From Hyphomicrobiales bacterium (GTDB lineage Bacteria > Pseudomonadota > Alphaproteobacteria > Rhizobiales > JACESI01), in contig JBDWKL010000027.1 in assembly GCA_039973685.1 (NCBI GenBank), positions 1-50,736 on the forward strand: a stretch of 50,736 nt of DNA, read 5' to 3'. The translations under genes and the position numbers were made by a program. Positions 1-50,736 of this stretch are shown in pieces. Each line of letters opens with the position of its first letter. Position 1 is the stretch's first letter. A model generated the notes under the pieces. The model worked only from the letters and a program-made list of their open reading frames with translations, did not search any database and was not told the DNA's origin.

Positions 1-1
1 T

Positions 2-334
2 TGTGCGCCAGATGAGATGGGCATCGGCCCGATCTATGCTGTGCCAGCACTGCTTGAAAAGCACAATCTCAAAATGGATGATATTGGCCTTTGGGAACTT
101 AATGAAGCGTTCGCCGTGCAGGTGCTTTATTGCCGTGACAAGCTGGGTATTCCGAATGACGTTTTAAACGTGAATGGTGGCGCCATTTCCATCGGCCATC
201 CTTATGGCATGTCGGGCGCGCGCATGGTTGGTCATGCCTTGATTGAGGGCAAACGGCGCGGCGCGAAATACGTGGTTTCCACCATGTGTGTCGGCGGCGG
301 TATGGGTGCTGCTGGTCTCTTTGAGGTGCTATAG
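2..334 (+). CDS. Thiolase (acetyl-CoA acyltransferase), C-terminal part only
   Basis: This is the C-terminal third of a thiolase cut by the window edge; the frame is open from base 2, so the start lies upstream. Thiolases cleave 3-ketoacyl-CoA with CoA, or run the reverse condensation. Visible family motifs are the ELNEAFA segment, the [19 protein letters not shown] loop with the catalytic histidine, and the terminal [10 protein letters not shown] segment with the second active-site cysteine. It ends 6 bp before an APH-like kinase gene on the same strand, and an SDR and a thioesterase follow, suggesting one acyl-CoA module. Substrate chain length cannot be read from this fragment. It is distinct from the complete thiolase at 10536-11738. 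Confidence 0.9.
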
Positions 335-340
335 TTCGCT

Positions 341-1372
341 ATGTCTGACGAGGCGCAAAACTTAGATATTGCAGCCGTCGCCACCTATGTGCGTGAGCGG
401 ATGAATGGCTTTGGTGATGTGACCAACGTCACTAAGTTTGAGACGGGACAATCAAACCCGACTTATCTGCTTGAGACTGCCGCGAAGAACTTTGTATTAC
501 GCCGCAAACCGATGGGTGAGCTTTTGAAATCTGCCCATGCGGTTGATCGCGAATTTCGCGTGCAAAGCGCCTTAGCGGGAAGCGCTGTTCCTGTCGCAAG
601 AATGCATGTGCTGTCAGATGATGATAGCGTTCTTGGGTCTCAGTTTTATATTATGGACCACGTGGACGGACGCGGCTTTGATGACCCGCGTTTGCCTGAT
701 CTAGCGGTTGAAGAGCGCAAGCCTGTTCTATCAGAAATGGCCCGTGTTTTAGCAGCGCTTCACGATGTTGATATTAATGCTGTTGGTCTTTCTGAATATG
801 GCCCGTCTGGTAATTATTACGTGAGGCAAATCTCGCGATGGTCGAAGCAATATCTTGCCTCAAAAACGCAAGAGCTGGAGCCGATGGACCGTCTCATGGC
901 AGCGCTTGATGAGCATATGCCAGAAGAAGATGGTTTGCGCACGCTGGTGCATGGTGACTACCGCATCGACAATATGATCTTTGATAAGAACAGTGAGAAG
1001 TGCCTCGCGGTTTTGGATTGGGAAATCTCAACCCTCGGCCACCCATATGCTGACCTTGCGGGCGTGATCATGCAATGGCAAATGCCAACTGGAAAATTGG
1101 GGCGTGGGCTAGCAGGTGTTGATCGCGCGGCACATGGTCTGTTGAGTGATCAAGAATTCATCGACCTTTATTGCGCTCATCGGGGCATCGAGAAAATTGA
1201 GAATTTTGGGTTCTATCTTGGATTCTGTTTCTTCCGCATGGCCGCCGTCTTAGAAGGGGTGAAACGCCGTGCCCTTGATGGCAATGCGTCTAATCCGAAA
1301 AAAGCACTGGAGCTTGGTGCCCATGTGCCCGCCTTTGCAGCGGGTGGTTTAAAGGCACTTGGTTATGAATGA
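341..1372 (+). CDS. APH-like phosphotransferase (ACAD10/LvaA-type kinase family)
   Basis: A 343-residue protein with the aminoglycoside-phosphotransferase/choline-kinase fold. The catalytic loop HGDYRIDN is at residues 204-211 and the metal-binding segment LDWEISTLGHPYADLA at about 225-240. The latter form is typical of the ACAD10/ACAD11 N-terminal kinase domain and of bacterial LvaA rather than of drug-resistance enzymes. Members of that family phosphorylate the hydroxyl of hydroxyacyl-CoA intermediates. It sits 6 bp after a thiolase and overlaps the SDR gene downstream, so it is probably cotranscribed in a fatty-acyl or hydroxyacyl-CoA pathway. I infer a catabolic role; antibiotic resistance is unlikely in this context. 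No acyl-CoA dehydrogenase partner is inside the window. Confidence 0.85.
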   Translation: MSDEAQNLDIAAVATYVRERMNGFGDVTNVTKFETGQSNPTYLLETAAKNFVLRRKPMGELLKSAHAVDREFRVQSALAGSAVPVARMHVLSDDDSVLGSQFYIMDHVDGRGFDDPRLPDLAVEERKPVLSEMARVLAALHDVDINAVGLSEYGPSGNYYVRQISRWSKQYLASKTQELEPMDRLMAALDEHMPEEDGLRTLVHGDYRIDNMIFDKNSEKCLAVLDWEISTLGHPYADLAGVIMQWQMPTGKLGRGLAGVDRAAHGLLSDQEFIDLYCAHRGIEKIENFGFYLGFCFFRMAAVLEGVKRRALDGNASNPKKALELGAHVPAFAAGGLKALGYE

Positions 1373-2153
1373 GGGGCGTTACCAAGATAAAGTCGTAATG
1401 ATCACAGGTGCTGCTGGTGGGTTTGGCGCTGAGGCGGCTAAGCGTTTCGCGGTAGAAGGGGCGCTGCTTGTGCTTTCAGATATTGATGAACAGGCGCTTG
1501 AGGCGTTGGGCGAGCAACTTCGAACTGTTGGCGTAGACATTTTGACCGAAAAGCTCGATGTCACCGAAGAAGAGCAGATGAAAGACCATGTGGCCGCCTG
1601 TCTTTCCAAATTCGGCAAGTTGGATGTGGCTATCAATAACGCGGGTATCGCCCATGAGATGGCACCAATCACAGCACTCGACGTTGAGACTTATGAAAAG
1701 GCAATGGCAGTCAATGCACGGTCCGTTTTCTTGGGCATGAAACACCAATTGCCACCGATGATTAAGCAGGGAGCAGGTGCTATCCTCAATGTCTCTTCTG
1801 CTGCAGGGCTGGTTGGTGCTGGATATATGTCCGCCTATGCAGCCTCCAAGCACGCGGTTATTGGCCTGACCAAAGCCGCAGCCGACGAAGTGGCGCGCAA
1901 AGGGGTGCGGGTGAATGCGTTATGTCCGTCTTTCGCTGACACGCCATTGTTTTCTGAGATTGCCGATAAGTTTGGTGAAAGCCGTGGCATTGAACGCAGT
2001 GAGGCTTATCAGCAAATTTCCTCACGTGTGCCAATGCAGCGGGTCGCAGAAAGCGGAGAGATCGTGCAAGCGATGTTATGGATTTGCGACGAAGAAAATA
2101 GCTTCATGACGGGGCAAGCAATTTCAATTGATGGCGGTTTGACCGCGATTTAA
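1365..2153 (+). CDS. SDR family NAD(P)-dependent dehydrogenase
   Basis: A classical short-chain dehydrogenase/reductase of 262 residues. It has the cofactor motif TGAAGGFG at residues 14-21, NNAG at 91-94, serines at 144-145, and the catalytic Tyr158-x3-Lys162 pair. The C-terminal GQAISIDGG segment is also family-typical. I place the start at the ATG at 1365, which overlaps the kinase stop codon (1370-1372) in the usual translational-coupling arrangement; an in-frame TTG at 1359 is the alternative. It probably oxidises a 3-hydroxyacyl-CoA or a related alcohol in the module formed with the flanking thiolase, kinase and thioesterase genes. The substrate is not determined by sequence. Confidence 0.88.
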   Translation: MNEGRYQDKVVMITGAAGGFGAEAAKRFAVEGALLVLSDIDEQALEALGEQLRTVGVDILTEKLDVTEEEQMKDHVAACLSKFGKLDVAINNAGIAHEMAPITALDVETYEKAMAVNARSVFLGMKHQLPPMIKQGAGAILNVSSAAGLVGAGYMSAYAASKHAVIGLTKAAADEVARKGVRVNALCPSFADTPLFSEIADKFGESRGIERSEAYQQISSRVPMQRVAESGEIVQAMLWICDEENSFMTGQAISIDGGLTAI

Positions 2154-2178
2154 AGACCAATTCAGGAGATAAGCGGCG

Positions 2179-2592
2179 ATGGCGACCCATCCAGATATTA
2201 TTGAAGCCCCCTATGAGTACCAAGCCTTGCTCGGTTTTGAGATGGTGGAATGGACCGAAACACTGGTGCGTATTCAGGCCGAGATGAAACCGAAGCTCAC
2301 CAATCGCTACGGCCTGCCGCATGGTGGTGTGCACGCGTCTCTGCTTGATACGGCGATGGGATATTGCGGATGTTTTACGGGCGACCCCGACAACAAGAAA
2401 TTCGCGATGACGCTCTCCATGACGGTGAACTATCTGTCGCGCCCTAAGGGCAAAATGCTGATTGCCGAAGGGGTGAAAATTGGTGGCGGCAGGAAGGTGT
2501 TCTTTGCCGAAGGTAAAGTAATTGACGAGACGGGCGAATTGATCGCCACAGGGTCTGGTTCATTTCGTTATCGCACGGGCAGTGCTGGCTAG
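2179..2592 (+). CDS. PaaI-like hotdog-fold thioesterase
   Basis: A 137-residue single hotdog-domain acyl-CoA thioesterase of the PaaI/YbgC group. The NRYGLPHGGVHASLLDTAMG segment (about residues 42-61) carries the HGG turn (48-50) and the acidic residue Asp57 expected at the active site. A ribosome binding site (AGGAGA) lies about 10 bp before the ATG. It is the last gene of the left plus-strand module and converges on paaE with a 4 bp gap. A second, more canonical PaaI is encoded at 10099-10539, so this copy probably serves the kinase/SDR/thiolase module, for instance by releasing CoA from dead-end thioesters. Substrate unknown. Confidence 0.85.
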   Translation: MATHPDIIEAPYEYQALLGFEMVEWTETLVRIQAEMKPKLTNRYGLPHGGVHASLLDTAMGYCGCFTGDPDNKKFAMTLSMTVNYLSRPKGKMLIAEGVKIGGGRKVFFAEGKVIDETGELIATGSGSFRYRTGSAG

Positions 2593-2596
2593 ATAA

Positions 2597-3670
2597 TTAA
2601 ACCGCGTCGAAATCCAAAACAACTTTCTTGCTGAGTGCGCGTAATTGGCACGCGAGCACGAAGCCGTCATTGGTTTCCCATTCTTCCAGTGAGAAGTTCT
2701 GGATCATCTCAGCGTCACCTTCCACTAATTTGCAGCGGCATGTGGCGCACATGCCATTGGCGCAGGAATAGGGTAGGTCGAGGCCAGATTGGGCGGCGGC
2801 TTCTAGTAAGGGTTGCTCTTTGGAAAGCGGGAATTTGCGCCGCGAACCATCAAGCACAATTTCAATTTCTGCATCGCTGGCGTTGGTTGCCTTTTGCGCT
2901 GACCCTGCCGTGCGAAGCGGCGTTGATGGGGTGAAGAGTTCGAACTTGATGCGATTTTTCTCAACACCCAAGTCTTCAAGCGCTGATGAAGCGGCCTTGA
3001 TCATCGGCTCTGGCCCGCAAACATAAATAGCGTCATAACTTAGTGGATCAATCAGCCCGCGCGTTGCCATGGTTTGCAGTTTTTCTGCATCCAACCGCCC
3101 GTTGAATAAATCCACATCTTGCGCTTCTTCATCCATCACATGGGTCATGAGAAAGCGGGTGAGATATTGGTCCTTCAAATCATCAAACGACGACTTGAAC
3201 ATAACGCTGTCGGTATTGCGATTGGCATAGCAAAGGGTAACACGACTATCAGCCTCGCCCTCCAGAACAGAGCGGGCGATGGAGTGGATGGGGGTTACAC
3301 CAGAACCGGCAGCTAGCAGCAGGTAATTATGCGTGCCACCAATCGGCGCCATGAAGCGGCCTTGTGGCGTCATCACCGAGAGCGTGTCGCCAGCTTTAAG
3401 CGTTTGTGCGAAGGATGAGAAAGCGCCGTCCTCAATGCGCTTTACACCGACGCTTAAGTGCTCTGCGCCGAGAGGCGATGAGATGGAATAAGAACGCCTT
3501 GTGTCTTCGCCGTTGATTTCAGTTCTGAGTGTCAAATATTGACCGGGGGTGAAGGTGAAGTCGTCTTCCAATTCTTGCGGAATGGTGAAACTGATCACCA
3601 CGCTATCAGCCGTGTCTTGATCGACGGATGAAACTTGAAGCGTGTGGAAGCGGGGTGTTTTATTGCTCAT
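2597..3670 (-). CDS. paaE: 1,2-phenylacetyl-CoA epoxidase, reductase subunit PaaE
   Basis: The reductase that passes electrons from NADPH through FAD and a [2Fe-2S] cluster to the PaaAC oxygenase. The 357-residue protein has an N-terminal ferredoxin-reductase module: RSYS at residues 59-62 for FAD, AAGSGVTP at 120-127 and CGPEPM at 218-223 for the nucleotide. The C-terminal plant-type ferredoxin domain has cluster cysteines at 303, 308, 311 and 341. This order matches PaaE. It is the last gene of the minus-strand paa operon, 9 bp after paaD, and converges on the thioesterase gene. The length is normal for the family. Confidence 0.96.
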   Translation of the reverse strand: MSNKTPRFHTLQVSSVDQDTADSVVISFTIPQELEDDFTFTPGQYLTLRTEINGEDTRRSYSISSPLGAEHLSVGVKRIEDGAFSSFAQTLKAGDTLSVMTPQGRFMAPIGGTHNYLLLAAGSGVTPIHSIARSVLEGEADSRVTLCYANRNTDSVMFKSSFDDLKDQYLTRFLMTHVMDEEAQDVDLFNGRLDAEKLQTMATRGLIDPLSYDAIYVCGPEPMIKAASSALEDLGVEKNRIKFELFTPSTPLRTAGSAQKATNASDAEIEIVLDGSRRKFPLSKEQPLLEAAAQSGLDLPYSCANGMCATCRCKLVEGDAEMIQNFSLEEWETNDGFVLACQLRALSKKVVLDFDAV

Positions 3671-3679
3671 TTCGCCGCC

Positions 3680-4192
3680 TTAAATGCACTTGAAATAGTC
3701 AAACGGTTCCGCGCAATTTGTGCAACGGTATAGGGCTTTACAGGCGGTGGAGCCAAACTCTGAGACCTTTTCCGTCTCCGTTGATTGGCAGCGCGGGCAG
3801 GTGACTACCGTCTCACCAAAGAGCGCGCGTTTTGAGTTCTCGCCTTTTACGGGTGGTGCGATGCCATAGGCCGTGAGCTTGTCGCGTCCTTGATCTGTTA
3901 TCCAGTCCGTTGTCCATGCAGGTGAAATCACGCGGTTTATAACTGGCTCAAAGCCTGCTGCTCGAAGAGCGTTTTCAACTGCTAGTTCAATAGCAAGCAC
4001 AGCTGGGCAGCCAGAATAAGTTGGTGTGAGGTCAGCGACGGCGCGGCCCTGTTCATCTATCTCAACGCTCCGCAAGATGCCGAGGTCTTCGATGGTCAAT
4101 ACCGGAATTTCTGGATCAAGCACCTGTGCTGCCACTTCATAAGCGCGGCGCTCGGTTGCTTTGTCATCAAAGGAGAGGGCGGCACTTACCAT
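3680..4192 (-). CDS. paaD: Phenylacetyl-CoA epoxidase maturation subunit PaaD
   Basis: A small protein of the DUF59/MIP18 family needed for a functional phenylacetyl-CoA epoxidase, thought to act in iron-sulfur assembly for PaaE. The DUF59 core starts at about residue 18 (VLDPEIPVLTIEDLGILR region) with a TPTYSGCP segment near 56-63. The C-terminal extension has cysteines at 132, 135, 157, 160 and 169, a metal-binding pattern characteristic of PaaD. The ATG overlaps the end of paaC by 7 bp, indicating coupled translation. At 170 residues it has the usual length. Confidence 0.95.
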   Translation of the reverse strand: MVSAALSFDDKATERRAYEVAAQVLDPEIPVLTIEDLGILRSVEIDEQGRAVADLTPTYSGCPAVLAIELAVENALRAAGFEPVINRVISPAWTTDWITDQGRDKLTAYGIAPPVKGENSKRALFGETVVTCPRCQSTETEKVSEFGSTACKALYRCTNCAEPFDYFKCI

Positions 4193-4947
4193 GAAAGCCC
4201 CGGATAGGTCCGTTGCAGGTATTGAAGGTCTGCGAGTAGAAAGCCCATGTCTTCTGTGTGGTGTCCTTTGCGCCCACCCGTTTGAGCAGGGGCAAGGTCA
4301 GGGACGGGTAAGAGAGCTTCTGCAAAAATCGGCGCGATACGGTCTAGCCACTTTTGTTGCAAGCTTGCTGGATCTGGCAAAACATCGGCTGTTGCAAGCG
4401 CTTGCGTGACCTCATTGCTTTCAAAGAACTCAGGCAAATAAGGCGCGAGTTCTTCCAGCGCTTCTTGAGTGCGTCGGGTGCTCTCTTCGGTGCCATCACC
4501 AAGGCGGATCACCCATTCACCGCTATGGCGAATATGATAGGCGACCTCTTTGATTGCTTTACCTGCAATGCCGCGCAGGGTTTCATCTGGTGAGGTTAGT
4601 GCTTCCTGCCAATAAGCTTCCATAAAGCAGGCGAAGAACAATTGGCGCAGCATGGTGTGGGCGAAGTCACCGTTTGGTCGTTCGCAGATTAAGAGGTTTT
4701 GATACTCCCGCTCTAGCCGCAAGTAAGCAAGCTGATCTTCATCGCGGTCTTTTCCCTCAACCTCGCCAGCATAAGTGTAGAGGCTACGGGCCTGACCGAT
4801 GAGATCAAGCGCGATGTTGGGCATGGCCAAATCTTCTTCCAGCATCGGCGCATGGCCGCACCATTCTGATAGGCGATGACCGAGGATTAAATGATCATCA
4901 GCCAACTGCAGCAGGTTTTGGAAAAGGGCGCTTTTGGTGTCCGCCAT
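4186..4947 (-). CDS. paaC: Phenylacetyl-CoA epoxidase structural subunit PaaC
   Basis: A 253-residue ferritin-like helical protein that forms the PaaAC heterodimer core of the epoxidase. It is recognisable by the N-terminal DDHLILGHRLSEWCGHAP region, the YLRLEREYQNLLICERPNGDF region and the HIRHSGEWVIRLGDGTEES segment. PaaC is the structural partner; PaaA carries the functional di-iron centre. Its ATG overlaps the paaB stop by 1 bp and its end overlaps paaD by 7 bp, so it lies in the middle of a tightly packed operon. Confidence 0.95.
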   Translation of the reverse strand: MADTKSALFQNLLQLADDHLILGHRLSEWCGHAPMLEEDLAMPNIALDLIGQARSLYTYAGEVEGKDRDEDQLAYLRLEREYQNLLICERPNGDFAHTMLRQLFFACFMEAYWQEALTSPDETLRGIAGKAIKEVAYHIRHSGEWVIRLGDGTEESTRRTQEALEELAPYLPEFFESNEVTQALATADVLPDPASLQQKWLDRIAPIFAEALLPVPDLAPAQTGGRKGHHTEDMGFLLADLQYLQRTYPGLSW

Positions 4948-5249
4948 TACATATGCCCAATTTCGTCGGGAATATCGTAGAAGGTTGGATGGCGGTAGAT
5001 TTTGTCATCCGATGGATCGAACAGCTCTTCGCTGTTCTGCGGGTCTGAAGCGACAATCTCACTTGACGGAATAACCCAGACCGATGTTCCTTCGCCGCGT
5101 CGTGTGTAGACGTCACGCGCCGCTTGGATTGCCATTTCTGCATCAGCTGCATGGAGCGAACCGCAATGGCGGTGGGCCAATCCGTTGCGCGGGCGGATGA
5201 ACACTTCCCATAGTGGAATTTCGCCAGAATTATTTGTCTCGTCAGCCAT
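4947..5249 (-). CDS. paaB: Phenylacetyl-CoA epoxidase small subunit PaaB
   Basis: A 100-residue subunit that bridges PaaAC dimers in the epoxidase complex. The IPLWEVFIRPRNGLAHRHCGSLHA segment near the N-terminus and the EGTSVWVIPSSEI segment are characteristic. The open frame extends upstream into paaA, but the ATG at 5249 gives the normal PaaB length and lies 8 bp after the paaA stop, so I chose it. The C-terminal YRHPTFYDIPDEIGHM is conserved in alphaproteobacterial PaaB. Confidence 0.95.
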   Translation of the reverse strand: MADETNNSGEIPLWEVFIRPRNGLAHRHCGSLHAADAEMAIQAARDVYTRRGEGTSVWVIPSSEIVASDPQNSEELFDPSDDKIYRHPTFYDIPDEIGHM

Positions 5250-5257
5250 GATCAATC

Positions 5258-6265
5258 CTACTCCGCCGCTACTTTGGCAGCTTGCGCCCGCTCGCGACGT
5301 TTGGCGGCATGGGCAAGCGCTGCCTCGCGCACCCATTCGCCGTCTTCCCATGCCTTGCGGCGGGTTTTTATGCGCTGCTTGTTCATTGGGCCATTGCCTT
5401 TGACGACTTTCCAAAACTCGTCCCAATCAATCGGACCAAAATCATAACCGCCTTTGCCGTCGTTCTTTTCCTCATTCCATTTGAGGTCTGGGTCTGGAAT
5501 GGTGAGGCCGATGAATTCAGCTTGAGGCACAGTGGCATCAATGAATTTTTGACGCAGTTCGTTGTTCGTGAAACGCTTGATTTTCCAAGCAGTGGATTGG
5601 TCGCCATGAGTGCTTTCAGAATCATCTGGGCCAAACATCATCAGGCTTGGCCACCACCAGCGGTTCAACGCATCTTGGGCCATTTCTTTCTGCTCAGGCG
5701 CGCCTTGTGCAAGGGCCATCATCAGCTCATAGCCTTGGCGCTGGTGAAAGCTTTCTTCCTTGCAAACGCGGATCATGGCGCGTGCATAGGGCCCATAAGA
5801 GCAGCGGCAAAGCGGCACTTGGTTCATAATCGCCGCGCCATCTACCAGCCAACCAATTGCGCCAATGTCTGCCCATGTTTGTGTCGGGTAATTGAAGATG
5901 GATGAGTATTTCGCTTTGCCAGATAAGAGCTCTTCCGTCATCTGCTTGCGCGTAACGCCCAGCGTTTCAGCGGCGGAATAAAGATAAAGCCCGTGGCCAC
6001 CTTCATCTTGTACTTTGGCGAGTAGGGCCGCTTTTCGGCGCAGGGTTGGCGCGCGGGTAATCCAGTTACCTTCTGGCAACATGCCGACGATTTCAGAATG
6101 GGCGTGCTGCCCGATTTGGCGCACTAAGGTCTTGCGGTAGGCAGCAGGCATTGGATCGTTCGGCTCGATCTTTTGATCGGCATCGATACGGGCTTGAAAG
6201 GCATCAAGAAATTCTTGCGTCTCTTCCGTTTCAGTTTTTGCGCCGATTAATCCTTGCGAATACAT
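5258..6265 (-). CDS. paaA: Phenylacetyl-CoA epoxidase catalytic subunit PaaA
   Basis: The di-iron oxygenase subunit that epoxidises the aromatic ring of phenylacetyl-CoA. The 335-residue protein has ferritin-like helices with carboxylate/histidine ligands visible around Glu59 (SEIVG), Glu88-x2-His91 (QDEGGH) and Glu171-x2-His174 ([10 protein letters not shown]). I placed the start at the ATG at 6265 because a strong GGAGG lies 6-10 bp upstream; an in-frame TTG at 6280 lacks one. It is the first structural gene of paaABCDE. The 78 bp between it and paaX holds a large AT-rich dyad (6301-6334) that could be the PaaX operator. Confidence 0.96.
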
Positions 6266-6300
6266 GCGAGCCTCCGTCAATCCTCATCAAACAATATATG

Positions 6301-6334
6301 TTACGAAAAATATTAAATCAAGAATATTTTGTAA
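6301..6334. promoter_or_regulatory. Candidate operator upstream of paaA
   Basis: An imperfect inverted repeat with arms TTACGAAAAATATT (6301-6314) and AATATTTTGTAA (6323-6334) separated by 8 bp, in the only sizeable gap of the paaZ-paaX-paaABCDE strand. It is 36 bp upstream of the paaA start codon. PaaX-family repressors bind dyads in paa promoters and are released by phenylacetyl-CoA, so PaaX is the natural candidate. That assignment is inference: the arms do not copy the enterobacterial PaaX site, and no second copy was seen at the paaZ/paaG divergent promoter. Confidence 0.5.
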
Positions 6335-6343
6335 TATTTTTAA

Positions 6344-7162
6344 TTATTGGAAGCGCTGCTGAAGGTGTTTTAAACCTGTGTCAGTCGTAGGCGTTTCCCA
6401 CCAGTTTTCCGATGAGATGATGACGTGACCATAAAGCGCTTTCACCTGTGCGTGCGTCTTGCCACCGACCCAATCAGCATTCGAAAGGCTTTGAGGCAAA
6501 AGCGGGTGGCGCAAGACAAGGCGTCGCCAAAAATGGATGGTGATGAAACGAAGCGCCATGGCTTCCAATGGGGAGAGGTTCGCTGCATTGGAGGTATCAA
6601 TGGATTGCAGCAAGTCATGCAAAGTTTGGTAATTATCGCTGAGCGATTGAGGAATAAGCTGATCTTTTACCCAATTTGGTATGTCCTCAATGGTCGCTTC
6701 AAGTGTCAGGCAATCTTTGCCCGCCAAAGGTTCTTGGCTGAGGCATGTGGTCTTGTTGATCTGGAAAGACGTTGCGTGATCAACTGTTGTTGGATCAATC
6801 GGCTCGTTGTGAATGGCGAGGTGCCACTGATCGTTGGTGCTGAAAAAGCTAGGATGATAAATCCGTTCAGAGGCGGCAAGGAAGGTGTTCGCGCCAGACT
6901 TGCTGAGACTATAGGCGCTGGTGCGGCCTTGTTTATGGCGTGTAAGCCAGCCTTCTTTCGCAAGCCTAGACATGGCTGTTCGAAGGGCGTTGCCCTCAAT
7001 GCCGATTGCGTCGGTTAATTGCAAAAGCTCTTGTGTGGAAATCGGTGTGCCGCGCGGTTGAACGAGGTCGCCGAAGATCGTCACGACAATGGACCAAACA
7101 CGCAGGCGGCTGGTTTTGTGCAGTTCGTTTAAAAACGGGGTGAGGGTGGGGAGCGTCGTCAT
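6344..7162 (-). CDS. paaX: PaaX family transcriptional repressor
   Basis: A 272-residue regulator of the PaaX family. The N-terminal winged helix-turn-helix covers roughly residues 18-85 (LRVWSIVVTIFGDL, then NALRTAMSRLAKEGWLTRHKQGR), followed by the PaaX dimerisation/effector region ending in a FxxIHFWRRLVLRHPLLP segment. Family members repress phenylacetate genes and respond to phenylacetyl-CoA. The gene starts 9 bp after paaZ ends and lies between paaZ and paaA on the same strand, so it is probably transcribed with paaZ and controls the dyad between itself and paaA. The length is slightly short of some homologues but complete. Confidence 0.92.
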   Translation of the reverse strand: MTTLPTLTPFLNELHKTSRLRVWSIVVTIFGDLVQPRGTPISTQELLQLTDAIGIEGNALRTAMSRLAKEGWLTRHKQGRTSAYSLSKSGANTFLAASERIYHPSFFSTNDQWHLAIHNEPIDPTTVDHATSFQINKTTCLSQEPLAGKDCLTLEATIEDIPNWVKDQLIPQSLSDNYQTLHDLLQSIDTSNAANLSPLEAMALRFITIHFWRRLVLRHPLLPQSLSNADWVGGKTHAQVKALYGHVIISSENWWETPTTDTGLKHLQQRFQ

Positions 7163-7171
7163 TCGCCTGTT

Positions 7172-9208
7172 TTATTTGCCGTATTCGTTCATGGTCAAAA
7201 GTTCATATTCGGCCACTTGCTCATCGTCTTGATTGGTGAGCGTAACATTCCAGCGCACTTCGCCATAGGTGTCTGTGCGTTTTGTTTTGCGTTTCACCGT
7301 TAGGCGCACTTTGATGCTGTCACCTGCTGCAACTGGTTTTTGAAAACTCAGCTCATTAAGGCCCGTATTGGCGAGCACAGGGCCGGGGTTTGGTTCCACG
7401 AAAAGTCCCGCTGCAAAACTCAAAAGTAAGTATCCATGGGCAACGCGACCGGGGAAGAACGGGTTTGCTTTTGCGGCTTCATCATCCATGTGGGCATAAA
7501 ATGTATCGCCTGTGAAATTGGCGAAATGTTCGATGTCCTCCAAGGTCACTTTGCGTGGAGCGGTGTGAATTGTTTCGCCAATTTGCACCTCATCAAAGCT
7601 GCGAGTGAAGGGATGGGCTGGAGCCTCAATCTCTTTTGCGCCCTTAATCCAACGGCCTGAGATGGCGGTCAAAATATCAGGGCTACCCTGTATCGCCGTG
7701 CGTTGCATGTAGTGCATCACGCCACGAATGCCACCAAGCTCTTCGCCGCCGCCTGCACGGCCTGGCCCACCATGCACCATGTGAGGCAACGGTGCGCCGT
7801 GACCTGTTGCTTCGCCCATCGAGGTACGGTCGTTGAAATAGAGCCGTCCGTGGTGAGACGCGGACGCCAGCACCATTTCGCGGGCAACTTCAGGATCATG
7901 CGTGATGATCGAGGCAACCAGCGAGCCGCCGCCACGGTTGAGCAATTGAGCTGCGTGGTTGGCGTCTGAATAGGGCATGATGGTTGCAACGGGGCCGAAG
8001 GCTTCAACGGCATGGATGTTTGTCGCTTCATCAGGGTTGGCGCAATAAAATAGTTGCGGCGAAACAAACGCGCCTTTTTGTGCATCCGCTCCTTCGACAG
8101 TTGGCAGGTCGGCATTGCCAAATACGCATTCGCATTCGCTAGATAACAGTTCAGCCTTTGCTAAAACATCAGCCCGTTGTGCCTGTGAGGCAAGGGCACC
8201 CATGCGGGTTTCTTTCAGCCGTGGGTCGCCAATGGTGGTTTTTGAAAGGCGTTGTTTGATTGCCTCAATCACAGGCTCAATCGTGGCCTCAGGCACCATG
8301 AGGCGACGAATAGCCGTGCATTTTTGACCAGCCTTTACGGTCATTTCTTGTGCGACTTCTTTGACGAAAAGATCAAACTCTGGTGTGCCGACTATGGCGT
8401 CAGGTCCAAGAACAGAAGCGTTGAGGCTGTCCTGTTCTGCGGCAAAACGGGTGGAGTTGGCCATCAACTTGGGATTGGAACGCAACATCAGCGCGGTATC
8501 AGCCGAGCCTGTAAAACTCACTACATCTTGCGAACCGAGCTGATCGAGTAGATCGCCAGTGCTGCCAACAATCAGTTGGATCGCACCATCAGGCAGGAGA
8601 CCGCTTTCGATCATCATACGGAAACAAGCTTCAGCCACATAGCTGGTAGATGTTGCCGGCTTGATGATAGCTGGCATGCCTGCCAAAAATGTCGGTGCGA
8701 ATTTTTCTAACATGCCCCAGACGGGAAAATTGAAAGCGTTGATGTGGACGGCGACGCCTTGAAGCGGTGTGCAGACGTGCTGACCAAGAAATGTGCCATT
8801 GCGGCTGAGTTGTTCAACCTCGCCATCGATGTAAATACGCTCATCTGGCATTTCGCGACGACCTTTGGAGGCGAAGACTTGGGTGGTGATGATGCCGCCA
8901 TCAATATCGACCTTACTGTCACCCAATGTTGCGCCCGTATTGTAGGAAAGATCATAGAGGTGATCGCGCCGTTCGCGCAGGTAAATTGCGAGCGCTTTGA
9001 GGATGCGGGCGCGGTCGTGAAACGTCATTTTGTGAAGGGCTGGACCACCCTTTGTGATCGCGTAATCAATCATGTTGGAGTAGGAAAGGGGCGTGCTTCC
9101 GATCTCGGCAATTACGTCTCCAGTTACGGCTGATGGGACGGCTCTTTTGTCTCCATTGGCAGCTATCCACTCGCCGTGTGCAAAACTGTTTAGCGATAAA
9201 ATTTCCAT
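7172..9208 (-). CDS. paaZ: Bifunctional oxepin-CoA hydrolase / semialdehyde dehydrogenase PaaZ
   Basis: Opens the oxepin-CoA ring and oxidises the resulting semialdehyde to 3-oxo-5,6-dehydrosuberyl-CoA. The 678-residue fusion has an aldehyde dehydrogenase domain (about 1-520) with general base Glu258 (FAAEQD) and catalytic Cys297 (GQKCTA), matching E. coli Glu256/Cys295. A C-terminal MaoC-type hydratase domain (about 535-678) has Asp568 and His573 in the TGDTFYAHMD motif. Both activities therefore look intact. The start at 9208 has GGGAG 5 bp upstream; an upstream TTG is less likely. It is the first gene of the minus-strand paa operon and is divergent from paaG. Confidence 0.96.
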   Translation of the reverse strand: MEILSLNSFAHGEWIAANGDKRAVPSAVTGDVIAEIGSTPLSYSNMIDYAITKGGPALHKMTFHDRARILKALAIYLRERRDHLYDLSYNTGATLGDSKVDIDGGIITTQVFASKGRREMPDERIYIDGEVEQLSRNGTFLGQHVCTPLQGVAVHINAFNFPVWGMLEKFAPTFLAGMPAIIKPATSTSYVAEACFRMMIESGLLPDGAIQLIVGSTGDLLDQLGSQDVVSFTGSADTALMLRSNPKLMANSTRFAAEQDSLNASVLGPDAIVGTPEFDLFVKEVAQEMTVKAGQKCTAIRRLMVPEATIEPVIEAIKQRLSKTTIGDPRLKETRMGALASQAQRADVLAKAELLSSECECVFGNADLPTVEGADAQKGAFVSPQLFYCANPDEATNIHAVEAFGPVATIMPYSDANHAAQLLNRGGGSLVASIITHDPEVAREMVLASASHHGRLYFNDRTSMGEATGHGAPLPHMVHGGPGRAGGGEELGGIRGVMHYMQRTAIQGSPDILTAISGRWIKGAKEIEAPAHPFTRSFDEVQIGETIHTAPRKVTLEDIEHFANFTGDTFYAHMDDEAAKANPFFPGRVAHGYLLLSFAAGLFVEPNPGPVLANTGLNELSFQKPVAAGDSIKVRLTVKRKTKRTDTYGEVRWNVTLTNQDDEQVAEYELLTMNEYGK

Positions 9209-9288
9209 AAAACTCCCTTTCAATTTTTCCATTACTTCATTAGTTGTGATTTGGATGCAATGATTTTTTCATCGAGTTGGGAGGCTCT

Positions 9289-10074
9289 ATGTCGGAATTT
9301 ATTTTGACGAATATGCATGACGGTTGGATGGAAATTACCCTCAATCGTCCTGACAGATTGAACTCATTTAACGATGAAATGCACGCCCAATTACGCGATG
9401 CTTTAGACCGTGCAAGCGAGCCAGATATTCGCGCCGTTCTCTTAACAGGTTCTGGCCGTGGCTTTTGTGCGGGGCAAGATTTAGATGGCCGCGACCCTCG
9501 AAAAATGGACGGGCCGCCAGACCTCAATGATACGATTTCACGTCTCTACAACCCTCTCATCAAACGATTGCAAGCCCTTGAAAAGCCAGTAATTTGTGCT
9601 GTTAACGGTGTAGCTGCTGGGGCGGGGGCAAACATCTCGTTTTCCTGCGATATTTTACTAGCCTCCGACAAAGCAAAATTCATTCAGTCCTTTGCAAAAG
9701 TGGGCCTTGTTCCAGATGCTGGTGGTACTTGGAACCTTACTCATTTGCTCGGACCGTTACGCGCAAAAGCATGGGCGATGAGTGCTGAACCGATTGACGC
9801 TGCAACCGCTCATGCGTGGGGCCTTGTTTGGAAGGTTTACCCACAAGATGAACTTATGGATGCAGCCCGCACCATGACCGCTGATTTTGCCCAAGGTGCA
9901 ACACTTGGCCTTGCAAAGACAAAACAATTGATTGCGCAAGCTGGAACCAACTCGCTCGAAGAGCAAGTTGTGTTGGAAGCGGAGACCCAAGGTGTGTGCG
10001 GTCGTTCTCATGATTATAAGGAAGGCGTTTCTGCTTTTCTCGATAAACGCGCGCCCAATTTTAAGGGCTGTTGA
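9289..10074 (+). CDS. paaG: 2-(1,2-epoxy-1,2-dihydrophenyl)acetyl-CoA isomerase PaaG
   Basis: A crotonase-fold enzyme that isomerises the ring epoxide to oxepin-CoA and later shifts a double bond. The 261-residue protein has the oxyanion-hole segment GRGFCAGQDL (about 57-65), NGVAAGAGANISFSCDI (106-122), and the acidic residue Asp143 in LVPDAGGTW, as in PaaG. The start is set at the ATG at 9289, 6 bp after GGGAGG; an in-frame TTG at 9277 would overlap that site. It opens the plus-strand paa operon. It is the only complete crotonase in the window, so a separate PaaF hydratase is not seen. Confidence 0.93.
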   Translation: MSEFILTNMHDGWMEITLNRPDRLNSFNDEMHAQLRDALDRASEPDIRAVLLTGSGRGFCAGQDLDGRDPRKMDGPPDLNDTISRLYNPLIKRLQALEKPVICAVNGVAAGAGANISFSCDILLASDKAKFIQSFAKVGLVPDAGGTWNLTHLLGPLRAKAWAMSAEPIDAATAHAWGLVWKVYPQDELMDAARTMTADFAQGATLGLAKTKQLIAQAGTNSLEEQVVLEAETQGVCGRSHDYKEGVSAFLDKRAPNFKGC

Positions 10075-10098
10075 CAGCTCATAAGGATCATTTTCAAA

Positions 10099-10539
10099 AT
10101 GCCATTGTCTGCCCAAGAAAGAGCTGAAAAATCTGCCGCAAATATGTGGGCAAATGATCGTGCGAGCAAAGCATTGGGGTTTACGATTGAACGTGTCGCA
10201 CCAGGTGAAGCCGTGCTGACAATGGCGGTGCAAGAAGATCATCTTAACGGTCATGATACGTGCCACGGCGGCATCATTTTTTCGCTGGCTGATAGCGCTT
10301 TCGGCTTTGCTTGTAACTCATACAACAAGAATGTGGTTGGTCAGCATTGTTCTGTTACTTATCTGGTGCCGGGTAAGAAAGGTGACACGCTGATAGCCCA
10401 TGCAAAAGAAGCAAACAGGACAGGTCGCACGGGTGTTTATGATGTGGTTGTGACCAATCAATCAGGTGAGGAACTCGTCCATTTTCGCGGTGTGTCGCGA
10501 GAGGTTTCGGGTCAACATTTTCAAGAGGATGAAGCGTGA
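10099..10539 (+). CDS. paaI: Hydroxyphenylacetyl-CoA thioesterase PaaI
   Basis: A 146-residue hotdog thioesterase of the PaaI family, thought to hydrolyse hydroxylated phenylacetyl-CoA that would otherwise trap CoA. The motif LNGHDTCHGGIIFSLADSAFG (about residues 49-69) contains the HGG turn (56-58) and catalytic Asp65, matching Asp61 of the E. coli enzyme. AAGGATC lies upstream of the ATG. Its stop codon overlaps the GTG start of the thiolase gene, so the two are translationally coupled. Confidence 0.93.
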   Translation: MPLSAQERAEKSAANMWANDRASKALGFTIERVAPGEAVLTMAVQEDHLNGHDTCHGGIIFSLADSAFGFACNSYNKNVVGQHCSVTYLVPGKKGDTLIAHAKEANRTGRTGVYDVVVTNQSGEELVHFRGVSREVSGQHFQEDEA

Positions 10540-11738
10540 GAGAAGCTTATATTTGTGAGGGGCTGCGGTCTCCAATTGGTCGTTATGGTGGCACGTTATC
10601 GTCTGTGCGGCCTGATGATTTGCTTGCCACTGTGATGAAGGCGGTTTGTGCGTCTGCGCCTAATCTGGATGCAGCAGCGATTGATGATGTGATTATTGGG
10701 TGCGCTAATCAGGCGGGTGAAGATAACCGCAATGTAGCGCGTATGGCCGTTTTGCTCGCGGGCCTACCACAAACGATTGGCGGGGCGACGCTCAACCGTC
10801 TTTGTGGTTCTGGTCTCGATGCTATTTCTCAAGCTGCCCGCGCGATCAAAGCAGGTGAAGCAGACCTCATTTTAGCTGGTGGTGTGGAAAGCATGAGCCG
10901 TGCACCGTTTGTTATGCCAAAGCCAGATGCTGCTTTTTCGCGCAAGGCTGAAATTTATGACACGACGATTGGCTGGCGCTTCATCAACAAGCAATTGAAG
11001 AAAGAGTTTGGCGTCGATTCCATGCCAGAAACGGCGGAGAATGTTGCCGAAGATTTCCAGATTTCGCGAGAAGATCAAGATGCCTTCGCGTTTAACAGTC
11101 AACAAAAGGCAGCCAAAGCGATAGCGTCAGGTCGTTTAGCGAAAGAGATTACACCTATCAGCGTGCCACAACGTCGCAAAGATCCGATTTTGTTTGAAAC
11201 TGATGAGCATCCGCGTGAAACATCGCTTGAGAAGCTCGCAAGCCTTTCAACGCCGTTTCGAGAAGGCGGCAGTGTAACGGCGGGCAATGCATCAGGCACC
11301 AATGATGGGGCGGCGGCCTTATTGATTGCGTCTGCTGAGGCGGTTGAAAAATACGGTTTGACCCCAAAAGCGAAAGTTGTTGCAACAAGCATTGCAGGTG
11401 TTGAACCGCGCATTATGGGCATTGGGCCAGCACCTGCCACGACCAAGCTTTTAGAGCGCACGGGCCATAAAATCAGCGATATTGATATCATCGAGCTCAA
11501 TGAAGCATTCGCCAGTCAGGGCCTCGCGGTTCTGCGTCAACTTGGCGTTGCGGATGATGCTGATTTCGTCAATCCAAATGGCGGCGCAATTGCGCTGGGT
11601 CATCCGCTTGGCATGTCTGGCACTAGGCTTGTGCTAACGGCAGCGCATGAATTGCAAGAACGCGGCGCAAACCGTGCTGTTTGCACCATGTGTATTGGCG
11701 TGGGCCAAGGAATTGCCATGATGTTGGAAGCTGCTTAA
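10536..11738 (+). CDS. paaJ: 3-oxoadipyl-CoA thiolase (PaaJ/PcaF)
   Basis: Cleaves 3-oxo-5,6-dehydrosuberyl-CoA and 3-oxoadipyl-CoA to acetyl-CoA and shorter acyl-CoA in the last part of the phenylacetate pathway. The 400-residue protein has the nucleophile Cys90 (NRLCGSG), ELNEAFA (320-326), His356 (GGAIALGHP) and Cys386 (TMCIGVG). The MREAYICEGLRSPIGRYGG start is typical of PcaF/PaaJ. The start is GTG at 10536 with its second and third bases inside the paaI stop. pcaF would be an equally valid name; protocatechuate genes are absent here, so I use paaJ. Confidence 0.94.
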   Translation: MREAYICEGLRSPIGRYGGTLSSVRPDDLLATVMKAVCASAPNLDAAAIDDVIIGCANQAGEDNRNVARMAVLLAGLPQTIGGATLNRLCGSGLDAISQAARAIKAGEADLILAGGVESMSRAPFVMPKPDAAFSRKAEIYDTTIGWRFINKQLKKEFGVDSMPETAENVAEDFQISREDQDAFAFNSQQKAAKAIASGRLAKEITPISVPQRRKDPILFETDEHPRETSLEKLASLSTPFREGGSVTAGNASGTNDGAAALLIASAEAVEKYGLTPKAKVVATSIAGVEPRIMGIGPAPATTKLLERTGHKISDIDIIELNEAFASQGLAVLRQLGVADDADFVNPNGGAIALGHPLGMSGTRLVLTAAHELQERGANRAVCTMCIGVGQGIAMMLEAA

Positions 11739-11758
11739 CGGCGCGTCGGGAGGAACGA

Positions 11759-13054
11759 ATGGAAGACTTATCACCAAAAGCGGGCGATTTGGAGCCAATT
11801 GAAACGGCAAGCCGTGATGAACTGCAAAGCGTTCAATTGGAGCGCATGAAGACATCGCTGAAACGGGCCTATGATAATGTTCCCCACTATAAGAAATCAT
11901 TCGATGATGCGGGCGTACATCCAGATGATCTGACTTCGCTTGAAGACCTTGCGAAATTTCCTTTTACGGTGAAAGCAGACCTGCGCGATAACTATCCGTT
12001 CGGCATGTTTGCTGTACCCCGTGAGGAGCTTGTCCGCGTTCATGCCTCTTCTGGCACCACTGGCCAGCCGACTGTGGTTGGTTATACCCAAAATGATATT
12101 GATATGTGGGCTGGTGTGATTGCCAGAAGCCTCAAGGCGGCGGGCCTGCGTAAAGGTGACCTGCTGCATAATGGCTATGGTTATGGCCTGTTTACAGGCG
12201 GACTTGGTGTTCATACGGGCGCAGAGAAAATGGGGCTGACCGTGGTGCCCATTTCTGGCGGCATGACAGAGCGCCAAGTGCGGTTGATGGAAGATTTTCA
12301 GGCAACGGGCATTACGGTAACACCATCTTATATGTTGTCGATCCTCGATGAATATCATCGCCAAGGTCGCGACCCGCGCAAAAGCCCGATGAAGGTTGGC
12401 GTGTTTGGGGCGGAGCCTTGGACCAACGCCATGCGTAAAGAGGTGGAAGACGCCTTTGATATGCATGCGGTGGATATTTATGGCCTATCAGAAATTATCG
12501 GTCCAGGTGTGGCGAGTGAGTGCGTTGAGACCAAAGACGGGCCACATATTTGGGAGGATCATTTCTATCCCGAAGTGATTGATCCTGATACTGGCGAAGT
12601 CTTACCAGATGGCGAGCTGGGTGAATTGGTCTTTACATCGCTTACCAAAGAAGCCTTCCCAATCATCCGTTATCGCACCCGCGATCTAACCCGCCTTTTG
12701 CCGGGTACAGCGCGCACCATGCGGCGTATGGAAAAGGTGACAGGACGCAGTGATGACATGATGATCTTGCGCGGTGTCAATGTGTTCCCAACCCAGATTG
12801 AAGAGCAGCTCATGAAGGTTGAGGCGCTGTCTGCCCATTTCCAAATTGAACTGACCAAGAAAGATCGCATGGACCATATGATAGTCCATTGTGAGACGCT
12901 GAAGGATGGCAATGGCGACGTGGCCTCCAAAGAATTGAGCCGTTTGATCAAAGAGACCATCGGTATTTCTGCGGAAGTGCGAGCAGGGGGTGAAAATTCT
13001 GTGGCGCGTTCGCAAGGTAAGGCGGTTCGTATTGTTGATAATCGCGGCGAGTAA
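11759..13054 (+). CDS. paaK: Phenylacetate-CoA ligase PaaK
   Basis: The AMP-forming ligase that starts the pathway by converting phenylacetate to phenylacetyl-CoA with ATP. The 431-residue protein has the adenylate-forming P-loop HASSGTTGQPTVVGYT, the IYGLSEIIGPG segment near the middle and the YRTRDLT hinge-region motif, with a C-terminal domain that starts at about RRMEKVTGRSDDMMILRG. The ATG at 11759 follows GGGAGGAACGA, 20 bp after the thiolase stop; the open frame extends further upstream inside the thiolase gene but that is overlap. It is the last gene of the plus-strand paa operon. No terminator is obvious in the 110 bp after it. Confidence 0.96.
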   Translation: MEDLSPKAGDLEPIETASRDELQSVQLERMKTSLKRAYDNVPHYKKSFDDAGVHPDDLTSLEDLAKFPFTVKADLRDNYPFGMFAVPREELVRVHASSGTTGQPTVVGYTQNDIDMWAGVIARSLKAAGLRKGDLLHNGYGYGLFTGGLGVHTGAEKMGLTVVPISGGMTERQVRLMEDFQATGITVTPSYMLSILDEYHRQGRDPRKSPMKVGVFGAEPWTNAMRKEVEDAFDMHAVDIYGLSEIIGPGVASECVETKDGPHIWEDHFYPEVIDPDTGEVLPDGELGELVFTSLTKEAFPIIRYRTRDLTRLLPGTARTMRRMEKVTGRSDDMMILRGVNVFPTQIEEQLMKVEALSAHFQIELTKKDRMDHMIVHCETLKDGNGDVASKELSRLIKETIGISAEVRAGGENSVARSQGKAVRIVDNRGE

Positions 13055-13164
13055 TTATACAGGCAAAGCGGTCGTTCACTGATGTTTTATAGCCATTACC
13101 TTGCCATTGGGCGGGTAGGTCTGTAACGAAGCTATAAATTGCTTGTTATTCAGAAGGTTTTTCC

Positions 13165-14370
13165 ATGAATTATGTTTCCTCCCGTTTGGCCCCAGTAAAA
13201 CCATCCGCCTCTGCAACTGTAAGCGCTGCCGCGAAAGCTGCCCGTGCGCGTGGTGAAGACGTGATTGACCTCGGTCTTGGCGAGCCAGATTTTGATACGC
13301 CGAAGCATATTGTTGAAGCAGCTCATGCAGCGGCCCTTAAAGGCGAAACCCGCTATCCGCCGCATGACGGAACGGCGGCATTGAAGCAGGCTGTATCTGA
13401 TAAGCTGAAACGCGATAATAATCTCGATTATGACGTCTCTGAGGTCATCGTCAGTAACGGCGCCAAGCAGATTATTTTTAATGCGATCATGGCTTCCATT
13501 GAACAAGACGACGAAGTGCTCCTATGCGCCCCTTATTTTGGTTCTTATGCGGACATCGTGTTGATCTTGGGCGGCAAGCCTGTGTCTGTGCCTTGTACGG
13601 CCGAAGACGGGTTTCGCCTGACACCTGAAAACCTAGAGGCGGCGATTACGCCAAAAAGCCGTTGGTTGTTCTTGAACCTGCCGTCAAATCCATCTGGCGC
13701 TGTGTTCTCTGCTGATGATCTCAAAGCCATTGGTGCGGTGGTCGCAAAGCATCCAAACTTGATGGTTCTCTCAGATGAGATTTATGAGCACATCTTGTTT
13801 GATGGTCAGAAATTCGATTCATTCGCCGAAGTGTGTCCCGATCTGAAAGACCGCGTTCTCACCGTCAATGGTGTGTCGAAAGCCTATGCCATGACAGGCT
13901 GGCGCATTGGTTATGGGGCAGGGCCTCAGCCTTTGATTAAGGCGATGACCAAGGTGCAATCGCAGATTTCTTCTGGTGCTTGTTCTGTTGCGCAAGCTGC
14001 CGCCGTTGCTGCACTAAATGGCCCGCAAGACGAAGTACACCGTTTCCGTGAGGCATTTGAAAACCGTCGTAATCTCGTGGTGGACCGTGTAGCCAAAATT
14101 GATGGCCTGACCCTAGATCCCCCTGGTGGTGCCTTTTATGCGTTGATTGGCTGTGACGGCTGCATTGGCGCGAAAACGCCTGAGGGTAAGACAATCGAAA
14201 ACGATATTGATTTCGCGCAGTTCCTGCTTGATGAAGCCAAAATTGCGGCCGTGCCCGGCGATGCTTACGGCCTCTCGCCCTTCTTCCGCATTTCAACGGC
14301 AACATCAGAAGATGTACTGACTGAAGCAATGGACCGGATTGAAGCGGCAGTTGCTAAGCTTGAAAAGTAG
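13165..14370 (+). CDS. Class I/II PLP-dependent aminotransferase (aspartate/aromatic type)
   Basis: A 401-residue fold-type I aminotransferase. Key features are NLPSNPSGAV (171-180), SDEIYEHI (203-210), the PLP lysine Lys239 in VNGVSKAYAMTGWRIGYG, and Arg247. The sequence resembles alphaproteobacterial aspartate aminotransferases that also accept aromatic amino acids or prephenate. Next to phenylacetate and homogentisate genes it could deaminate phenylalanine or tyrosine, but a housekeeping role is equally likely. It has its own 110 bp leader after paaK and is followed by a strong intrinsic terminator (14418-14451), so it appears to be a single-gene unit. Confidence 0.9.
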   Translation: MNYVSSRLAPVKPSASATVSAAAKAARARGEDVIDLGLGEPDFDTPKHIVEAAHAAALKGETRYPPHDGTAALKQAVSDKLKRDNNLDYDVSEVIVSNGAKQIIFNAIMASIEQDDEVLLCAPYFGSYADIVLILGGKPVSVPCTAEDGFRLTPENLEAAITPKSRWLFLNLPSNPSGAVFSADDLKAIGAVVAKHPNLMVLSDEIYEHILFDGQKFDSFAEVCPDLKDRVLTVNGVSKAYAMTGWRIGYGAGPQPLIKAMTKVQSQISSGACSVAQAAAVAALNGPQDEVHRFREAFENRRNLVVDRVAKIDGLTLDPPGGAFYALIGCDGCIGAKTPEGKTIENDIDFAQFLLDEAKIAAVPGDAYGLSPFFRISTATSEDVLTEAMDRIEAAVAKLEK

Positions 14371-14388
14371 CGTGAATAAAATACACGC

Positions 14389-14419
14389 TTGACCTTCTAG
14401 TTACTGGAATGTCTATCAT
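14389..14419 (+). promoter_or_regulatory. CueR-type (MerR family) copA promoter
   Basis: A -35 box TTGACC (14389-14394) and a -10 box TATCAT (14414-14419) are separated by 19 bp, the long spacer diagnostic of MerR-family activated promoters. Within the spacer is a 21 bp near-perfect dyad (14392-14412) with arms ACCTTC and GGAATGT, closely resembling known CueR/copA operators. It precedes a copper ATPase gene whose downstream neighbour is a CueR-like regulator, so copper-dependent autoregulation is likely. Confidence 0.85.
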
Positions 14420-14451
14420 GGGCCTGTTGATCATCAAACAGGCCCATTTTT
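14418..14451 (+). terminator. Intrinsic terminator of the aminotransferase gene
   Basis: A perfect 11 bp inverted repeat, ATGGGCCTGTT (14418-14428) and AACAGGCCCAT (14437-14447), with an 8 nt loop and a run of T residues (14447-14451), 48 bp after the aminotransferase stop. Its 5' arm overlaps the copA -10 box, so copA transcripts starting near 14426 would lack most of that arm and escape termination. Confidence 0.88.
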
Positions 14452-14455
14452 CGTT

Positions 14456-16765
14456 TTGGAACAAGCATCAAAAATCCCGCAAGAAACCCATGCCATAGAC
14501 CCCGTCTGCGGCATGTCGGTTAACCTATCCAAAGGAAAGCCAAGCCTTACCTATAAGGGCGTGACGCAGCATTTTTGTTGCCACGGATGCCACGATAAAT
14601 TTGAGGCTGATCCGTATTTCTATCTTTCTGGCAATAACAACATTAAGGCCGCAAAGAAGGTGGAGGGGGCTAAATATATTTGCCCTATGTGTCCCGAAGT
14701 CGAGGAGCACGACCCCGTGCCATGCCCAACTTGCGGCATGGCGTTAGAGGTTGAAGGCGGTGTTTCTGATGGCCCCAATGAAGAGCTGATCGATTTTACC
14801 AAACGCTTTTGGGGGAGCGCTATTTGTGCGGGTTTGATTGTGATTTTGACCATGGGTGGTTGGGTTGGATTGCCTATTCGTGACTGGATTGGCGAAACCA
14901 CCGCGCGTTGGGTTGAGCTGATACTCGCCACGCCTGTGGTTTTATGGGCGGCAAAACCTTTGATGGAGCGCGGTTGGTCGTCGCTTCTTACAAGAAATTA
15001 TAATATGTGGACGCTCATCATGCTGGGCGTTGGTACGGCTTATATCTTTAGCGTGGCAGGCGTTTTGTTGCCGTCTCTCTTTCCAACATCAATCCTCGAT
15101 GCAGCAGGCCATGCGCCGCTTTATTTTGAAGCAGCCGCCGTCATCACCGCGTTTGTGTTCTTCGGCCAAATGCTTGAGCTACGCGCCCGCGACCGCACGG
15201 GTGATGCGGTGCGTGCATTGGTCGGCTTAGCGCCAAGCACGGCGAGACGTATCACGCCGGACGGCGATGAATACGACGCGCCGCTTGATAATATTTTGGA
15301 AGGTGACCGCCTGCGTGTGCGGCCTGGTGAAAGCGTTCCCGTTGATGGGGTGATTGAAGACGGTCAAAGCTATATTGATGAAAGCATGATCACGGGCGAG
15401 CCTGTTCCTATTTCAAAACAGGTGGGCGACCGTGTGAGCACAGGCACGCTCAACCAAAACGGCACCTTGATCGTGGGGGCGGAGCAAGTTGGCGCGGACA
15501 CGATATTGTCGCGCATCGTGGCGATGGTTGCCAATGCTCAACGCAGCAAAGCGCCGATCCAGCGGTTGGCAGATCAAGTGTCATCGGTTTTCGTGCCTGC
15601 TGTTGTACTGGTTGCGGTGCTCGCTTTCTTGGTCTGGTCTTTCGCTTTTAACAACACCCCATTTGGCGTGGTCGCAGCGGTCTCTGTTCTTGTTATCGCT
15701 TGCCCCTGTGCTCTTGGGCTTGCAACCCCCATGTCAGTTACAATCGCAAGCGGCATCGGCGCGTTAAATGGCTTGCTCATCAAAGATGCTCGCGCCTTGG
15801 AGGCGATGGCGAAGGTGGATGTGCTCGTGGTTGATAAGACAGGCACATTGACTGAGGGGAGGCCATCCGTCAGCGATGTCATCGCATTCTCCGATGTAAG
15901 CGAGATCGACATCGTGTCGATGGCTGCATCTCTCGAACGTGGATCAGAACATCCTCTTGCTCGTGCGGTTTTGGACCATGCTGAAAAGCAAGGCGTTTCG
16001 CTTTCTATTGTCACAGGTTTTGAAGCAATTGTGGGGCATGGTGTTGGTGGTGTTTTGAATGAGCAAATTGTCTTTCTCGGCAATGAGGCTTTGATGGAAG
16101 CAAATGGTCTCATGCCGCCAACAGAAGAAATTCAGACTCTGCAAGAACAAGGCAAGACCGTTATTCTTCTCGCCAGCAGTGAGCAACTCATCGGCGCGAT
16201 AGCTATTTCTGACCCGATACGCGAAAGCGCAAAGGCGACGCTGGAAGCTCTGACCCATGAAGGGATTGAGGTTATTTTGGCCACGGGCGACAATGAGATC
16301 ACGGCGAACCATGTAGCGAAAGAATTGGGGCTTGGTGATGTCCATGCAGGATTATTCCCTGCGGACAAAAAGCAACTCGTCGATGACCTGCGCGCCAAAG
16401 GTAAGCGCGTTGCAATGGCTGGCGACGGTATCAACGATGCGCCGGCTCTTGCTAGTGCTGATATTGGTATCGCGCTTGGCAGTGGTGCGGATGTTGCGAT
16501 TGAAAGCGCAGGTGTGACCTTGCTCAATGAAGATTTAAACGGATTGTTGAAGCTGGTGCGCTTGTCTCGTGAGACGTTGAAGAATATCAAGCAAAACTTG
16601 TTCTTCGCCTTCATTTATAATGCGGTTGGTGTGCCGATAGCAGCGGGCATTTTGTTCCCTGTTTGGGGCGTTTTACTATCCCCCATGATCGCTGCTGCCG
16701 CCATGAGCTTGTCGTCAGTCTCCGTCGTCTCAAACGCACTTAGGCTTAAAGGGATAAAATTATGA
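14456..16765 (+). CDS. copA: Copper-translocating P1B-type ATPase with N-terminal YHS domain
   Basis: A 769-residue inner-membrane pump that exports copper (Cu+ by motif) using ATP. The N-terminus has a YHS domain (DPVCGM at 15-20, [11 protein letters not shown] at 39-49) and a second cysteine-rich heavy-metal-binding segment (YICPMCP and CPTCGMALE, about 74-98) instead of classical CXXC HMA domains. Then come transmembrane helices, TGEP (313-316), the CPC metal site (416-418), the phosphorylated Asp in DKTGTLTE (460-467), an HPLA segment and GDGINDAPA. No in-frame ATG precedes the YHS domain; the start is probably TTG at 14456, with no clear ribosome binding site and a very short leader. It overlaps cueR by 4 bp. 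Confidence 0.93.
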
Positions 16766-17154
16766 ACATTGGCCGCGCTGCAGAACTCACTAATTTGCCC
16801 ACCAAGACCATTCGGTTTTATGAGGAAATCGAGTTGATCAAACCTCAACGTGCTAACAATGGGTATCGAGATTATAGTGACGACGATATTCACCGCCTGA
16901 AGTTCTTACAGCGGGCGCGAAGTCTTGGGTTTAGCATTGATGAATGCCGCGCACTCTTCTCGCTCTATGAAGATGAAGACCGCGCGAGTGCTGATGTGAA
17001 GGCGATAGCCTTGACGAAGATTGAGGCAGTGGACGCCAAAATTCGTGAGCTTCAATCCCTGCGCGATACGCTAAGCCATCTGGCCGAGACCTGTAATGGC
17101 GACAACCGACCAGATTGTCCCATCATCCGCGATTTAGCCGGAGAGACGAGCTAA
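16762..17154 (+). CDS. cueR: Copper-responsive MerR family regulator CueR
   Basis: A 130-residue MerR-family activator with an N-terminal winged helix ([22 protein letters not shown]), a coiled-coil dimerisation helix, and a C-terminal metal loop [10 protein letters not shown]. Cys111 and Cys119 correspond to the Cu(I) ligands Cys112/Cys120 of E. coli CueR, which makes a monovalent-metal sensor likely. The start overlaps the ATPase stop (ATGA), so the sensor is made with its pump. It should act at the 19 bp-spacer promoter at 14389-14419. The gene ends 1 bp before the convergent maiA. Confidence 0.93.
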
Positions 17155-17155
17155 C

Positions 17156-17785
17156 TTAAACGCACTGATCAGGATGTGCTTTTTGGAACGCTGATAGTTC
17201 GTTACAGGCATCCATAATGGCATTGATCCGCGTCATGTCGTCGATCTTCGCGCCCCAGCGATTGGCATTGAAAATTTGCGGCATGAGGCAGAAGTCGGCA
17301 AGGCCTGGTTTGTCGCCATGACAAAAGCGGCCTGTATTTGGATGATCAAGCATCGTTTCAAACGCAAGCAAACCTTGGCGGATAAATTTGTGCATCCAAT
17401 CATCGCGCACCTGTTCAGGTTCGCCCTTGGCGATCGTTTGCACATGGGCAATGAGGCCAGAATTGCATATTGGCTGGATTTCCATAGCAATCGCATTGGA
17501 AAGCGCCCGCAGGCGTTGGCGCTCAACGGGGTCTTTCGGCATAAAACCGAGATCGCGTGTTTCATCGAGATATTCGATGATGGCGGTTGATTGGGTGAGC
17601 ATTAGCCCGTCAATATCAAGCGCAGGCACAATGCCTTGCGGGTTGCGGGCGAGGTGCTCCGCGTCCTTTTGCTCTCCAGTTAGAAGGTTCACAGGCACTG
17701 TATCGAATGTAATGCCAGCCGTGTTGAGCGCGATACGCACGCGGTAGCTAGCAGAAGAAAGCTTGTAGCCATAAAGAGTGGTCAT
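17156..17785 (-). CDS. maiA: Maleylacetoacetate isomerase (zeta-class GST)
   Basis: A 209-residue zeta-class glutathione transferase that isomerises maleylacetoacetate to fumarylacetoacetate in the homogentisate pathway. The N-terminal thioredoxin-like domain has the SSASYRVRIALN motif (about residues 11-22) with the catalytic serines, and QSTAIIEYLDE (65-75) for glutathione binding. It overlaps the DUF2783 gene by 4 bp (ATGA) and is the last gene of the hmgA operon, which fixes the function well. It is convergent with cueR, separated by a single base. Confidence 0.94.
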   Translation of the reverse strand: MTTLYGYKLSSASYRVRIALNTAGITFDTVPVNLLTGEQKDAEHLARNPQGIVPALDIDGLMLTQSTAIIEYLDETRDLGFMPKDPVERQRLRALSNAIAMEIQPICNSGLIAHVQTIAKGEPEQVRDDWMHKFIRQGLLAFETMLDHPNTGRFCHGDKPGLADFCLMPQIFNANRWGAKIDDMTRINAIMDACNELSAFQKAHPDQCV

Positions 17786-17958
17786 GTTTGGTCCTCCTGT
17801 GCTTTTTCAAGCAATCCATCCATTGTTTCTCCCGCGCCAATGTGGTTCGCCATTAAAAGGACGAGCCTTGCATTGAGACGGGCTGATTGTTCGTCGCTCA
17901 AGCCATCATGTAGGCTCATCAAGCGTTCGTAGAAATCATCATTGAGAAGAGTTGTCAT
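17782..17958 (-). CDS. DUF2783 small protein
   Basis: A 58-residue protein (MTTLLNDDFYERLMSLHDGL start) that I recognise as DUF2783, a short mostly helical family of unknown function. It starts 1 bp after the FAD-hydroxylase stop and overlaps maiA by 4 bp, so it is tightly embedded in the homogentisate operon. Its acidic, helix-rich composition (SDEQSARLNARLVLLMANHI) and fixed position suggest a small accessory subunit or chaperone of the adjacent FAD enzyme; that is inference only. The start at 17958 gives a typical N-terminus; an upstream in-frame ATG at 17976 overlaps the hydroxylase gene. Confidence 0.82.
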   Translation of the reverse strand: MTTLLNDDFYERLMSLHDGLSDEQSARLNARLVLLMANHIGAGETMDGLLEKAQEDQT

Positions 17959-17959
17959 G

Positions 17960-19567
17960 CTATGCGGCTCTCTCATTGGTTGCGCCTGTGTGACGGGCGA
18001 GGGTGGCGAGGTGGTTGAGTGCCTCTTCGCTTACATCATTTGTGATGGCAGCAATGTAACGGTCTGGCCTAATGAGATAGGCACAGTTCACGCCATACCG
18101 TTTGGCCAGAAGGTTTGTGCTATCTTTAAGGCGTTGTGCTGTGTCTAATTGCCCATCATGTATGTCATATAGATCAGCGCCGCTCTGGTTGAGCATCAGC
18201 AATTGATGATTGCCTGTCATGCAATCAATCAACTGGCAGGCCTTGCCATCTTTCGACACGGGAGAATCGACAATAACGGTGCCGATTTTGCGAGGGGCTT
18301 TTGCATCGGTTTCTTGATCAAGCGGCAGGGCGCAAGGCACTGATAGACGGCCAGAGTTGATGAGCTTGCGGGCGAAATCTTCTTTGCCAGCAAGTTTCAA
18401 AACCTCATCACGGAACATCATTTCCATCGACGACTTAGGCGTCATGAAGCGCGTGGCGCGGCTTGAGTTTTGAACGTTCTCACTCGCACCAAGAAGGCGC
18501 TCAGTATTGTAGGTCTCAATCAGGCCTTGATCCGCGCCACCCAATACAGCAGCCAGCTTCCACCCAAGATTGTCCACATCATGGATGCCGCCATTGCCAC
18601 CGCGCGCGCCGAAGGGGGAAACCACGTGAGCGCTATCACCAACGAAGATCACGCGGTTATGCACCATGCGCTTCAGCTTTGCGCATTGGAATTTATAAAC
18701 GCTCATCCAATCAAGCTTGAACGGCTTGTCTCCAAGAATAGCCTTGAGGCGAGGCATAACGGCGGCTTCGGTTTTCTCATGCTCGGTATCCGCATCTGGG
18801 CCGAGTTGAAGGTCTATGCGGTAGATATTGTCTGGTTGTTTGTGAAGCAGAGCAGACTGGCCGTTATGGAAAGGTGGCTTGAACCAAAACCAGCGCTCTG
18901 GCTCATCGGTTTCAAACGGGCTTTGTTCCATTTCAACATCAGCAATGAGGAACTGCTCCTCGAACGTTTCACCCTTGAATGAAAGTCCCATACGTTGCCG
19001 CGTGGCAGAACCTGCGCCATCACAGGCGAGCACGTATTCAGCGGCTAAGGCATAAGCCCCATCGGGCGTTTCAACAGTTAGGTGAACCAAATCGCCATCA
19101 TCTTGGTGGTCCACAACCTTGTTCTTCCAACGAAGATCAATCAGATCAGGAAACTCCGCGCAGCGCTCGGCCAGATATTGCTCGACGTAATATTGTTGCA
19201 GGTTGATGAAGGCTGGATATTTGTGACCGTCTTCTGGCAGTAGGTTGAAATTATAGACCTCATCCTCGCCATGAAACAGCCGCCCGATCTTCCACGTAAC
19301 GCCTTTATCAAGCATCCGCTCGCCAATGCCTAAGCGGTCGAAGATTTCAAGCGTGTGTTTCGCCCAACAAATAGCGCGGGAGCCAATGGAAACGACGTTG
19401 TTATCATCCAGAACGATGACCTTGATGCCGCGCTGTGCCAAATCAATCGCTGCCGCCAAACCAATCGGCCCAGCGCCGATAATAGCGACAGGCACCGTGG
19501 AGGCCTCACCACCTTCAAGCTCTGGCGGCTTCACATAATCAAACGGTTGATATTGATAGTTCGCCAT
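17960..19567 (-). CDS. FAD-dependent aromatic hydroxylase (MhpA/PheA group)
   Basis: A 535-residue class A flavoprotein monooxygenase. It shows the Rossmann motif IIGAGPIGLAAAIDLAQRG near residue 29, a CDGAGSATR segment (the DG motif) and FVGDSAHVVSPFGARGGNGGIHDV (the GD motif), with a C-terminal thioredoxin-like region typical of the MhpA type. Such enzymes insert one oxygen ortho or para to a phenolic hydroxyl using NAD(P)H. In an operon with hmgA, fah and maiA and without hppD, a plausible substrate is a hydroxyphenylacetate, giving homogentisate. GGGAGGAGC precedes the ATG at 19567. The exact substrate cannot be read from sequence. Confidence 0.87.
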   Translation of the reverse strand: MANYQYQPFDYVKPPELEGGEASTVPVAIIGAGPIGLAAAIDLAQRGIKVIVLDDNNVVSIGSRAICWAKHTLEIFDRLGIGERMLDKGVTWKIGRLFHGEDEVYNFNLLPEDGHKYPAFINLQQYYVEQYLAERCAEFPDLIDLRWKNKVVDHQDDGDLVHLTVETPDGAYALAAEYVLACDGAGSATRQRMGLSFKGETFEEQFLIADVEMEQSPFETDEPERWFWFKPPFHNGQSALLHKQPDNIYRIDLQLGPDADTEHEKTEAAVMPRLKAILGDKPFKLDWMSVYKFQCAKLKRMVHNRVIFVGDSAHVVSPFGARGGNGGIHDVDNLGWKLAAVLGGADQGLIETYNTERLLGASENVQNSSRATRFMTPKSSMEMMFRDEVLKLAGKEDFARKLINSGRLSVPCALPLDQETDAKAPRKIGTVIVDSPVSKDGKACQLIDCMTGNHQLLMLNQSGADLYDIHDGQLDTAQRLKDSTNLLAKRYGVNCAYLIRPDRYIAAITNDVSEEALNHLATLARHTGATNERAA

Positions 19568-19587
19568 TGCTCCTCCCAAAGCATTGG

Positions 19588-20538
19588 TTAGCTCTGAAGT
19601 GCGTTCCACATTTCCTTATCGCGTTCCGCCGTCCAAATGCGCGGGTGGTCTAGGCCACGTGCTTCGTCATAAGCGCGGGCCACGTTGAAAGGTAGGCAAT
19701 GTTCGTAGATTGCATAATCCTTGAACTTATCATCACACGCATCGCGGCACGCATCCCATGCGTCTTTCAAGCTGCCACCACCGCGTGCAATACGGGCGAT
19801 GGGGTCATAGGTTGAGCGGATGAAATCGTTGGTGAGGTCGATCGCTTCATTGACCATTTTCTTGCCGACAAGCGCATCACCGCGACCAGGTGCGATGGCG
19901 TCCACATCATATGAGCGGATGGCTTCCAGCGTTGTTGGCCAGTCTGCAAAGTGACCGTCGCCGCAATAGCAAGCTGATTTATATTCAACGATATCGCCGG
20001 TGAACATAACGTTTTGGTCTGGCACGAAAGCAACGATGTCGCCTGCTGTATGAGCGCGACCCACATGCATGAGGTCCACGCGGCGCTTGCCAAGATAGAT
20101 CGTCATGCTTTTTGAAAATGTCTGTGTCGGCCACGTCAGACCCGGAATGCTTTCATGGCCTTGGAAAAGACGCGGGAAGCGGTCGAATTCGCTGTCCCAA
20201 TCTTCTTGGCCACGTTCTAGCACCATAGCGCGGGCGGCATCTGACATGATGACTTCTGATGCATTGAAAGCAGATGCGCCTAGCACACGCACCGCATGAT
20301 AATGAGTGAGCACCACATGCTTGATCGGTTTGTCCGTCACACCGCGTACATGCTCAATCACCTTCTGTGCTAAGCGGGGTGTCGCTTGCGCTTCAATGAT
20401 CATCACGCTGTCATCGCCAATGATAACGCCAGAGTTCGGATCACCCTCAGCGGTGAAAGCGTAAAGCCCGTCACCAACTTGCGTAAAAGAAATCTCTTTT
20501 TCCGCCATGTCGCCTTGTGATGCGAATGCTTTAGCCAT
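19588..20538 (-). CDS. MBL-fold protein with reduced metal site
   Basis: A 316-residue metallo-beta-lactamase-fold protein. The canonical HxHxDH motif reads His79-Tyr-His81-Ala-Val-Arg84 (LTHYHAVRVLGA), so the Asp and His that would bind the second metal are missing. His163 (GRAHTAGD) and Asp182 (FTGDIVE) remain, while the late GH ligand is replaced by APGRGD. The first metal site therefore looks intact and the second lost. It overlaps the fah gene by 8 bp and lies 20 bp before the FAD hydroxylase, firmly inside the homogentisate operon. A hydrolase or lactonase role is possible; I cannot name a substrate. Confidence 0.85.
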   Translation of the reverse strand: MAKAFASQGDMAEKEISFTQVGDGLYAFTAEGDPNSGVIIGDDSVMIIEAQATPRLAQKVIEHVRGVTDKPIKHVVLTHYHAVRVLGASAFNASEVIMSDAARAMVLERGQEDWDSEFDRFPRLFQGHESIPGLTWPTQTFSKSMTIYLGKRRVDLMHVGRAHTAGDIVAFVPDQNVMFTGDIVEYKSACYCGDGHFADWPTTLEAIRSYDVDAIAPGRGDALVGKKMVNEAIDLTNDFIRSTYDPIARIARGGGSLKDAWDACRDACDDKFKDYAIYEHCLPFNVARAYDEARGLDHPRIWTAERDKEMWNALQS

Positions 20539-21544
20539 TTTGTTGTTCCACCTTTTGCTCGATAGCCCCAAAAATTGAATGGCCGTCTTTGTCTGTCATT
20601 TCAATGCGCACGGTGTCACCGAACTTCATGAACTCAGTGGTTGGTTTGCCGTCGTTGATGGTTTCAATCATGCGAATTTCTGCAATGCAGGAATAACCAA
20701 CGCCACCTTCTGAAATCGCTTTGCCTGCTCCTCCATCTAGCTTGTTGGAAACGGTGCCTGAGCCGATGATTGTTCCAGCAGATAGGGGACGCGTTTTAGC
20801 GGCGTGGGCGATTAGAGTTGGGAAATCGAATGTCATATCCACGCCCGCATCGGCTTTGCCAAACGGTTGGTCGTTATAGGTGACGAGCAATGGGAGATGC
20901 AGTTTTCCGCCATCCCATGCGTCGCCCAGTGCTTCGGGTGTCACGGTGACAGGTGAAAAGGCGGAGGATGGTTTTGATTGGAAGAAGCCGAAACCCTTGC
21001 CAAGTTCTGCTGGAATGAGGCCGCGCAGGGAGACATCGTTGACCAGCATGACGAGACGAATGGCACTTGCTGCTTCTTCACGGCTGGCACCCATTGGCAC
21101 ATCGCCAACGATGACGGCGACTTCGCCTTCCATGTCGATGCCATAGGCTTCATCAGTCATGATAATTGGATCGCGAGGGGCGATGAATGTGTCGGAACCA
21201 CCTTGATACATCAGCGGGTCTTCCCAGAAAGATGCAGGAATTTCAGCACCACGCGCTTTGCGTACTAATTCCACGTGGTTCACATAAGCGGACCCATCAG
21301 CCCACTGGTAAGCGCGAGGCAAGGGCGAGGCGGCATCGGCTTCATGAAATCGTTGAACTGGCTGCGAGCCAGACCGCATACCTTCTGCCACCCGCTCCAA
21401 ACGTGGGCCGACATGGTCCCAGTCATCAAGGGCTGCTTGTAAGGTACGGGCAATGTGGGGAACGTCGCTGCACTGGGTTAGATCGTCAGAGACGACAACA
21501 AGACGGCCATCGCGGGTTTGGTCTTTTAAGGTAGCGAGTTTCAT
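20531..21544 (-). CDS. fahA: Fumarylacetoacetate hydrolase family protein
   Basis: Probably fumarylacetoacetase, which splits fumarylacetoacetate to fumarate and acetoacetate, the last step of homogentisate degradation. The 337-residue protein has the FAH metal-site segment (GIDMEGEVAVIVGDVPMG) and the conserved SAGTIIGSGTVSNKLDGG region. It is shorter than the eukaryotic enzyme and belongs to the bacterial FAH family, which includes other hydrolases. The operon position, 12 bp after hmgA and with maiA downstream, supports the specific assignment. Confidence 0.9.
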   Translation of the reverse strand: MKLATLKDQTRDGRLVVVSDDLTQCSDVPHIARTLQAALDDWDHVGPRLERVAEGMRSGSQPVQRFHEADAASPLPRAYQWADGSAYVNHVELVRKARGAEIPASFWEDPLMYQGGSDTFIAPRDPIIMTDEAYGIDMEGEVAVIVGDVPMGASREEAASAIRLVMLVNDVSLRGLIPAELGKGFGFFQSKPSSAFSPVTVTPEALGDAWDGGKLHLPLLVTYNDQPFGKADAGVDMTFDFPTLIAHAAKTRPLSAGTIIGSGTVSNKLDGGAGKAISEGGVGYSCIAEIRMIETINDGKPTTEFMKFGDTVRIEMTDKDGHSIFGAIEQKVEQQNG

Positions 21545-21556
21545 GAATTTCCTTAC

Positions 21557-22879
21557 TTAATCTTGTTTGCCTTGTGGGGTTCCATCAAAGCGGCGTTCTA
21601 GGCCGTCCCAGCAGTCAACATAGTCGTCTTGTAACTTGCCATTTTTTGCCGCGAATTCCGTTACTTGTTGAGGGTAGCGGGTCTCAAACATAAAGGCCAT
21701 TGTGCCATCCAGCTTCACTGGTTTTAGCTCAGCCTTGGTTGCTTTGTCATAGCCAAAGGCATCTGGTCCGTGGGGCAGCATCATGTTGTGGAGGCTCATG
21801 CCGCCGGGCACGAATCCTTTTTCTTTGGCGTCATATTGGCCGTATATGAGGCCCATAAATTCGCTCATGATGTTGCGATGGTACCAAGGCGGGCGGAAGG
21901 TGTGTTCTGCCACCATCCAACGCGGTGGGAAGATCACGAAATCAACATTAGCGGTGCCCGCTTCATCAGTTGGAGCGGTAAGGACCGTATAGATTGACGG
22001 ATCGGGATGATCAAACAAGATCGCGCCTACGGGGGAGAAGGTACGAAGATCATACTTATAAGGCGCGTAATTGCCGTGCCATGCCACCACATCAAGTGGG
22101 GAATGTTCGATGAAAGTTTCATGGAACGTGCCACACCATTTCACGGTCAAGCGACACTTGGTGCCGTCTTTGTCTTCATAGGCCGCAACGGGTGTTTTGA
22201 AGTCGCGAGGGTTAGCAAGGCAATTTGCGCCGACGGGACCGCGATTTGGCAGGGTGAGCTTTGCGCCGTAGTTCTCGCAGATATAACCGCGCGCACTCTC
22301 ATCCAGCGTTGAAACCTTAAACATCATGCCGCGTGGTAGAACGGCAATTTCTGATGGCTCAAGTTCAATGATACCCATCTCAGTGAAGATTTCCAAACGC
22401 CCGACTTGCGGCACAATCAGCATCTCTCCATCTGCATTGAAGAAATACTCATCGTCCATATTTGCGTTAAACAGATAGGCGTGGGAGGCCATGCCAGTTT
22501 GGGCTGTGGTGTCACCTGCAACCGTGATTGTCTTTATGCCGTCCAAGAAATTTGTGGGCGTTGCTGGAAGGTCTAACGGGTCCCAACGATATTGACCGAG
22601 AGGCAAAGCGTGCTTCGCGTTCGCGTCTGCAGATTTCCAGTCTGATTTCTCAATTTGAGTGAAAGCTTTTGTGTGCTTCACACTTGGGCGAATACGGTAG
22701 AGCCATGAACGCTCATTGGTGCCGCTTGGTGCCGTGAAGGGTGAGCCTGATAACTGTTCAGCATAAAGACCATAAGCGCAGTTCTGCGGACTGTTTTGAC
22801 CCTGTGGTAATGCGCCTTCTAAACTTTCGGTCTCAAAATCGTTGCCGAAACCGGGCATGTAAGCTGGCTTGTTGAGCAT
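21557..22879 (-). CDS. hmgA: Homogentisate 1,2-dioxygenase
   Basis: Cleaves the ring of homogentisate with O2 to give maleylacetoacetate. The 440-residue protein begins [26 protein letters not shown], a highly conserved HmgA N-terminus, and carries the iron-site region [20 protein letters not shown] with a downstream [10 protein letters not shown]. The length is normal. The ATG at 22879 is chosen because it gives the standard N-terminus and is preceded by GGATC; the frame is open further upstream into the regulatory region. First gene of the homogentisate operon, divergent from a MarR regulator. Confidence 0.97.
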
Positions 22880-22888
22880 CTTTGATCC

Positions 22889-22947
22889 TTTGCAACAAAG
22901 CGCATTTGATGTATTAGTTGCAAACGTAACAATGATTTGTGCAACTA
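22889..22947. promoter_or_regulatory. Candidate MarR operator between hmgA and marR
   Basis: Three copies of a GTTGCAA-like half-site lie in the 85 bp divergent gap: TTTGCAAC (22889-22896), TAGTTGCAAA (22915-22924) and GCAACTA (22941-22947). The first and second are exact inverted repeats over 8 bp, and the second and third over 7 bp. They cover the likely promoters of both genes. The neighbouring MarR protein is the obvious candidate binder; this is inference. Confidence 0.5.
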
Positions 22948-22964
22948 TCAAGCAGGGTTTTCAT

Positions 22965-23420
22965 ATGTCGGAAAATAATACTGGGTCCTTCCAATTACAA
23001 GAATTCTGGCCTTATGCCCTTAACCAAGCGGCTGAGGCAACTAGTCTTGGATTTCAATCGGTCTATCGAAAAAAGTTGGCAATGACACGCACAGAATGGC
23101 GTGTTTTGGCCCATTTGGGTGAGTTTGGGCAGATGACGGCGAAAGAAATATGCCATCGGGCAAGCCTGCATAAGACAAAGGTTTCTCGGGCTGTCGTTGC
23201 ATTGGAGAATAAGCGCTGGCTTAACCGTTCTACCCATGAGCAAGACAGGCGCGCTGAGTATTTGATTCTAACTTCTGCAGGTGAGCAAGCCTATCACGAC
23301 CTCACAAAAGACGGGGATGCGCTTAATGCTGAACTCGTCGCAGGGCTTAATGCCGATGAGCTTGCGACTTTCAGAAAAGTCTTAGATACCCTGTCGCGCA
23401 ATGCGAAGGACTTTGTTTAG
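22965..23420 (+). CDS. MarR family regulator (HmgR-like)
   Basis: A 151-residue MarR-type winged helix repressor. The core LGFQSVYRKKLAMTRTEWRVLAHLGEFGQMTAKEICHRASLHKTKVSRAVVALENKRWL is the DNA-binding domain, followed by the wing DRRAEYLILT. It is transcribed divergently from hmgA with shared inverted repeats between them, so it probably controls the homogentisate operon, with a pathway intermediate as ligand. The ATG at 22965 is preferred; the frame is open upstream across the intergenic region but lacks support there. It ends with a 4 bp convergent overlap on the next gene. Confidence 0.88.
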   Translation: MSENNTGSFQLQEFWPYALNQAAEATSLGFQSVYRKKLAMTRTEWRVLAHLGEFGQMTAKEICHRASLHKTKVSRAVVALENKRWLNRSTHEQDRRAEYLILTSAGEQAYHDLTKDGDALNAELVAGLNADELATFRKVLDTLSRNAKDFV

Positions 23421-23737
23421 TCTTCAAACACATAGTGCAACAGCTGCACCTCATTAAAGAACATTGCATAAAAGTCTGGAAGCATATCGCGGGCTTTATA
23501 TCGAGCCTCAGTCTCCATCGCCTGATCGAGTGAGGCTTGGTCTTCGTAGGTGACGATGAGAGCCAGCGGAATGGTTGGGCCGTTTTTATCGTCTTCAACA
23601 TTGAACAGAATTTTGACGTCTTCGCTTGGCTGAAACCCGCGCCACAAGGGAGCGAGTTCTGCTTCCACATAGGCACGCATCGCGGCCTCTTGTCCTGCCT
23701 TAATGGTTCCTTGAAAGAATGCGCATTTGGTGATCAT
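23417..23737 (-). CDS. Small protein, probable dimeric alpha/beta-barrel fold, function unknown
   Basis: A 106-residue protein (MITKCAFFQGTIKAGQEAAMRAYVEAELAPLW start). The pattern of a beta strand, a long helix, then strands with LALIVTYEDQASLDQAMET resembles small dimeric ferredoxin-like proteins such as the EthD or antibiotic-monooxygenase-like families, but I do not recognise the family with certainty. It starts 2 bp after the ThDP-enzyme stop, with GGTGG upstream of its ATG, and is the last gene of the seven-gene operon. It may bind or isomerise a pathway intermediate. It overlaps the convergent marR by 4 bp. Confidence 0.72.
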   Translation of the reverse strand: MITKCAFFQGTIKAGQEAAMRAYVEAELAPLWRGFQPSEDVKILFNVEDDKNGPTIPLALIVTYEDQASLDQAMETEARYKARDMLPDFYAMFFNEVQLLHYVFED

Positions 23738-23739
23738 GG

Positions 23740-25428
23740 CTAGCCACCACGATGTTTGAAGCTATCACGGCGGAAACTATAGAGCGCGTTCGGGTCAACG
23801 GCGATGTCGACAACGGCTGGCTTGCCACAGGCGAGAGCGGCTTCCACCGCGCCTGCTACATCGCCAAGATTGTCTGCACGAAAACCTCTTGCTCCGTATA
23901 GCTCTGCTAGTTCATCAAAACGCGGGCTTGAAATATCAGCACCGATATAACGGCCATTGAAGAAATCGCGCTGATAGGCTTTTTCTGCACCCCAACATTG
24001 GTTGTTCATGACTAGTGTGACCGTGTTGATGTTGTGATCAACGGCGGTGGAAAGCTCGGAGACCGTCATCCCGAAACCGCCATCTCCCATAAGGCTGACG
24101 ACGGGTCGGTCTGGACGGGCGCATTTGATGCCGAGGCCAGCCGCGAAGGAGAAGCCAACAAGGCCAAAATCAAGCGGCGTGAACAGGCTTTTGGGTGTCC
24201 AGTAATTCAGCGCGTCAGTTGCTTGCAGGCATAGGGTGCCAGCATCCATGGTGATAGCTGCCTCTTGCGGTATCACGCCACGCAGGGTTTTGAAGAGGCC
24301 AGAGGGCTGCGTCGGGTCGGTTAAGATCGCATCCGCATCACGTTTGGCGAGATAGGCTTGGCGCTCTTCTTGAAATGTTGTGGTCCACTGATCAGCCAGC
24401 GCGCGGTTTTCGATTTTTTCAATTGCCGCCGTCATTTGTTTTGCGGCCATTGGGGCATCTGACCAAATGCCAAGCTCAACAGGGAAAAAGCGGCCAATCG
24501 CTGTCGGTTCTAATTCTACATGGATGATCTTCGCATCGCGGTTGATGTTGTCATAGGTATAGAATGTCGAGTTAAACCCGAGGCGTGTCCCAAGCGCCAA
24601 AATAACGTCAGCCTCCTTTGCAAGCCGAGAAGCAACGGGATTGCCGCGTGGGCCCATTTGCCCCGCGTTTAGGGGATGACCGAAGGGTATCGCATCACCA
24701 TGACCGGGTGAAGTGACAATTGGCGCGTTGAGCTTTTCGGCAAGAGCAAGCGCTGCCGCGTGACCATTTGTGTTCTTGATGCCACCACCTGCAATAATCA
24801 CGGGTTGAGTGGCGCCAGCCAACATCCGCGCAGCTTGTTCGATTAGATCTGGATCACCAGCGGGGAGCGATTGGTTGCGATAATTCTTTGGCGCTTGTAG
24901 ATCATCGAATTCTGCTTGGGCAGAGAGCACATCGCGCGGCAAGTTTAATTGAACTGGCCCACGACGCGGGGTGAGGGCTGTTCTGAAGGCTTCCCGCATT
25001 AGTTCAGGCACACGACCTGCTGATGGTGCTGTCCATGTTTTCTTGGTGACAGGCGTGAACAATGATTGCTGATCGACTTCTTGAAACGCATCGCGGTAGA
25101 TGTGTTCAGAAGATAAAGCGCCTGAGATAGAGACCACGGGCGAGAAGGCCGCTTTTGCTTGACTGAGACCTGTTACCAAGTTCGTGGTGCCGGGGCCGTT
25201 TTGTCCGGCAAGGATAACGCCAGCTTTGCCAGAGGCACGGGCAAATCCGTCCGCCATATGGGTGCCTGTGCGTTCATCATGCACGCCGATGAAGTTGATG
25301 TCTTTTGCATCATAAAGGGCATCGAACATTTCCATTGTGGCTGAACCGATAAGGCCGAATACGTGGGAGGTTTCTTCGGCCTTTAGCGCTTCAACGGCTG
25401 CTTGCCCGCCTGAAAGTGTCTTTGTCAT
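23740..25428 (-). CDS. ThDP-dependent enzyme, Xsc/acetolactate synthase-like
   Basis: A 562-residue thiamine diphosphate enzyme with the three-domain acetolactate synthase layout. Glu52 (HDERTG) is the likely cofactor-activating glutamate, and the ThDP/Mg motif runs from GDG at 448-450 to NNQ at 475-477. The N-terminal FGLIGSATMEMFDAL, the QNGPGTTNLVTGL segment, FQEVDQQSLF and the WGAEK motif (479-483) resemble sulfoacetaldehyde acetyltransferase more than acetolactate synthase or benzoylformate decarboxylase. The operon has no phosphotransacetylase or sulfite exporter, so sulfoacetaldehyde as substrate is not established. It may act on a 2-oxo acid or an aldehyde made by neighbouring enzymes. 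GGAGG precedes the ATG, which overlaps the hydrolase stop. Confidence 0.88.
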   Translation of the reverse strand: MTKTLSGGQAAVEALKAEETSHVFGLIGSATMEMFDALYDAKDINFIGVHDERTGTHMADGFARASGKAGVILAGQNGPGTTNLVTGLSQAKAAFSPVVSISGALSSEHIYRDAFQEVDQQSLFTPVTKKTWTAPSAGRVPELMREAFRTALTPRRGPVQLNLPRDVLSAQAEFDDLQAPKNYRNQSLPAGDPDLIEQAARMLAGATQPVIIAGGGIKNTNGHAAALALAEKLNAPIVTSPGHGDAIPFGHPLNAGQMGPRGNPVASRLAKEADVILALGTRLGFNSTFYTYDNINRDAKIIHVELEPTAIGRFFPVELGIWSDAPMAAKQMTAAIEKIENRALADQWTTTFQEERQAYLAKRDADAILTDPTQPSGLFKTLRGVIPQEAAITMDAGTLCLQATDALNYWTPKSLFTPLDFGLVGFSFAAGLGIKCARPDRPVVSLMGDGGFGMTVSELSTAVDHNINTVTLVMNNQCWGAEKAYQRDFFNGRYIGADISSPRFDELAELYGARGFRADNLGDVAGAVEAALACGKPAVVDIAVDPNALYSFRRDSFKHRGG

Positions 25429-26231
25429 TGGGCCTCCGCCTTTTTTAAATCTAAGAATGTTAGGACGGGTTCGATGAAGAGGTCAGGTCTTTCCATCATC
25501 CCTAAATGCTGCAGATGATCGACGATGATCGTCTCGCTACCCGCAATTTCGCCTGCAATATCATGGCTCATTTTAGGTGTGCTGCCGGTGTCGTTTTCAC
25601 AGGTCATCACTAGGGTTGGCTTGGTGATTGGTGGCTCTGGGTTGATGAGTTCCCGCACACCATTGGCCAAAACCCACGCAGCCTGTGCATAGCTTTCAGG
25701 ATCCACGAGATCACGCCACGCTCGAACTTTTGTGACACCATCACCCGTTTCTAAATAGTCAGGTGTGAACCAACGGCTCAAAGCAGCATCAAGCGTTGCC
25801 GTTGGGCCTTCTTCGCGGACTTTGGCCGCACGTTCTTCAACGGCCAATTGTGCTTCTTCGCCGCGATCATGGGGAGAATTCAGGATGACGAGGTTTTCAA
25901 GTCGATTGTTATGGTCAAAAGCGAAGCGGCGATTGATCATGCCGCCAATTGAAAAACCGATGAGGCTTGCGGTTTGAATATCCAAATGATCGAGCAAGTG
26001 CGCGATTTGATCTGAATATACTTTCAGCGATGCGGTCTTAGGCGGTGGTGTGCTTTCGCCGTGGCCGTATAGATCATAGAGAATAAGCTGGTAATCTTTG
26101 GACCACGCCTCAGTGAAATCATCAAAGATATGATGACAAAGACCAAGGCCGTGGATCAACACCAGTGGCGGATGGTCAGCATTGCCGACCACCTCATGTG
26201 CTGTGCCATCTGGTGCATGCTTTGTTGCCAT
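25425..26231 (-). CDS. Alpha/beta hydrolase (3-oxoadipate enol-lactonase-like)
   Basis: A 268-residue alpha/beta hydrolase with oxyanion-hole HGLG (27-30), nucleophile Ser94 in GFSIGG, acid Asp214 (CENDTG) and base His242 (LQHLGMMERP). The overall form resembles PcaD enol-lactonase and RutD aminoacrylate hydrolase. It lies between DUF1185 and the ThDP enzyme, overlapping the latter by 4 bp. In the context of a luciferase-like monooxygenase it probably hydrolyses a ring-opened or lactone/amide intermediate. The substrate is unknown. Confidence 0.87.
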   Translation of the reverse strand: MATKHAPDGTAHEVVGNADHPPLVLIHGLGLCHHIFDDFTEAWSKDYQLILYDLYGHGESTPPPKTASLKVYSDQIAHLLDHLDIQTASLIGFSIGGMINRRFAFDHNNRLENLVILNSPHDRGEEAQLAVEERAAKVREEGPTATLDAALSRWFTPDYLETGDGVTKVRAWRDLVDPESYAQAAWVLANGVRELINPEPPITKPTLVMTCENDTGSTPKMSHDIAGEIAGSETIIVDHLQHLGMMERPDLFIEPVLTFLDLKKAEAQ

Positions 26232-26236
26232 GATGC

Positions 26237-26833
26237 TTACACACCTGCTGGATTGTCGACGTCATGCCCCATTTCTTTGAGGTCTTCGTAGCGATTGCCG
26301 ATGCGGTGATGTGGGTGGCCACCAACGGAGGCGCCAAGGGCGATGACCATCTCATCTTCTGCTGGTGCATCTGGAATGCTGAGGTGGATGGTTTGATAAT
26401 GCGAACGACGCCCGCCATCATCTTTATCCATCAATGGGATTACCAATGATGTGCCAGCGCCGCCACGTGTGTTGGCGAAGACGAGATAAGATTTCGCGTC
26501 CACAGCTTCGCGGTATTGATTGCCGAAATAAAGCGTGTGGGTGAGGGCTTGTGCGTGTTCTAGCGAGCCGCCCATGCCAACAAGAGATGCTTTGCCGTAG
26601 CCTTCCAATTTGTCGCCTGTCACATCAAGGATCATGTCGGTCAGCAATTTACCAATTACTGGCCCTGTTTCGCGCGTTGCTGGGCGAAGGTCTTCAACAT
26701 AGCCTTGCCCGGCCCAAGGGTTCTTGATGATTGCCATTGCGGCAACAAGCTTTGTTGGCTGCGCAACAGCGCGGTCTTCTTCGTGCAGGGTGGTTTGGAT
26801 ATTTAAGAGGGTGCGGCGAATTTCTACGGCCAT
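26237..26833 (-). CDS. DUF1185 (amino acid synthesis family) protein
   Basis: A 198-residue protein of the DUF1185 family (PF06684), recognisable by IIKNPWAGQGYVEDLRP, the LVGMGGSLEHAQALTH segment and the C-terminal ALGASVGGHPHHRIGNR. Structures of this family were described as a variant of the Bacillus chorismate mutase-like fold, the same general fold as RidA/YjgF deaminases; activity is not established. It lies 21 bp after the luciferase-like monooxygenase gene and 5 bp before the hydrolase. By position it could play the part RutC plays in the Rut pathway. That is inference. Confidence 0.85.
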   Translation of the reverse strand: MAVEIRRTLLNIQTTLHEEDRAVAQPTKLVAAMAIIKNPWAGQGYVEDLRPATRETGPVIGKLLTDMILDVTGDKLEGYGKASLVGMGGSLEHAQALTHTLYFGNQYREAVDAKSYLVFANTRGGAGTSLVIPLMDKDDGGRRSHYQTIHLSIPDAPAEDEMVIALGASVGGHPHHRIGNRYEDLKEMGHDVDNPAGV

Positions 26834-26854
26834 GAATTGTCTCCATAAGGGTAT

Positions 26855-27889
26855 TTAAGCAAAGGCGGGCATGACTTCATCAATGAAGAGTTTGAGCGAG
26901 CGTTTTTGTACGTCGCGATCTAGGCCCATTGAGGCGTAATAGATGAATGCATCGACACCAATTTTTTCGTGTTGTTTGATTTTCTCAATCACCGTATCGG
27001 GTGAGCCGAACATCAAGTTTTCTTCGAGCATCTTAGGGTCAACACGCACATTGCCATCAAGCTCTTCCAGCGGCACTTGATCAGGGAAGCCATTGTGAAC
27101 GTCACCTTTTTTCATCATCAAATTGCCGAATTGACCAAGAACGTGACGCACGGACGAAATCGACTTTTCGCGGTCTGCTTCATTGGCGTAAAGGGCGGTG
27201 TGGCGCATCAATGCAAATGTGCGGTTCCATGTGCCACCAGCCTTTGCGATGGATTCGTCCAACTGCGTGCGATATTTTTCAGATTCTGAAAACGGCATGG
27301 TGAGAGGCCAGCACATAATATTGCAATCATTAGCAACCGCATAATCAAACGTGATTGGTGAGCGAGCCGCAACCCAAATAGGCACTTCATCTTGCAACGG
27401 CTTCGGGCAAGAGGTTGATTTTGGAAATTCCCAATAGTCGCCTTTGTGCTCCACATCGCCTTTCCAAAGCTTACGAATAAGGGGCAGCATTTCTTGCATA
27501 TAGCGCCATGAGTCAGGCTGTTGCAGGCCCGGTTTCATGCGGTCAAATTCGCGTTGATAGGCGCCAGAACCAAGACCCATTTCAAGACGGCCACCTGATA
27601 AAAGGTCAACCATTGCTGCTTCACCAGCGATATTGATTGGGTGCCAATAAGCAGCATTGGCCACACCGCAACCAAGGCGGATATTGTTGGTATGATCTCC
27701 CCACCATGTCATCAATTGAAACGGGTTTGGTGCGATGGTCATTTCAACGGCATGATGTTCTGCCGCCCAAGCAATTTCGAAACCGGCAGCATCTGCCATT
27801 TGCACCATTTCAAGCGTATGGTCGCGGACCTCACGCATGTCAGTTTCAGCGTTCATTCGTTCCAGATTGATGGCAATTTGAAATTTCAT
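26855..27889 (-). CDS. LLM class flavin-dependent monooxygenase
   Basis: A 344-residue bacterial-luciferase-like (TIM barrel) enzyme that uses reduced FMN and O2. AEHHAVEMTIAPNPF (about 42-57), the LGCGVANAAYWHP segment and SGGRLEMGLGSGAYQREFDRM are typical of the family. Enzymes of this kind need a separate flavin reductase, and one is encoded two genes upstream in the same operon. GGGGGAG lies 9 bp before the ATG. Possible reactions are oxidative C-S, C-N or ring cleavage; sequence alone does not choose. It is most likely the signature enzyme of this pathway. Confidence 0.9.
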   Translation of the reverse strand: MKFQIAINLERMNAETDMREVRDHTLEMVQMADAAGFEIAWAAEHHAVEMTIAPNPFQLMTWWGDHTNNIRLGCGVANAAYWHPINIAGEAAMVDLLSGGRLEMGLGSGAYQREFDRMKPGLQQPDSWRYMQEMLPLIRKLWKGDVEHKGDYWEFPKSTSCPKPLQDEVPIWVAARSPITFDYAVANDCNIMCWPLTMPFSESEKYRTQLDESIAKAGGTWNRTFALMRHTALYANEADREKSISSVRHVLGQFGNLMMKKGDVHNGFPDQVPLEELDGNVRVDPKMLEENLMFGSPDTVIEKIKQHEKIGVDAFIYYASMGLDRDVQKRSLKLFIDEVMPAFA

Positions 27890-27925
27890 GACTTAGGCTC
27901 CCCCCGAGCATATGGTCGTTTATTG

Positions 27926-29401
27926 TCAGCGCATTTTAAATGGGTTGGCGATTGGATCGTCTGACAGGTTCATCCAAACGGTTTTTGGTCTTGTGTAATC
28001 GTAAAGCGCCTGCAGACCTGCTTCGCGGCCATATCCGCTGTGTTTCATGCCGCCAAATTCTGCGATTGGCGAAATCACGCGGTATGTGTTGACCCAGATG
28101 ATGCCAGCTTTGACTTTCTTAGACATACGAAGCGAGCGTGCGCTGTCACGAGTGAAGATGCCAGCGGCGAGGCCGTGCTTTGTATCGTTCGCGAGGGCTA
28201 CCACTTCGTCTTCCGTTTTGAAGCGCTGCACAGCGAGGACAGGGCCAAACAGTTCTGTGTCTACAATCGTCATGTCTTGGCGTGGGCATTCGATGATGGT
28301 CGGCTCATAAAACATGCCCGCAAGGTCGGGCTGCTTGCCGCCTGTCAGCACTGTGCCGCCTTCTTTTTCAGCAAGTGCAACTTGCTCTTGAATATGGTCA
28401 AGCTGTCCCTGTGTGCAAAGCGGCCCCATTTCGGTTTCATCAGCCTGCGGGTCGCCGATTTTAATGGTTTTAGCAATGGCGATCATCTTTTCCAAAAATG
28501 CATCCGCAATGTCTTCATGGAGATATAGCCGTGAACCTGCGACACAGCTTTGGCCCGTTGCGCCGAAAATACCAGCGACAGAACCATTTACAGCGCTATC
28601 AAGGTCCGCATCATCAAACACGATGAAGGGCGATTTTCCGCCGAGTTCTAAGGAAACTTCAGCAAAGTTTTCCGCTGAATTTCGAATGATGTGCTTGGCG
28701 GATTGTGGTCCGCCAGTAAAGGCAACGCGGGCAACATCTGGGTGTGAGGTGAGGGTGCGGCCACAGGGTTCGCCGTGGCCTGTGATAATGTTGATTACAC
28801 CTTTTGGAATGCCTGCTTGTTCAACCAATTTGCCAAAGGCTAACAGCGGCGCAGATGCCTGCTCTGACGCTTTCAATACAATGGTGTTTCCTGCAGCTAA
28901 GGCGGGGCCAATTTTGGTGGCACTTAAGAACATTTGGCTATTCCACGGCACAACCGCCGCGATCACGCCAAGGGGTTCACGGGCAGTGAAAACGAACATG
29001 TCTGGCTTGTCGATTGGTAAGGTTTCACCGTGAATTTTATCCGCAGCACCACCATAAAAATGCAGGTACTCCGCGATATAAGTGGCTTGCCACGCGGTTT
29101 CCTTGAACATCTTGCCCGTGTCTTGGGTTTCAATGCGGCCAAGTTCTTCTGAATTTGCAGCCAGCAGATCACCAAGCCGATGTAAGCACTTGCCGCGTGC
29201 CGTTGGTGTCATGGCTCCCCATTCACCTTCTAACGCATACTTGGCGGCGGCAACTGCGCGCTCGACATCGGCCTCAGTGGCTTCTGGCACGGTTGCCCAT
29301 ACAGCACCAGTGGCTGGATTGGTGCTTTCAAAGGTCTTGCCGTTTGATGCTTGCACCCAGTCTCCGTCGATTAACATGTCAAAAGATTGGATGTCGTTCA
29401 T
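27926..29401 (-). CDS. Aldehyde dehydrogenase (NAD(P)+), first copy
   Basis: A 491-residue aldehyde dehydrogenase with the general base Glu252 (LELGGKSP) and nucleophile Cys286 (GQSCVAGSR). The PWNSQMFL segment and the terminal KHSGYGREAGLQALYDYTRPKTVW are usual for the family. The ATG at 29401 is 1 bp after the flavin reductase stop, with GAGG upstream, so the two are cotranslated; the open frame runs further upstream into the reductase gene. It probably oxidises the aldehyde made by the luciferase-like monooxygenase or the ThDP enzyme in the same operon. Confidence 0.92.
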   Translation of the reverse strand: MNDIQSFDMLIDGDWVQASNGKTFESTNPATGAVWATVPEATEADVERAVAAAKYALEGEWGAMTPTARGKCLHRLGDLLAANSEELGRIETQDTGKMFKETAWQATYIAEYLHFYGGAADKIHGETLPIDKPDMFVFTAREPLGVIAAVVPWNSQMFLSATKIGPALAAGNTIVLKASEQASAPLLAFGKLVEQAGIPKGVINIITGHGEPCGRTLTSHPDVARVAFTGGPQSAKHIIRNSAENFAEVSLELGGKSPFIVFDDADLDSAVNGSVAGIFGATGQSCVAGSRLYLHEDIADAFLEKMIAIAKTIKIGDPQADETEMGPLCTQGQLDHIQEQVALAEKEGGTVLTGGKQPDLAGMFYEPTIIECPRQDMTIVDTELFGPVLAVQRFKTEDEVVALANDTKHGLAAGIFTRDSARSLRMSKKVKAGIIWVNTYRVISPIAEFGGMKHSGYGREAGLQALYDYTRPKTVWMNLSDDPIANPFKMR

Positions 29402-29402
29402 C

Positions 29403-29888
29403 TTAGGCCTCTTCTGTTTTCTTTTGGAGTGTTTGATAGTCTCCGTCGCAATAAGTAAGCGGAGGCTTTCCAACGATTGTTGAAGCATCAACCAAGCCGA
29501 TTGCTATTACATGGCTACCGGATGGGACGAGTTGTTCTAATTGGCAGCGAAAGACCGTTGAACCGACAATTTCAGGCACCACAGCGTCAGTGGTGTTGAT
29601 GCCATCAAATCTGTCTTCGACATTGTCGTCGTCCATGCCTGCAAAGCGCTTGGCAATGGCTGCACTACCTTCAGGCAACACATTGACGGTGAAAACGCCG
29701 TTTGCTTTTACCAATTCGCCAATGCGTGACGTGGCATTCAAGCATACCAGCACAGTCGGAGGATCAGCTGAAACGGAACAAAACGCGGAAACAGTTGCGC
29801 CATGCCGACCGCTAGCACCATCGGTGGTGACGACTGTTACACTATGTGCGACAGCACGCATGGCTTGGATGAATTCTTCGCGTTTCAC
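29403..29888 (-). CDS. Flavin reductase family protein (HpaC/RutF-like)
   Basis: A 161-residue NAD(P)H:flavin oxidoreductase of the flavin-reductase-like family. HSVTVVTTDGASGRHGATVSAFCSVSADPPTVLVCLN is the hallmark, followed by FTVNVLPE and a late GSHVIAIGLV segment. It should supply FMNH2 to the luciferase-like monooxygenase encoded downstream. I prefer the GTG start at 29888, preceded by AAGGAA at good spacing; an ATG at 29915 would add nine residues. It is the first gene of the seven-gene operon, divergent from the LysR regulator. Confidence 0.9.
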   Translation of the reverse strand: MKREEFIQAMRAVAHSVTVVTTDGASGRHGATVSAFCSVSADPPTVLVCLNATSRIGELVKANGVFTVNVLPEGSAAIAKRFAGMDDDNVEDRFDGINTTDAVVPEIVGSTVFRCQLEQLVPSGSHVIAIGLVDASTIVGKPPLTYCDGDYQTLQKKTEEA

Positions 29889-29960
29889 TTGTGTTCCTTT
29901 CAACAGGCTCAACATGTCCCGTTATGTTGCAAAGTATTTGAATTTCATGATATTGAAAAA

Positions 29961-29996
29961 CGAATTATTTCGATAGTTTAATGCAAAAAATTCGAA
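29961..29996. promoter_or_regulatory. Candidate LysR binding region
   Basis: The 117 bp gap between the flavin reductase operon and the divergent LysR gene is very AT-rich and contains the dyad CGAA-TTAT-TTCG (29961-29972) and a TTCGAA palindrome (29991-29996) just before the LysR start. LysR-type regulators usually bind such a divergent region and activate the neighbouring operon. The precise site is a guess. Confidence 0.4.
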
Positions 29997-30005
29997 TTGA
30001 TCATC

Positions 30006-30857
30006 ATGCAACTCAACGAACTACGTACCTTTTTGGCAATTATAGAAACAGGTAGCTTGATCAAGGCATCTGAGCAACTCAATGTCACGCAATCAACCGT
30101 TACTGCAAGGTTGAAATCTTTGGAAGCTGAGATTGGGCAAAGCTTGATCAATCGGCAAAAATCTGGCGTCTCATTAACGGCGGCAGGTGTGCGGTTTCAA
30201 CGCTATGCCAGCACCATCACGAACCTATGGCGGCAAGCAAGACAAGAAACTTCTTTGCCTGATGCGCTCAGTTCGGTTTGCAACATTGGGTGCCATCCAG
30301 ATTTGTGGCCGGCATTGGGGCAGGAGGTTTTTAATTACATTCGCAAAGAGGTGCCTCAGGTGGCGCTTTCGATTTGGCAAGGTAGTTCTAGAGATATGCG
30401 GGGCTGGTTGGATGACGGTTTGGTTGATTTTGCCATCACGCATTCACCCAGTGTGGCGCAAGAACAAGAGATTGTTCGCAGCATAGATGACCAATTGATT
30501 TTGGTTTCAACCGAAAGAGACAGCCCCATCACATTTGATCCGAAATACTTCTTCGTTGAGGCGGGTGAGGCTTTTGGTCGCGAACATGCTGCAACCTTTG
30601 CCGATGCAAATACATCGCGTATCAGTTTTGGCTCGGCCACATTGGGGCTTGAATATTTGTTATCTGAAGGCGGCAGTGCATATCTTCCCTTACGATTGGC
30701 GCGCCCTTACATCGACAAAGGGGAGATCCATATTTTAGAAGCAGCACCCACCTTCGAACGCGGCGCCTATTTAATTGTTAACAAGACAGCAGCTAAAGCG
30801 TGGCCATGGCTTGAAAACTGTCTCATCAATTCCATAAATTTGGCGATGGACAAATAG
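30006..30857 (+). CDS. LysR family transcriptional regulator
   Basis: A 283-residue LysR-type regulator. The N-terminal helix-turn-helix (MQLNELRTFLAIIETGSLIKASEQLNVTQSTVTARLKSLE) is followed by a periplasmic-binding-protein-like effector domain. It is divergent from the flavin reductase/monooxygenase operon, the standard arrangement for a pathway activator, and is followed on its own strand by a second aldehyde dehydrogenase, so both transcription units may be in its regulon. The ATG at 30006 is preferred to an in-frame TTG at 29997. Confidence 0.9.
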   Translation: MQLNELRTFLAIIETGSLIKASEQLNVTQSTVTARLKSLEAEIGQSLINRQKSGVSLTAAGVRFQRYASTITNLWRQARQETSLPDALSSVCNIGCHPDLWPALGQEVFNYIRKEVPQVALSIWQGSSRDMRGWLDDGLVDFAITHSPSVAQEQEIVRSIDDQLILVSTERDSPITFDPKYFFVEAGEAFGREHAATFADANTSRISFGSATLGLEYLLSEGGSAYLPLRLARPYIDKGEIHILEAAPTFERGAYLIVNKTAAKAWPWLENCLINSINLAMDK

Positions 30858-30898
30858 AAGCACGAAGTTCATTGTCAGCCGTCGACAACCAAACGAAT

Positions 30899-30947
30899 CC
30901 ATTCCCAAACAAACGGAATGGCTAAGAGCCGCGAAAACTTGGCGGCT
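30899..30947 (+). other. Two tandem hairpins between lysR and aldehyde dehydrogenase
   Basis: Two inverted repeats lie back to back: CCATTCC (30899-30905) with GGAATGG (30915-30921), and AGCCGC (30927-30932) with GCGGCT (30942-30947). Neither has a proper T run. They may attenuate readthrough, act as operators for the downstream gene, or stabilise its mRNA. The second hairpin ends 12 bp before the ribosome binding site. Confidence 0.4.
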
Positions 30948-30970
30948 TTGATTATTTCAAGGAGATGGCT

Positions 30971-32407
30971 ATGCAAGATGCCCGCAAATTTTATATAAAT
31001 GGCCAATGGGTTGCTCCATTGTCTGGAACGGATATGGACGTAATTGATCCTTCTAACGAAGAGGCGTTTGCGACTATTTCTCTAGGTGGTGAAGCTGACA
31101 CCAATGCGGCAGTTGCGGCGGCTAATGCTGCGTTTGCCAAATGGCGTCTGACTTCAAAGGCAGAACGGCTTGAGCTTCTTGAAAACATTTTGGCGATTTA
31201 TCTCAAGCGTTCCGATGAAATGGGCGCTGTTATCTCCCGCGAAATGGGTGCGCCGATTGTTATGTCAAAGCAGATGCAATCTGGCACTGGCAGCTTTCAC
31301 ATTCAGGCATTTATTGAGGCCTTGAAGGGGTTTGAGTTTGAGCGCGAGCTGAGACCAAACACGCCAAACGACAAGATTATTTATGAGCCAATCGGGGTTT
31401 GTGGTTTGATCACACCTTGGAACTGGCCAATGAACCAGATTTGCTTGAAGGTTATTCCGGCTCTTGCAACTGGTTGCACGATGATTTTGAAACCATCTGA
31501 GCAATCACCATTGTCTGCAATGCTCTTCACAGAAATTTTGGATGAAGCGGGTGTTCCAGCTGGCGTTTACAACCTCGTCAACGGCGATGGCCCAGGTGTT
31601 GGTTCACAGCTTTCAAACCACCCTGATGTTGAAATGATCAGCTTCACGGGTTCAACTCGTGCTGGTAAAGCAATCAGCATTGCTGGTGCTGAGACAATCA
31701 AGCGCATCAGCTTGGAGCTTGGTGGCAAGGGTGCGAATTTGATCTTTGCTGATGCGAGCGACAAAGCCGTGCAGCAAGGTATTGCTCGTTGTTTCAACAA
31801 CACTGGCCAATCGTGCAACGCGCCAACACGTATGCTTGTTGAGCGTTCGCGCTATGATCAAGCGGTTGAAGAAGCGACTGCGGCGGCTGAAGCGACTGCG
31901 GTTAATCTATCCTCAGAAGAAGGCCGTCACATTGGCCCACTTGTTTCTGAGATGCAGTTTAACAAGGTTCAAGACCTTATTCAGATCGGCATTGATGAAG
32001 GCGCTAAATTGGTTGCTGGTGGTGTTGGTCGTCCGAATGGTTTGAACCGTGGTTTCTTCGTTAAACCAACCGTCTTTGCTGATTGTAACAATGACATGCG
32101 CATCATGCGTGAAGAAGTCTTTGGTCCGGTTATCTCTTTGATGGCGTTTGACAGCGAAGAGGAAGCCATTGCCATTGCAAATGACACGGATTATGGCCTC
32201 ACCAATTACATTCAGACCTCTGATCAAGAAAAAGCACACCGCGTTGCTCGCGAACTTCGCAGCGGCATGGTGGACATCAACGGTGTTGGCAGAAGCGCTG
32301 GTTCACCGTTCGGTGGCATGAAGCAATCTGGTAATGGCCGTGAAGGTGGCGAATGGGGACTAGAAGAGTTCCTCGAAGTTCGTGCCATCGGTGGTTGGGA
32401 TACATAA
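30971..32407 (+). CDS. Aldehyde dehydrogenase (NAD+), second copy
   Basis: A 478-residue aldehyde dehydrogenase with Glu249 (LELGGKGA) and Cys282 (NTGQSCNAPTR). It differs clearly from the copy at 27926-29401 and belongs to a broad-substrate group. Two in-frame ATGs lie close together; AAGGAG directly abuts the first (30965), so the second (30971), 6 bp away, is the likelier start. It follows the LysR gene after a 113 bp gap with two hairpins and ends with its own terminator at 32441-32469. By eye it favours CGT and GGT codons more than its neighbours, hinting at high expression. Confidence 0.92.
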   Translation: MQDARKFYINGQWVAPLSGTDMDVIDPSNEEAFATISLGGEADTNAAVAAANAAFAKWRLTSKAERLELLENILAIYLKRSDEMGAVISREMGAPIVMSKQMQSGTGSFHIQAFIEALKGFEFERELRPNTPNDKIIYEPIGVCGLITPWNWPMNQICLKVIPALATGCTMILKPSEQSPLSAMLFTEILDEAGVPAGVYNLVNGDGPGVGSQLSNHPDVEMISFTGSTRAGKAISIAGAETIKRISLELGGKGANLIFADASDKAVQQGIARCFNNTGQSCNAPTRMLVERSRYDQAVEEATAAAEATAVNLSSEEGRHIGPLVSEMQFNKVQDLIQIGIDEGAKLVAGGVGRPNGLNRGFFVKPTVFADCNNDMRIMREEVFGPVISLMAFDSEEEAIAIANDTDYGLTNYIQTSDQEKAHRVARELRSGMVDINGVGRSAGSPFGGMKQSGNGREGGEWGLEEFLEVRAIGGWDT

Positions 32408-32440
32408 TCACCCAAACTAGGCCTTTGATAATTGACGAGA

Positions 32441-32469
32441 AATGGTGGGCTTGCCCCACCATTTTTTTT
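32441..32469 (+). terminator. Intrinsic terminator after the second aldehyde dehydrogenase
   Basis: A 9 bp perfect stem, AATGGTGGG (32441-32449) and CCCACCATT (32455-32463), with a 5 nt loop and eight T residues (32462-32469), 34 bp after the stop codon. Confidence 0.92.
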
Positions 32470-32647
32470 GGCGTGAGAGCATGAATTGAAACCGAGTATT
32501 AAGCTTCGATCGTGGGTAGGGTGATTGCTAGATCAAACCCGCTTTAACTCAGTTCAATTTCCAAACGTGCATATAGGCCGAAGTTAGAGTATAGAGAGGT
32601 CGTGTGCCGCTATTATCCGTTTTCTTGATTTGAATGATGCTTTGACT

Positions 32648-33658
32648 ATGTATCGTAATGCTCTGAAAAATAAGACAAAAATGTTCTCAGTCGCTCCAAT
32701 GATGGATTGGACCGACCGCCATTGCCGTTATTTACATCGTACCCTCACGAAGCAAGCCTTGCTTTATACTGAGATGGTGACGGCGGATGCTGTTATTCAT
32801 GGGCAGCGTGAGCGGTTGATTGGTTTTTCAAAGCAAGAACATCCGCTCGCCATTCAGCTTGGCGGCAGTGATCCTAATAAGCTGCAAAAAGCCGCAAAGA
32901 TTGCAGAAGATTTTGGCTACGATGAAGTCAATCTCAATGTCGGGTGCCCCTCTGACCGCGTGCAAAACGGTACCTTCGGCGCTTGCTTGATGCGCGACCC
33001 GCAGTTGGTCGCTGATTGTGTTGATGCCATGAAGCAAGCGGTATCCATGCCTGTCACCGTTAAATGTCGCATTGGTGTGGATGATCAAGAGCCAGAAGAG
33101 GCGCTCAATAAGATCGCTGATGATGTTTTCACCGCAGGTTGTGACGCCTTATGGGTTCATGCCCGAAAAGCTTGGTTGCAAGGGCTTAGCCCGAAAGAAA
33201 ACCGCGATGTGCCGCCACTTGATTATGGGCTTGTCTATGCATTGAAAGAGCGCTTGTCAGATCGTTTCATCGGGATCAATGGCGGGATCGCCACGCTTGA
33301 TGATGCCGAACCACATCTTAAATTTGTAGATGGTGTTATGCTGGGCCGCGCTGCTTATCATGATGCTAGTCTTCTAGCAGATGTTGATCAGCGCATTTAC
33401 GGCGTTGAGAGCGACGATTTTGATTGGAACGACGTGTTAGAGACCATGATGGCTTATTGCGCTGAGCAGCAGGCGAACGGTTTCCGTCTCTCAGCTATTA
33501 CGCGTCATATGATTGGCCTGTTCCATGGCCGCACGGGCGCTAAACGCTATCGCCAAATTTTGTCTGAAGAAGCGCGGTTAGACACAGCAACGCCGGATAT
33601 CTTGCGCCGTGCCTTTGCGGTGGTGATGCCTGAGCTTGGCGATCAAGACGCTGCTTAA
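32648..33658 (+). CDS. dusA: tRNA-dihydrouridine(20/20a) synthase DusA
   Basis: A flavoenzyme that reduces uridine 20/20a in the tRNA D-loop. The FSVAPMMDWTDRHCRYLHR start, the NLNVGCPSDRVQNGTFGACLM segment with the catalytic cysteine, and HARKAWLQGLSPKENR are diagnostic of DusA. I set the start at the ATG at 32648 (336 residues); a TTG at 32630 and an ATG at 32681 are alternatives, and none has a clear ribosome binding site. The 240 bp upstream holds the preceding gene's terminator and nothing else recognised. It converges on the protease gene. Confidence 0.94.
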   Translation: MYRNALKNKTKMFSVAPMMDWTDRHCRYLHRTLTKQALLYTEMVTADAVIHGQRERLIGFSKQEHPLAIQLGGSDPNKLQKAAKIAEDFGYDEVNLNVGCPSDRVQNGTFGACLMRDPQLVADCVDAMKQAVSMPVTVKCRIGVDDQEPEEALNKIADDVFTAGCDALWVHARKAWLQGLSPKENRDVPPLDYGLVYALKERLSDRFIGINGGIATLDDAEPHLKFVDGVMLGRAAYHDASLLADVDQRIYGVESDDFDWNDVLETMMAYCAEQQANGFRLSAITRHMIGLFHGRTGAKRYRQILSEEARLDTATPDILRRAFAVVMPELGDQDAA

Positions 33659-33669
33659 ACGCTCAATCC

Positions 33670-34368
33670 CTAGTTTTTAAACTCCAGCGTATCGCCCGTT
33701 ACCTGAAACGATGACAGCGTGTCCATGAAGGTCATGCCGAGTAAGCTGGTGCGTAGATCGCCTTGCTGCGCGATGAGGCCGCGCACATTTTCACGGCGGA
33801 TTGAACCGACTTCTAAAACGCCGATGCGAATGGGGGCGGTTTGTGTCGTACCGTTTGCTGTGCTGACGGTTATGCCGAAGCTGAGTTTTTCAGGGCTGAA
33901 GCCTGCTTTAACCGCGTCGTTATAGGTCAGGACAACCGCACTTGCGCCCGTATCGAATATGAAATCGATAGCGGCGTCATTCACTTTAGATTTGACGACG
34001 AAGTCATTGCTTTGATTGCGCTTTATCACAACACGGCCATCACCTAATTCAGCAGGTGTGCCAGGGGTAAGGCTTGCAATCGTTTGAGAGTAAATTGGTG
34101 CGAGGCTGTCTTTGGCTGAATATCCAACGATCAATGCTAAGCCAAGAGCCAACCAAATTCCGGCATCGCGCAAAAACTTGGTCAATTTGAAATTCCGCAA
34201 TGTTATGCCAGACGCGATAAGTATCAACACAGCGGCCAGATAACCCAAACGGCCAAGCTCTTCGTTCTCCAGCCCGACAGATTGTGACGCACCGGGAAAA
34301 AACACCAAGATTACGAGTAAAGTCCCGATTGCCGCCAGAACCAGCGACAGGATGAGATTGCCTCTCAT
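33670..34368 (-). CDS. Membrane-anchored retropepsin-like aspartic protease (TIGR02281 family)
   Basis: A 232-residue protein with about three N-terminal membrane segments (residues 6-24, 42-60 and 71-86 approximately) and a C-terminal single-lobe aspartic protease domain. The catalytic motif is FDTGASAVVLT. Single-lobe enzymes of this clan work as dimers; the domain probably faces the periplasm. The natural substrate is not known to me. It is followed upstream, on the same strand, by DUF1289 and cobS, an arrangement I associate with Hyphomicrobiales. Confidence 0.88.
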   Translation of the reverse strand: MRGNLILSLVLAAIGTLLVILVFFPGASQSVGLENEELGRLGYLAAVLILIASGITLRNFKLTKFLRDAGIWLALGLALIVGYSAKDSLAPIYSQTIASLTPGTPAELGDGRVVIKRNQSNDFVVKSKVNDAAIDFIFDTGASAVVLTYNDAVKAGFSPEKLSFGITVSTANGTTQTAPIRIGVLEVGSIRRENVRGLIAQQGDLRTSLLGMTFMDTLSSFQVTGDTLEFKN

Positions 34369-34383
34369 GATATCGTTCTCCGT

Positions 34384-34656
34384 TTAGCTTTCTAAGCCAC
34401 GTTCTGCCCTAAGGCGTTGGCGGTTTGCTCGTCCGGTTCGGTTTTTGCGACGTTTCGCGGTTATCTGCTCAATGCGGTCATCTAACTGCGGAATTATCTT
34501 TTCGCGATCTGCCCGCGATATATTCAGCCAATTGTTGATTTCTTCCGAAGTACGCCCGCAACCAAGGCAAACACCGTCATCGCTGTCTCGAACGCAAATT
34601 TGAACACAGGGGTTTGCTAGGCGCTGTTCTAAGGAAAGGGAGGATTTCTCGTTCAT
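34384..34656 (-). CDS. DUF1289 cysteine-motif protein
   Basis: A 90-residue protein with the DUF1289 cysteine pattern: Cys17, Cys21, Cys30 and Cys33 (NPCVQICVRDSDDGVCLGCGRT), likely a metal or iron-sulfur site, followed by a helix with EINNWLNISRADREKII and a basic tail. The family function is unknown. Its ATG overlaps the cobS stop by 4 bp, so it is made with CobS, and the protease gene follows 15 bp later. Confidence 0.88.
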   Translation of the reverse strand: MNEKSSLSLEQRLANPCVQICVRDSDDGVCLGCGRTSEEINNWLNISRADREKIIPQLDDRIEQITAKRRKNRTGRANRQRLRAERGLES

Positions 34657-35465
34657 GGTGTGAATGTAAGCAGTCCGATTAGAAATGCAATCTCTGCAAG
34701 CACTTGTATTGCACCGATTGTATCACCGCTTTGCCCACCAATCTGCTGGATGCACAGTTTGCGAAAGCCAACCAACAGCAAGATGATAAGGCCGATTGAG
34801 ATAGTAATGGAGAAAATCGAAACGCCTGCGATTAATGGCAAGAGAACACTACCGCCGCCAATTAATAAGGCTGTTCGTGCAGATTGTGGTGATGGTGTCC
34901 CAAAAGTGCTCGATAGCCCATCTTCTCTGGCGGCTGGAAGGCTCTGCCAGAACCAAACTTGCACAGATCGTGATACTGTTTGCGCGGCGATAAAGCCTGC
35001 AATCGCAAGGAAGAATGAGAGGTCGAGGAGGCTTGATAGGAGTGCAAACCGCATTAAGAATGAAATGACCAGCGCCACAGCACCAAAGGCACCGACGCTG
35101 CTGTCTTTCATAATCTCGAGCTTTCGATCACGAGTTGAGCCGCCGCCAAATCCGTCCGCGATATCGGCAAGGCCATCTTCATGTAAAGCGCCGGTGACGA
35201 GCGCTTGTGTTGCGATGGTAAGCACCGCGATAATTTCTGCATTTAGGCCAAGTGCGTAGGCCACGACCATAATGACGACAGCAGGCAAGCAGATGACAAT
35301 GCCAGCAAGTGGAAATGACCAACTGCCATTTTCAAAATCGGGTTTTTTATGATTGGCAAGGCTGTCGGGTATAGGAATACGGGACAAAAATTGGACAGAA
35401 GAAAGTATGCACCCAAGAGAACTGCGTTCTCTATCGTCATTTTCGTCAGATTGCTCGCTAGACAT
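34653..35465 (-). CDS. cobS: Adenosylcobinamide-GDP ribazoletransferase CobS
   Basis: The inner-membrane cobalamin synthase that joins adenosylcobinamide-GDP to alpha-ribazole (phosphate). The 270-residue protein has several hydrophobic helices and the conserved EDGLADIADGFGGGSTRDRKLEIMKDSSVGAFG region characteristic of CobS (CobV). It is divergent from cobT, whose product makes alpha-ribazole phosphate, across a 169 bp gap. I looked for a cobalamin riboswitch in that gap and saw none. Confidence 0.94.
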   Translation of the reverse strand: MSSEQSDENDDRERSSLGCILSSVQFLSRIPIPDSLANHKKPDFENGSWSFPLAGIVICLPAVVIMVVAYALGLNAEIIAVLTIATQALVTGALHEDGLADIADGFGGGSTRDRKLEIMKDSSVGAFGAVALVISFLMRFALLSSLLDLSFFLAIAGFIAAQTVSRSVQVWFWQSLPAAREDGLSSTFGTPSPQSARTALLIGGGSVLLPLIAGVSIFSITISIGLIILLLVGFRKLCIQQIGGQSGDTIGAIQVLAEIAFLIGLLTFTP

Positions 35466-35634
35466 TCATTCTACTCTTCAAAACTACCAAAATAGTGACT
35501 GATTTGGTGGATAACGGTGCTTTGCTAGTTATACAATCAACTCACGCCTTGTGAAAAGTAATAAAGACGCGTTAGAGGGGCACGTGCGTGGTAGGTATCA
35601 CGGGCGAATGAAATTATACGCAAGGCCAAGTTAA

Positions 35635-36669
35635 ATGAGTGAAAAAGCCGCAGGTGATCCTCTCGACGATATCCGCAATTTGTTGCGTATGATCCCTCAA
35701 GAAGACAAAGAAGCCATTGCAGCCGTTCGTGCACGCGACAAACAGCTTACCAAACCTGCTGGATCATTGGGAAAATTGGAAGAATTGGTTGAATGGCTTG
35801 CCGCTTGGCAAGGTGATCCTAAGCCGATTATCACACGTCCTTTGGTCACAATATTTGCGGCAAACCATGGCGTCGCTGACAAAGGTGTTTCCGCTTTCCC
35901 GCAAAGTGTTACGCAGTCGATGGTTGAAAACTTTGCAGCTGGTGGTGCGGCCATCAACCAGCTCTGCCTTGCTCATGACCTCGGTCTCAAAATATTCGAT
36001 TTGGCGCTTGAAGTGCCAACACCAGATGTCAGCGAAGAAGATGCCTTCGATGCGGCAGGATGTGCGGCAACGCTGGCTTTTGGTATGGAAGCCATTGCTG
36101 GTGGCACGGATCTCTTGTGCATTGGTGAGATGGGCATTGCCAATACCACAGTGGCGTCAATCTTGTTCAATGCGCTTTATGGCGGTGATGCGAGTGATTG
36201 GGTTGGACCTGGCACTGGCATTGATAACGATACAATGAAAATCAAAGCGGATGTAGTGACCGCAGCCGTTAAGCGGATTGGCGGTCCTGTATCAACGTCA
36301 GGTCTAAGCGGGTTGGAGTTGTTGCGTCGTGTTGGTGGCCGTGAGATTGCGGCAATGTGCGGTGCTATTTTGGCAGCCCGTCATCAACGCATTCCTGTGA
36401 TTATCGATGGTTTTGTTGCAACAGCTTCTGCTGCCATTCTGCACGCTGAACGCGCGGATGCGATTGACCATTGCTTGTTTGGTCACCGATCTGCGGAACC
36501 AGCCCATGATGCTGCTTTGAAAAAACTTGGCAAAGAGCCATTGCTTGATCTTGGTATGAGGCTAGGTGAGGGCAGTGGTGCGGCGATTGCAGCTGGCATT
36601 GTTAAGGCCGCTGCAAAAACCCACGCCGATATGGCGACCTTTGAACAAGCAGGTGTTGCTACGTCTTAA
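35635..36669 (+). CDS. cobT: Nicotinate-nucleotide--dimethylbenzimidazole phosphoribosyltransferase CobT
   Basis: Makes alpha-ribazole phosphate for the lower ligand of cobalamin. The 344-residue protein has the KPAGSLGKLEELVEWLAAWQG start, FAANHGVADKGVSAFPQSVT, the CIGEMGIANTTVAS segment and the C-terminal DLGMRLGEGSGAA motif with the catalytic glutamate. It is divergent from cobS. Its stop overlaps the convergent histidine kinase gene by 4 bp. Confidence 0.95.
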   Translation: MSEKAAGDPLDDIRNLLRMIPQEDKEAIAAVRARDKQLTKPAGSLGKLEELVEWLAAWQGDPKPIITRPLVTIFAANHGVADKGVSAFPQSVTQSMVENFAAGGAAINQLCLAHDLGLKIFDLALEVPTPDVSEEDAFDAAGCAATLAFGMEAIAGGTDLLCIGEMGIANTTVASILFNALYGGDASDWVGPGTGIDNDTMKIKADVVTAAVKRIGGPVSTSGLSGLELLRRVGGREIAAMCGAILAARHQRIPVIIDGFVATASAAILHAERADAIDHCLFGHRSAEPAHDAALKKLGKEPLLDLGMRLGEGSGAAIAAGIVKAAAKTHADMATFEQAGVATS

Positions 36670-38231
36670 GCGCTTCGGCGATGCATAACCCGTTGAGGTG
36701 TTTGCTGGACAACGTTTCTTGAGTTTGTTTCTTTTGGTGCTAGCGCTTCGATGACGCGGCCTTTTGGTAGCGACACAGTAACCGAGGTTCCAACGCGTAA
36801 TTTGGATTTTAAATCCAGCGTGCCTGAATGCATGTTGATGAGCGCCTGACAGATTGGAAGACCAAGACCTGTTCCTTGCTCTGCACTTTTGATAGCCAGC
36901 GAACCCTGACCGAATTGCGACAAGACAATTGGAATTTCCTCTTCGGGAATCCCTGGACCATTATCGCGAACCGCAATGTATTGACCGCCGCCTTTAGTCC
37001 AACCAACAAGCACGTTAATCTCACCACCTTGTGGTGTGAATTTTACGGCATTTGCCATGAGGTTGAGAATGATCTGACGAATTGCCCGTTCGTCCGCCCA
37101 GATACGGTTCATTCCTGGCTCTGTGGTGATCTTGATTTTGATATCTTTGTTCTTGGCTCTCAACATCATCAAAGTGTTACAGTCATTCAAGACCTCGACA
37201 ATTGAGATAGCCTCTTCGTTCAATTCGTATCTACCAGCTTCGACGCGTGACAAATCAAGGATTTCATTGATGAGGTTTAGCAGGTGATCACCACTGGAAT
37301 GAATGTCTGTGACATATTCTTTATAAGAAGCGTTTTCCAATGGGCCGAGCAATTCTTCTTTCATGATTTCAGAAAAACCAATGATCGCATTGAGTGGCGT
37401 TCTAAGTTCGTGGCTCATCGTGGCCAAGAAACGGGATTTAGCGAGGTTTGCTTCTTCAGCGCGACGTCTGGAATCGTTAGAGATCGCGGTTGCTTCTTCA
37501 AGCTCTACAATAAGGCCGTCTTTCTCAACCTTGATCTTGAACAATTGTAGCAAAGTGCTGCGAACTTGTTTGCCAAGCATGATAAACAAGAGTTGAGCTG
37601 CAACAAATAAGCCCGCCATCATCGTTAGGCTGGAATAACCAGTTTGGAAGAAGACAACGACAAGTACCATTGTAATAGGGCTTGTCGCAGCCAGCATGCC
37701 AATAAAGAGAGGTGCGGCAATAAAGGAGTAAAGTGCGACCACCACAAGCAAGGTTGCGAACAGGAACACCGGTTGGCTGAGTGAGCTTGTGCTGACAGGT
37801 ATAAGCAAGAATGTTGACCAAACGATCCCGCTCAGTAGGTCGCCGCATACGAAAATACGGCGCCAGCCTTCAAGATCTTTGGGATCGTCGGGCATCTTCT
37901 TCAAAAACTTCATATTTTGATGCACGATCAGCATTTGTGCAGTTAGACTGACAAAAATCCATGCCAAAATATGGAAATAATTGTACCAAGTAAGACTGAG
38001 CATCCCGGTGAAGATGATAAACCAAGGAACGATTAGACCAGCGGTATTAAAATTACGGGCATGAGCAAGAAGAACATCGCGGTCAAAGTCGATCGAATAA
38101 CCAGTCTCAGACGTAAGGTTTTCGCGTGCATTTCGCACAGCATTATTGACAGCATGACGGCGGTCCGCACGCTCTCTATTGGGGTGTTGACGTTCGTTTT
38201 TCGTTTGTGTCTCTGTAGCAAAGTCAGTCAT
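36666..38231 (-). CDS. Sensor histidine kinase, PleC/DivJ/PdhS-like
   Basis: A 521-residue membrane kinase. After a charged N-terminus come about six transmembrane helices in two groups (roughly residues 63-104 and 128-220), a short coiled coil, then HisKA with the phospho-acceptor His274 (FLATMSHELRTPLNAIIGFSEIMKEELLGPL) and a HATPase domain (NLMANAVKF, DNGPGIPEEEI, QGTGLGLPICQAL). The HisKA wording and FGQGSLA resemble the PleC/DivJ/PdhS kinases that act on DivK in Alphaproteobacteria. No response regulator is adjacent, which fits that group. The ATG at 38231 follows GGGGAC; a TTG at 38261 is less likely. Confidence 0.87.
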   Translation of the reverse strand: MTDFATETQTKNERQHPNRERADRRHAVNNAVRNARENLTSETGYSIDFDRDVLLAHARNFNTAGLIVPWFIIFTGMLSLTWYNYFHILAWIFVSLTAQMLIVHQNMKFLKKMPDDPKDLEGWRRIFVCGDLLSGIVWSTFLLIPVSTSSLSQPVFLFATLLVVVALYSFIAAPLFIGMLAATSPITMVLVVVFFQTGYSSLTMMAGLFVAAQLLFIMLGKQVRSTLLQLFKIKVEKDGLIVELEEATAISNDSRRRAEEANLAKSRFLATMSHELRTPLNAIIGFSEIMKEELLGPLENASYKEYVTDIHSSGDHLLNLINEILDLSRVEAGRYELNEEAISIVEVLNDCNTLMMLRAKNKDIKIKITTEPGMNRIWADERAIRQIILNLMANAVKFTPQGGEINVLVGWTKGGGQYIAVRDNGPGIPEEEIPIVLSQFGQGSLAIKSAEQGTGLGLPICQALINMHSGTLDLKSKLRVGTSVTVSLPKGRVIEALAPKETNSRNVVQQTPQRVMHRRSA

Positions 38232-38244
38232 TCTAGTCCCCAAC

Positions 38245-38259
38245 GAACCATTCTGGTTC
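38245..38259. promoter_or_regulatory. Perfect dyad upstream of the histidine kinase
   Basis: GAACCA-TTC-TGGTTC, a 6+6 bp perfect inverted repeat 14 bp upstream of the kinase start codon in the divergent gap to the GST gene. It could be an operator or a leader hairpin; the binder is unknown. Confidence 0.35.
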
Positions 38260-38366
38260 AATTTCCAAAGGACATCATGATTGATAAGGTTTAAAAATCG
38301 GCTGAAATGTATGGTTAATGAAGTGTTTTTGTTTGTTGCCAGATTGAAAAACGAGGAATTGAAAAA

Positions 38367-38984
38367 ATGCGGTTATATGAAGACCCAAGAACACCTAACT
38401 CTTTGAGAGTGCAGTATTTTTTGTCAGAAAAGGGTGTGGACGTTGAGCGTGTTATTCTCGATATCAATTCACATGATCATAAGTCGGTAGAATTTGCGGA
38501 AAAAAATCCCAAAATGCGTGTTTCTGTTTTGGAGCTGGATGATGGCACGTTCATTTCTGAAAGCATGGCGATTTGTCGGTATTTTGAGGAGTTGCATCCA
38601 AAACCATCCTTGTTCGGTGATAGCGCAAAAGAGAAAGCCTTGATTGAAATGTGGAGCCGCCGTGCAGAACTTGGCTTGATGAGCGTCGTTGCTTCTGTGT
38701 TTCGGCACACCCACCCAAGCATGGCGACATTAGAAGTGCCGCAGATTAATGAATGGGCTGAAGCTAATCGTGGGAAGATCTCTGAAGAACTCGAAATGTA
38801 TGATCATGCACTTGCTGATCGTCAATTTATTGCGGGCGATGCGTTTTCTGTTGCAGACATTACGCTTTTTGTGGCCGCCAACTTCATGCGGGTGACGAAG
38901 CGTCGTGTTGATGATAGCACCCCAAACCTGCTGGATTGGTTTGAGCGCATTAGTGCACGCGAGGCATTTCAACGTGGCCCTTGA
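38367..38984 (+). CDS. Glutathione S-transferase family protein
   Basis: A 205-residue GST. The N-terminal thioredoxin-like domain (MRLYEDPRTPNSLRVQYFLSEKG) is followed by the glutathione-binding ISESMAICRYFEE segment and an all-helical C-terminal domain with GDAFSVADITLFVAANF. Closest in style to the bacterial beta/theta-like GSTs, with a physiological role I cannot define. Its end overlaps the start of the uracil-DNA glycosylase gene by 11 bp, suggesting cotranscription. Confidence 0.88.
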   Translation: MRLYEDPRTPNSLRVQYFLSEKGVDVERVILDINSHDHKSVEFAEKNPKMRVSVLELDDGTFISESMAICRYFEELHPKPSLFGDSAKEKALIEMWSRRAELGLMSVVASVFRHTHPSMATLEVPQINEWAEANRGKISEELEMYDHALADRQFIAGDAFSVADITLFVAANFMRVTKRRVDDSTPNLLDWFERISAREAFQRGP

Positions 38985-39582
38985 TGCATTGATCGAAGAT
39001 ATATCTGCTTGCCGGATTTGCGTGGAGACCCCGCTAAAGGAGCCGCTACCCCATGAGCCACGGCCTGTTTGTGTTTTGTCTCAAACGGCGCGTATTTGTA
39101 TCGCAGGGCAGGCACCTGGAACGCGGGTCCATCAATCTGGGCGCCCCTTCACAGATCCATCTGGCGATCGTTTGCGGGACTGGATGGGTATTGGTGAGGA
39201 CATTTTTTACAATCCTGATCAACTTGCTATCGTGCCGATGGGATTTTGCTTTCCTGGACTAGATGCAAAAGGCGGGGATTTGCCGCCGCGCCGCGAGTGT
39301 GTGGCGAAGTGGCACGATCAGATATTTGCCCAAATGCCGCAGATTGAGTTGGTGCTGGTCATTGGCCAATATGCACAAGCTTACCATCTGGGAAAAGCGC
39401 GAGAGAAAACGCTGACGGCGACGGTTCAAAACTGGCGACAGTATTATGAAAGTGATGCGCCCCGAAAAGTAATCCCTCTGCCGCACCCATCTTGGCGCAA
39501 CAGTGGGTGGATAAAGAAAAACCCTTGGTTTAGTGATGACTTATTGCCTGTCTTGAAAAGCGAAATCGCACGCTTAGTATGA
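38974..39582 (+). CDS. Uracil-DNA glycosylase family protein
   Basis: A 202-residue protein of the UDG superfamily, with the motif IAGQAPGTRVHQSGRPFTDPSGDRL and the late HPSWRNSGW segment (motif with the catalytic-site histidine). The family member may be a base-excision enzyme or a related nucleic-acid hydrolase. The start is uncertain: I choose the GTG at 38974, inside the end of the GST gene and preceded by GAGG; an upstream ATG at 38905 would overlap the GST by 80 bp. Cysteines near the N-terminus (CRIC) are seen in some four-cysteine UDGs, but the set here is incomplete. Confidence 0.82.
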   Translation: MALDALIEDISACRICVETPLKEPLPHEPRPVCVLSQTARICIAGQAPGTRVHQSGRPFTDPSGDRLRDWMGIGEDIFYNPDQLAIVPMGFCFPGLDAKGGDLPPRRECVAKWHDQIFAQMPQIELVLVIGQYAQAYHLGKAREKTLTATVQNWRQYYESDAPRKVIPLPHPSWRNSGWIKKNPWFSDDLLPVLKSEIARLV

Positions 39583-39609
39583 TCTTTTGTTAATGGTTGT
39601 CGAAAAATA

Positions 39610-39645
39610 TTCTAATCCAGCGCTATTTTTGAGTTGATATTAGAA
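39610..39645. promoter_or_regulatory. Inverted repeat in front of the Lrp gene
   Basis: TTCTAAT (39610-39616) and ATTAGAA (39639-39645) form a perfect 7+7 bp inverted repeat with a 22 bp spacer, about 40-75 bp upstream of the Lrp start. Lrp-family regulators often bind their own promoters, so autoregulation is plausible. Confidence 0.4.
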
Positions 39646-39685
39646 TGAAATTGCTTACTTTGCGCCCATCCTCAAGGAGTATGTG

Positions 39686-40177
39686 ATGCTTGATCGCCTC
39701 GATAAGAAAATTCTGTCTATTATTCAGCAAGACGCCACTGTGTCCGTTGCAGAAATCGGTAAACGTGTGGGGCTTTCAACCACTCCGTGCTGGCGCCGTA
39801 TTCAAAAGATGGAAGAGGATGGTGTGATCAAAGCGCGTGTTGCTTTGCTTGATCCTGACGGCGTGAATGTTGCTGTTACCGCATTTGTGGCGATCACGAC
39901 CAATGAGCATTCGGATGAATGGCTCAAGCGTTTTGCGGAGCTGATCAGCGAATTTCCTGAAGTTGTCGAGTTTTACCGGATGGCGGGACAGATTGATTAT
40001 TTGTTGCGCGTCGTGGTGCCGGATATTGCTTCGTATGATGCTTTTTACAAAAAGCTGATTGCGAAGATTAAAATCTCGGATGTCTCGACCACATTCGCAA
40101 TGGAGCAAATCAAATATACAACTGAATTGCCGCTCTCTTATATTCCATTGTCAAAATCAGATAAATCAGGCGATTAA
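39686..40177 (+). CDS. Lrp/AsnC family transcriptional regulator
   Basis: A 163-residue Lrp-type regulator with an N-terminal helix-turn-helix (LDKKILSIIQQDATVSVAEIGKRVGLSTTPCWRRIQKME) and a C-terminal RAM/ligand domain (VVEFYRMAGQIDYLLRVVVPD). These proteins usually sense amino acids. AAGGAG is 6 bp from the ATG at 39686; a GTG at 39683 is the alternative. It is a single gene with an inverted repeat in its promoter and a hairpin overlapping its stop codon. Confidence 0.92.
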   Translation: MLDRLDKKILSIIQQDATVSVAEIGKRVGLSTTPCWRRIQKMEEDGVIKARVALLDPDGVNVAVTAFVAITTNEHSDEWLKRFAELISEFPEVVEFYRMAGQIDYLLRVVVPDIASYDAFYKKLIAKIKISDVSTTFAMEQIKYTTELPLSYIPLSKSDKSGD

Positions 40178-40199
40178 GGGCGAACCACAGTCCGCCCTT
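40176..40199. terminator. Probable bidirectional terminator after lrp
   Basis: Stem AAGGGCG (40176-40182) and CGCCCTT (40193-40199) with a 10 nt loop, between the convergent lrp and dehydrogenase genes. It overlaps the lrp stop codon. The following sequence is only moderately T-rich (GCGTTTGTTT), so efficiency is uncertain. Confidence 0.55.
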
Positions 40200-40216
40200 T
40201 GCGTTTGTTTCGCTGC

Positions 40217-41089
40217 TTAGCTGTCGCGCAGTAGCGTAAGCAAGCTTGATGTGTCGTAACGGTTGCCGCCGCGTTGTTGGATTTGGCTGTAAAATTGATC
40301 AACCATAGCCGTTACAGGCAAATGTGAGCCATTCGCGTTTGCTTCTTCAAGGCAAATACCCAAATCTTTACGCATCCAATCAACAGCAAAGCCGAATTCG
40401 AACTCGTCTTTTGCCATTGTTGAATGGCGGTTTTCCATTTGCCATGAACCGGCAGCACCTTTTGAAATCACGTCAAAGACGACTTCTGTATCAAGGCCAG
40501 CTTTTTGAGCGAAGGCAACACCTTCTGAAAGCGCTTGAACAAGGCCCGCGATACAAATTTGGTTGACCATTTTTGTAAGCTGACCAGAACCTGTCGACCC
40601 CATAAGGCGTGATGCTTTTGCATAGTGCATAATGACAGGCTCAGCTTTGTCATAAGCTGCTTGATCGCCGCCGCACATAACGGTCAATACGCCGTTTTCT
40701 GCACCTGCTTGACCGCCAGAGACGGGCGCATCAATGAAGCCGACGCCTTTTGCTTTAGCCGCTTCCGCCAATTCGCGGGCAACACCTGCGGAGGCGGTTG
40801 TATTATCAATGAAGACTGAGCCTTCTTTTAAGCCGTGAAATGCACCGTTCTCGCCTGTGGTGACAGAACGGAGGTCATCATCATTGCCAACGCAGCAAAA
40901 CACGAAATCAGCGCCATCTGCTGCTGCTTGAGGTGTCGCGGCGGCCTTGCCACCAAACTCTGCCGCCCATTTTTCAGCTTTTGCCGCGGTGCGGTTATAA
41001 ACAGTAACGTCATGGTCACCCTTGGTCGCGATATGTCCCGCCATTGGATACCCCATTACGCCAAGACCGATGAATGCTACTTTTGCCAT
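40217..41089 (-). CDS. Beta-hydroxyacid dehydrogenase (3-hydroxyisobutyrate dehydrogenase family)
   Basis: A 290-residue NAD(P)-dependent beta-hydroxyacid dehydrogenase. The Rossmann motif GLGVMGYPMAGHI is at residues 8-20, the substrate-binding segment DAPVSGGQAGAENG is near 120-133, and the catalytic lysine is in GSGQLTKMVNQI. Candidates are 3-hydroxyisobutyrate, tartronate semialdehyde or a related substrate; sequence does not decide. It stands alone, with a 175 bp leader containing a perfect GACATG dyad (41164-41178). Confidence 0.9.
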   Translation of the reverse strand: MAKVAFIGLGVMGYPMAGHIATKGDHDVTVYNRTAAKAEKWAAEFGGKAAATPQAAADGADFVFCCVGNDDDLRSVTTGENGAFHGLKEGSVFIDNTTASAGVARELAEAAKAKGVGFIDAPVSGGQAGAENGVLTVMCGGDQAAYDKAEPVIMHYAKASRLMGSTGSGQLTKMVNQICIAGLVQALSEGVAFAQKAGLDTEVVFDVISKGAAGSWQMENRHSTMAKDEFEFGFAVDWMRKDLGICLEEANANGSHLPVTAMVDQFYSQIQQRGGNRYDTSSLLTLLRDS

Positions 41090-41163
41090 GACTTATGTTT
41101 CCTCTAATTACATTTAATCTGAATTGGAACGCGGAAAGATAACGTTGAAAATCTATGATTACC

Positions 41164-41178
41164 GACATGTTCCATGTC
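41164..41178. promoter_or_regulatory. Perfect GACATG dyad upstream of the dehydrogenase
   Basis: GACATG-TTC-CATGTC, a perfect 6+6 bp inverted repeat 75 bp upstream of the dehydrogenase start codon in a 175 bp gap. The size and symmetry fit a repressor dimer site; no local regulator is obviously linked to it. Confidence 0.4.
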
Positions 41179-41264
41179 ATTTATAGTTATAGCGCGGGTT
41201 GCGACAATTTCACCCTAAATCGGCAAGGTTCGTTGAATAAATTGGCGGTGCGGATATTCGCGGC

Positions 41265-42551
41265 CTAAAGACCAAAGCTGTGAAACGGGATGAAGCTCAC
41301 GGGATCACCTTCATTCAAGCTATTTATGTCTTCTGCAATCTCAATCAGCCCATCGGCCTCACGCAGACCTGAGATAAGGCCTGACCCGTCGCGCTTGAAT
41401 TTATCGACCATCAAGCGCCCATCCACTTCACGCAAGATGCCGCGCTGGAATTCGCGTCTATCGGTTTTCTTCTTCCCAATGGAAAAAGCAGCGGGCAGGG
41501 GAAAACGATGCGGTGTTTGCCATGTGGCACCGCCCAGCGCGAGGATGATTTGGCGGGCATAGAGCAAGAAGCAAACAAAGGCTGCAACTGGATTGCCCGG
41601 AAGACCAATAAAGGCGGCATTGCCGATATGGCCAAATGTCATGGGGCGACCAGGCTTAATGGCGAGCTGCCACATATGCCGACGGCCAATTGCATCAAGT
41701 GCGGTTAGAACATGATCTTCTTCGCCACGGCTTGCTCCGCCCGTTGTTAAGATCACGTCGTGGGTTGCTGAGAGCTTTTGCAGGGTGTCGGATATGGTGC
41801 CGAGATCATCTGGCAAGATGCCAGCGTTGGTGATTGTGACGGGAAGGCTCTCGAGCAAGCTTTCTAAAAGCGGTCCGTTAGAATTATAGACCTGTCCAGC
41901 TTTGATATCATTGCCTGCGGGGACCAGCTCATCACCAGTTGAGATGATGGCAACTCTGACATATTGAAAAACCAATACTTCATCACGTCCAAGCGAAGCA
42001 AGGGAGGCGATGTCGGCTGGGTTTAAGCGCTTGCCGCTGGAGAATAAAACCGTTCCTTCGCGCACATCTTCTCCGGCACGTCTGCAATTGGCTCCCTGTT
42101 TTAAACCCTGTGGAATAACGACAAAGGAAACACCGTCTTGCTCGCGCGTTTCGCAATCTTCTTGCATGGCGACACTGTCTGTGCCTTCAGGCATGGAAGC
42201 GCCTGTGAAAATGCGGGCAGCGCCATCATCTGGGACCACCATTGGTGATAAGTCACCAGCGGCCACCCGCGAGACCACGGGGAACGTTCCGCCATTGGCC
42301 TCATATGATTGATGAGAGAACGCATAGCCATCAACGGCTGCATTGTCACTTAGCGGCACATTGCGCGGCGCGGTGATTTCTTCTGCGATAATCCGTCCTG
42401 TTGCGTCTTTAAGCGGGATGGTTTCAGTCTGCCCAAGAGCTTCAATTTGTGCTTTTAAAATTTCCAGCGCGTCATCATGTTTCAGCCGATCTTTGTCGTG
42501 CAAAAAGCAATCGTTGAGGTCTGGCTTTTTATTGGTTTCCTGCTCAGGCAT
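41265..42551 (-). CDS. moeA: Molybdopterin molybdenumtransferase MoeA
   Basis: Inserts molybdate into adenylated molybdopterin. The 428-residue protein has the N-terminal DATGRIIAEEITAPRNVPLSDNAAVDGYAF region, the ISTGDELV segment and LTTGGASRGEEDHV in the MoeA catalytic domain, and the IKPGRPMTFG and GLPGNPVAAFVCF segments. The ATG at 42551 overlaps the mobB stop region by 8 bp; the frame is open further upstream inside mobB. Last gene of the mobA-mobB-moeA run. Confidence 0.95.
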   Translation of the reverse strand: MPEQETNKKPDLNDCFLHDKDRLKHDDALEILKAQIEALGQTETIPLKDATGRIIAEEITAPRNVPLSDNAAVDGYAFSHQSYEANGGTFPVVSRVAAGDLSPMVVPDDGAARIFTGASMPEGTDSVAMQEDCETREQDGVSFVVIPQGLKQGANCRRAGEDVREGTVLFSSGKRLNPADIASLASLGRDEVLVFQYVRVAIISTGDELVPAGNDIKAGQVYNSNGPLLESLLESLPVTITNAGILPDDLGTISDTLQKLSATHDVILTTGGASRGEEDHVLTALDAIGRRHMWQLAIKPGRPMTFGHIGNAAFIGLPGNPVAAFVCFLLYARQIILALGGATWQTPHRFPLPAAFSIGKKKTDRREFQRGILREVDGRLMVDKFKRDGSGLISGLREADGLIEIAEDINSLNEGDPVSFIPFHSFGL

Positions 42552-43080
42552 CGTGAGCGTCCATATTATCGTTGGAGATGATGCCCACATGGCCCAGCAC
42601 GAAATCGGTTAGTGCGTTGATGTCATTAATGTCGAAATTGGGCAGATCGCTAGCAATTTCATGATCCCGCGCAATCGCCACCACATTTGAGTCGAGAGGG
42701 GCAATCTCTTCTTGTGAGCGGGAATCCACACGGCGGCATTCAATTTTTGGATGTGGTTCGCGTTTATAGCCCTCGATAATCACCAAATCGACTGGGGTGA
42801 GGCGGTTTAACATGTCATCGAGACTTGGTTGCTCATCACCGCGCAACTCATGCAAAACGGCCCAACGCATTTTGGAGCTGATCGCGACTTCCTGCGCGCC
42901 ACTTAAACGGTGTTCGTGGCTATCGCGCCCTGGGTGGTCCATGTCGAATGTTTCGTGGGCATGTTTGATGGTTGAAACGGAGAAACCACGGCTTGTTATT
43001 TCACGCACTAGTTTACACACAAGCGTCGTTTTACCTGAGTTCTTCCAGCCCGTTACACCAAAGACACGTTGTTCGCTCAT
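42544..43080 (-). CDS. mobB: Molybdopterin-guanine dinucleotide biosynthesis adaptor MobB
   Basis: A 178-residue P-loop GTPase adaptor that works with MobA. The nucleotide motif GWKNSGKTT is at residues 11-19 and the DLVIIEGYKREPHPKIE segment is characteristic. Its ATG overlaps the mobA stop by 4 bp and its end overlaps moeA by 8 bp. Confidence 0.94.
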   Translation of the reverse strand: MSEQRVFGVTGWKNSGKTTLVCKLVREITSRGFSVSTIKHAHETFDMDHPGRDSHEHRLSGAQEVAISSKMRWAVLHELRGDEQPSLDDMLNRLTPVDLVIIEGYKREPHPKIECRRVDSRSQEEIAPLDSNVVAIARDHEIASDLPNFDINDINALTDFVLGHVGIISNDNMDAHDA

Positions 43081-43718
43081 GCGGTTGGCTCCGTCGTTTT
43101 ATTATCTGCCAATAGTTGTTCTGCAATCGCGAAATCTTCTGGCGTATTGATATTGAAAAAGGGATCGGTGTCATCACCCTCGAACGCTGGCTCTTCAAAT
43201 TCAGCCATAGCCCAAGAATGTTGATTAACCCAAGCTAGAACCTTGCGGTTTTCTTCATCTGATAGCCATGCTTCCAGATGATCGGCGAGGCTAACGGGCC
43301 AAAGGCCGAAAACGGGGTGGCGACGACCGTTTGATCCAGCCAAGACAATGGTCTCATCCGTCGCTGCTTCGCTCAAAAAGCGCTCAACCAACGTCTCTGG
43401 GAAAAACGGTGTATCAGCTGCAGCTGTTACGATGAAGGTTGGCGGATTATCTAACGCGGCTGCATAACGCATGCCTGCAAGAACACCCGCCAAAGGACCA
43501 GCAAAGCCTGAAATCGTATCAGGCACAACGGTTGTCTCAAAACCAGCAAAGCGCGATGGATCGCCGTTAGCATTGATGATTATGCCGTCAGTTTGTGCAC
43601 GAAGGCGTTCAAAAGCATGTTGCATGACGGGCTTGCCGCCAAGGGGCATCAAGCCTTTATCGCCGCCGCCCATTCGTCTTGAAAGGCCACCAGCAAGCAA
43701 TACTCCAAGCGATTTCAT
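43077..43718 (-). CDS. mobA: Molybdenum cofactor guanylyltransferase MobA
   Basis: Attaches GMP to molybdopterin to make the guanine dinucleotide form of the cofactor. The 213-residue protein has the nucleotidyltransferase motif LLAGGLSRRMGGGDKGLMPLGGKPV at the N-terminus and the TAAADTPFFPETLV segment with the metal-binding aspartate. It overlaps fdhD and mobB by 4 bp each, so all four cofactor genes are coupled. Confidence 0.95.
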   Translation of the reverse strand: MKSLGVLLAGGLSRRMGGGDKGLMPLGGKPVMQHAFERLRAQTDGIIINANGDPSRFAGFETTVVPDTISGFAGPLAGVLAGMRYAAALDNPPTFIVTAAADTPFFPETLVERFLSEAATDETIVLAGSNGRRHPVFGLWPVSLADHLEAWLSDEENRKVLAWVNQHSWAMAEFEEPAFEGDDTDPFFNINTPEDFAIAEQLLADNKTTEPTA

Positions 43719-44587
43719 TCTGCGGCCTCCGCGCCTTTGCGACGGTGCTTTTTGTCTTCATCAGCACCTGAAAGATCATCATCAAAAATCAGCCGTTCTT
43801 GACCCGCGAGCGCTACAAAGCGCTTTCCACGGGCACGACCAATGAGGGTGAGGCCTGCTTGCCTTGCCAAATCAACACCCCAAGCGGTGAAGCCAGAGCG
43901 GGAGATAAGAATCGGGATGCCCATGCGGACAGTTTTGATCACCATTTCTGAGGTGAGGCGGCCTGTTGTGTAGAAAATTTTGTTTGATGGATCGATGTTA
44001 TTTTGGTGCATGAAGCCCGCGATCTTATCAACGGCGTTGTGACGACCGACATCTTCCATATAGGCGATCACGCGGTCTTCTTCGCACAACACGCAACCAT
44101 GTATCGCGCCCGCTGTTAGGTAGAGCGATGGGGTGGTGTTGATGGTTTTGGTCAAGGTGCCAAGCCAGCTGGTTTTAAGCGAAGAGCCTTCGGGAAAAGA
44201 GAACCCTTCCAAGCTTTCCATCAAATCGCCAAATGTGGTGCCTTGTGCGCAGCCTGATGTGCGCACTTTCTTTTTCATTTTGTCTTCGTAGTTTGTTTCG
44301 CGCTCAGTGCGCACAACAACGACGTCGAGATCATCATCAAAATCGACGTCGGTGATGACGTCATCGGCGTGAAGCATGTTTTGATTGAGTAAGAATCCGA
44401 TGGCAAGAAGATCAGGGTGGTCGCCAATCGTCATCATAGTGACGACTTCTTGGGAATTTAAATAAAGCGTCAACGCGCGTTCCGTCACCACATTGGTCGA
44501 AACACGTTCGCCTGCTTCATTGATGCCGTCGACTGTAGTGGAAAGCCCTTCGGCCTCTGGGTCGGGTTGGATGCTGAATTCACTCAT
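43715..44587 (-). CDS. fdhD: Formate dehydrogenase accessory sulfurtransferase FdhD
   Basis: Transfers sulfur to the molybdenum cofactor of formate dehydrogenase. The 290-residue protein is clearly FdhD by IGFLLNQNML, EDVGRHNAVDKIAGF and the SEMVIKTVRMGIPILISRSG segment. The loop that in E. coli holds the paired cysteines (GCGVC) reads RTSGCAQGTT here, with only Cys113; a CVLC pair at 165-168 is present at another position. The ATG at 44587 has no strong ribosome binding site; a TTG at 44644 is the only upstream in-frame alternative. No formate dehydrogenase gene is in the window. Confidence 0.9.
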   Translation of the reverse strand: MSEFSIQPDPEAEGLSTTVDGINEAGERVSTNVVTERALTLYLNSQEVVTMMTIGDHPDLLAIGFLLNQNMLHADDVITDVDFDDDLDVVVVRTERETNYEDKMKKKVRTSGCAQGTTFGDLMESLEGFSFPEGSSLKTSWLGTLTKTINTTPSLYLTAGAIHGCVLCEEDRVIAYMEDVGRHNAVDKIAGFMHQNNIDPSNKIFYTTGRLTSEMVIKTVRMGIPILISRSGFTAWGVDLARQAGLTLIGRARGKRFVALAGQERLIFDDDLSGADEDKKHRRKGAEAAE

Positions 44588-44646
44588 GTTTTCAGCATAA
44601 GCATGGTTTGCGTGAGGTGCAATGAATTTGCCCCGTAAAAACAAAT

Positions 44647-44684
44647 GTAAAAAGCAAAACGTCCGGACGAATGCCGGACGCTTT
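44647..44684 (-). terminator. Terminator of the small 44-residue gene
   Basis: Stem CGTCCGG (44660-44666) and CCGGACG (44674-44680) with a 7 nt loop, flanked by A runs on the left and T runs on the right. On the minus strand the hairpin is followed by TTTTGCTTTTT, so it would end transcription 31 bp after the small gene's stop and before fdhD. Confidence 0.75.
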
Positions 44685-44711
44685 TGTATTACCCCTATAA
44701 TTGAACTGAGC

Positions 44712-44846
44712 TTAATAGCTTCGTCTGTTTGATCTTTTGCGCATTTGCGATAGGCGACCCATCATTGACCAAAAGGCTTTCGAGCGTTCAATGTGTCCGC
44801 GTTGAATATAAGTTTCTGTATTTGTTTGGTAATTTGAATTTTTCAT
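44712..44846 (-). CDS. 44-residue basic small protein, function unknown
   Basis: A short open frame starting ATG at 44846 and ending TAA at 44712. GGAG lies about 7 bp before the ATG, and an intrinsic terminator follows the stop, so this has all the parts of a gene. The product starts MKNSNYQTNTETYIQRGH and ends with a strongly basic tail (QMRKRSNRRSY), with an IERSKAFWSMMGRL segment that could form an amphipathic helix. The layout recalls small basic alphaproteobacterial proteins of the RSP_7527 or DUF1127 kind, but I cannot assign it to a family. It is divergent from a LysR regulator. Confidence 0.75.
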   Translation of the reverse strand: MKNSNYQTNTETYIQRGHIERSKAFWSMMGRLSQMRKRSNRRSY

Positions 44847-44940
44847 GATGCTTCTCCGTGGACCATTGGGTCTGTTTCGTTGTTGTTGAACCAGATATAA
44901 GCGTCAAAAATCTTGCTGACAAACGGGTAATTTTCAGCTA

Positions 44941-44963
44941 TCACTTAAAATTATTTTATGTGA
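44941..44963. promoter_or_regulatory. Dyad between the small gene and the GcvA-like regulator
   Basis: Arms TCACTTAAAAT (44941-44951) and ATTTTATGTGA (44953-44963) about a central T match at 10 of 11 positions. It lies 32 bp upstream of the LysR start and about 95 bp upstream of the small gene. The neighbouring LysR protein is the likely binder. Confidence 0.5.
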
Positions 44964-44995
44964 AGCGTTTTAATGACAAACTAGGAAGCCAATAA

Positions 44996-45937
44996 ATGCC
45001 GGATAGATTACCGCCTCTCAACGCTTTGCGAGCCTTTGAAGCAACCGCGCGTCATATGAGTTTTTCAAAAGCGGCAGATGAGTTGTTTGTCACACCGTCC
45101 GCGCTTTCTTATCAAGTGCGTCAACTTGAAGAGAATTTAGGACAAAAATTGTTCGAACGCCTGAACCGCGCCATTGCTTTGACTGCCGCAGGGGAAAAGC
45201 TCTATCCGGGCATCCACACAGGTTTGCTTGCCATGAGTGAAGCGGTTGGCAGCTTGAAGAACGTAACGCCTGATGATGTTCTTGTCGTTTCAACGGGACC
45301 CGCGTTTGCAGCCAAATGGCTTGCCCCGCGCATGTATCGCTTCATTGAGGCTCATCCCGATATTGAACTGCAATTATCTGCCAGTTTGAAATTGATTGAA
45401 TTTGGCGGGGGCGATGTCGATGTGGCGGTGCGCTTTGGGTATGGTGATTATCCTGATCTCCATGTTGAGCCGATTTTTGATGAACTCGTGACACCTATGT
45501 GCGCGCCAGAATTGATAGAGCGTGGGTTGAAGCAGCCTTCGGATTTAAAGAACTTCACCCTTCTACATGACGATTCGATGCGTCACATTGATCGTGCACC
45601 TGATTGGCAAGAATGGTTGCGACGTGCTGGCGTCACCAACGTTGATGCAAGCAGAGGAATGCGGTTTAGCCATGCTGACCATAGTGTTGATGCCGCCGTT
45701 GAGGGGGCAGGTGTGGCTTTGGGGCGTTCGTCGCTTGCGGGACGTGAATTGCAATCGGGCCGATTGGTGGCACCCTTTGATATTAATCTCAGTACATCGG
45801 CAGCATTTTGGTTTGTCTGCGCACCAGCAGATTTGGAAAAGCCAAAAGTTGCAGCATTTCGCGAGTGGCTTATGAAAGAAGCCTCCAAGCACAATGTTAA
45901 TCCGACAGCTAAGTCGCTAGTTGCTTCGCCGCTTTAA
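44996..45937 (+). CDS. LysR family regulator, GcvA-like
   Basis: A 313-residue LysR-type regulator of the GcvA/AmpR-like group: PPLNALRAFEATARHMSFSKAADELFVTPSALSYQVRQLEENLGQKLFER is the typical start, and the effector domain contains GDVDVAVRFGYGDYPDLHVEP. Such regulators control glycine cleavage, beta-lactamase or other local targets. Its target here is unknown; the divergent small gene or the convergent transporter are possible. Its 3' end overlaps the transporter gene by 29 bp tail to tail. Confidence 0.9.
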   Translation: MPDRLPPLNALRAFEATARHMSFSKAADELFVTPSALSYQVRQLEENLGQKLFERLNRAIALTAAGEKLYPGIHTGLLAMSEAVGSLKNVTPDDVLVVSTGPAFAAKWLAPRMYRFIEAHPDIELQLSASLKLIEFGGGDVDVAVRFGYGDYPDLHVEPIFDELVTPMCAPELIERGLKQPSDLKNFTLLHDDSMRHIDRAPDWQEWLRRAGVTNVDASRGMRFSHADHSVDAAVEGAGVALGRSSLAGRELQSGRLVAPFDINLSTSAAFWFVCAPADLEKPKVAAFREWLMKEASKHNVNPTAKSLVASPL

Positions 45938-46796
45938 TCCGCACGCGTTCTCTGTAAAGCGTATAGATGCCCGTCGCCGTTACAATAGCGCTACCAAGCA
46001 GGGTCATCCAGTCGAGCTTGTCGCCGAAGACGATGATACCGAGCGCAATGGCCCATAAAAGGTTGGTATATCGAAAGGGCGCAACAATCGCGACTTCACC
46101 TACGCGCATGGCAGAGACGATGAAGAAATAAGCGACTGATAACAACAAAGCAGAGGCGAACAACCAACCAAACTCAGTGTTGGTCGGAGGTTGGTATTCA
46201 GCAAAAAAGTATGTGCCGAATGCGCCACTTAGTGTGATAGCGGTAGCGGTGGCGAATGTTAGGCTGACCGATGAGATGTCTTTTGGTGCTTGTTTGGTAA
46301 CAAGGTCTCTGGCAGCCGCAAAAACCACGGCGCCTAATATGTTGAGCGAATAGATATTAAATGCTTCAAGTCCGGGGCGCACAATGAGCAAGACGCCAAT
46401 AAACCCAACGGCAATCGCACTCCAACGACGCCAACCGACTTTTTCGTTCAGGAATATGACACTGCCAATTGTGACCGCGAGCGGTAGAGCTGATAGAATC
46501 GCTGCTGCGTTTGCCAACTCCACATGTATCAAGCCTGTTAAGAAGCAATATGTCGCGCCAACTTCGCACAGCGCGCGCCACCATATGATGGGCCTGTTGA
46601 GTTTGGAAAAAGACGAAAGTCCAGCAGTAAAGCTTATAAATGCGCCAATGAGCACAACGGTGAATGCGCCGCGCAAAAGGATGACTTCGACAATTGGCAG
46701 GTTTTGGCCCAGCACTTTGACGATGGCATCATTAAAGGTGAAGAGCGCCATCGCGCCCACCATGAACGCGCTGCCAGTCATATTTGGAGATAGCAT
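45909..46796 (-). CDS. DMT family (EamA) transporter
   Basis: A 295-residue inner-membrane protein with about ten hydrophobic helices arranged as two EamA repeats, typical of drug/metabolite transporters. The GATYCFLTGLIHVELANAAAILSALPL segment in the first repeat and the FRYTNLLWAIALGIIVFGD segment in the second are family-like. The substrate is unknown. It starts 12 bp after the moaA stop and may be cotranscribed with moaA, although no good ribosome binding site precedes the ATG at 46796; an in-frame ATG at 46781 is an alternative. Confidence 0.88.
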   Translation of the reverse strand: MLSPNMTGSAFMVGAMALFTFNDAIVKVLGQNLPIVEVILLRGAFTVVLIGAFISFTAGLSSFSKLNRPIIWWRALCEVGATYCFLTGLIHVELANAAAILSALPLAVTIGSVIFLNEKVGWRRWSAIAVGFIGVLLIVRPGLEAFNIYSLNILGAVVFAAARDLVTKQAPKDISSVSLTFATATAITLSGAFGTYFFAEYQPPTNTEFGWLFASALLLSVAYFFIVSAMRVGEVAIVAPFRYTNLLWAIALGIIVFGDKLDWMTLLGSAIVTATGIYTLYRERVRIKAAKQLAT

Positions 46797-46808
46797 TAGC
46801 GGGAACCG

Positions 46809-47837
46809 TTAGCCGCCGGTCATGCTCATATGTCGACCAACAGATGGTTTTTGCTGGCGGTCAATGATGAAATCATGGCCTTTGGGTTTGAGAGAAATAG
46901 CATTGTCGATGGCTGCATAAAGCGCTTCGTTGCCGTCTGATTGGCGCATTGGCGCGCGCAGGTCAGCAGCGTCGTCTTGGCCAAGGCACATATACAAGGT
47001 GCCTGTGCAGGTAATACGCACGCGGTTGCAGCTTTCGCAGAAATTGTGAGACATCGGTGTGATAAACCCAAGTCTTCCGCCTGTTTCCTGCACCTCAACA
47101 TAGCGAGCAGGGCCACCAGTCTTATATGGAATGTCTGAGAGCGTGTAATCAGCCAGAATGTTCTCGCGCACATGCTTCAATGAAAGATACTGATCTGTAC
47201 GATCTTCGTCGATTTCACCCAATGGCATGGTCTCGATAAGGGTCAAATCATGGCCTTCACCATGTGCCCATTTCATCATATCGATGATTTCATGCTCATT
47301 ATCGCCTTTAAGAGCAACAGCATTGAGTTTTACAGCAATGCCAGCTTTTTTCGCAGCCGTGATGCCATCAAGTACTTGGTCAAGATCACCACGCCGAGTG
47401 ATTCTCTTAAATTTGTCGGAATCAAGCGTATCGACAGATACATTCACACGGCGAATACCAAGATCAGCCATCTCCGAGGCGTATTTTGTCAGTTGTGAAC
47501 CGTTTGTTGTGAGCGTCAATTCTTCCAAATCACCATTATCTAGGTGGCGGGAGAGGGCGCGAATGAGGGTCATGATGCCTTTGCGAACAAGTGGTTCGCC
47601 GCCTGTTAGGCGTAACTTTTTGACGCCTTTATCAATGAAGGCAGTGCAAAGACGGTCGATTTCCTCAAGCGTTAAAACTTCACGTTTTGGCAAAAAGGTC
47701 ATGTCTTCTGACATGCAATAGGTACAGCGGAAATCGCAGCGATCTGTCACTGAGACGCGCAAATAGGTGATTGCACGCTGATATGGATCAATGAGTTGAG
47801 GCGTGTCTTCATTGACGGAACGAAGAGGTAGCGTCAT
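46809..47837 (-). CDS. moaA: GTP 3',8-cyclase MoaA
   Basis: The radical SAM enzyme that starts molybdenum cofactor synthesis from GTP. The 342-residue protein has the SAM cluster cysteines Cys34, Cys38 and Cys41 (CDFRCTYCM), the second cluster in [14 protein letters not shown], and the conserved C-terminal [10 protein letters not shown]. The start is uncertain: I use the ATG at 47837, but a TTG at 47897 lies 7 bp after a strong GGAGG and would add 20 residues. It is 4 kb from the other cofactor genes. The 256 bp upstream holds no recognised molybdenum cofactor riboswitch. Confidence 0.94.
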
Positions 47838-48093
47838 TGGTTCTGGCGTCGGCCCGATGTGTTTTGGTCTGTTATCTTTAGAAATGATCGTCGCCAAAGC
47901 CGCACCTCCCAATGCACTCGATGCTTATATTTCTAACCTATCTGCATTTTTATCGAAAGCAAGCAAAAGGCGAAATTACATAGGAATTGATGCGGCATTG
48001 GCATTGCCAAGGAAAGTTAATCAGAATGAATTTAGGGGCTTTTAATTCTTGCAAGCATACGATATTGAAGCCCTTACTGTGACCACAGAATGG

Positions 48094-48167
48094 GGCCTCA
48101 TGGCGGAGTGGTTACGCAGCGGATTGCAAATCCGTCAACCCCGGTTCGATTCCGGGTGAGGCCTCCA
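48094..48167 (+). tRNA. tRNA-Cys (anticodon GCA)
   Basis: A 74 nt cloverleaf: acceptor stem GGCCTCA (48094-48100) pairs with TGAGGCC before the T discriminator, the anticodon arm GGATT-GCA-AATCC has anticodon GCA at 48126-48128, the T arm is CCGG-TTCGATT-CCGG, and CCA is encoded at 48165-48167. The body closely resembles bacterial cysteine tRNA. Confidence 0.95.
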
Positions 48168-48255
48168 AATCCCTGATGGATTAGAAGAAATTCTTCTGCC
48201 GTTGCGGTTTAAAGTACGGTTTAACGCTATCTGGAACAGAGCGGAGAATACAGTG

Positions 48256-48906
48256 ATGATGGATTTTGATGCAGCACGTCGGCAAATGGTTGATTGCCAA
48301 ATTCGACCGAACGATGTGACCGACTACGATATCATTGATGCTTTTAGTACAGTCCCGCGTGAGTTATTTGTCCCATCAAGCAAAAAAGCGATCGCTTATA
48401 GCGACGCTGATGTCGATCTGGATGGACGCAGTCTTGGGCAGGTAACGCCACTTGCAAAGATGTTGCAGGTTGCTGATATTTCTAGTTCAGACGTGGTTTT
48501 GTGTGTTGGTTCGGGTGCTGGTTATGGCGCTGCTGTTATTTCACGGCTTGCAAACAGTGTGATCGCGGTTGAATCAAACGAGGATCTGGTTTCACGCTCA
48601 AGCGAGACGTTGATCGATCTTGGTTATGACAATGTAGCAGTTGTTCAAGCGGAATTAGAGGTTGGCTGCCCATCTGAGGCGCCATTCGACGTAATCCTCA
48701 TTGAAGGTGCCGTTTCAACTTTGCCGCAAGCGCTGCTTGATCAATTGCGTGACGAGGGTCGTTTGGTGGCCGTTGAAGGTGAAGGCTTGTCTGGCCAGAT
48801 CCGTGTTTATAGCCGTCATGGCGACGATATTTCAGCGACAGGGTTCTCAAATGTTGCTGTCCCGCGTCTGCCTGGCTTTGATAAAGCCGAAGAATTTGTC
48901 TTTTAA
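48256..48906 (+). CDS. Protein-L-isoaspartate O-methyltransferase family protein
   Basis: A 216-residue SAM-dependent methyltransferase of the PCMT family (MMDFDAARRQMVDCQIRPNDVTDYDIIDAFSTVPRELFV start). The SAM motif region is VVLCVGSGAGYGAAVISRL. The catalytic-loop wording differs from the classical repair enzyme (no clear TISAPHMHA-like segment), so it may be a related methyltransferase, as in many Hyphomicrobiales where this gene precedes tolC. The ATG at 48256 follows GGAG; a GTG at 48253 is also possible. Confidence 0.87.
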   Translation: MMDFDAARRQMVDCQIRPNDVTDYDIIDAFSTVPRELFVPSSKKAIAYSDADVDLDGRSLGQVTPLAKMLQVADISSSDVVLCVGSGAGYGAAVISRLANSVIAVESNEDLVSRSSETLIDLGYDNVAVVQAELEVGCPSEAPFDVILIEGAVSTLPQALLDQLRDEGRLVAVEGEGLSGQIRVYSRHGDDISATGFSNVAVPRLPGFDKAEEFVF

Positions 48907-48961
48907 GCCGTTTTGTTACTAAACGTGAACTTGATTTCTGTTGAGCGCCATTTTTTTTGCC

Positions 48962-49029
48962 AACATGATTGTTAATGAATGCTATTGTTAACATAATGTA
49001 AACAAACATGATTCGTATTGTTAATGAAT
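48962..49029. repeat. Repeats and dyad upstream of tolC
   Basis: AACATGATT occurs at 48962-48970 and 49005-49013, each followed by TTGTTAATGAAT-like sequence (48969-48980 and 49018-49029). Between them is a 17 bp near-perfect dyad, GTTAACATAATGTAAAC (48987-49003). This sits 94-161 bp before the tolC start and probably contains its promoter and regulator sites. Confidence 0.55.
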
Positions 49030-49122
49030 TACGTTATGTTTTGATATTTATTGCTGCTAATTTTTATATGGATTGGCTTTTCAAGGTCGAGCTTTCGGCT
49101 GGCAAGAGTAGGGTATAGGTGG

Positions 49123-50526
49123 ATGAAACCCATCGGGAATTTTAAGACGATATCATTATTAATGGGTCTTGGTTTGTCTTCAGCACTTGTTGCCGTTCAA
49201 CCGGCCTTGGCTGAGACATTGTATCAAGCGCTTGTTTCGACTTATTCAAATAACCCAACTCTAAACGCTGCACGTGCCGCCCAACGCGCCCAAAATGAAA
49301 CGATCAATCAAGCGTTAGCTGGCAGACGTCCGACGATTACTGGTACGACATCAATTGGCGGTGAAAGTACTAATAGCTCCTCTAGTGGTGGTTTTAGTAC
49401 GAGCCAAAGTAGCGACGCAGTAACTGGCTCGGCCGGTGTTACCTTAACGCAGAACCTATTCAACGGGTTTCAGGTTTCAAACAACGTTAAATCTGCAGAA
49501 GCTGGTGTGAAAGCTGGGGTTTCGAACCTTCAAAATACCGAGCAATCTGTGCTGCAACTTGCTGTCACCGCATACGCTGATGTTTTTCGTGATCGTAGAA
49601 TCCTAGGCTTGCAACAACGAAACGTAAAATTCTCACAAGAACAGCTAAGAGCATCGCGTGCTCAGGCTGAAGTGGGCGAGGGAACGCGGACTGATGTGGC
49701 GCTTGCGCGTGCGAACGTCGCGGATTCTCTCTCCGACCTTGCAGGATCAAAATCCAGCCTTATTTCCAGCGAAGCGACATATCTGCAAATTATTGGTACC
49801 CGTCCAGGTACACTGAAAACAGCGACAGGTGCCGCAAAACACATCCCATCCACGCTTTCTGCCGCTCTTAGCAGGGCAAGAACGTCTCACCCTTTAATCA
49901 AAGCCGCTCAGCACAATGTGGATGCTGGACAGTTTAACGTGAAGGTTTCTGAAGGGACATTGCTGCCTACTGTTAGCTTAAATGGGTCATACCTTAGAAG
50001 TTTTGAGGGTGGCGCATCGGGTTCTGATTCTAGCAACAGCTCATTAACTGCCAATGTTTCGATACCGCTTTACCAAGGTGGTTCGCGGTTCTCAAGCATA
50101 CGCCAAGCACGGCAGACTGTTTCTCAGTTACGCATTCAGGTTGACGAAGTGCGCCGCTCGGTTGAACAGGCTGTACGCGCTGCGTGGGCCGCTCTTGATG
50201 CCAGCAAATCCCAAATTAGATCAGCGCAAACCAATGTTAGTGCTTCGCAAACTGCGTTGAACGGTTTGGTTGAGGAACGCCGTTTGGGTGAGGCGACAAC
50301 CCTTGATGTTCTTAATGCTCAGTCGAATTTAATTACTGCGCAGGTGGCTCTTGAAAATGCCCGTCGCGACCGTCTTGTTGCCTCTTATGCATTGTTGTCA
50401 TCGATCGGTAATTTGACAGGTGATCGTTTGCAAGTCGCAAAAAGCACCAATGTCCGCCCGCCGAAGTACCACTATAAAGTCACGAGAGATCGCTGGCTTG
50501 GCCTGAGATCGCCTGGCGCTAAGTAA
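49123..50526 (+). CDS. tolC: TolC family outer membrane channel protein
   Basis: A 467-residue outer membrane efflux/secretion channel. The N-terminus has a signal peptide (MKPIGNFKTISLLMGLGLSSALVAVQPALA, likely cut after ALA at residue 30). The body holds two OEP repeats with long helices, seen in SVLQLAVTAYADVFRDRRIL and the VEERRLGEATTLDVLNAQSNLITAQVALENAR segment. It docks with inner-membrane pumps for drug efflux or type I secretion. The ATG at 49123 is preferred because it gives a proper signal peptide; the frame is open upstream. Confidence 0.93.
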   Translation: MKPIGNFKTISLLMGLGLSSALVAVQPALAETLYQALVSTYSNNPTLNAARAAQRAQNETINQALAGRRPTITGTTSIGGESTNSSSSGGFSTSQSSDAVTGSAGVTLTQNLFNGFQVSNNVKSAEAGVKAGVSNLQNTEQSVLQLAVTAYADVFRDRRILGLQQRNVKFSQEQLRASRAQAEVGEGTRTDVALARANVADSLSDLAGSKSSLISSEATYLQIIGTRPGTLKTATGAAKHIPSTLSAALSRARTSHPLIKAAQHNVDAGQFNVKVSEGTLLPTVSLNGSYLRSFEGGASGSDSSNSSLTANVSIPLYQGGSRFSSIRQARQTVSQLRIQVDEVRRSVEQAVRAAWAALDASKSQIRSAQTNVSASQTALNGLVEERRLGEATTLDVLNAQSNLITAQVALENARRDRLVASYALLSSIGNLTGDRLQVAKSTNVRPPKYHYKVTRDRWLGLRSPGAK

Positions 50527-50583
50527 AAAATTGCCATTTCAGTGATTGATCGGCGTTAATTAACCATTTTTGTTATTTAATCT

Positions 50584-50612
50584 GCGGATAAGCGAAAGTG
50601 GTGCTTGTCCGC
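50584..50612 (+). other. Strong hairpin after tolC
   Basis: GCGGATAAGC (50584-50593) pairs with GCTTGTCCGC (50603-50612) through ten base pairs including one G-U, with a 9 nt loop. It lies 57 bp after the tolC stop and 94 bp before the next gene. No T run follows, so it is not a standard terminator; it may be a processing site, attenuator or dispersed repeat. Confidence 0.45.
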
Positions 50613-50706
50613 ATTCCTAGAGACCTGCAATTACTCTAAACTCAAAGTCGGCGAATCAGTTCCGATATTTTTTTGACGTTGTTTATCGTCAAGGTGGAGA
50701 GTAGGC

Positions 50707-50736
50707 ATGTCGAGCGCAAAAGCTTCTACAGAACCG
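50707..50736 (+). CDS. Start of a gene cut by the window, probably DUF2497/PopZ
   Basis: Ten codons (MSSAKASTEP) beginning with ATG at 50707, preceded by GGTGGAGAG. In Hyphomicrobiales the gene after tolC is commonly the DUF2497 polar organising protein (PopZ), whose N-terminus has a similar short hydrophilic lead ending in EP before a conserved helix. The fragment is too short for proof, so the identification rests on position and this resemblance. Confidence 0.5.
   Translation, partial: MSSAKASTEP

Follow-up and report, generated by a model that had tools for sequence, protein, structure and literature searches.

The tgn cluster of Acinetobacter baylyi ADP1, which comprises TgnA-F, includes an aldehyde dehydrogenase (ALDH) and a hydrolase as TgnC and TgnD. 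The ring of trigonelline, a compound of plants and algae, is opened by TgnA/TgnB (PMC7913881, PMC8269262), the route passes via oxidation of succinic semialdehyde by TgnE (PMC7913881), and TgnF is described as homologous to HcdD, a protein of the DUF1185 family (PMC7913881). According to PMC8269262, marine particles and phytoplankton contain homarine and trigonelline, and its authors consider it unlikely, on steric grounds, that TgnA/TgnB acts on homarine; the homarine amounts given in that paper were later corrected downwards.

The locus and its recurrence

The window analysed here is a stretch of 50,736 nucleotides from a Hyphomicrobiales bacterium (contig JBDWKL010000027.1). As the initial annotation had proposed, it carries seven tightly packed minus-strand genes, six of them with domain families confirmed by Pfam, beside a divergent LysR gene and a second ALDH gene, both on the plus strand:

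23417..23737, minus strand, u106, a 106-aa protein with a predicted EthD-type alpha+beta barrel
23740..25428, minus strand, ThDP-dependent putative lyase/decarboxylase, Xsc-related but not Xsc (TPP_enzyme N/M/C, 105-119 bits, Pfam)
25425..26231, minus strand, ABH, an alpha/beta hydrolase in the TgnD position, PcaD-like (Abhydrolase_1, 78.3 bits, Pfam)
26237..26833, minus strand, DUF1185/AA_synth protein of the TgnF family (PF06684, 196.1 bits, cut-off 27)
26855..27889, minus strand, LLM, a luciferase-like flavin monooxygenase of a TgnB-related subfamily (PF00296 Bac_luciferase, 172.9 bits)
27926..29401, minus strand, ALDH1, an aldehyde dehydrogenase in the TgnC position (PF00171 Aldedh, 547.8 bits)
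29403..29888, minus strand, FlRed, a short single-domain flavin reductase component in the TgnA position (PF01613 Flavin_Reduct, 112.6 bits)
29953..29998, minus strand, putative LysR operator, AATTC-N24-AATAATTC-NN-TTTTCAA
30006..30857, plus strand, divergent LysR-type regulator (HTH_1 and LysR_substrate, Pfam)
30965..32407, plus strand, ALDH2, a second aldehyde dehydrogenase and uncertain member (PF00171)

The intergenic distances across the seven-gene run are 1, 36, 21, 5, -4, and 2 bp. For ALDH1, the ATG at 29401 was chosen as the start (the mechanical open reading frame begins upstream at 29491), and for LysR, the ATG at 30006 (mechanical frame from 29997); FlRed starts with a GTG preceded by AAAGGAA, and the PF06684 match covers positions 1-175 of the DUF1185 protein.

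The order of the cassette is found again in Alphaproteobacteria, in Granulosicoccaceae without FlRed, and partly in an Acidimicrobiales MAG. Among 26 loci, which were chosen by hand and are not a random set, the ThDP gene lies inside the same cassette in 14 and a divergent LysR gene stands ahead of the cassette in 20, while in two more (L084 and L087) a contig end falls inside the cassette. The ABH and ThDP genes share 4 bp in 11 of the 13 loci; FlRed was found in only five of the 14 ThDP cassettes, and one cassette (L136) is without LLM. In a class sample of 385 evenly drawn genomes (384 without the window's own), exclusion of the own genome leaves eight with LLM (E<=1e-140), six with the ThDP enzyme (at least 69% identity), and four with both. 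Co-occurrence of the two in this sample has a Fisher p of 1.2e-6, or 1.8e-4 by family, the latter with an assumed total of 168 families. Outside these thresholds, one genome (G330) holds weaker LLM and ThDP copies (55% and 48%), and two others (G573 and G650) have the ThDP enzyme without LLM at E<=1e-40.

In 18 of 20 related intergenic regions, that of the window among them, the best operator match outscores 197 or more of 200 shuffles, a test that is partly circular because the consensus was derived by eye from these very sequences. A genome-wide search returned one perfect site, that of the window, and four sites with three mismatches, whereas the reversed-pattern control returned none; three of the four mismatch sites lie inside long open frames, and the remaining one (L174) is intergenic, approx. 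470 bp from the next open frame. Because the gene order recurs together with a shared LysR-type operator and the 4-bp ABH/ThDP overlap, and because LLM and the ThDP enzyme co-occur, a chance neighbourhood is ruled out. Thus, DUF1185, LLM, and the ThDP enzyme are not found together only by chance in a few genomes, as the initial annotation had allowed; the set recurs across genomes and stands as a genuine catabolic cassette, conserved and under local regulation. The inclusion of ALDH2 in this locus fared less well. The gene is indeed present, but it is not a constant member of the cassette: a close counterpart of full length was seen beside a cassette only in L092 (65%), and matches in seven other ThDP genomes searched (51-79%) are on other contigs or far away. 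On the SSADH model, ALDH2 scores 380 bits against a cut-off of 646, and it is at most a possible counterpart of TgnE.

Relationship to trigonelline-type loci and to carnitine/BKACE-type clusters

Of 19 tgn-type loci, 14 carry all of DUF1185, ABH, FlRed, LLM, and ALDH, and these full five-function loci include those of Acinetobacter (L077, L082), Leisingera (L078), and Klebsiella (L080); the Sinorhizobium locus (L079) has its DUF1185 and ABH matches in fragments. It should be noted that the tgn-type reference sequences come from loci such as Acinetobacter L077 and not from TgnA-F of A. baylyi ADP1 (TgnB, Q6F9F6). The view that no known pathway uses the full set is not supported, as five of the seven functions co-occur in tgn-type loci and only the ThDP enzyme and u106 fall outside. 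Both the two-component pairing of LLM with a flavin reductase, a feature of the tgn operon, and the DUF1185 protein, the TgnF feature, are present in the window. The cassette looks like a variant of the known trigonelline-type set with a different back end.

Identity to the tgn-type loci varies between genes, from 33-39% for LLM to 52-57% for ALDH1 (16 loci) and 54-64% for DUF1185; the Acinetobacter L077 copies are at 58% (DUF1185) and 56% (ALDH). LLM is collinear with an Acinetobacter tgn-type LLM (36% over 345 residues), ABH is 30% identical to the corresponding hydrolase, and FlRed matches a 307-aa tgn-type reductase at 32.5% over 163 residues. In the LLM tree, the window type forms a clade separate from the tgn type, a grouping that rests on branch lengths only because the LLM and ALDH1 trees are unrooted. 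Since LLM is only 36% identical and falls in its own clade, the substrate may differ in kind from that of tgn. The initial annotation had also considered that the monooxygenase might closely match an enzyme of known substrate; no such close match was found, the best solved structure scoring 85.7 bits, and the LLM model is nearest to RslO1/LuxA-type proteins (Z 36-37), followed by type II BVMO (Z 32) and RutA (Z 28). ABH reaches 154.7 bits on the PcaD model, below the cut-off of 255.85, and the solved relatives of the DUF1185 protein are 2qtp and 3byq. The unequal identities of LLM, DUF1185, and ALDH1 had suggested a mosaic origin, with DUF1185 but not LLM derived from a tgn-type lineage. This idea was withdrawn, as the AU test on DUF1185, which addressed a common clade of window-type and 62%-type copies, rejects nothing (p 0.34-0.53; the window-type group included L122 and L136, whereas L092, at 30% and on the opposite strand, and the tandem copy L142 were left out).

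The shared core would also be expected if the operon encoded a divergent form of the trigonelline pathway proper, with the ThDP enzyme standing in for the last step or adding to it, and no second LLM was found in the window genome at E<=1e-60. However, LLM subfamilies coexist in single genomes (62% and 37% in G135, 48% and 37% in G149, and 46% and 39% in G129), so they are unlikely to have one common substrate, and oxidation of succinic semialdehyde by TgnE, through which the known route passes, requires no ThDP enzyme. We therefore regard trigonelline itself as an improbable substrate. The parallel that the initial annotation drew with the pyrimidine-type Rut pathway proved weak: the two-component LLM, flavin reductase, and hydrolase are common to both, and FlRed matches RutF at 94.3 bits, but the equivalog cut-off is 254.75 bits, E. 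coli RutA is 27% identical to LLM with only 155 of 382 residues aligned, and none of the seven genes is of the RutB or RutC type. A Rut-like pathway is thus hardly credible.

The main rival to a trigonelline-type pathway is degradation of an aliphatic betaine of the carnitine/gamma-butyrobetaine kind, in which LLM would oxidatively cleave or hydroxylate the quaternary amine, ALDH1 would oxidise an (amino)aldehyde, and the ThDP enzyme would remove a C2 or C1 unit. The nearest LLM relatives outside the window type are in loci with ALDHs at 62-74%, some of them clusters with acyl-CoA, BKACE, and GlxA-type genes that point to a carnitine-like aliphatic substrate. In the three such loci that were examined (L073, L074, and L171, the hydratase of L171 lying outside the domain scan), LLMs at 62-67% and ALDH1-like proteins at 67-72% stand beside enoyl-CoA hydratase, 3HCDH, BKACE, and a GlxA-type regulator. 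In addition, one relative (C58) has a glycine betaine/proline transporter in its neighbourhood, MttB and/or Oxidored_FMN genes accompany distant ThDP relatives (44-47%), and L137 has a choline-sulfatase-like gene close to its cassette, members of this gene family also occurring in L038 and L166. The best NCBIfam model for ALDH1 is BADH, although its 497 bits miss the cut-off of 668.6. Against an aliphatic substrate, the core taken without CoA genes corresponds to the tgn-type set, the Pfam scan found no CoA or demethylase gene in the window cassette, and the identity of DUF1185 to the tgn type is no lower than that to the 62%-type loci (50-58%). On this evidence, an aliphatic betaine is unlikely, yet it deserves more weight than the other alternatives.

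The ThDP enzyme, u106, and a possible link to methylamine

Judged by its sequence, the ThDP enzyme is a putative lyase/decarboxylase related to Xsc but not Xsc. The Xsc models are its best NCBIfam matches, and besides an HDERTG region it has the Xsc-like WGAEK motif that is common to the genome's own Xsc. Within the context of these similarities, the initial annotation had suggested C2 sulfonate chemistry, with the enzyme acting as a sulfoacetaldehyde acetyltransferase. However, the match to TIGR03457 amounts to 404 bits against a cut-off of 676.4, a true Xsc (953 bits) is encoded separately elsewhere in the genome, and the window genes scanned include no sulfonate transporter or sulfite exporter, which makes a sulfonate pathway very improbable. 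On curated cut-offs together with alignment, the Xsc and Rut identities were rejected. Among solved structures, the best match to the ThDP enzyme is BbmA, for which the literature search yielded no assignment; the genes ahead of ThDP relatives elsewhere encode an alpha/beta hydrolase (L139 and L140) or an amidase (L170).

No Pfam family was found for u106 at E<=0.001 or at E<=1. Its AF2 model (pLDDT 93) has its best Foldseek match in 2ftr of the EthD family (TM 0.72), and the protein is accordingly a predicted EthD-type alpha+beta barrel; homologues are present in nine loci, window included. A NIPSNAP structure appears at rank 28 among the fold matches, but a NIPSNAP assignment was dropped, profile comparison with two NIPSNAP proteins giving a probability of 0.9%.

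Type III glutamine synthetase exceeds its cut-off in 69 of the 385 class-sample genomes and in all seven of those with a ThDP enzyme at 69% or more, the own genome included (Fisher 2.6e-5, own genome excluded). Three genomes of the same genus without an over-cut-off glutamine synthetase are also without LLM (E<=1e-60) and ThDP (E<=1e-120). Because in the window genome this gene follows MgsA/B/C-like genes in an mgsABC-gmaS-like operon, the association hints at methylamine release from the pathway. Nonetheless, it may be confounded by lineage or habitat.

Proposed pathway and comparison with known systems

Since the cassette ends in a different, uncharacterised enzyme from the trigonelline pathway, its substrate is probably an N-compound related to trigonelline, and we give about an even chance to a catabolic operon of the trigonelline type whose back end is new. 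From gene identity and order, the operator-like element, and the glutamine synthetase co-occurrence, we infer the substrate and every chemical step as follows. LysR would sense the substrate or an intermediate and switch the operon on. With reduced flavin from FlRed, LLM would oxygenate an N-methylated heteroaromatic betaine (a pyridinium carboxylate or something close to it) at the position next to the ring nitrogen, and the ring would open to an N-formyl enamine aldehyde. ALDH1 would oxidise the aldehyde, after which enamide hydrolysis by ABH, perhaps aided by DUF1185 and u106 through isomerisation, lactone handling, or stimulation, would yield formate and methylamine together with a short oxo acid or aldehyde that the ThDP enzyme would then cleave. 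Of the initial proposal of ring or amide opening followed by product release, ring opening with subsequent oxidation and hydrolysis is the best analogy, at the level of conjectured chemistry.

To our knowledge, description of the bacterial genes by which such betaines are used is still at an early stage. Homarine, like the proposed substrate class, is an N-methylpyridinium carboxylate, and its catabolism has been reported, according to PMC13390433, to be linked to the N-methylglutamate pathway (Mgd) (Ferrer-Gonzalez et al. 2026, Nat Microbiol). This published homarine pathway might be the present cassette system. No homarine degradation genes were seen in the accessible parts of PMC12817926, PMC9723723, and PMC9038784, and the publications listed, mostly open-access literature, describe no operon that combines LLM, DUF1185, and a ThDP enzyme. 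A broader reading, possible but on balance doubtful, is a hitherto undescribed and widely exchanged pathway for an abundant algal N-methyl heteroaromatic betaine, in which LLM would open the ring, a new ThDP lyase family would act directly after the hydrolase, and DUF1185 and the EthD-like barrel would form a linked pair with a new catalytic or helper role. The cassette provides a defined gene set with a marker, LLM adjoining the ThDP enzyme, as well as a way into two little-understood groups, DUF1185 and the Xsc-related ThDP group.

Among the known systems, Rut shares LLM, flavin reductase, and hydrolase with the window, whereas the window LLM appears to be on a different branch and RutB is missing. 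Xsc is the nearest named family of the ThDP enzyme, with WGAEK in both, but the latter stays below the family cut-off in a genome that codes for a true Xsc separately. The carnitine/BKACE-type clusters (Parasedimentitalea, Aminobacter, and L171) are alike in LLM and ALDH1 and, in the two plasmid loci, in DUF1185 and hydrolase; they differ in having a CoA-thioester back end where the window has ThDP. In tgn, as in the window, a two-component LLM and a DUF1185 protein (TgnF in tgn) lie in one cluster. However, the tgn-type order DUF1185-ABH-FlRed-LLM-ALDH, seen in two Acinetobacter records other than ADP1, differs from that of the window, in which LLM is 36% identical, the flavin reductase is short, and the ThDP and EthD-like genes are extra.

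The cassette and its putative operator

The initial annotation had placed seven tightly packed minus-strand genes in the window, together with a divergent LysR gene and a second aldehyde dehydrogenase (ALDH2), and both parts of this description hold: the seven genes are separated by gaps of 1, 36, 21, 5, -4 and 2 bp, LysR diverges from the cassette, and ALDH2 follows LysR.

17960-23420: homogentisate operon (hmgA, fumarylacetoacetase, a metallo-beta-lactamase-fold protein, an FAD hydroxylase) with a MarR gene
23417-29888, minus strand: the cassette, with flavin reductase, aldehyde dehydrogenase (ALDH1), luciferase-like monooxygenase (LLM), DUF1185, alpha/beta hydrolase, Xsc-related ThDP enzyme and a 106-residue protein (u106)
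29953-29998: putative LysR operator

A Pfam family was assigned to six of the seven cassette genes; among the matches listed, none reached an NCBIfam cut-off. A convergent MarR gene, whose end overlaps that of u106 by 4 bp, lies 3' of the cassette and is followed by the homogentisate operon; Dus, aspartyl protease, DUF1289 and cobalamin genes lie past ALDH2. The genes flanking the cassette and ALDH2 give no pointer to the substrate.

The putative operator is a two-part element, AATTC-N24-AATAATTC-NN-TTTTCAA, common to the gaps between LysR and the operon. In 18 of 20 loci its best match beats 197 or more of the 200 dinucleotide shuffles; it falls short of this in L086 and L135 (8 and 27 of 200 as good). 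The window genome (GCA_039973685.1) contains one perfect site and four with three mismatches, three of those inside long open frames; a reversed-pattern control found no match there. The intergenic one of the four (L174:1501-1546, contig C15:39439-39484) might be a second target of the LysR regulator.

Kinship with the trigonelline operon

The cassette is a real, conserved catabolic variant of the trigonelline type. In the tgn operon (TgnA-F) of Acinetobacter baylyi ADP1, TgnC is an aldehyde dehydrogenase and TgnD a hydrolase. Published work states that TgnA/TgnB open the trigonelline ring and are unlikely to act on homarine (PMC8269262), and that TgnF is homologous to a DUF1185-family protein and stimulates TgnE-dependent oxidation of succinic semialdehyde (PMC7913881).

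All four partners (aldehyde dehydrogenase, flavin reductase, hydrolase and DUF1185) accompany LLMs of 33-39% identity to the window LLM in 14 of 19 loci; of these 14, ten come from genomes of the order and the others from Leisingera, Klebsiella and two unannotated Acinetobacter records read by tblastn; Sinorhizobium L079, outside the 14, has DUF1185 and hydrolase in pieces. Such LLMs with partners, as found in the loci compared here, are what we call tgn-type. The window LLM shares 36% identity over 345 residues with the Acinetobacter tgn-type LLM and 46% with that of Agrobacterium C58, and aligns with RutA over 155 residues only. Compared by structure model, its best matches are RslO1 and LuxA-type luciferases (Z 36-37), followed by type II Baeyer-Villiger monooxygenases (Z 32) and RutA (Z 28); a common fold is no demonstration of function. 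Four groups appear in the trees (window-type, 62%-type, C58-type and tgn-type), and no conflict can be demonstrated for DUF1185. Since LLM types coexist within single genomes (G135, G129, G149), they are unlikely to share one substrate.

DUF1185 also occurs in another setting. A tandem pair (L142:9808-10967, contig C43 of the window genome; 34-35% identity to the window copy) has a branched-chain-type ABC transporter on one side and, on the other, two neighbouring genes (309 and 496 aa; L142:10960-13384) that hit no Pfam family at E<=1e-5, with molybdenum hydroxylase and aldehyde ferredoxin oxidoreductase genes. Tandem pairs recur in the order, for example in G047, G087, G095, G126 and G187.

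The ThDP enzyme and the variable cassette

The window ThDP enzyme is related to Xsc and scores below the Xsc cut-off, whereas the genome's own Xsc reaches 953 bits. It keeps the WGAEK motif and a glutamate that we take to be the ThDP-activating residue. For u106 an EthD-type barrel is confidently predicted, a fold that does not establish a function either.

An order-level sample of 297 genomes yielded 47 LLM matches at E<=1e-60, spread over 36 of the genomes. Neighbourhoods were read for 40 of the 46 outside the window genome, some on short contigs, and a ThDP gene lay near the LLM in two (L034, L038); aldehyde dehydrogenase, LLM, flavin reductase, hydrolase and DUF1185 often stood together among more distant matches. 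Scanning named genomes turned up 44 LLM loci, nine of which have an adjoining ThDP gene (L084-L089, L091, L092 and L122; L084 and L087 are cut by contig ends); their records are titled as Rhizobiaceae, Litoreibacter, Paracoccaceae, another alphaproteobacterium, Granulosicoccaceae and Acidimicrobiales. Where the LLM identity is at least 75% (12 named loci), nine loci have ThDP and three do not (L083, L090, L093). Since MAGs and uncultured isolates, judged by title, make up most of these records, binning errors are possible in single cases, such as the Acidimicrobiales locus L092.

Among 26 hand-selected loci, not all with an LLM above 60%, an assembled ThDP gene is present in 14. DUF1185 lies within the operon in nine of the 14, and these nine are also the ones with u106; neither gene is present in L034, L038, L137 or L138, and in L092 there is only a DUF1185 copy of 30% identity, on the opposite strand behind ThDP. 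The 4-bp overlap of hydrolase and ThDP genes is kept in 11 of the 13 loci having both. Flavin reductase was found in only five of the 14 (L122, one of the others, starts inside LLM), and therefore reduced flavin may be supplied from outside the cassette where the gene is absent. L136 carries a cassette without LLM, the LLM of that genome lying elsewhere beside an ALDH1-like gene. A CMD-family gene takes the position of u106 behind ThDP in L137 and L165. Further ThDP copies (77-78%) occur in G079, G113, G114 and G038. Of the four loci read, L163, L165 and L166 have hydrolase, LLM-like or ALDH1 genes next to ThDP, and L164 is too short to show neighbours.

A choline-sulfatase-like gene lies near the cassette in L038, L137 (PF00884 and PF12411) and L166, accompanied in L038 and L166 by an MFS transporter family member.

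In L139 and L140, the ThDP relatives (69-70%) are preceded by an alpha/beta hydrolase from a different family; a TRAP transporter comes after ThDP in L139, and neither genome has an LLM at E<=1e-40. An amidase precedes the more distant relative in L170. Because a hydrolase recurs in front of the ThDP gene, the hydrolase product is probably the ThDP substrate.

Relatives of 44-47% recur beside genes for an MttB-family methyltransferase and/or Oxidored_FMN: MttB- and Oxidored_FMN-cluster genes in L168-L170, Oxidored_FMN in L141, and in Ruegeria pomeroyi L076 an MttB-family gene that shares the operon with a class III aminotransferase and two FAD oxidoreductases. This suggests a second, demethylation-based pathway with a ThDP enzyme of this kind at its end.

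Candidate substrates

Of 385 class genomes, 69 have a match above the cut-off of TIGR03105 (type III glutamate-ammonia ligase), the family in which we place GmaS. With the window genome left out, such a match occurs in all six genomes with ThDP of at least 69% (Fisher 2.6e-5) and in seven of eight with LLM at E<=1e-140 (Fisher 2.9e-5), tests that count related genomes separately; the exception, G487, is 64% complete. Three same-genus genomes have no TIGR03105 over cut-off, and no LLM or ThDP at the thresholds used. In the window genome the gene follows GATase, GXGXG and Glu_synthase genes, a composition to be expected of mgsABC-gmaS (pathway: PMC13390433), which hints that methylamine is released. 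Some of the association may be due to lineage and marine habitat: the abstract of PMC7948447 puts gmaS in about 23% of surface-ocean genomes.

Ring opening of an N-methylated heteroaromatic betaine is our main reading, to which we give an even chance. The cassette might instead serve an aliphatic, carnitine-like betaine, which we consider rather unlikely; in its favour, the identities of ALDH1 with the 62%-type (62-74%) exceed those with the tgn-type (52-57%), which takes some weight from the heteroaromatic reading. The three loci examined with LLMs of 62-67% (L073, L074, L171) combine LLM and ALDH1 relatives with BKACE, 3HCDH, a GlxA-type regulator, CoA transferase or CoA ligase and, by annotation in L073 and L074, enoyl-CoA hydratase, and possibly represent an undescribed entry into carnitine-like degradation. 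The back end of the window type, in contrast to these CoA-type genes, is ThDP and u106. Genes near the LLM in the C58 cluster encode CMD, NIPSNAP and a glycine betaine/proline transporter, and in L035 a Bmp-type ABC transporter follows DUF1185.

For the heteroaromatic reading, chemical reasoning suggests that, if the ring carbon next to the nitrogen bears a carboxylate, as it does in homarine, hydrolysis would yield a 2-oxo acid that a ThDP enzyme could cleave. A pathway for homarine catabolism was published in 2026 and may prove to be the one encoded here. The trigonelline route, unlike the proposed homarine-like one with its 2-oxo acid, leads to succinic semialdehyde without a ThDP enzyme.
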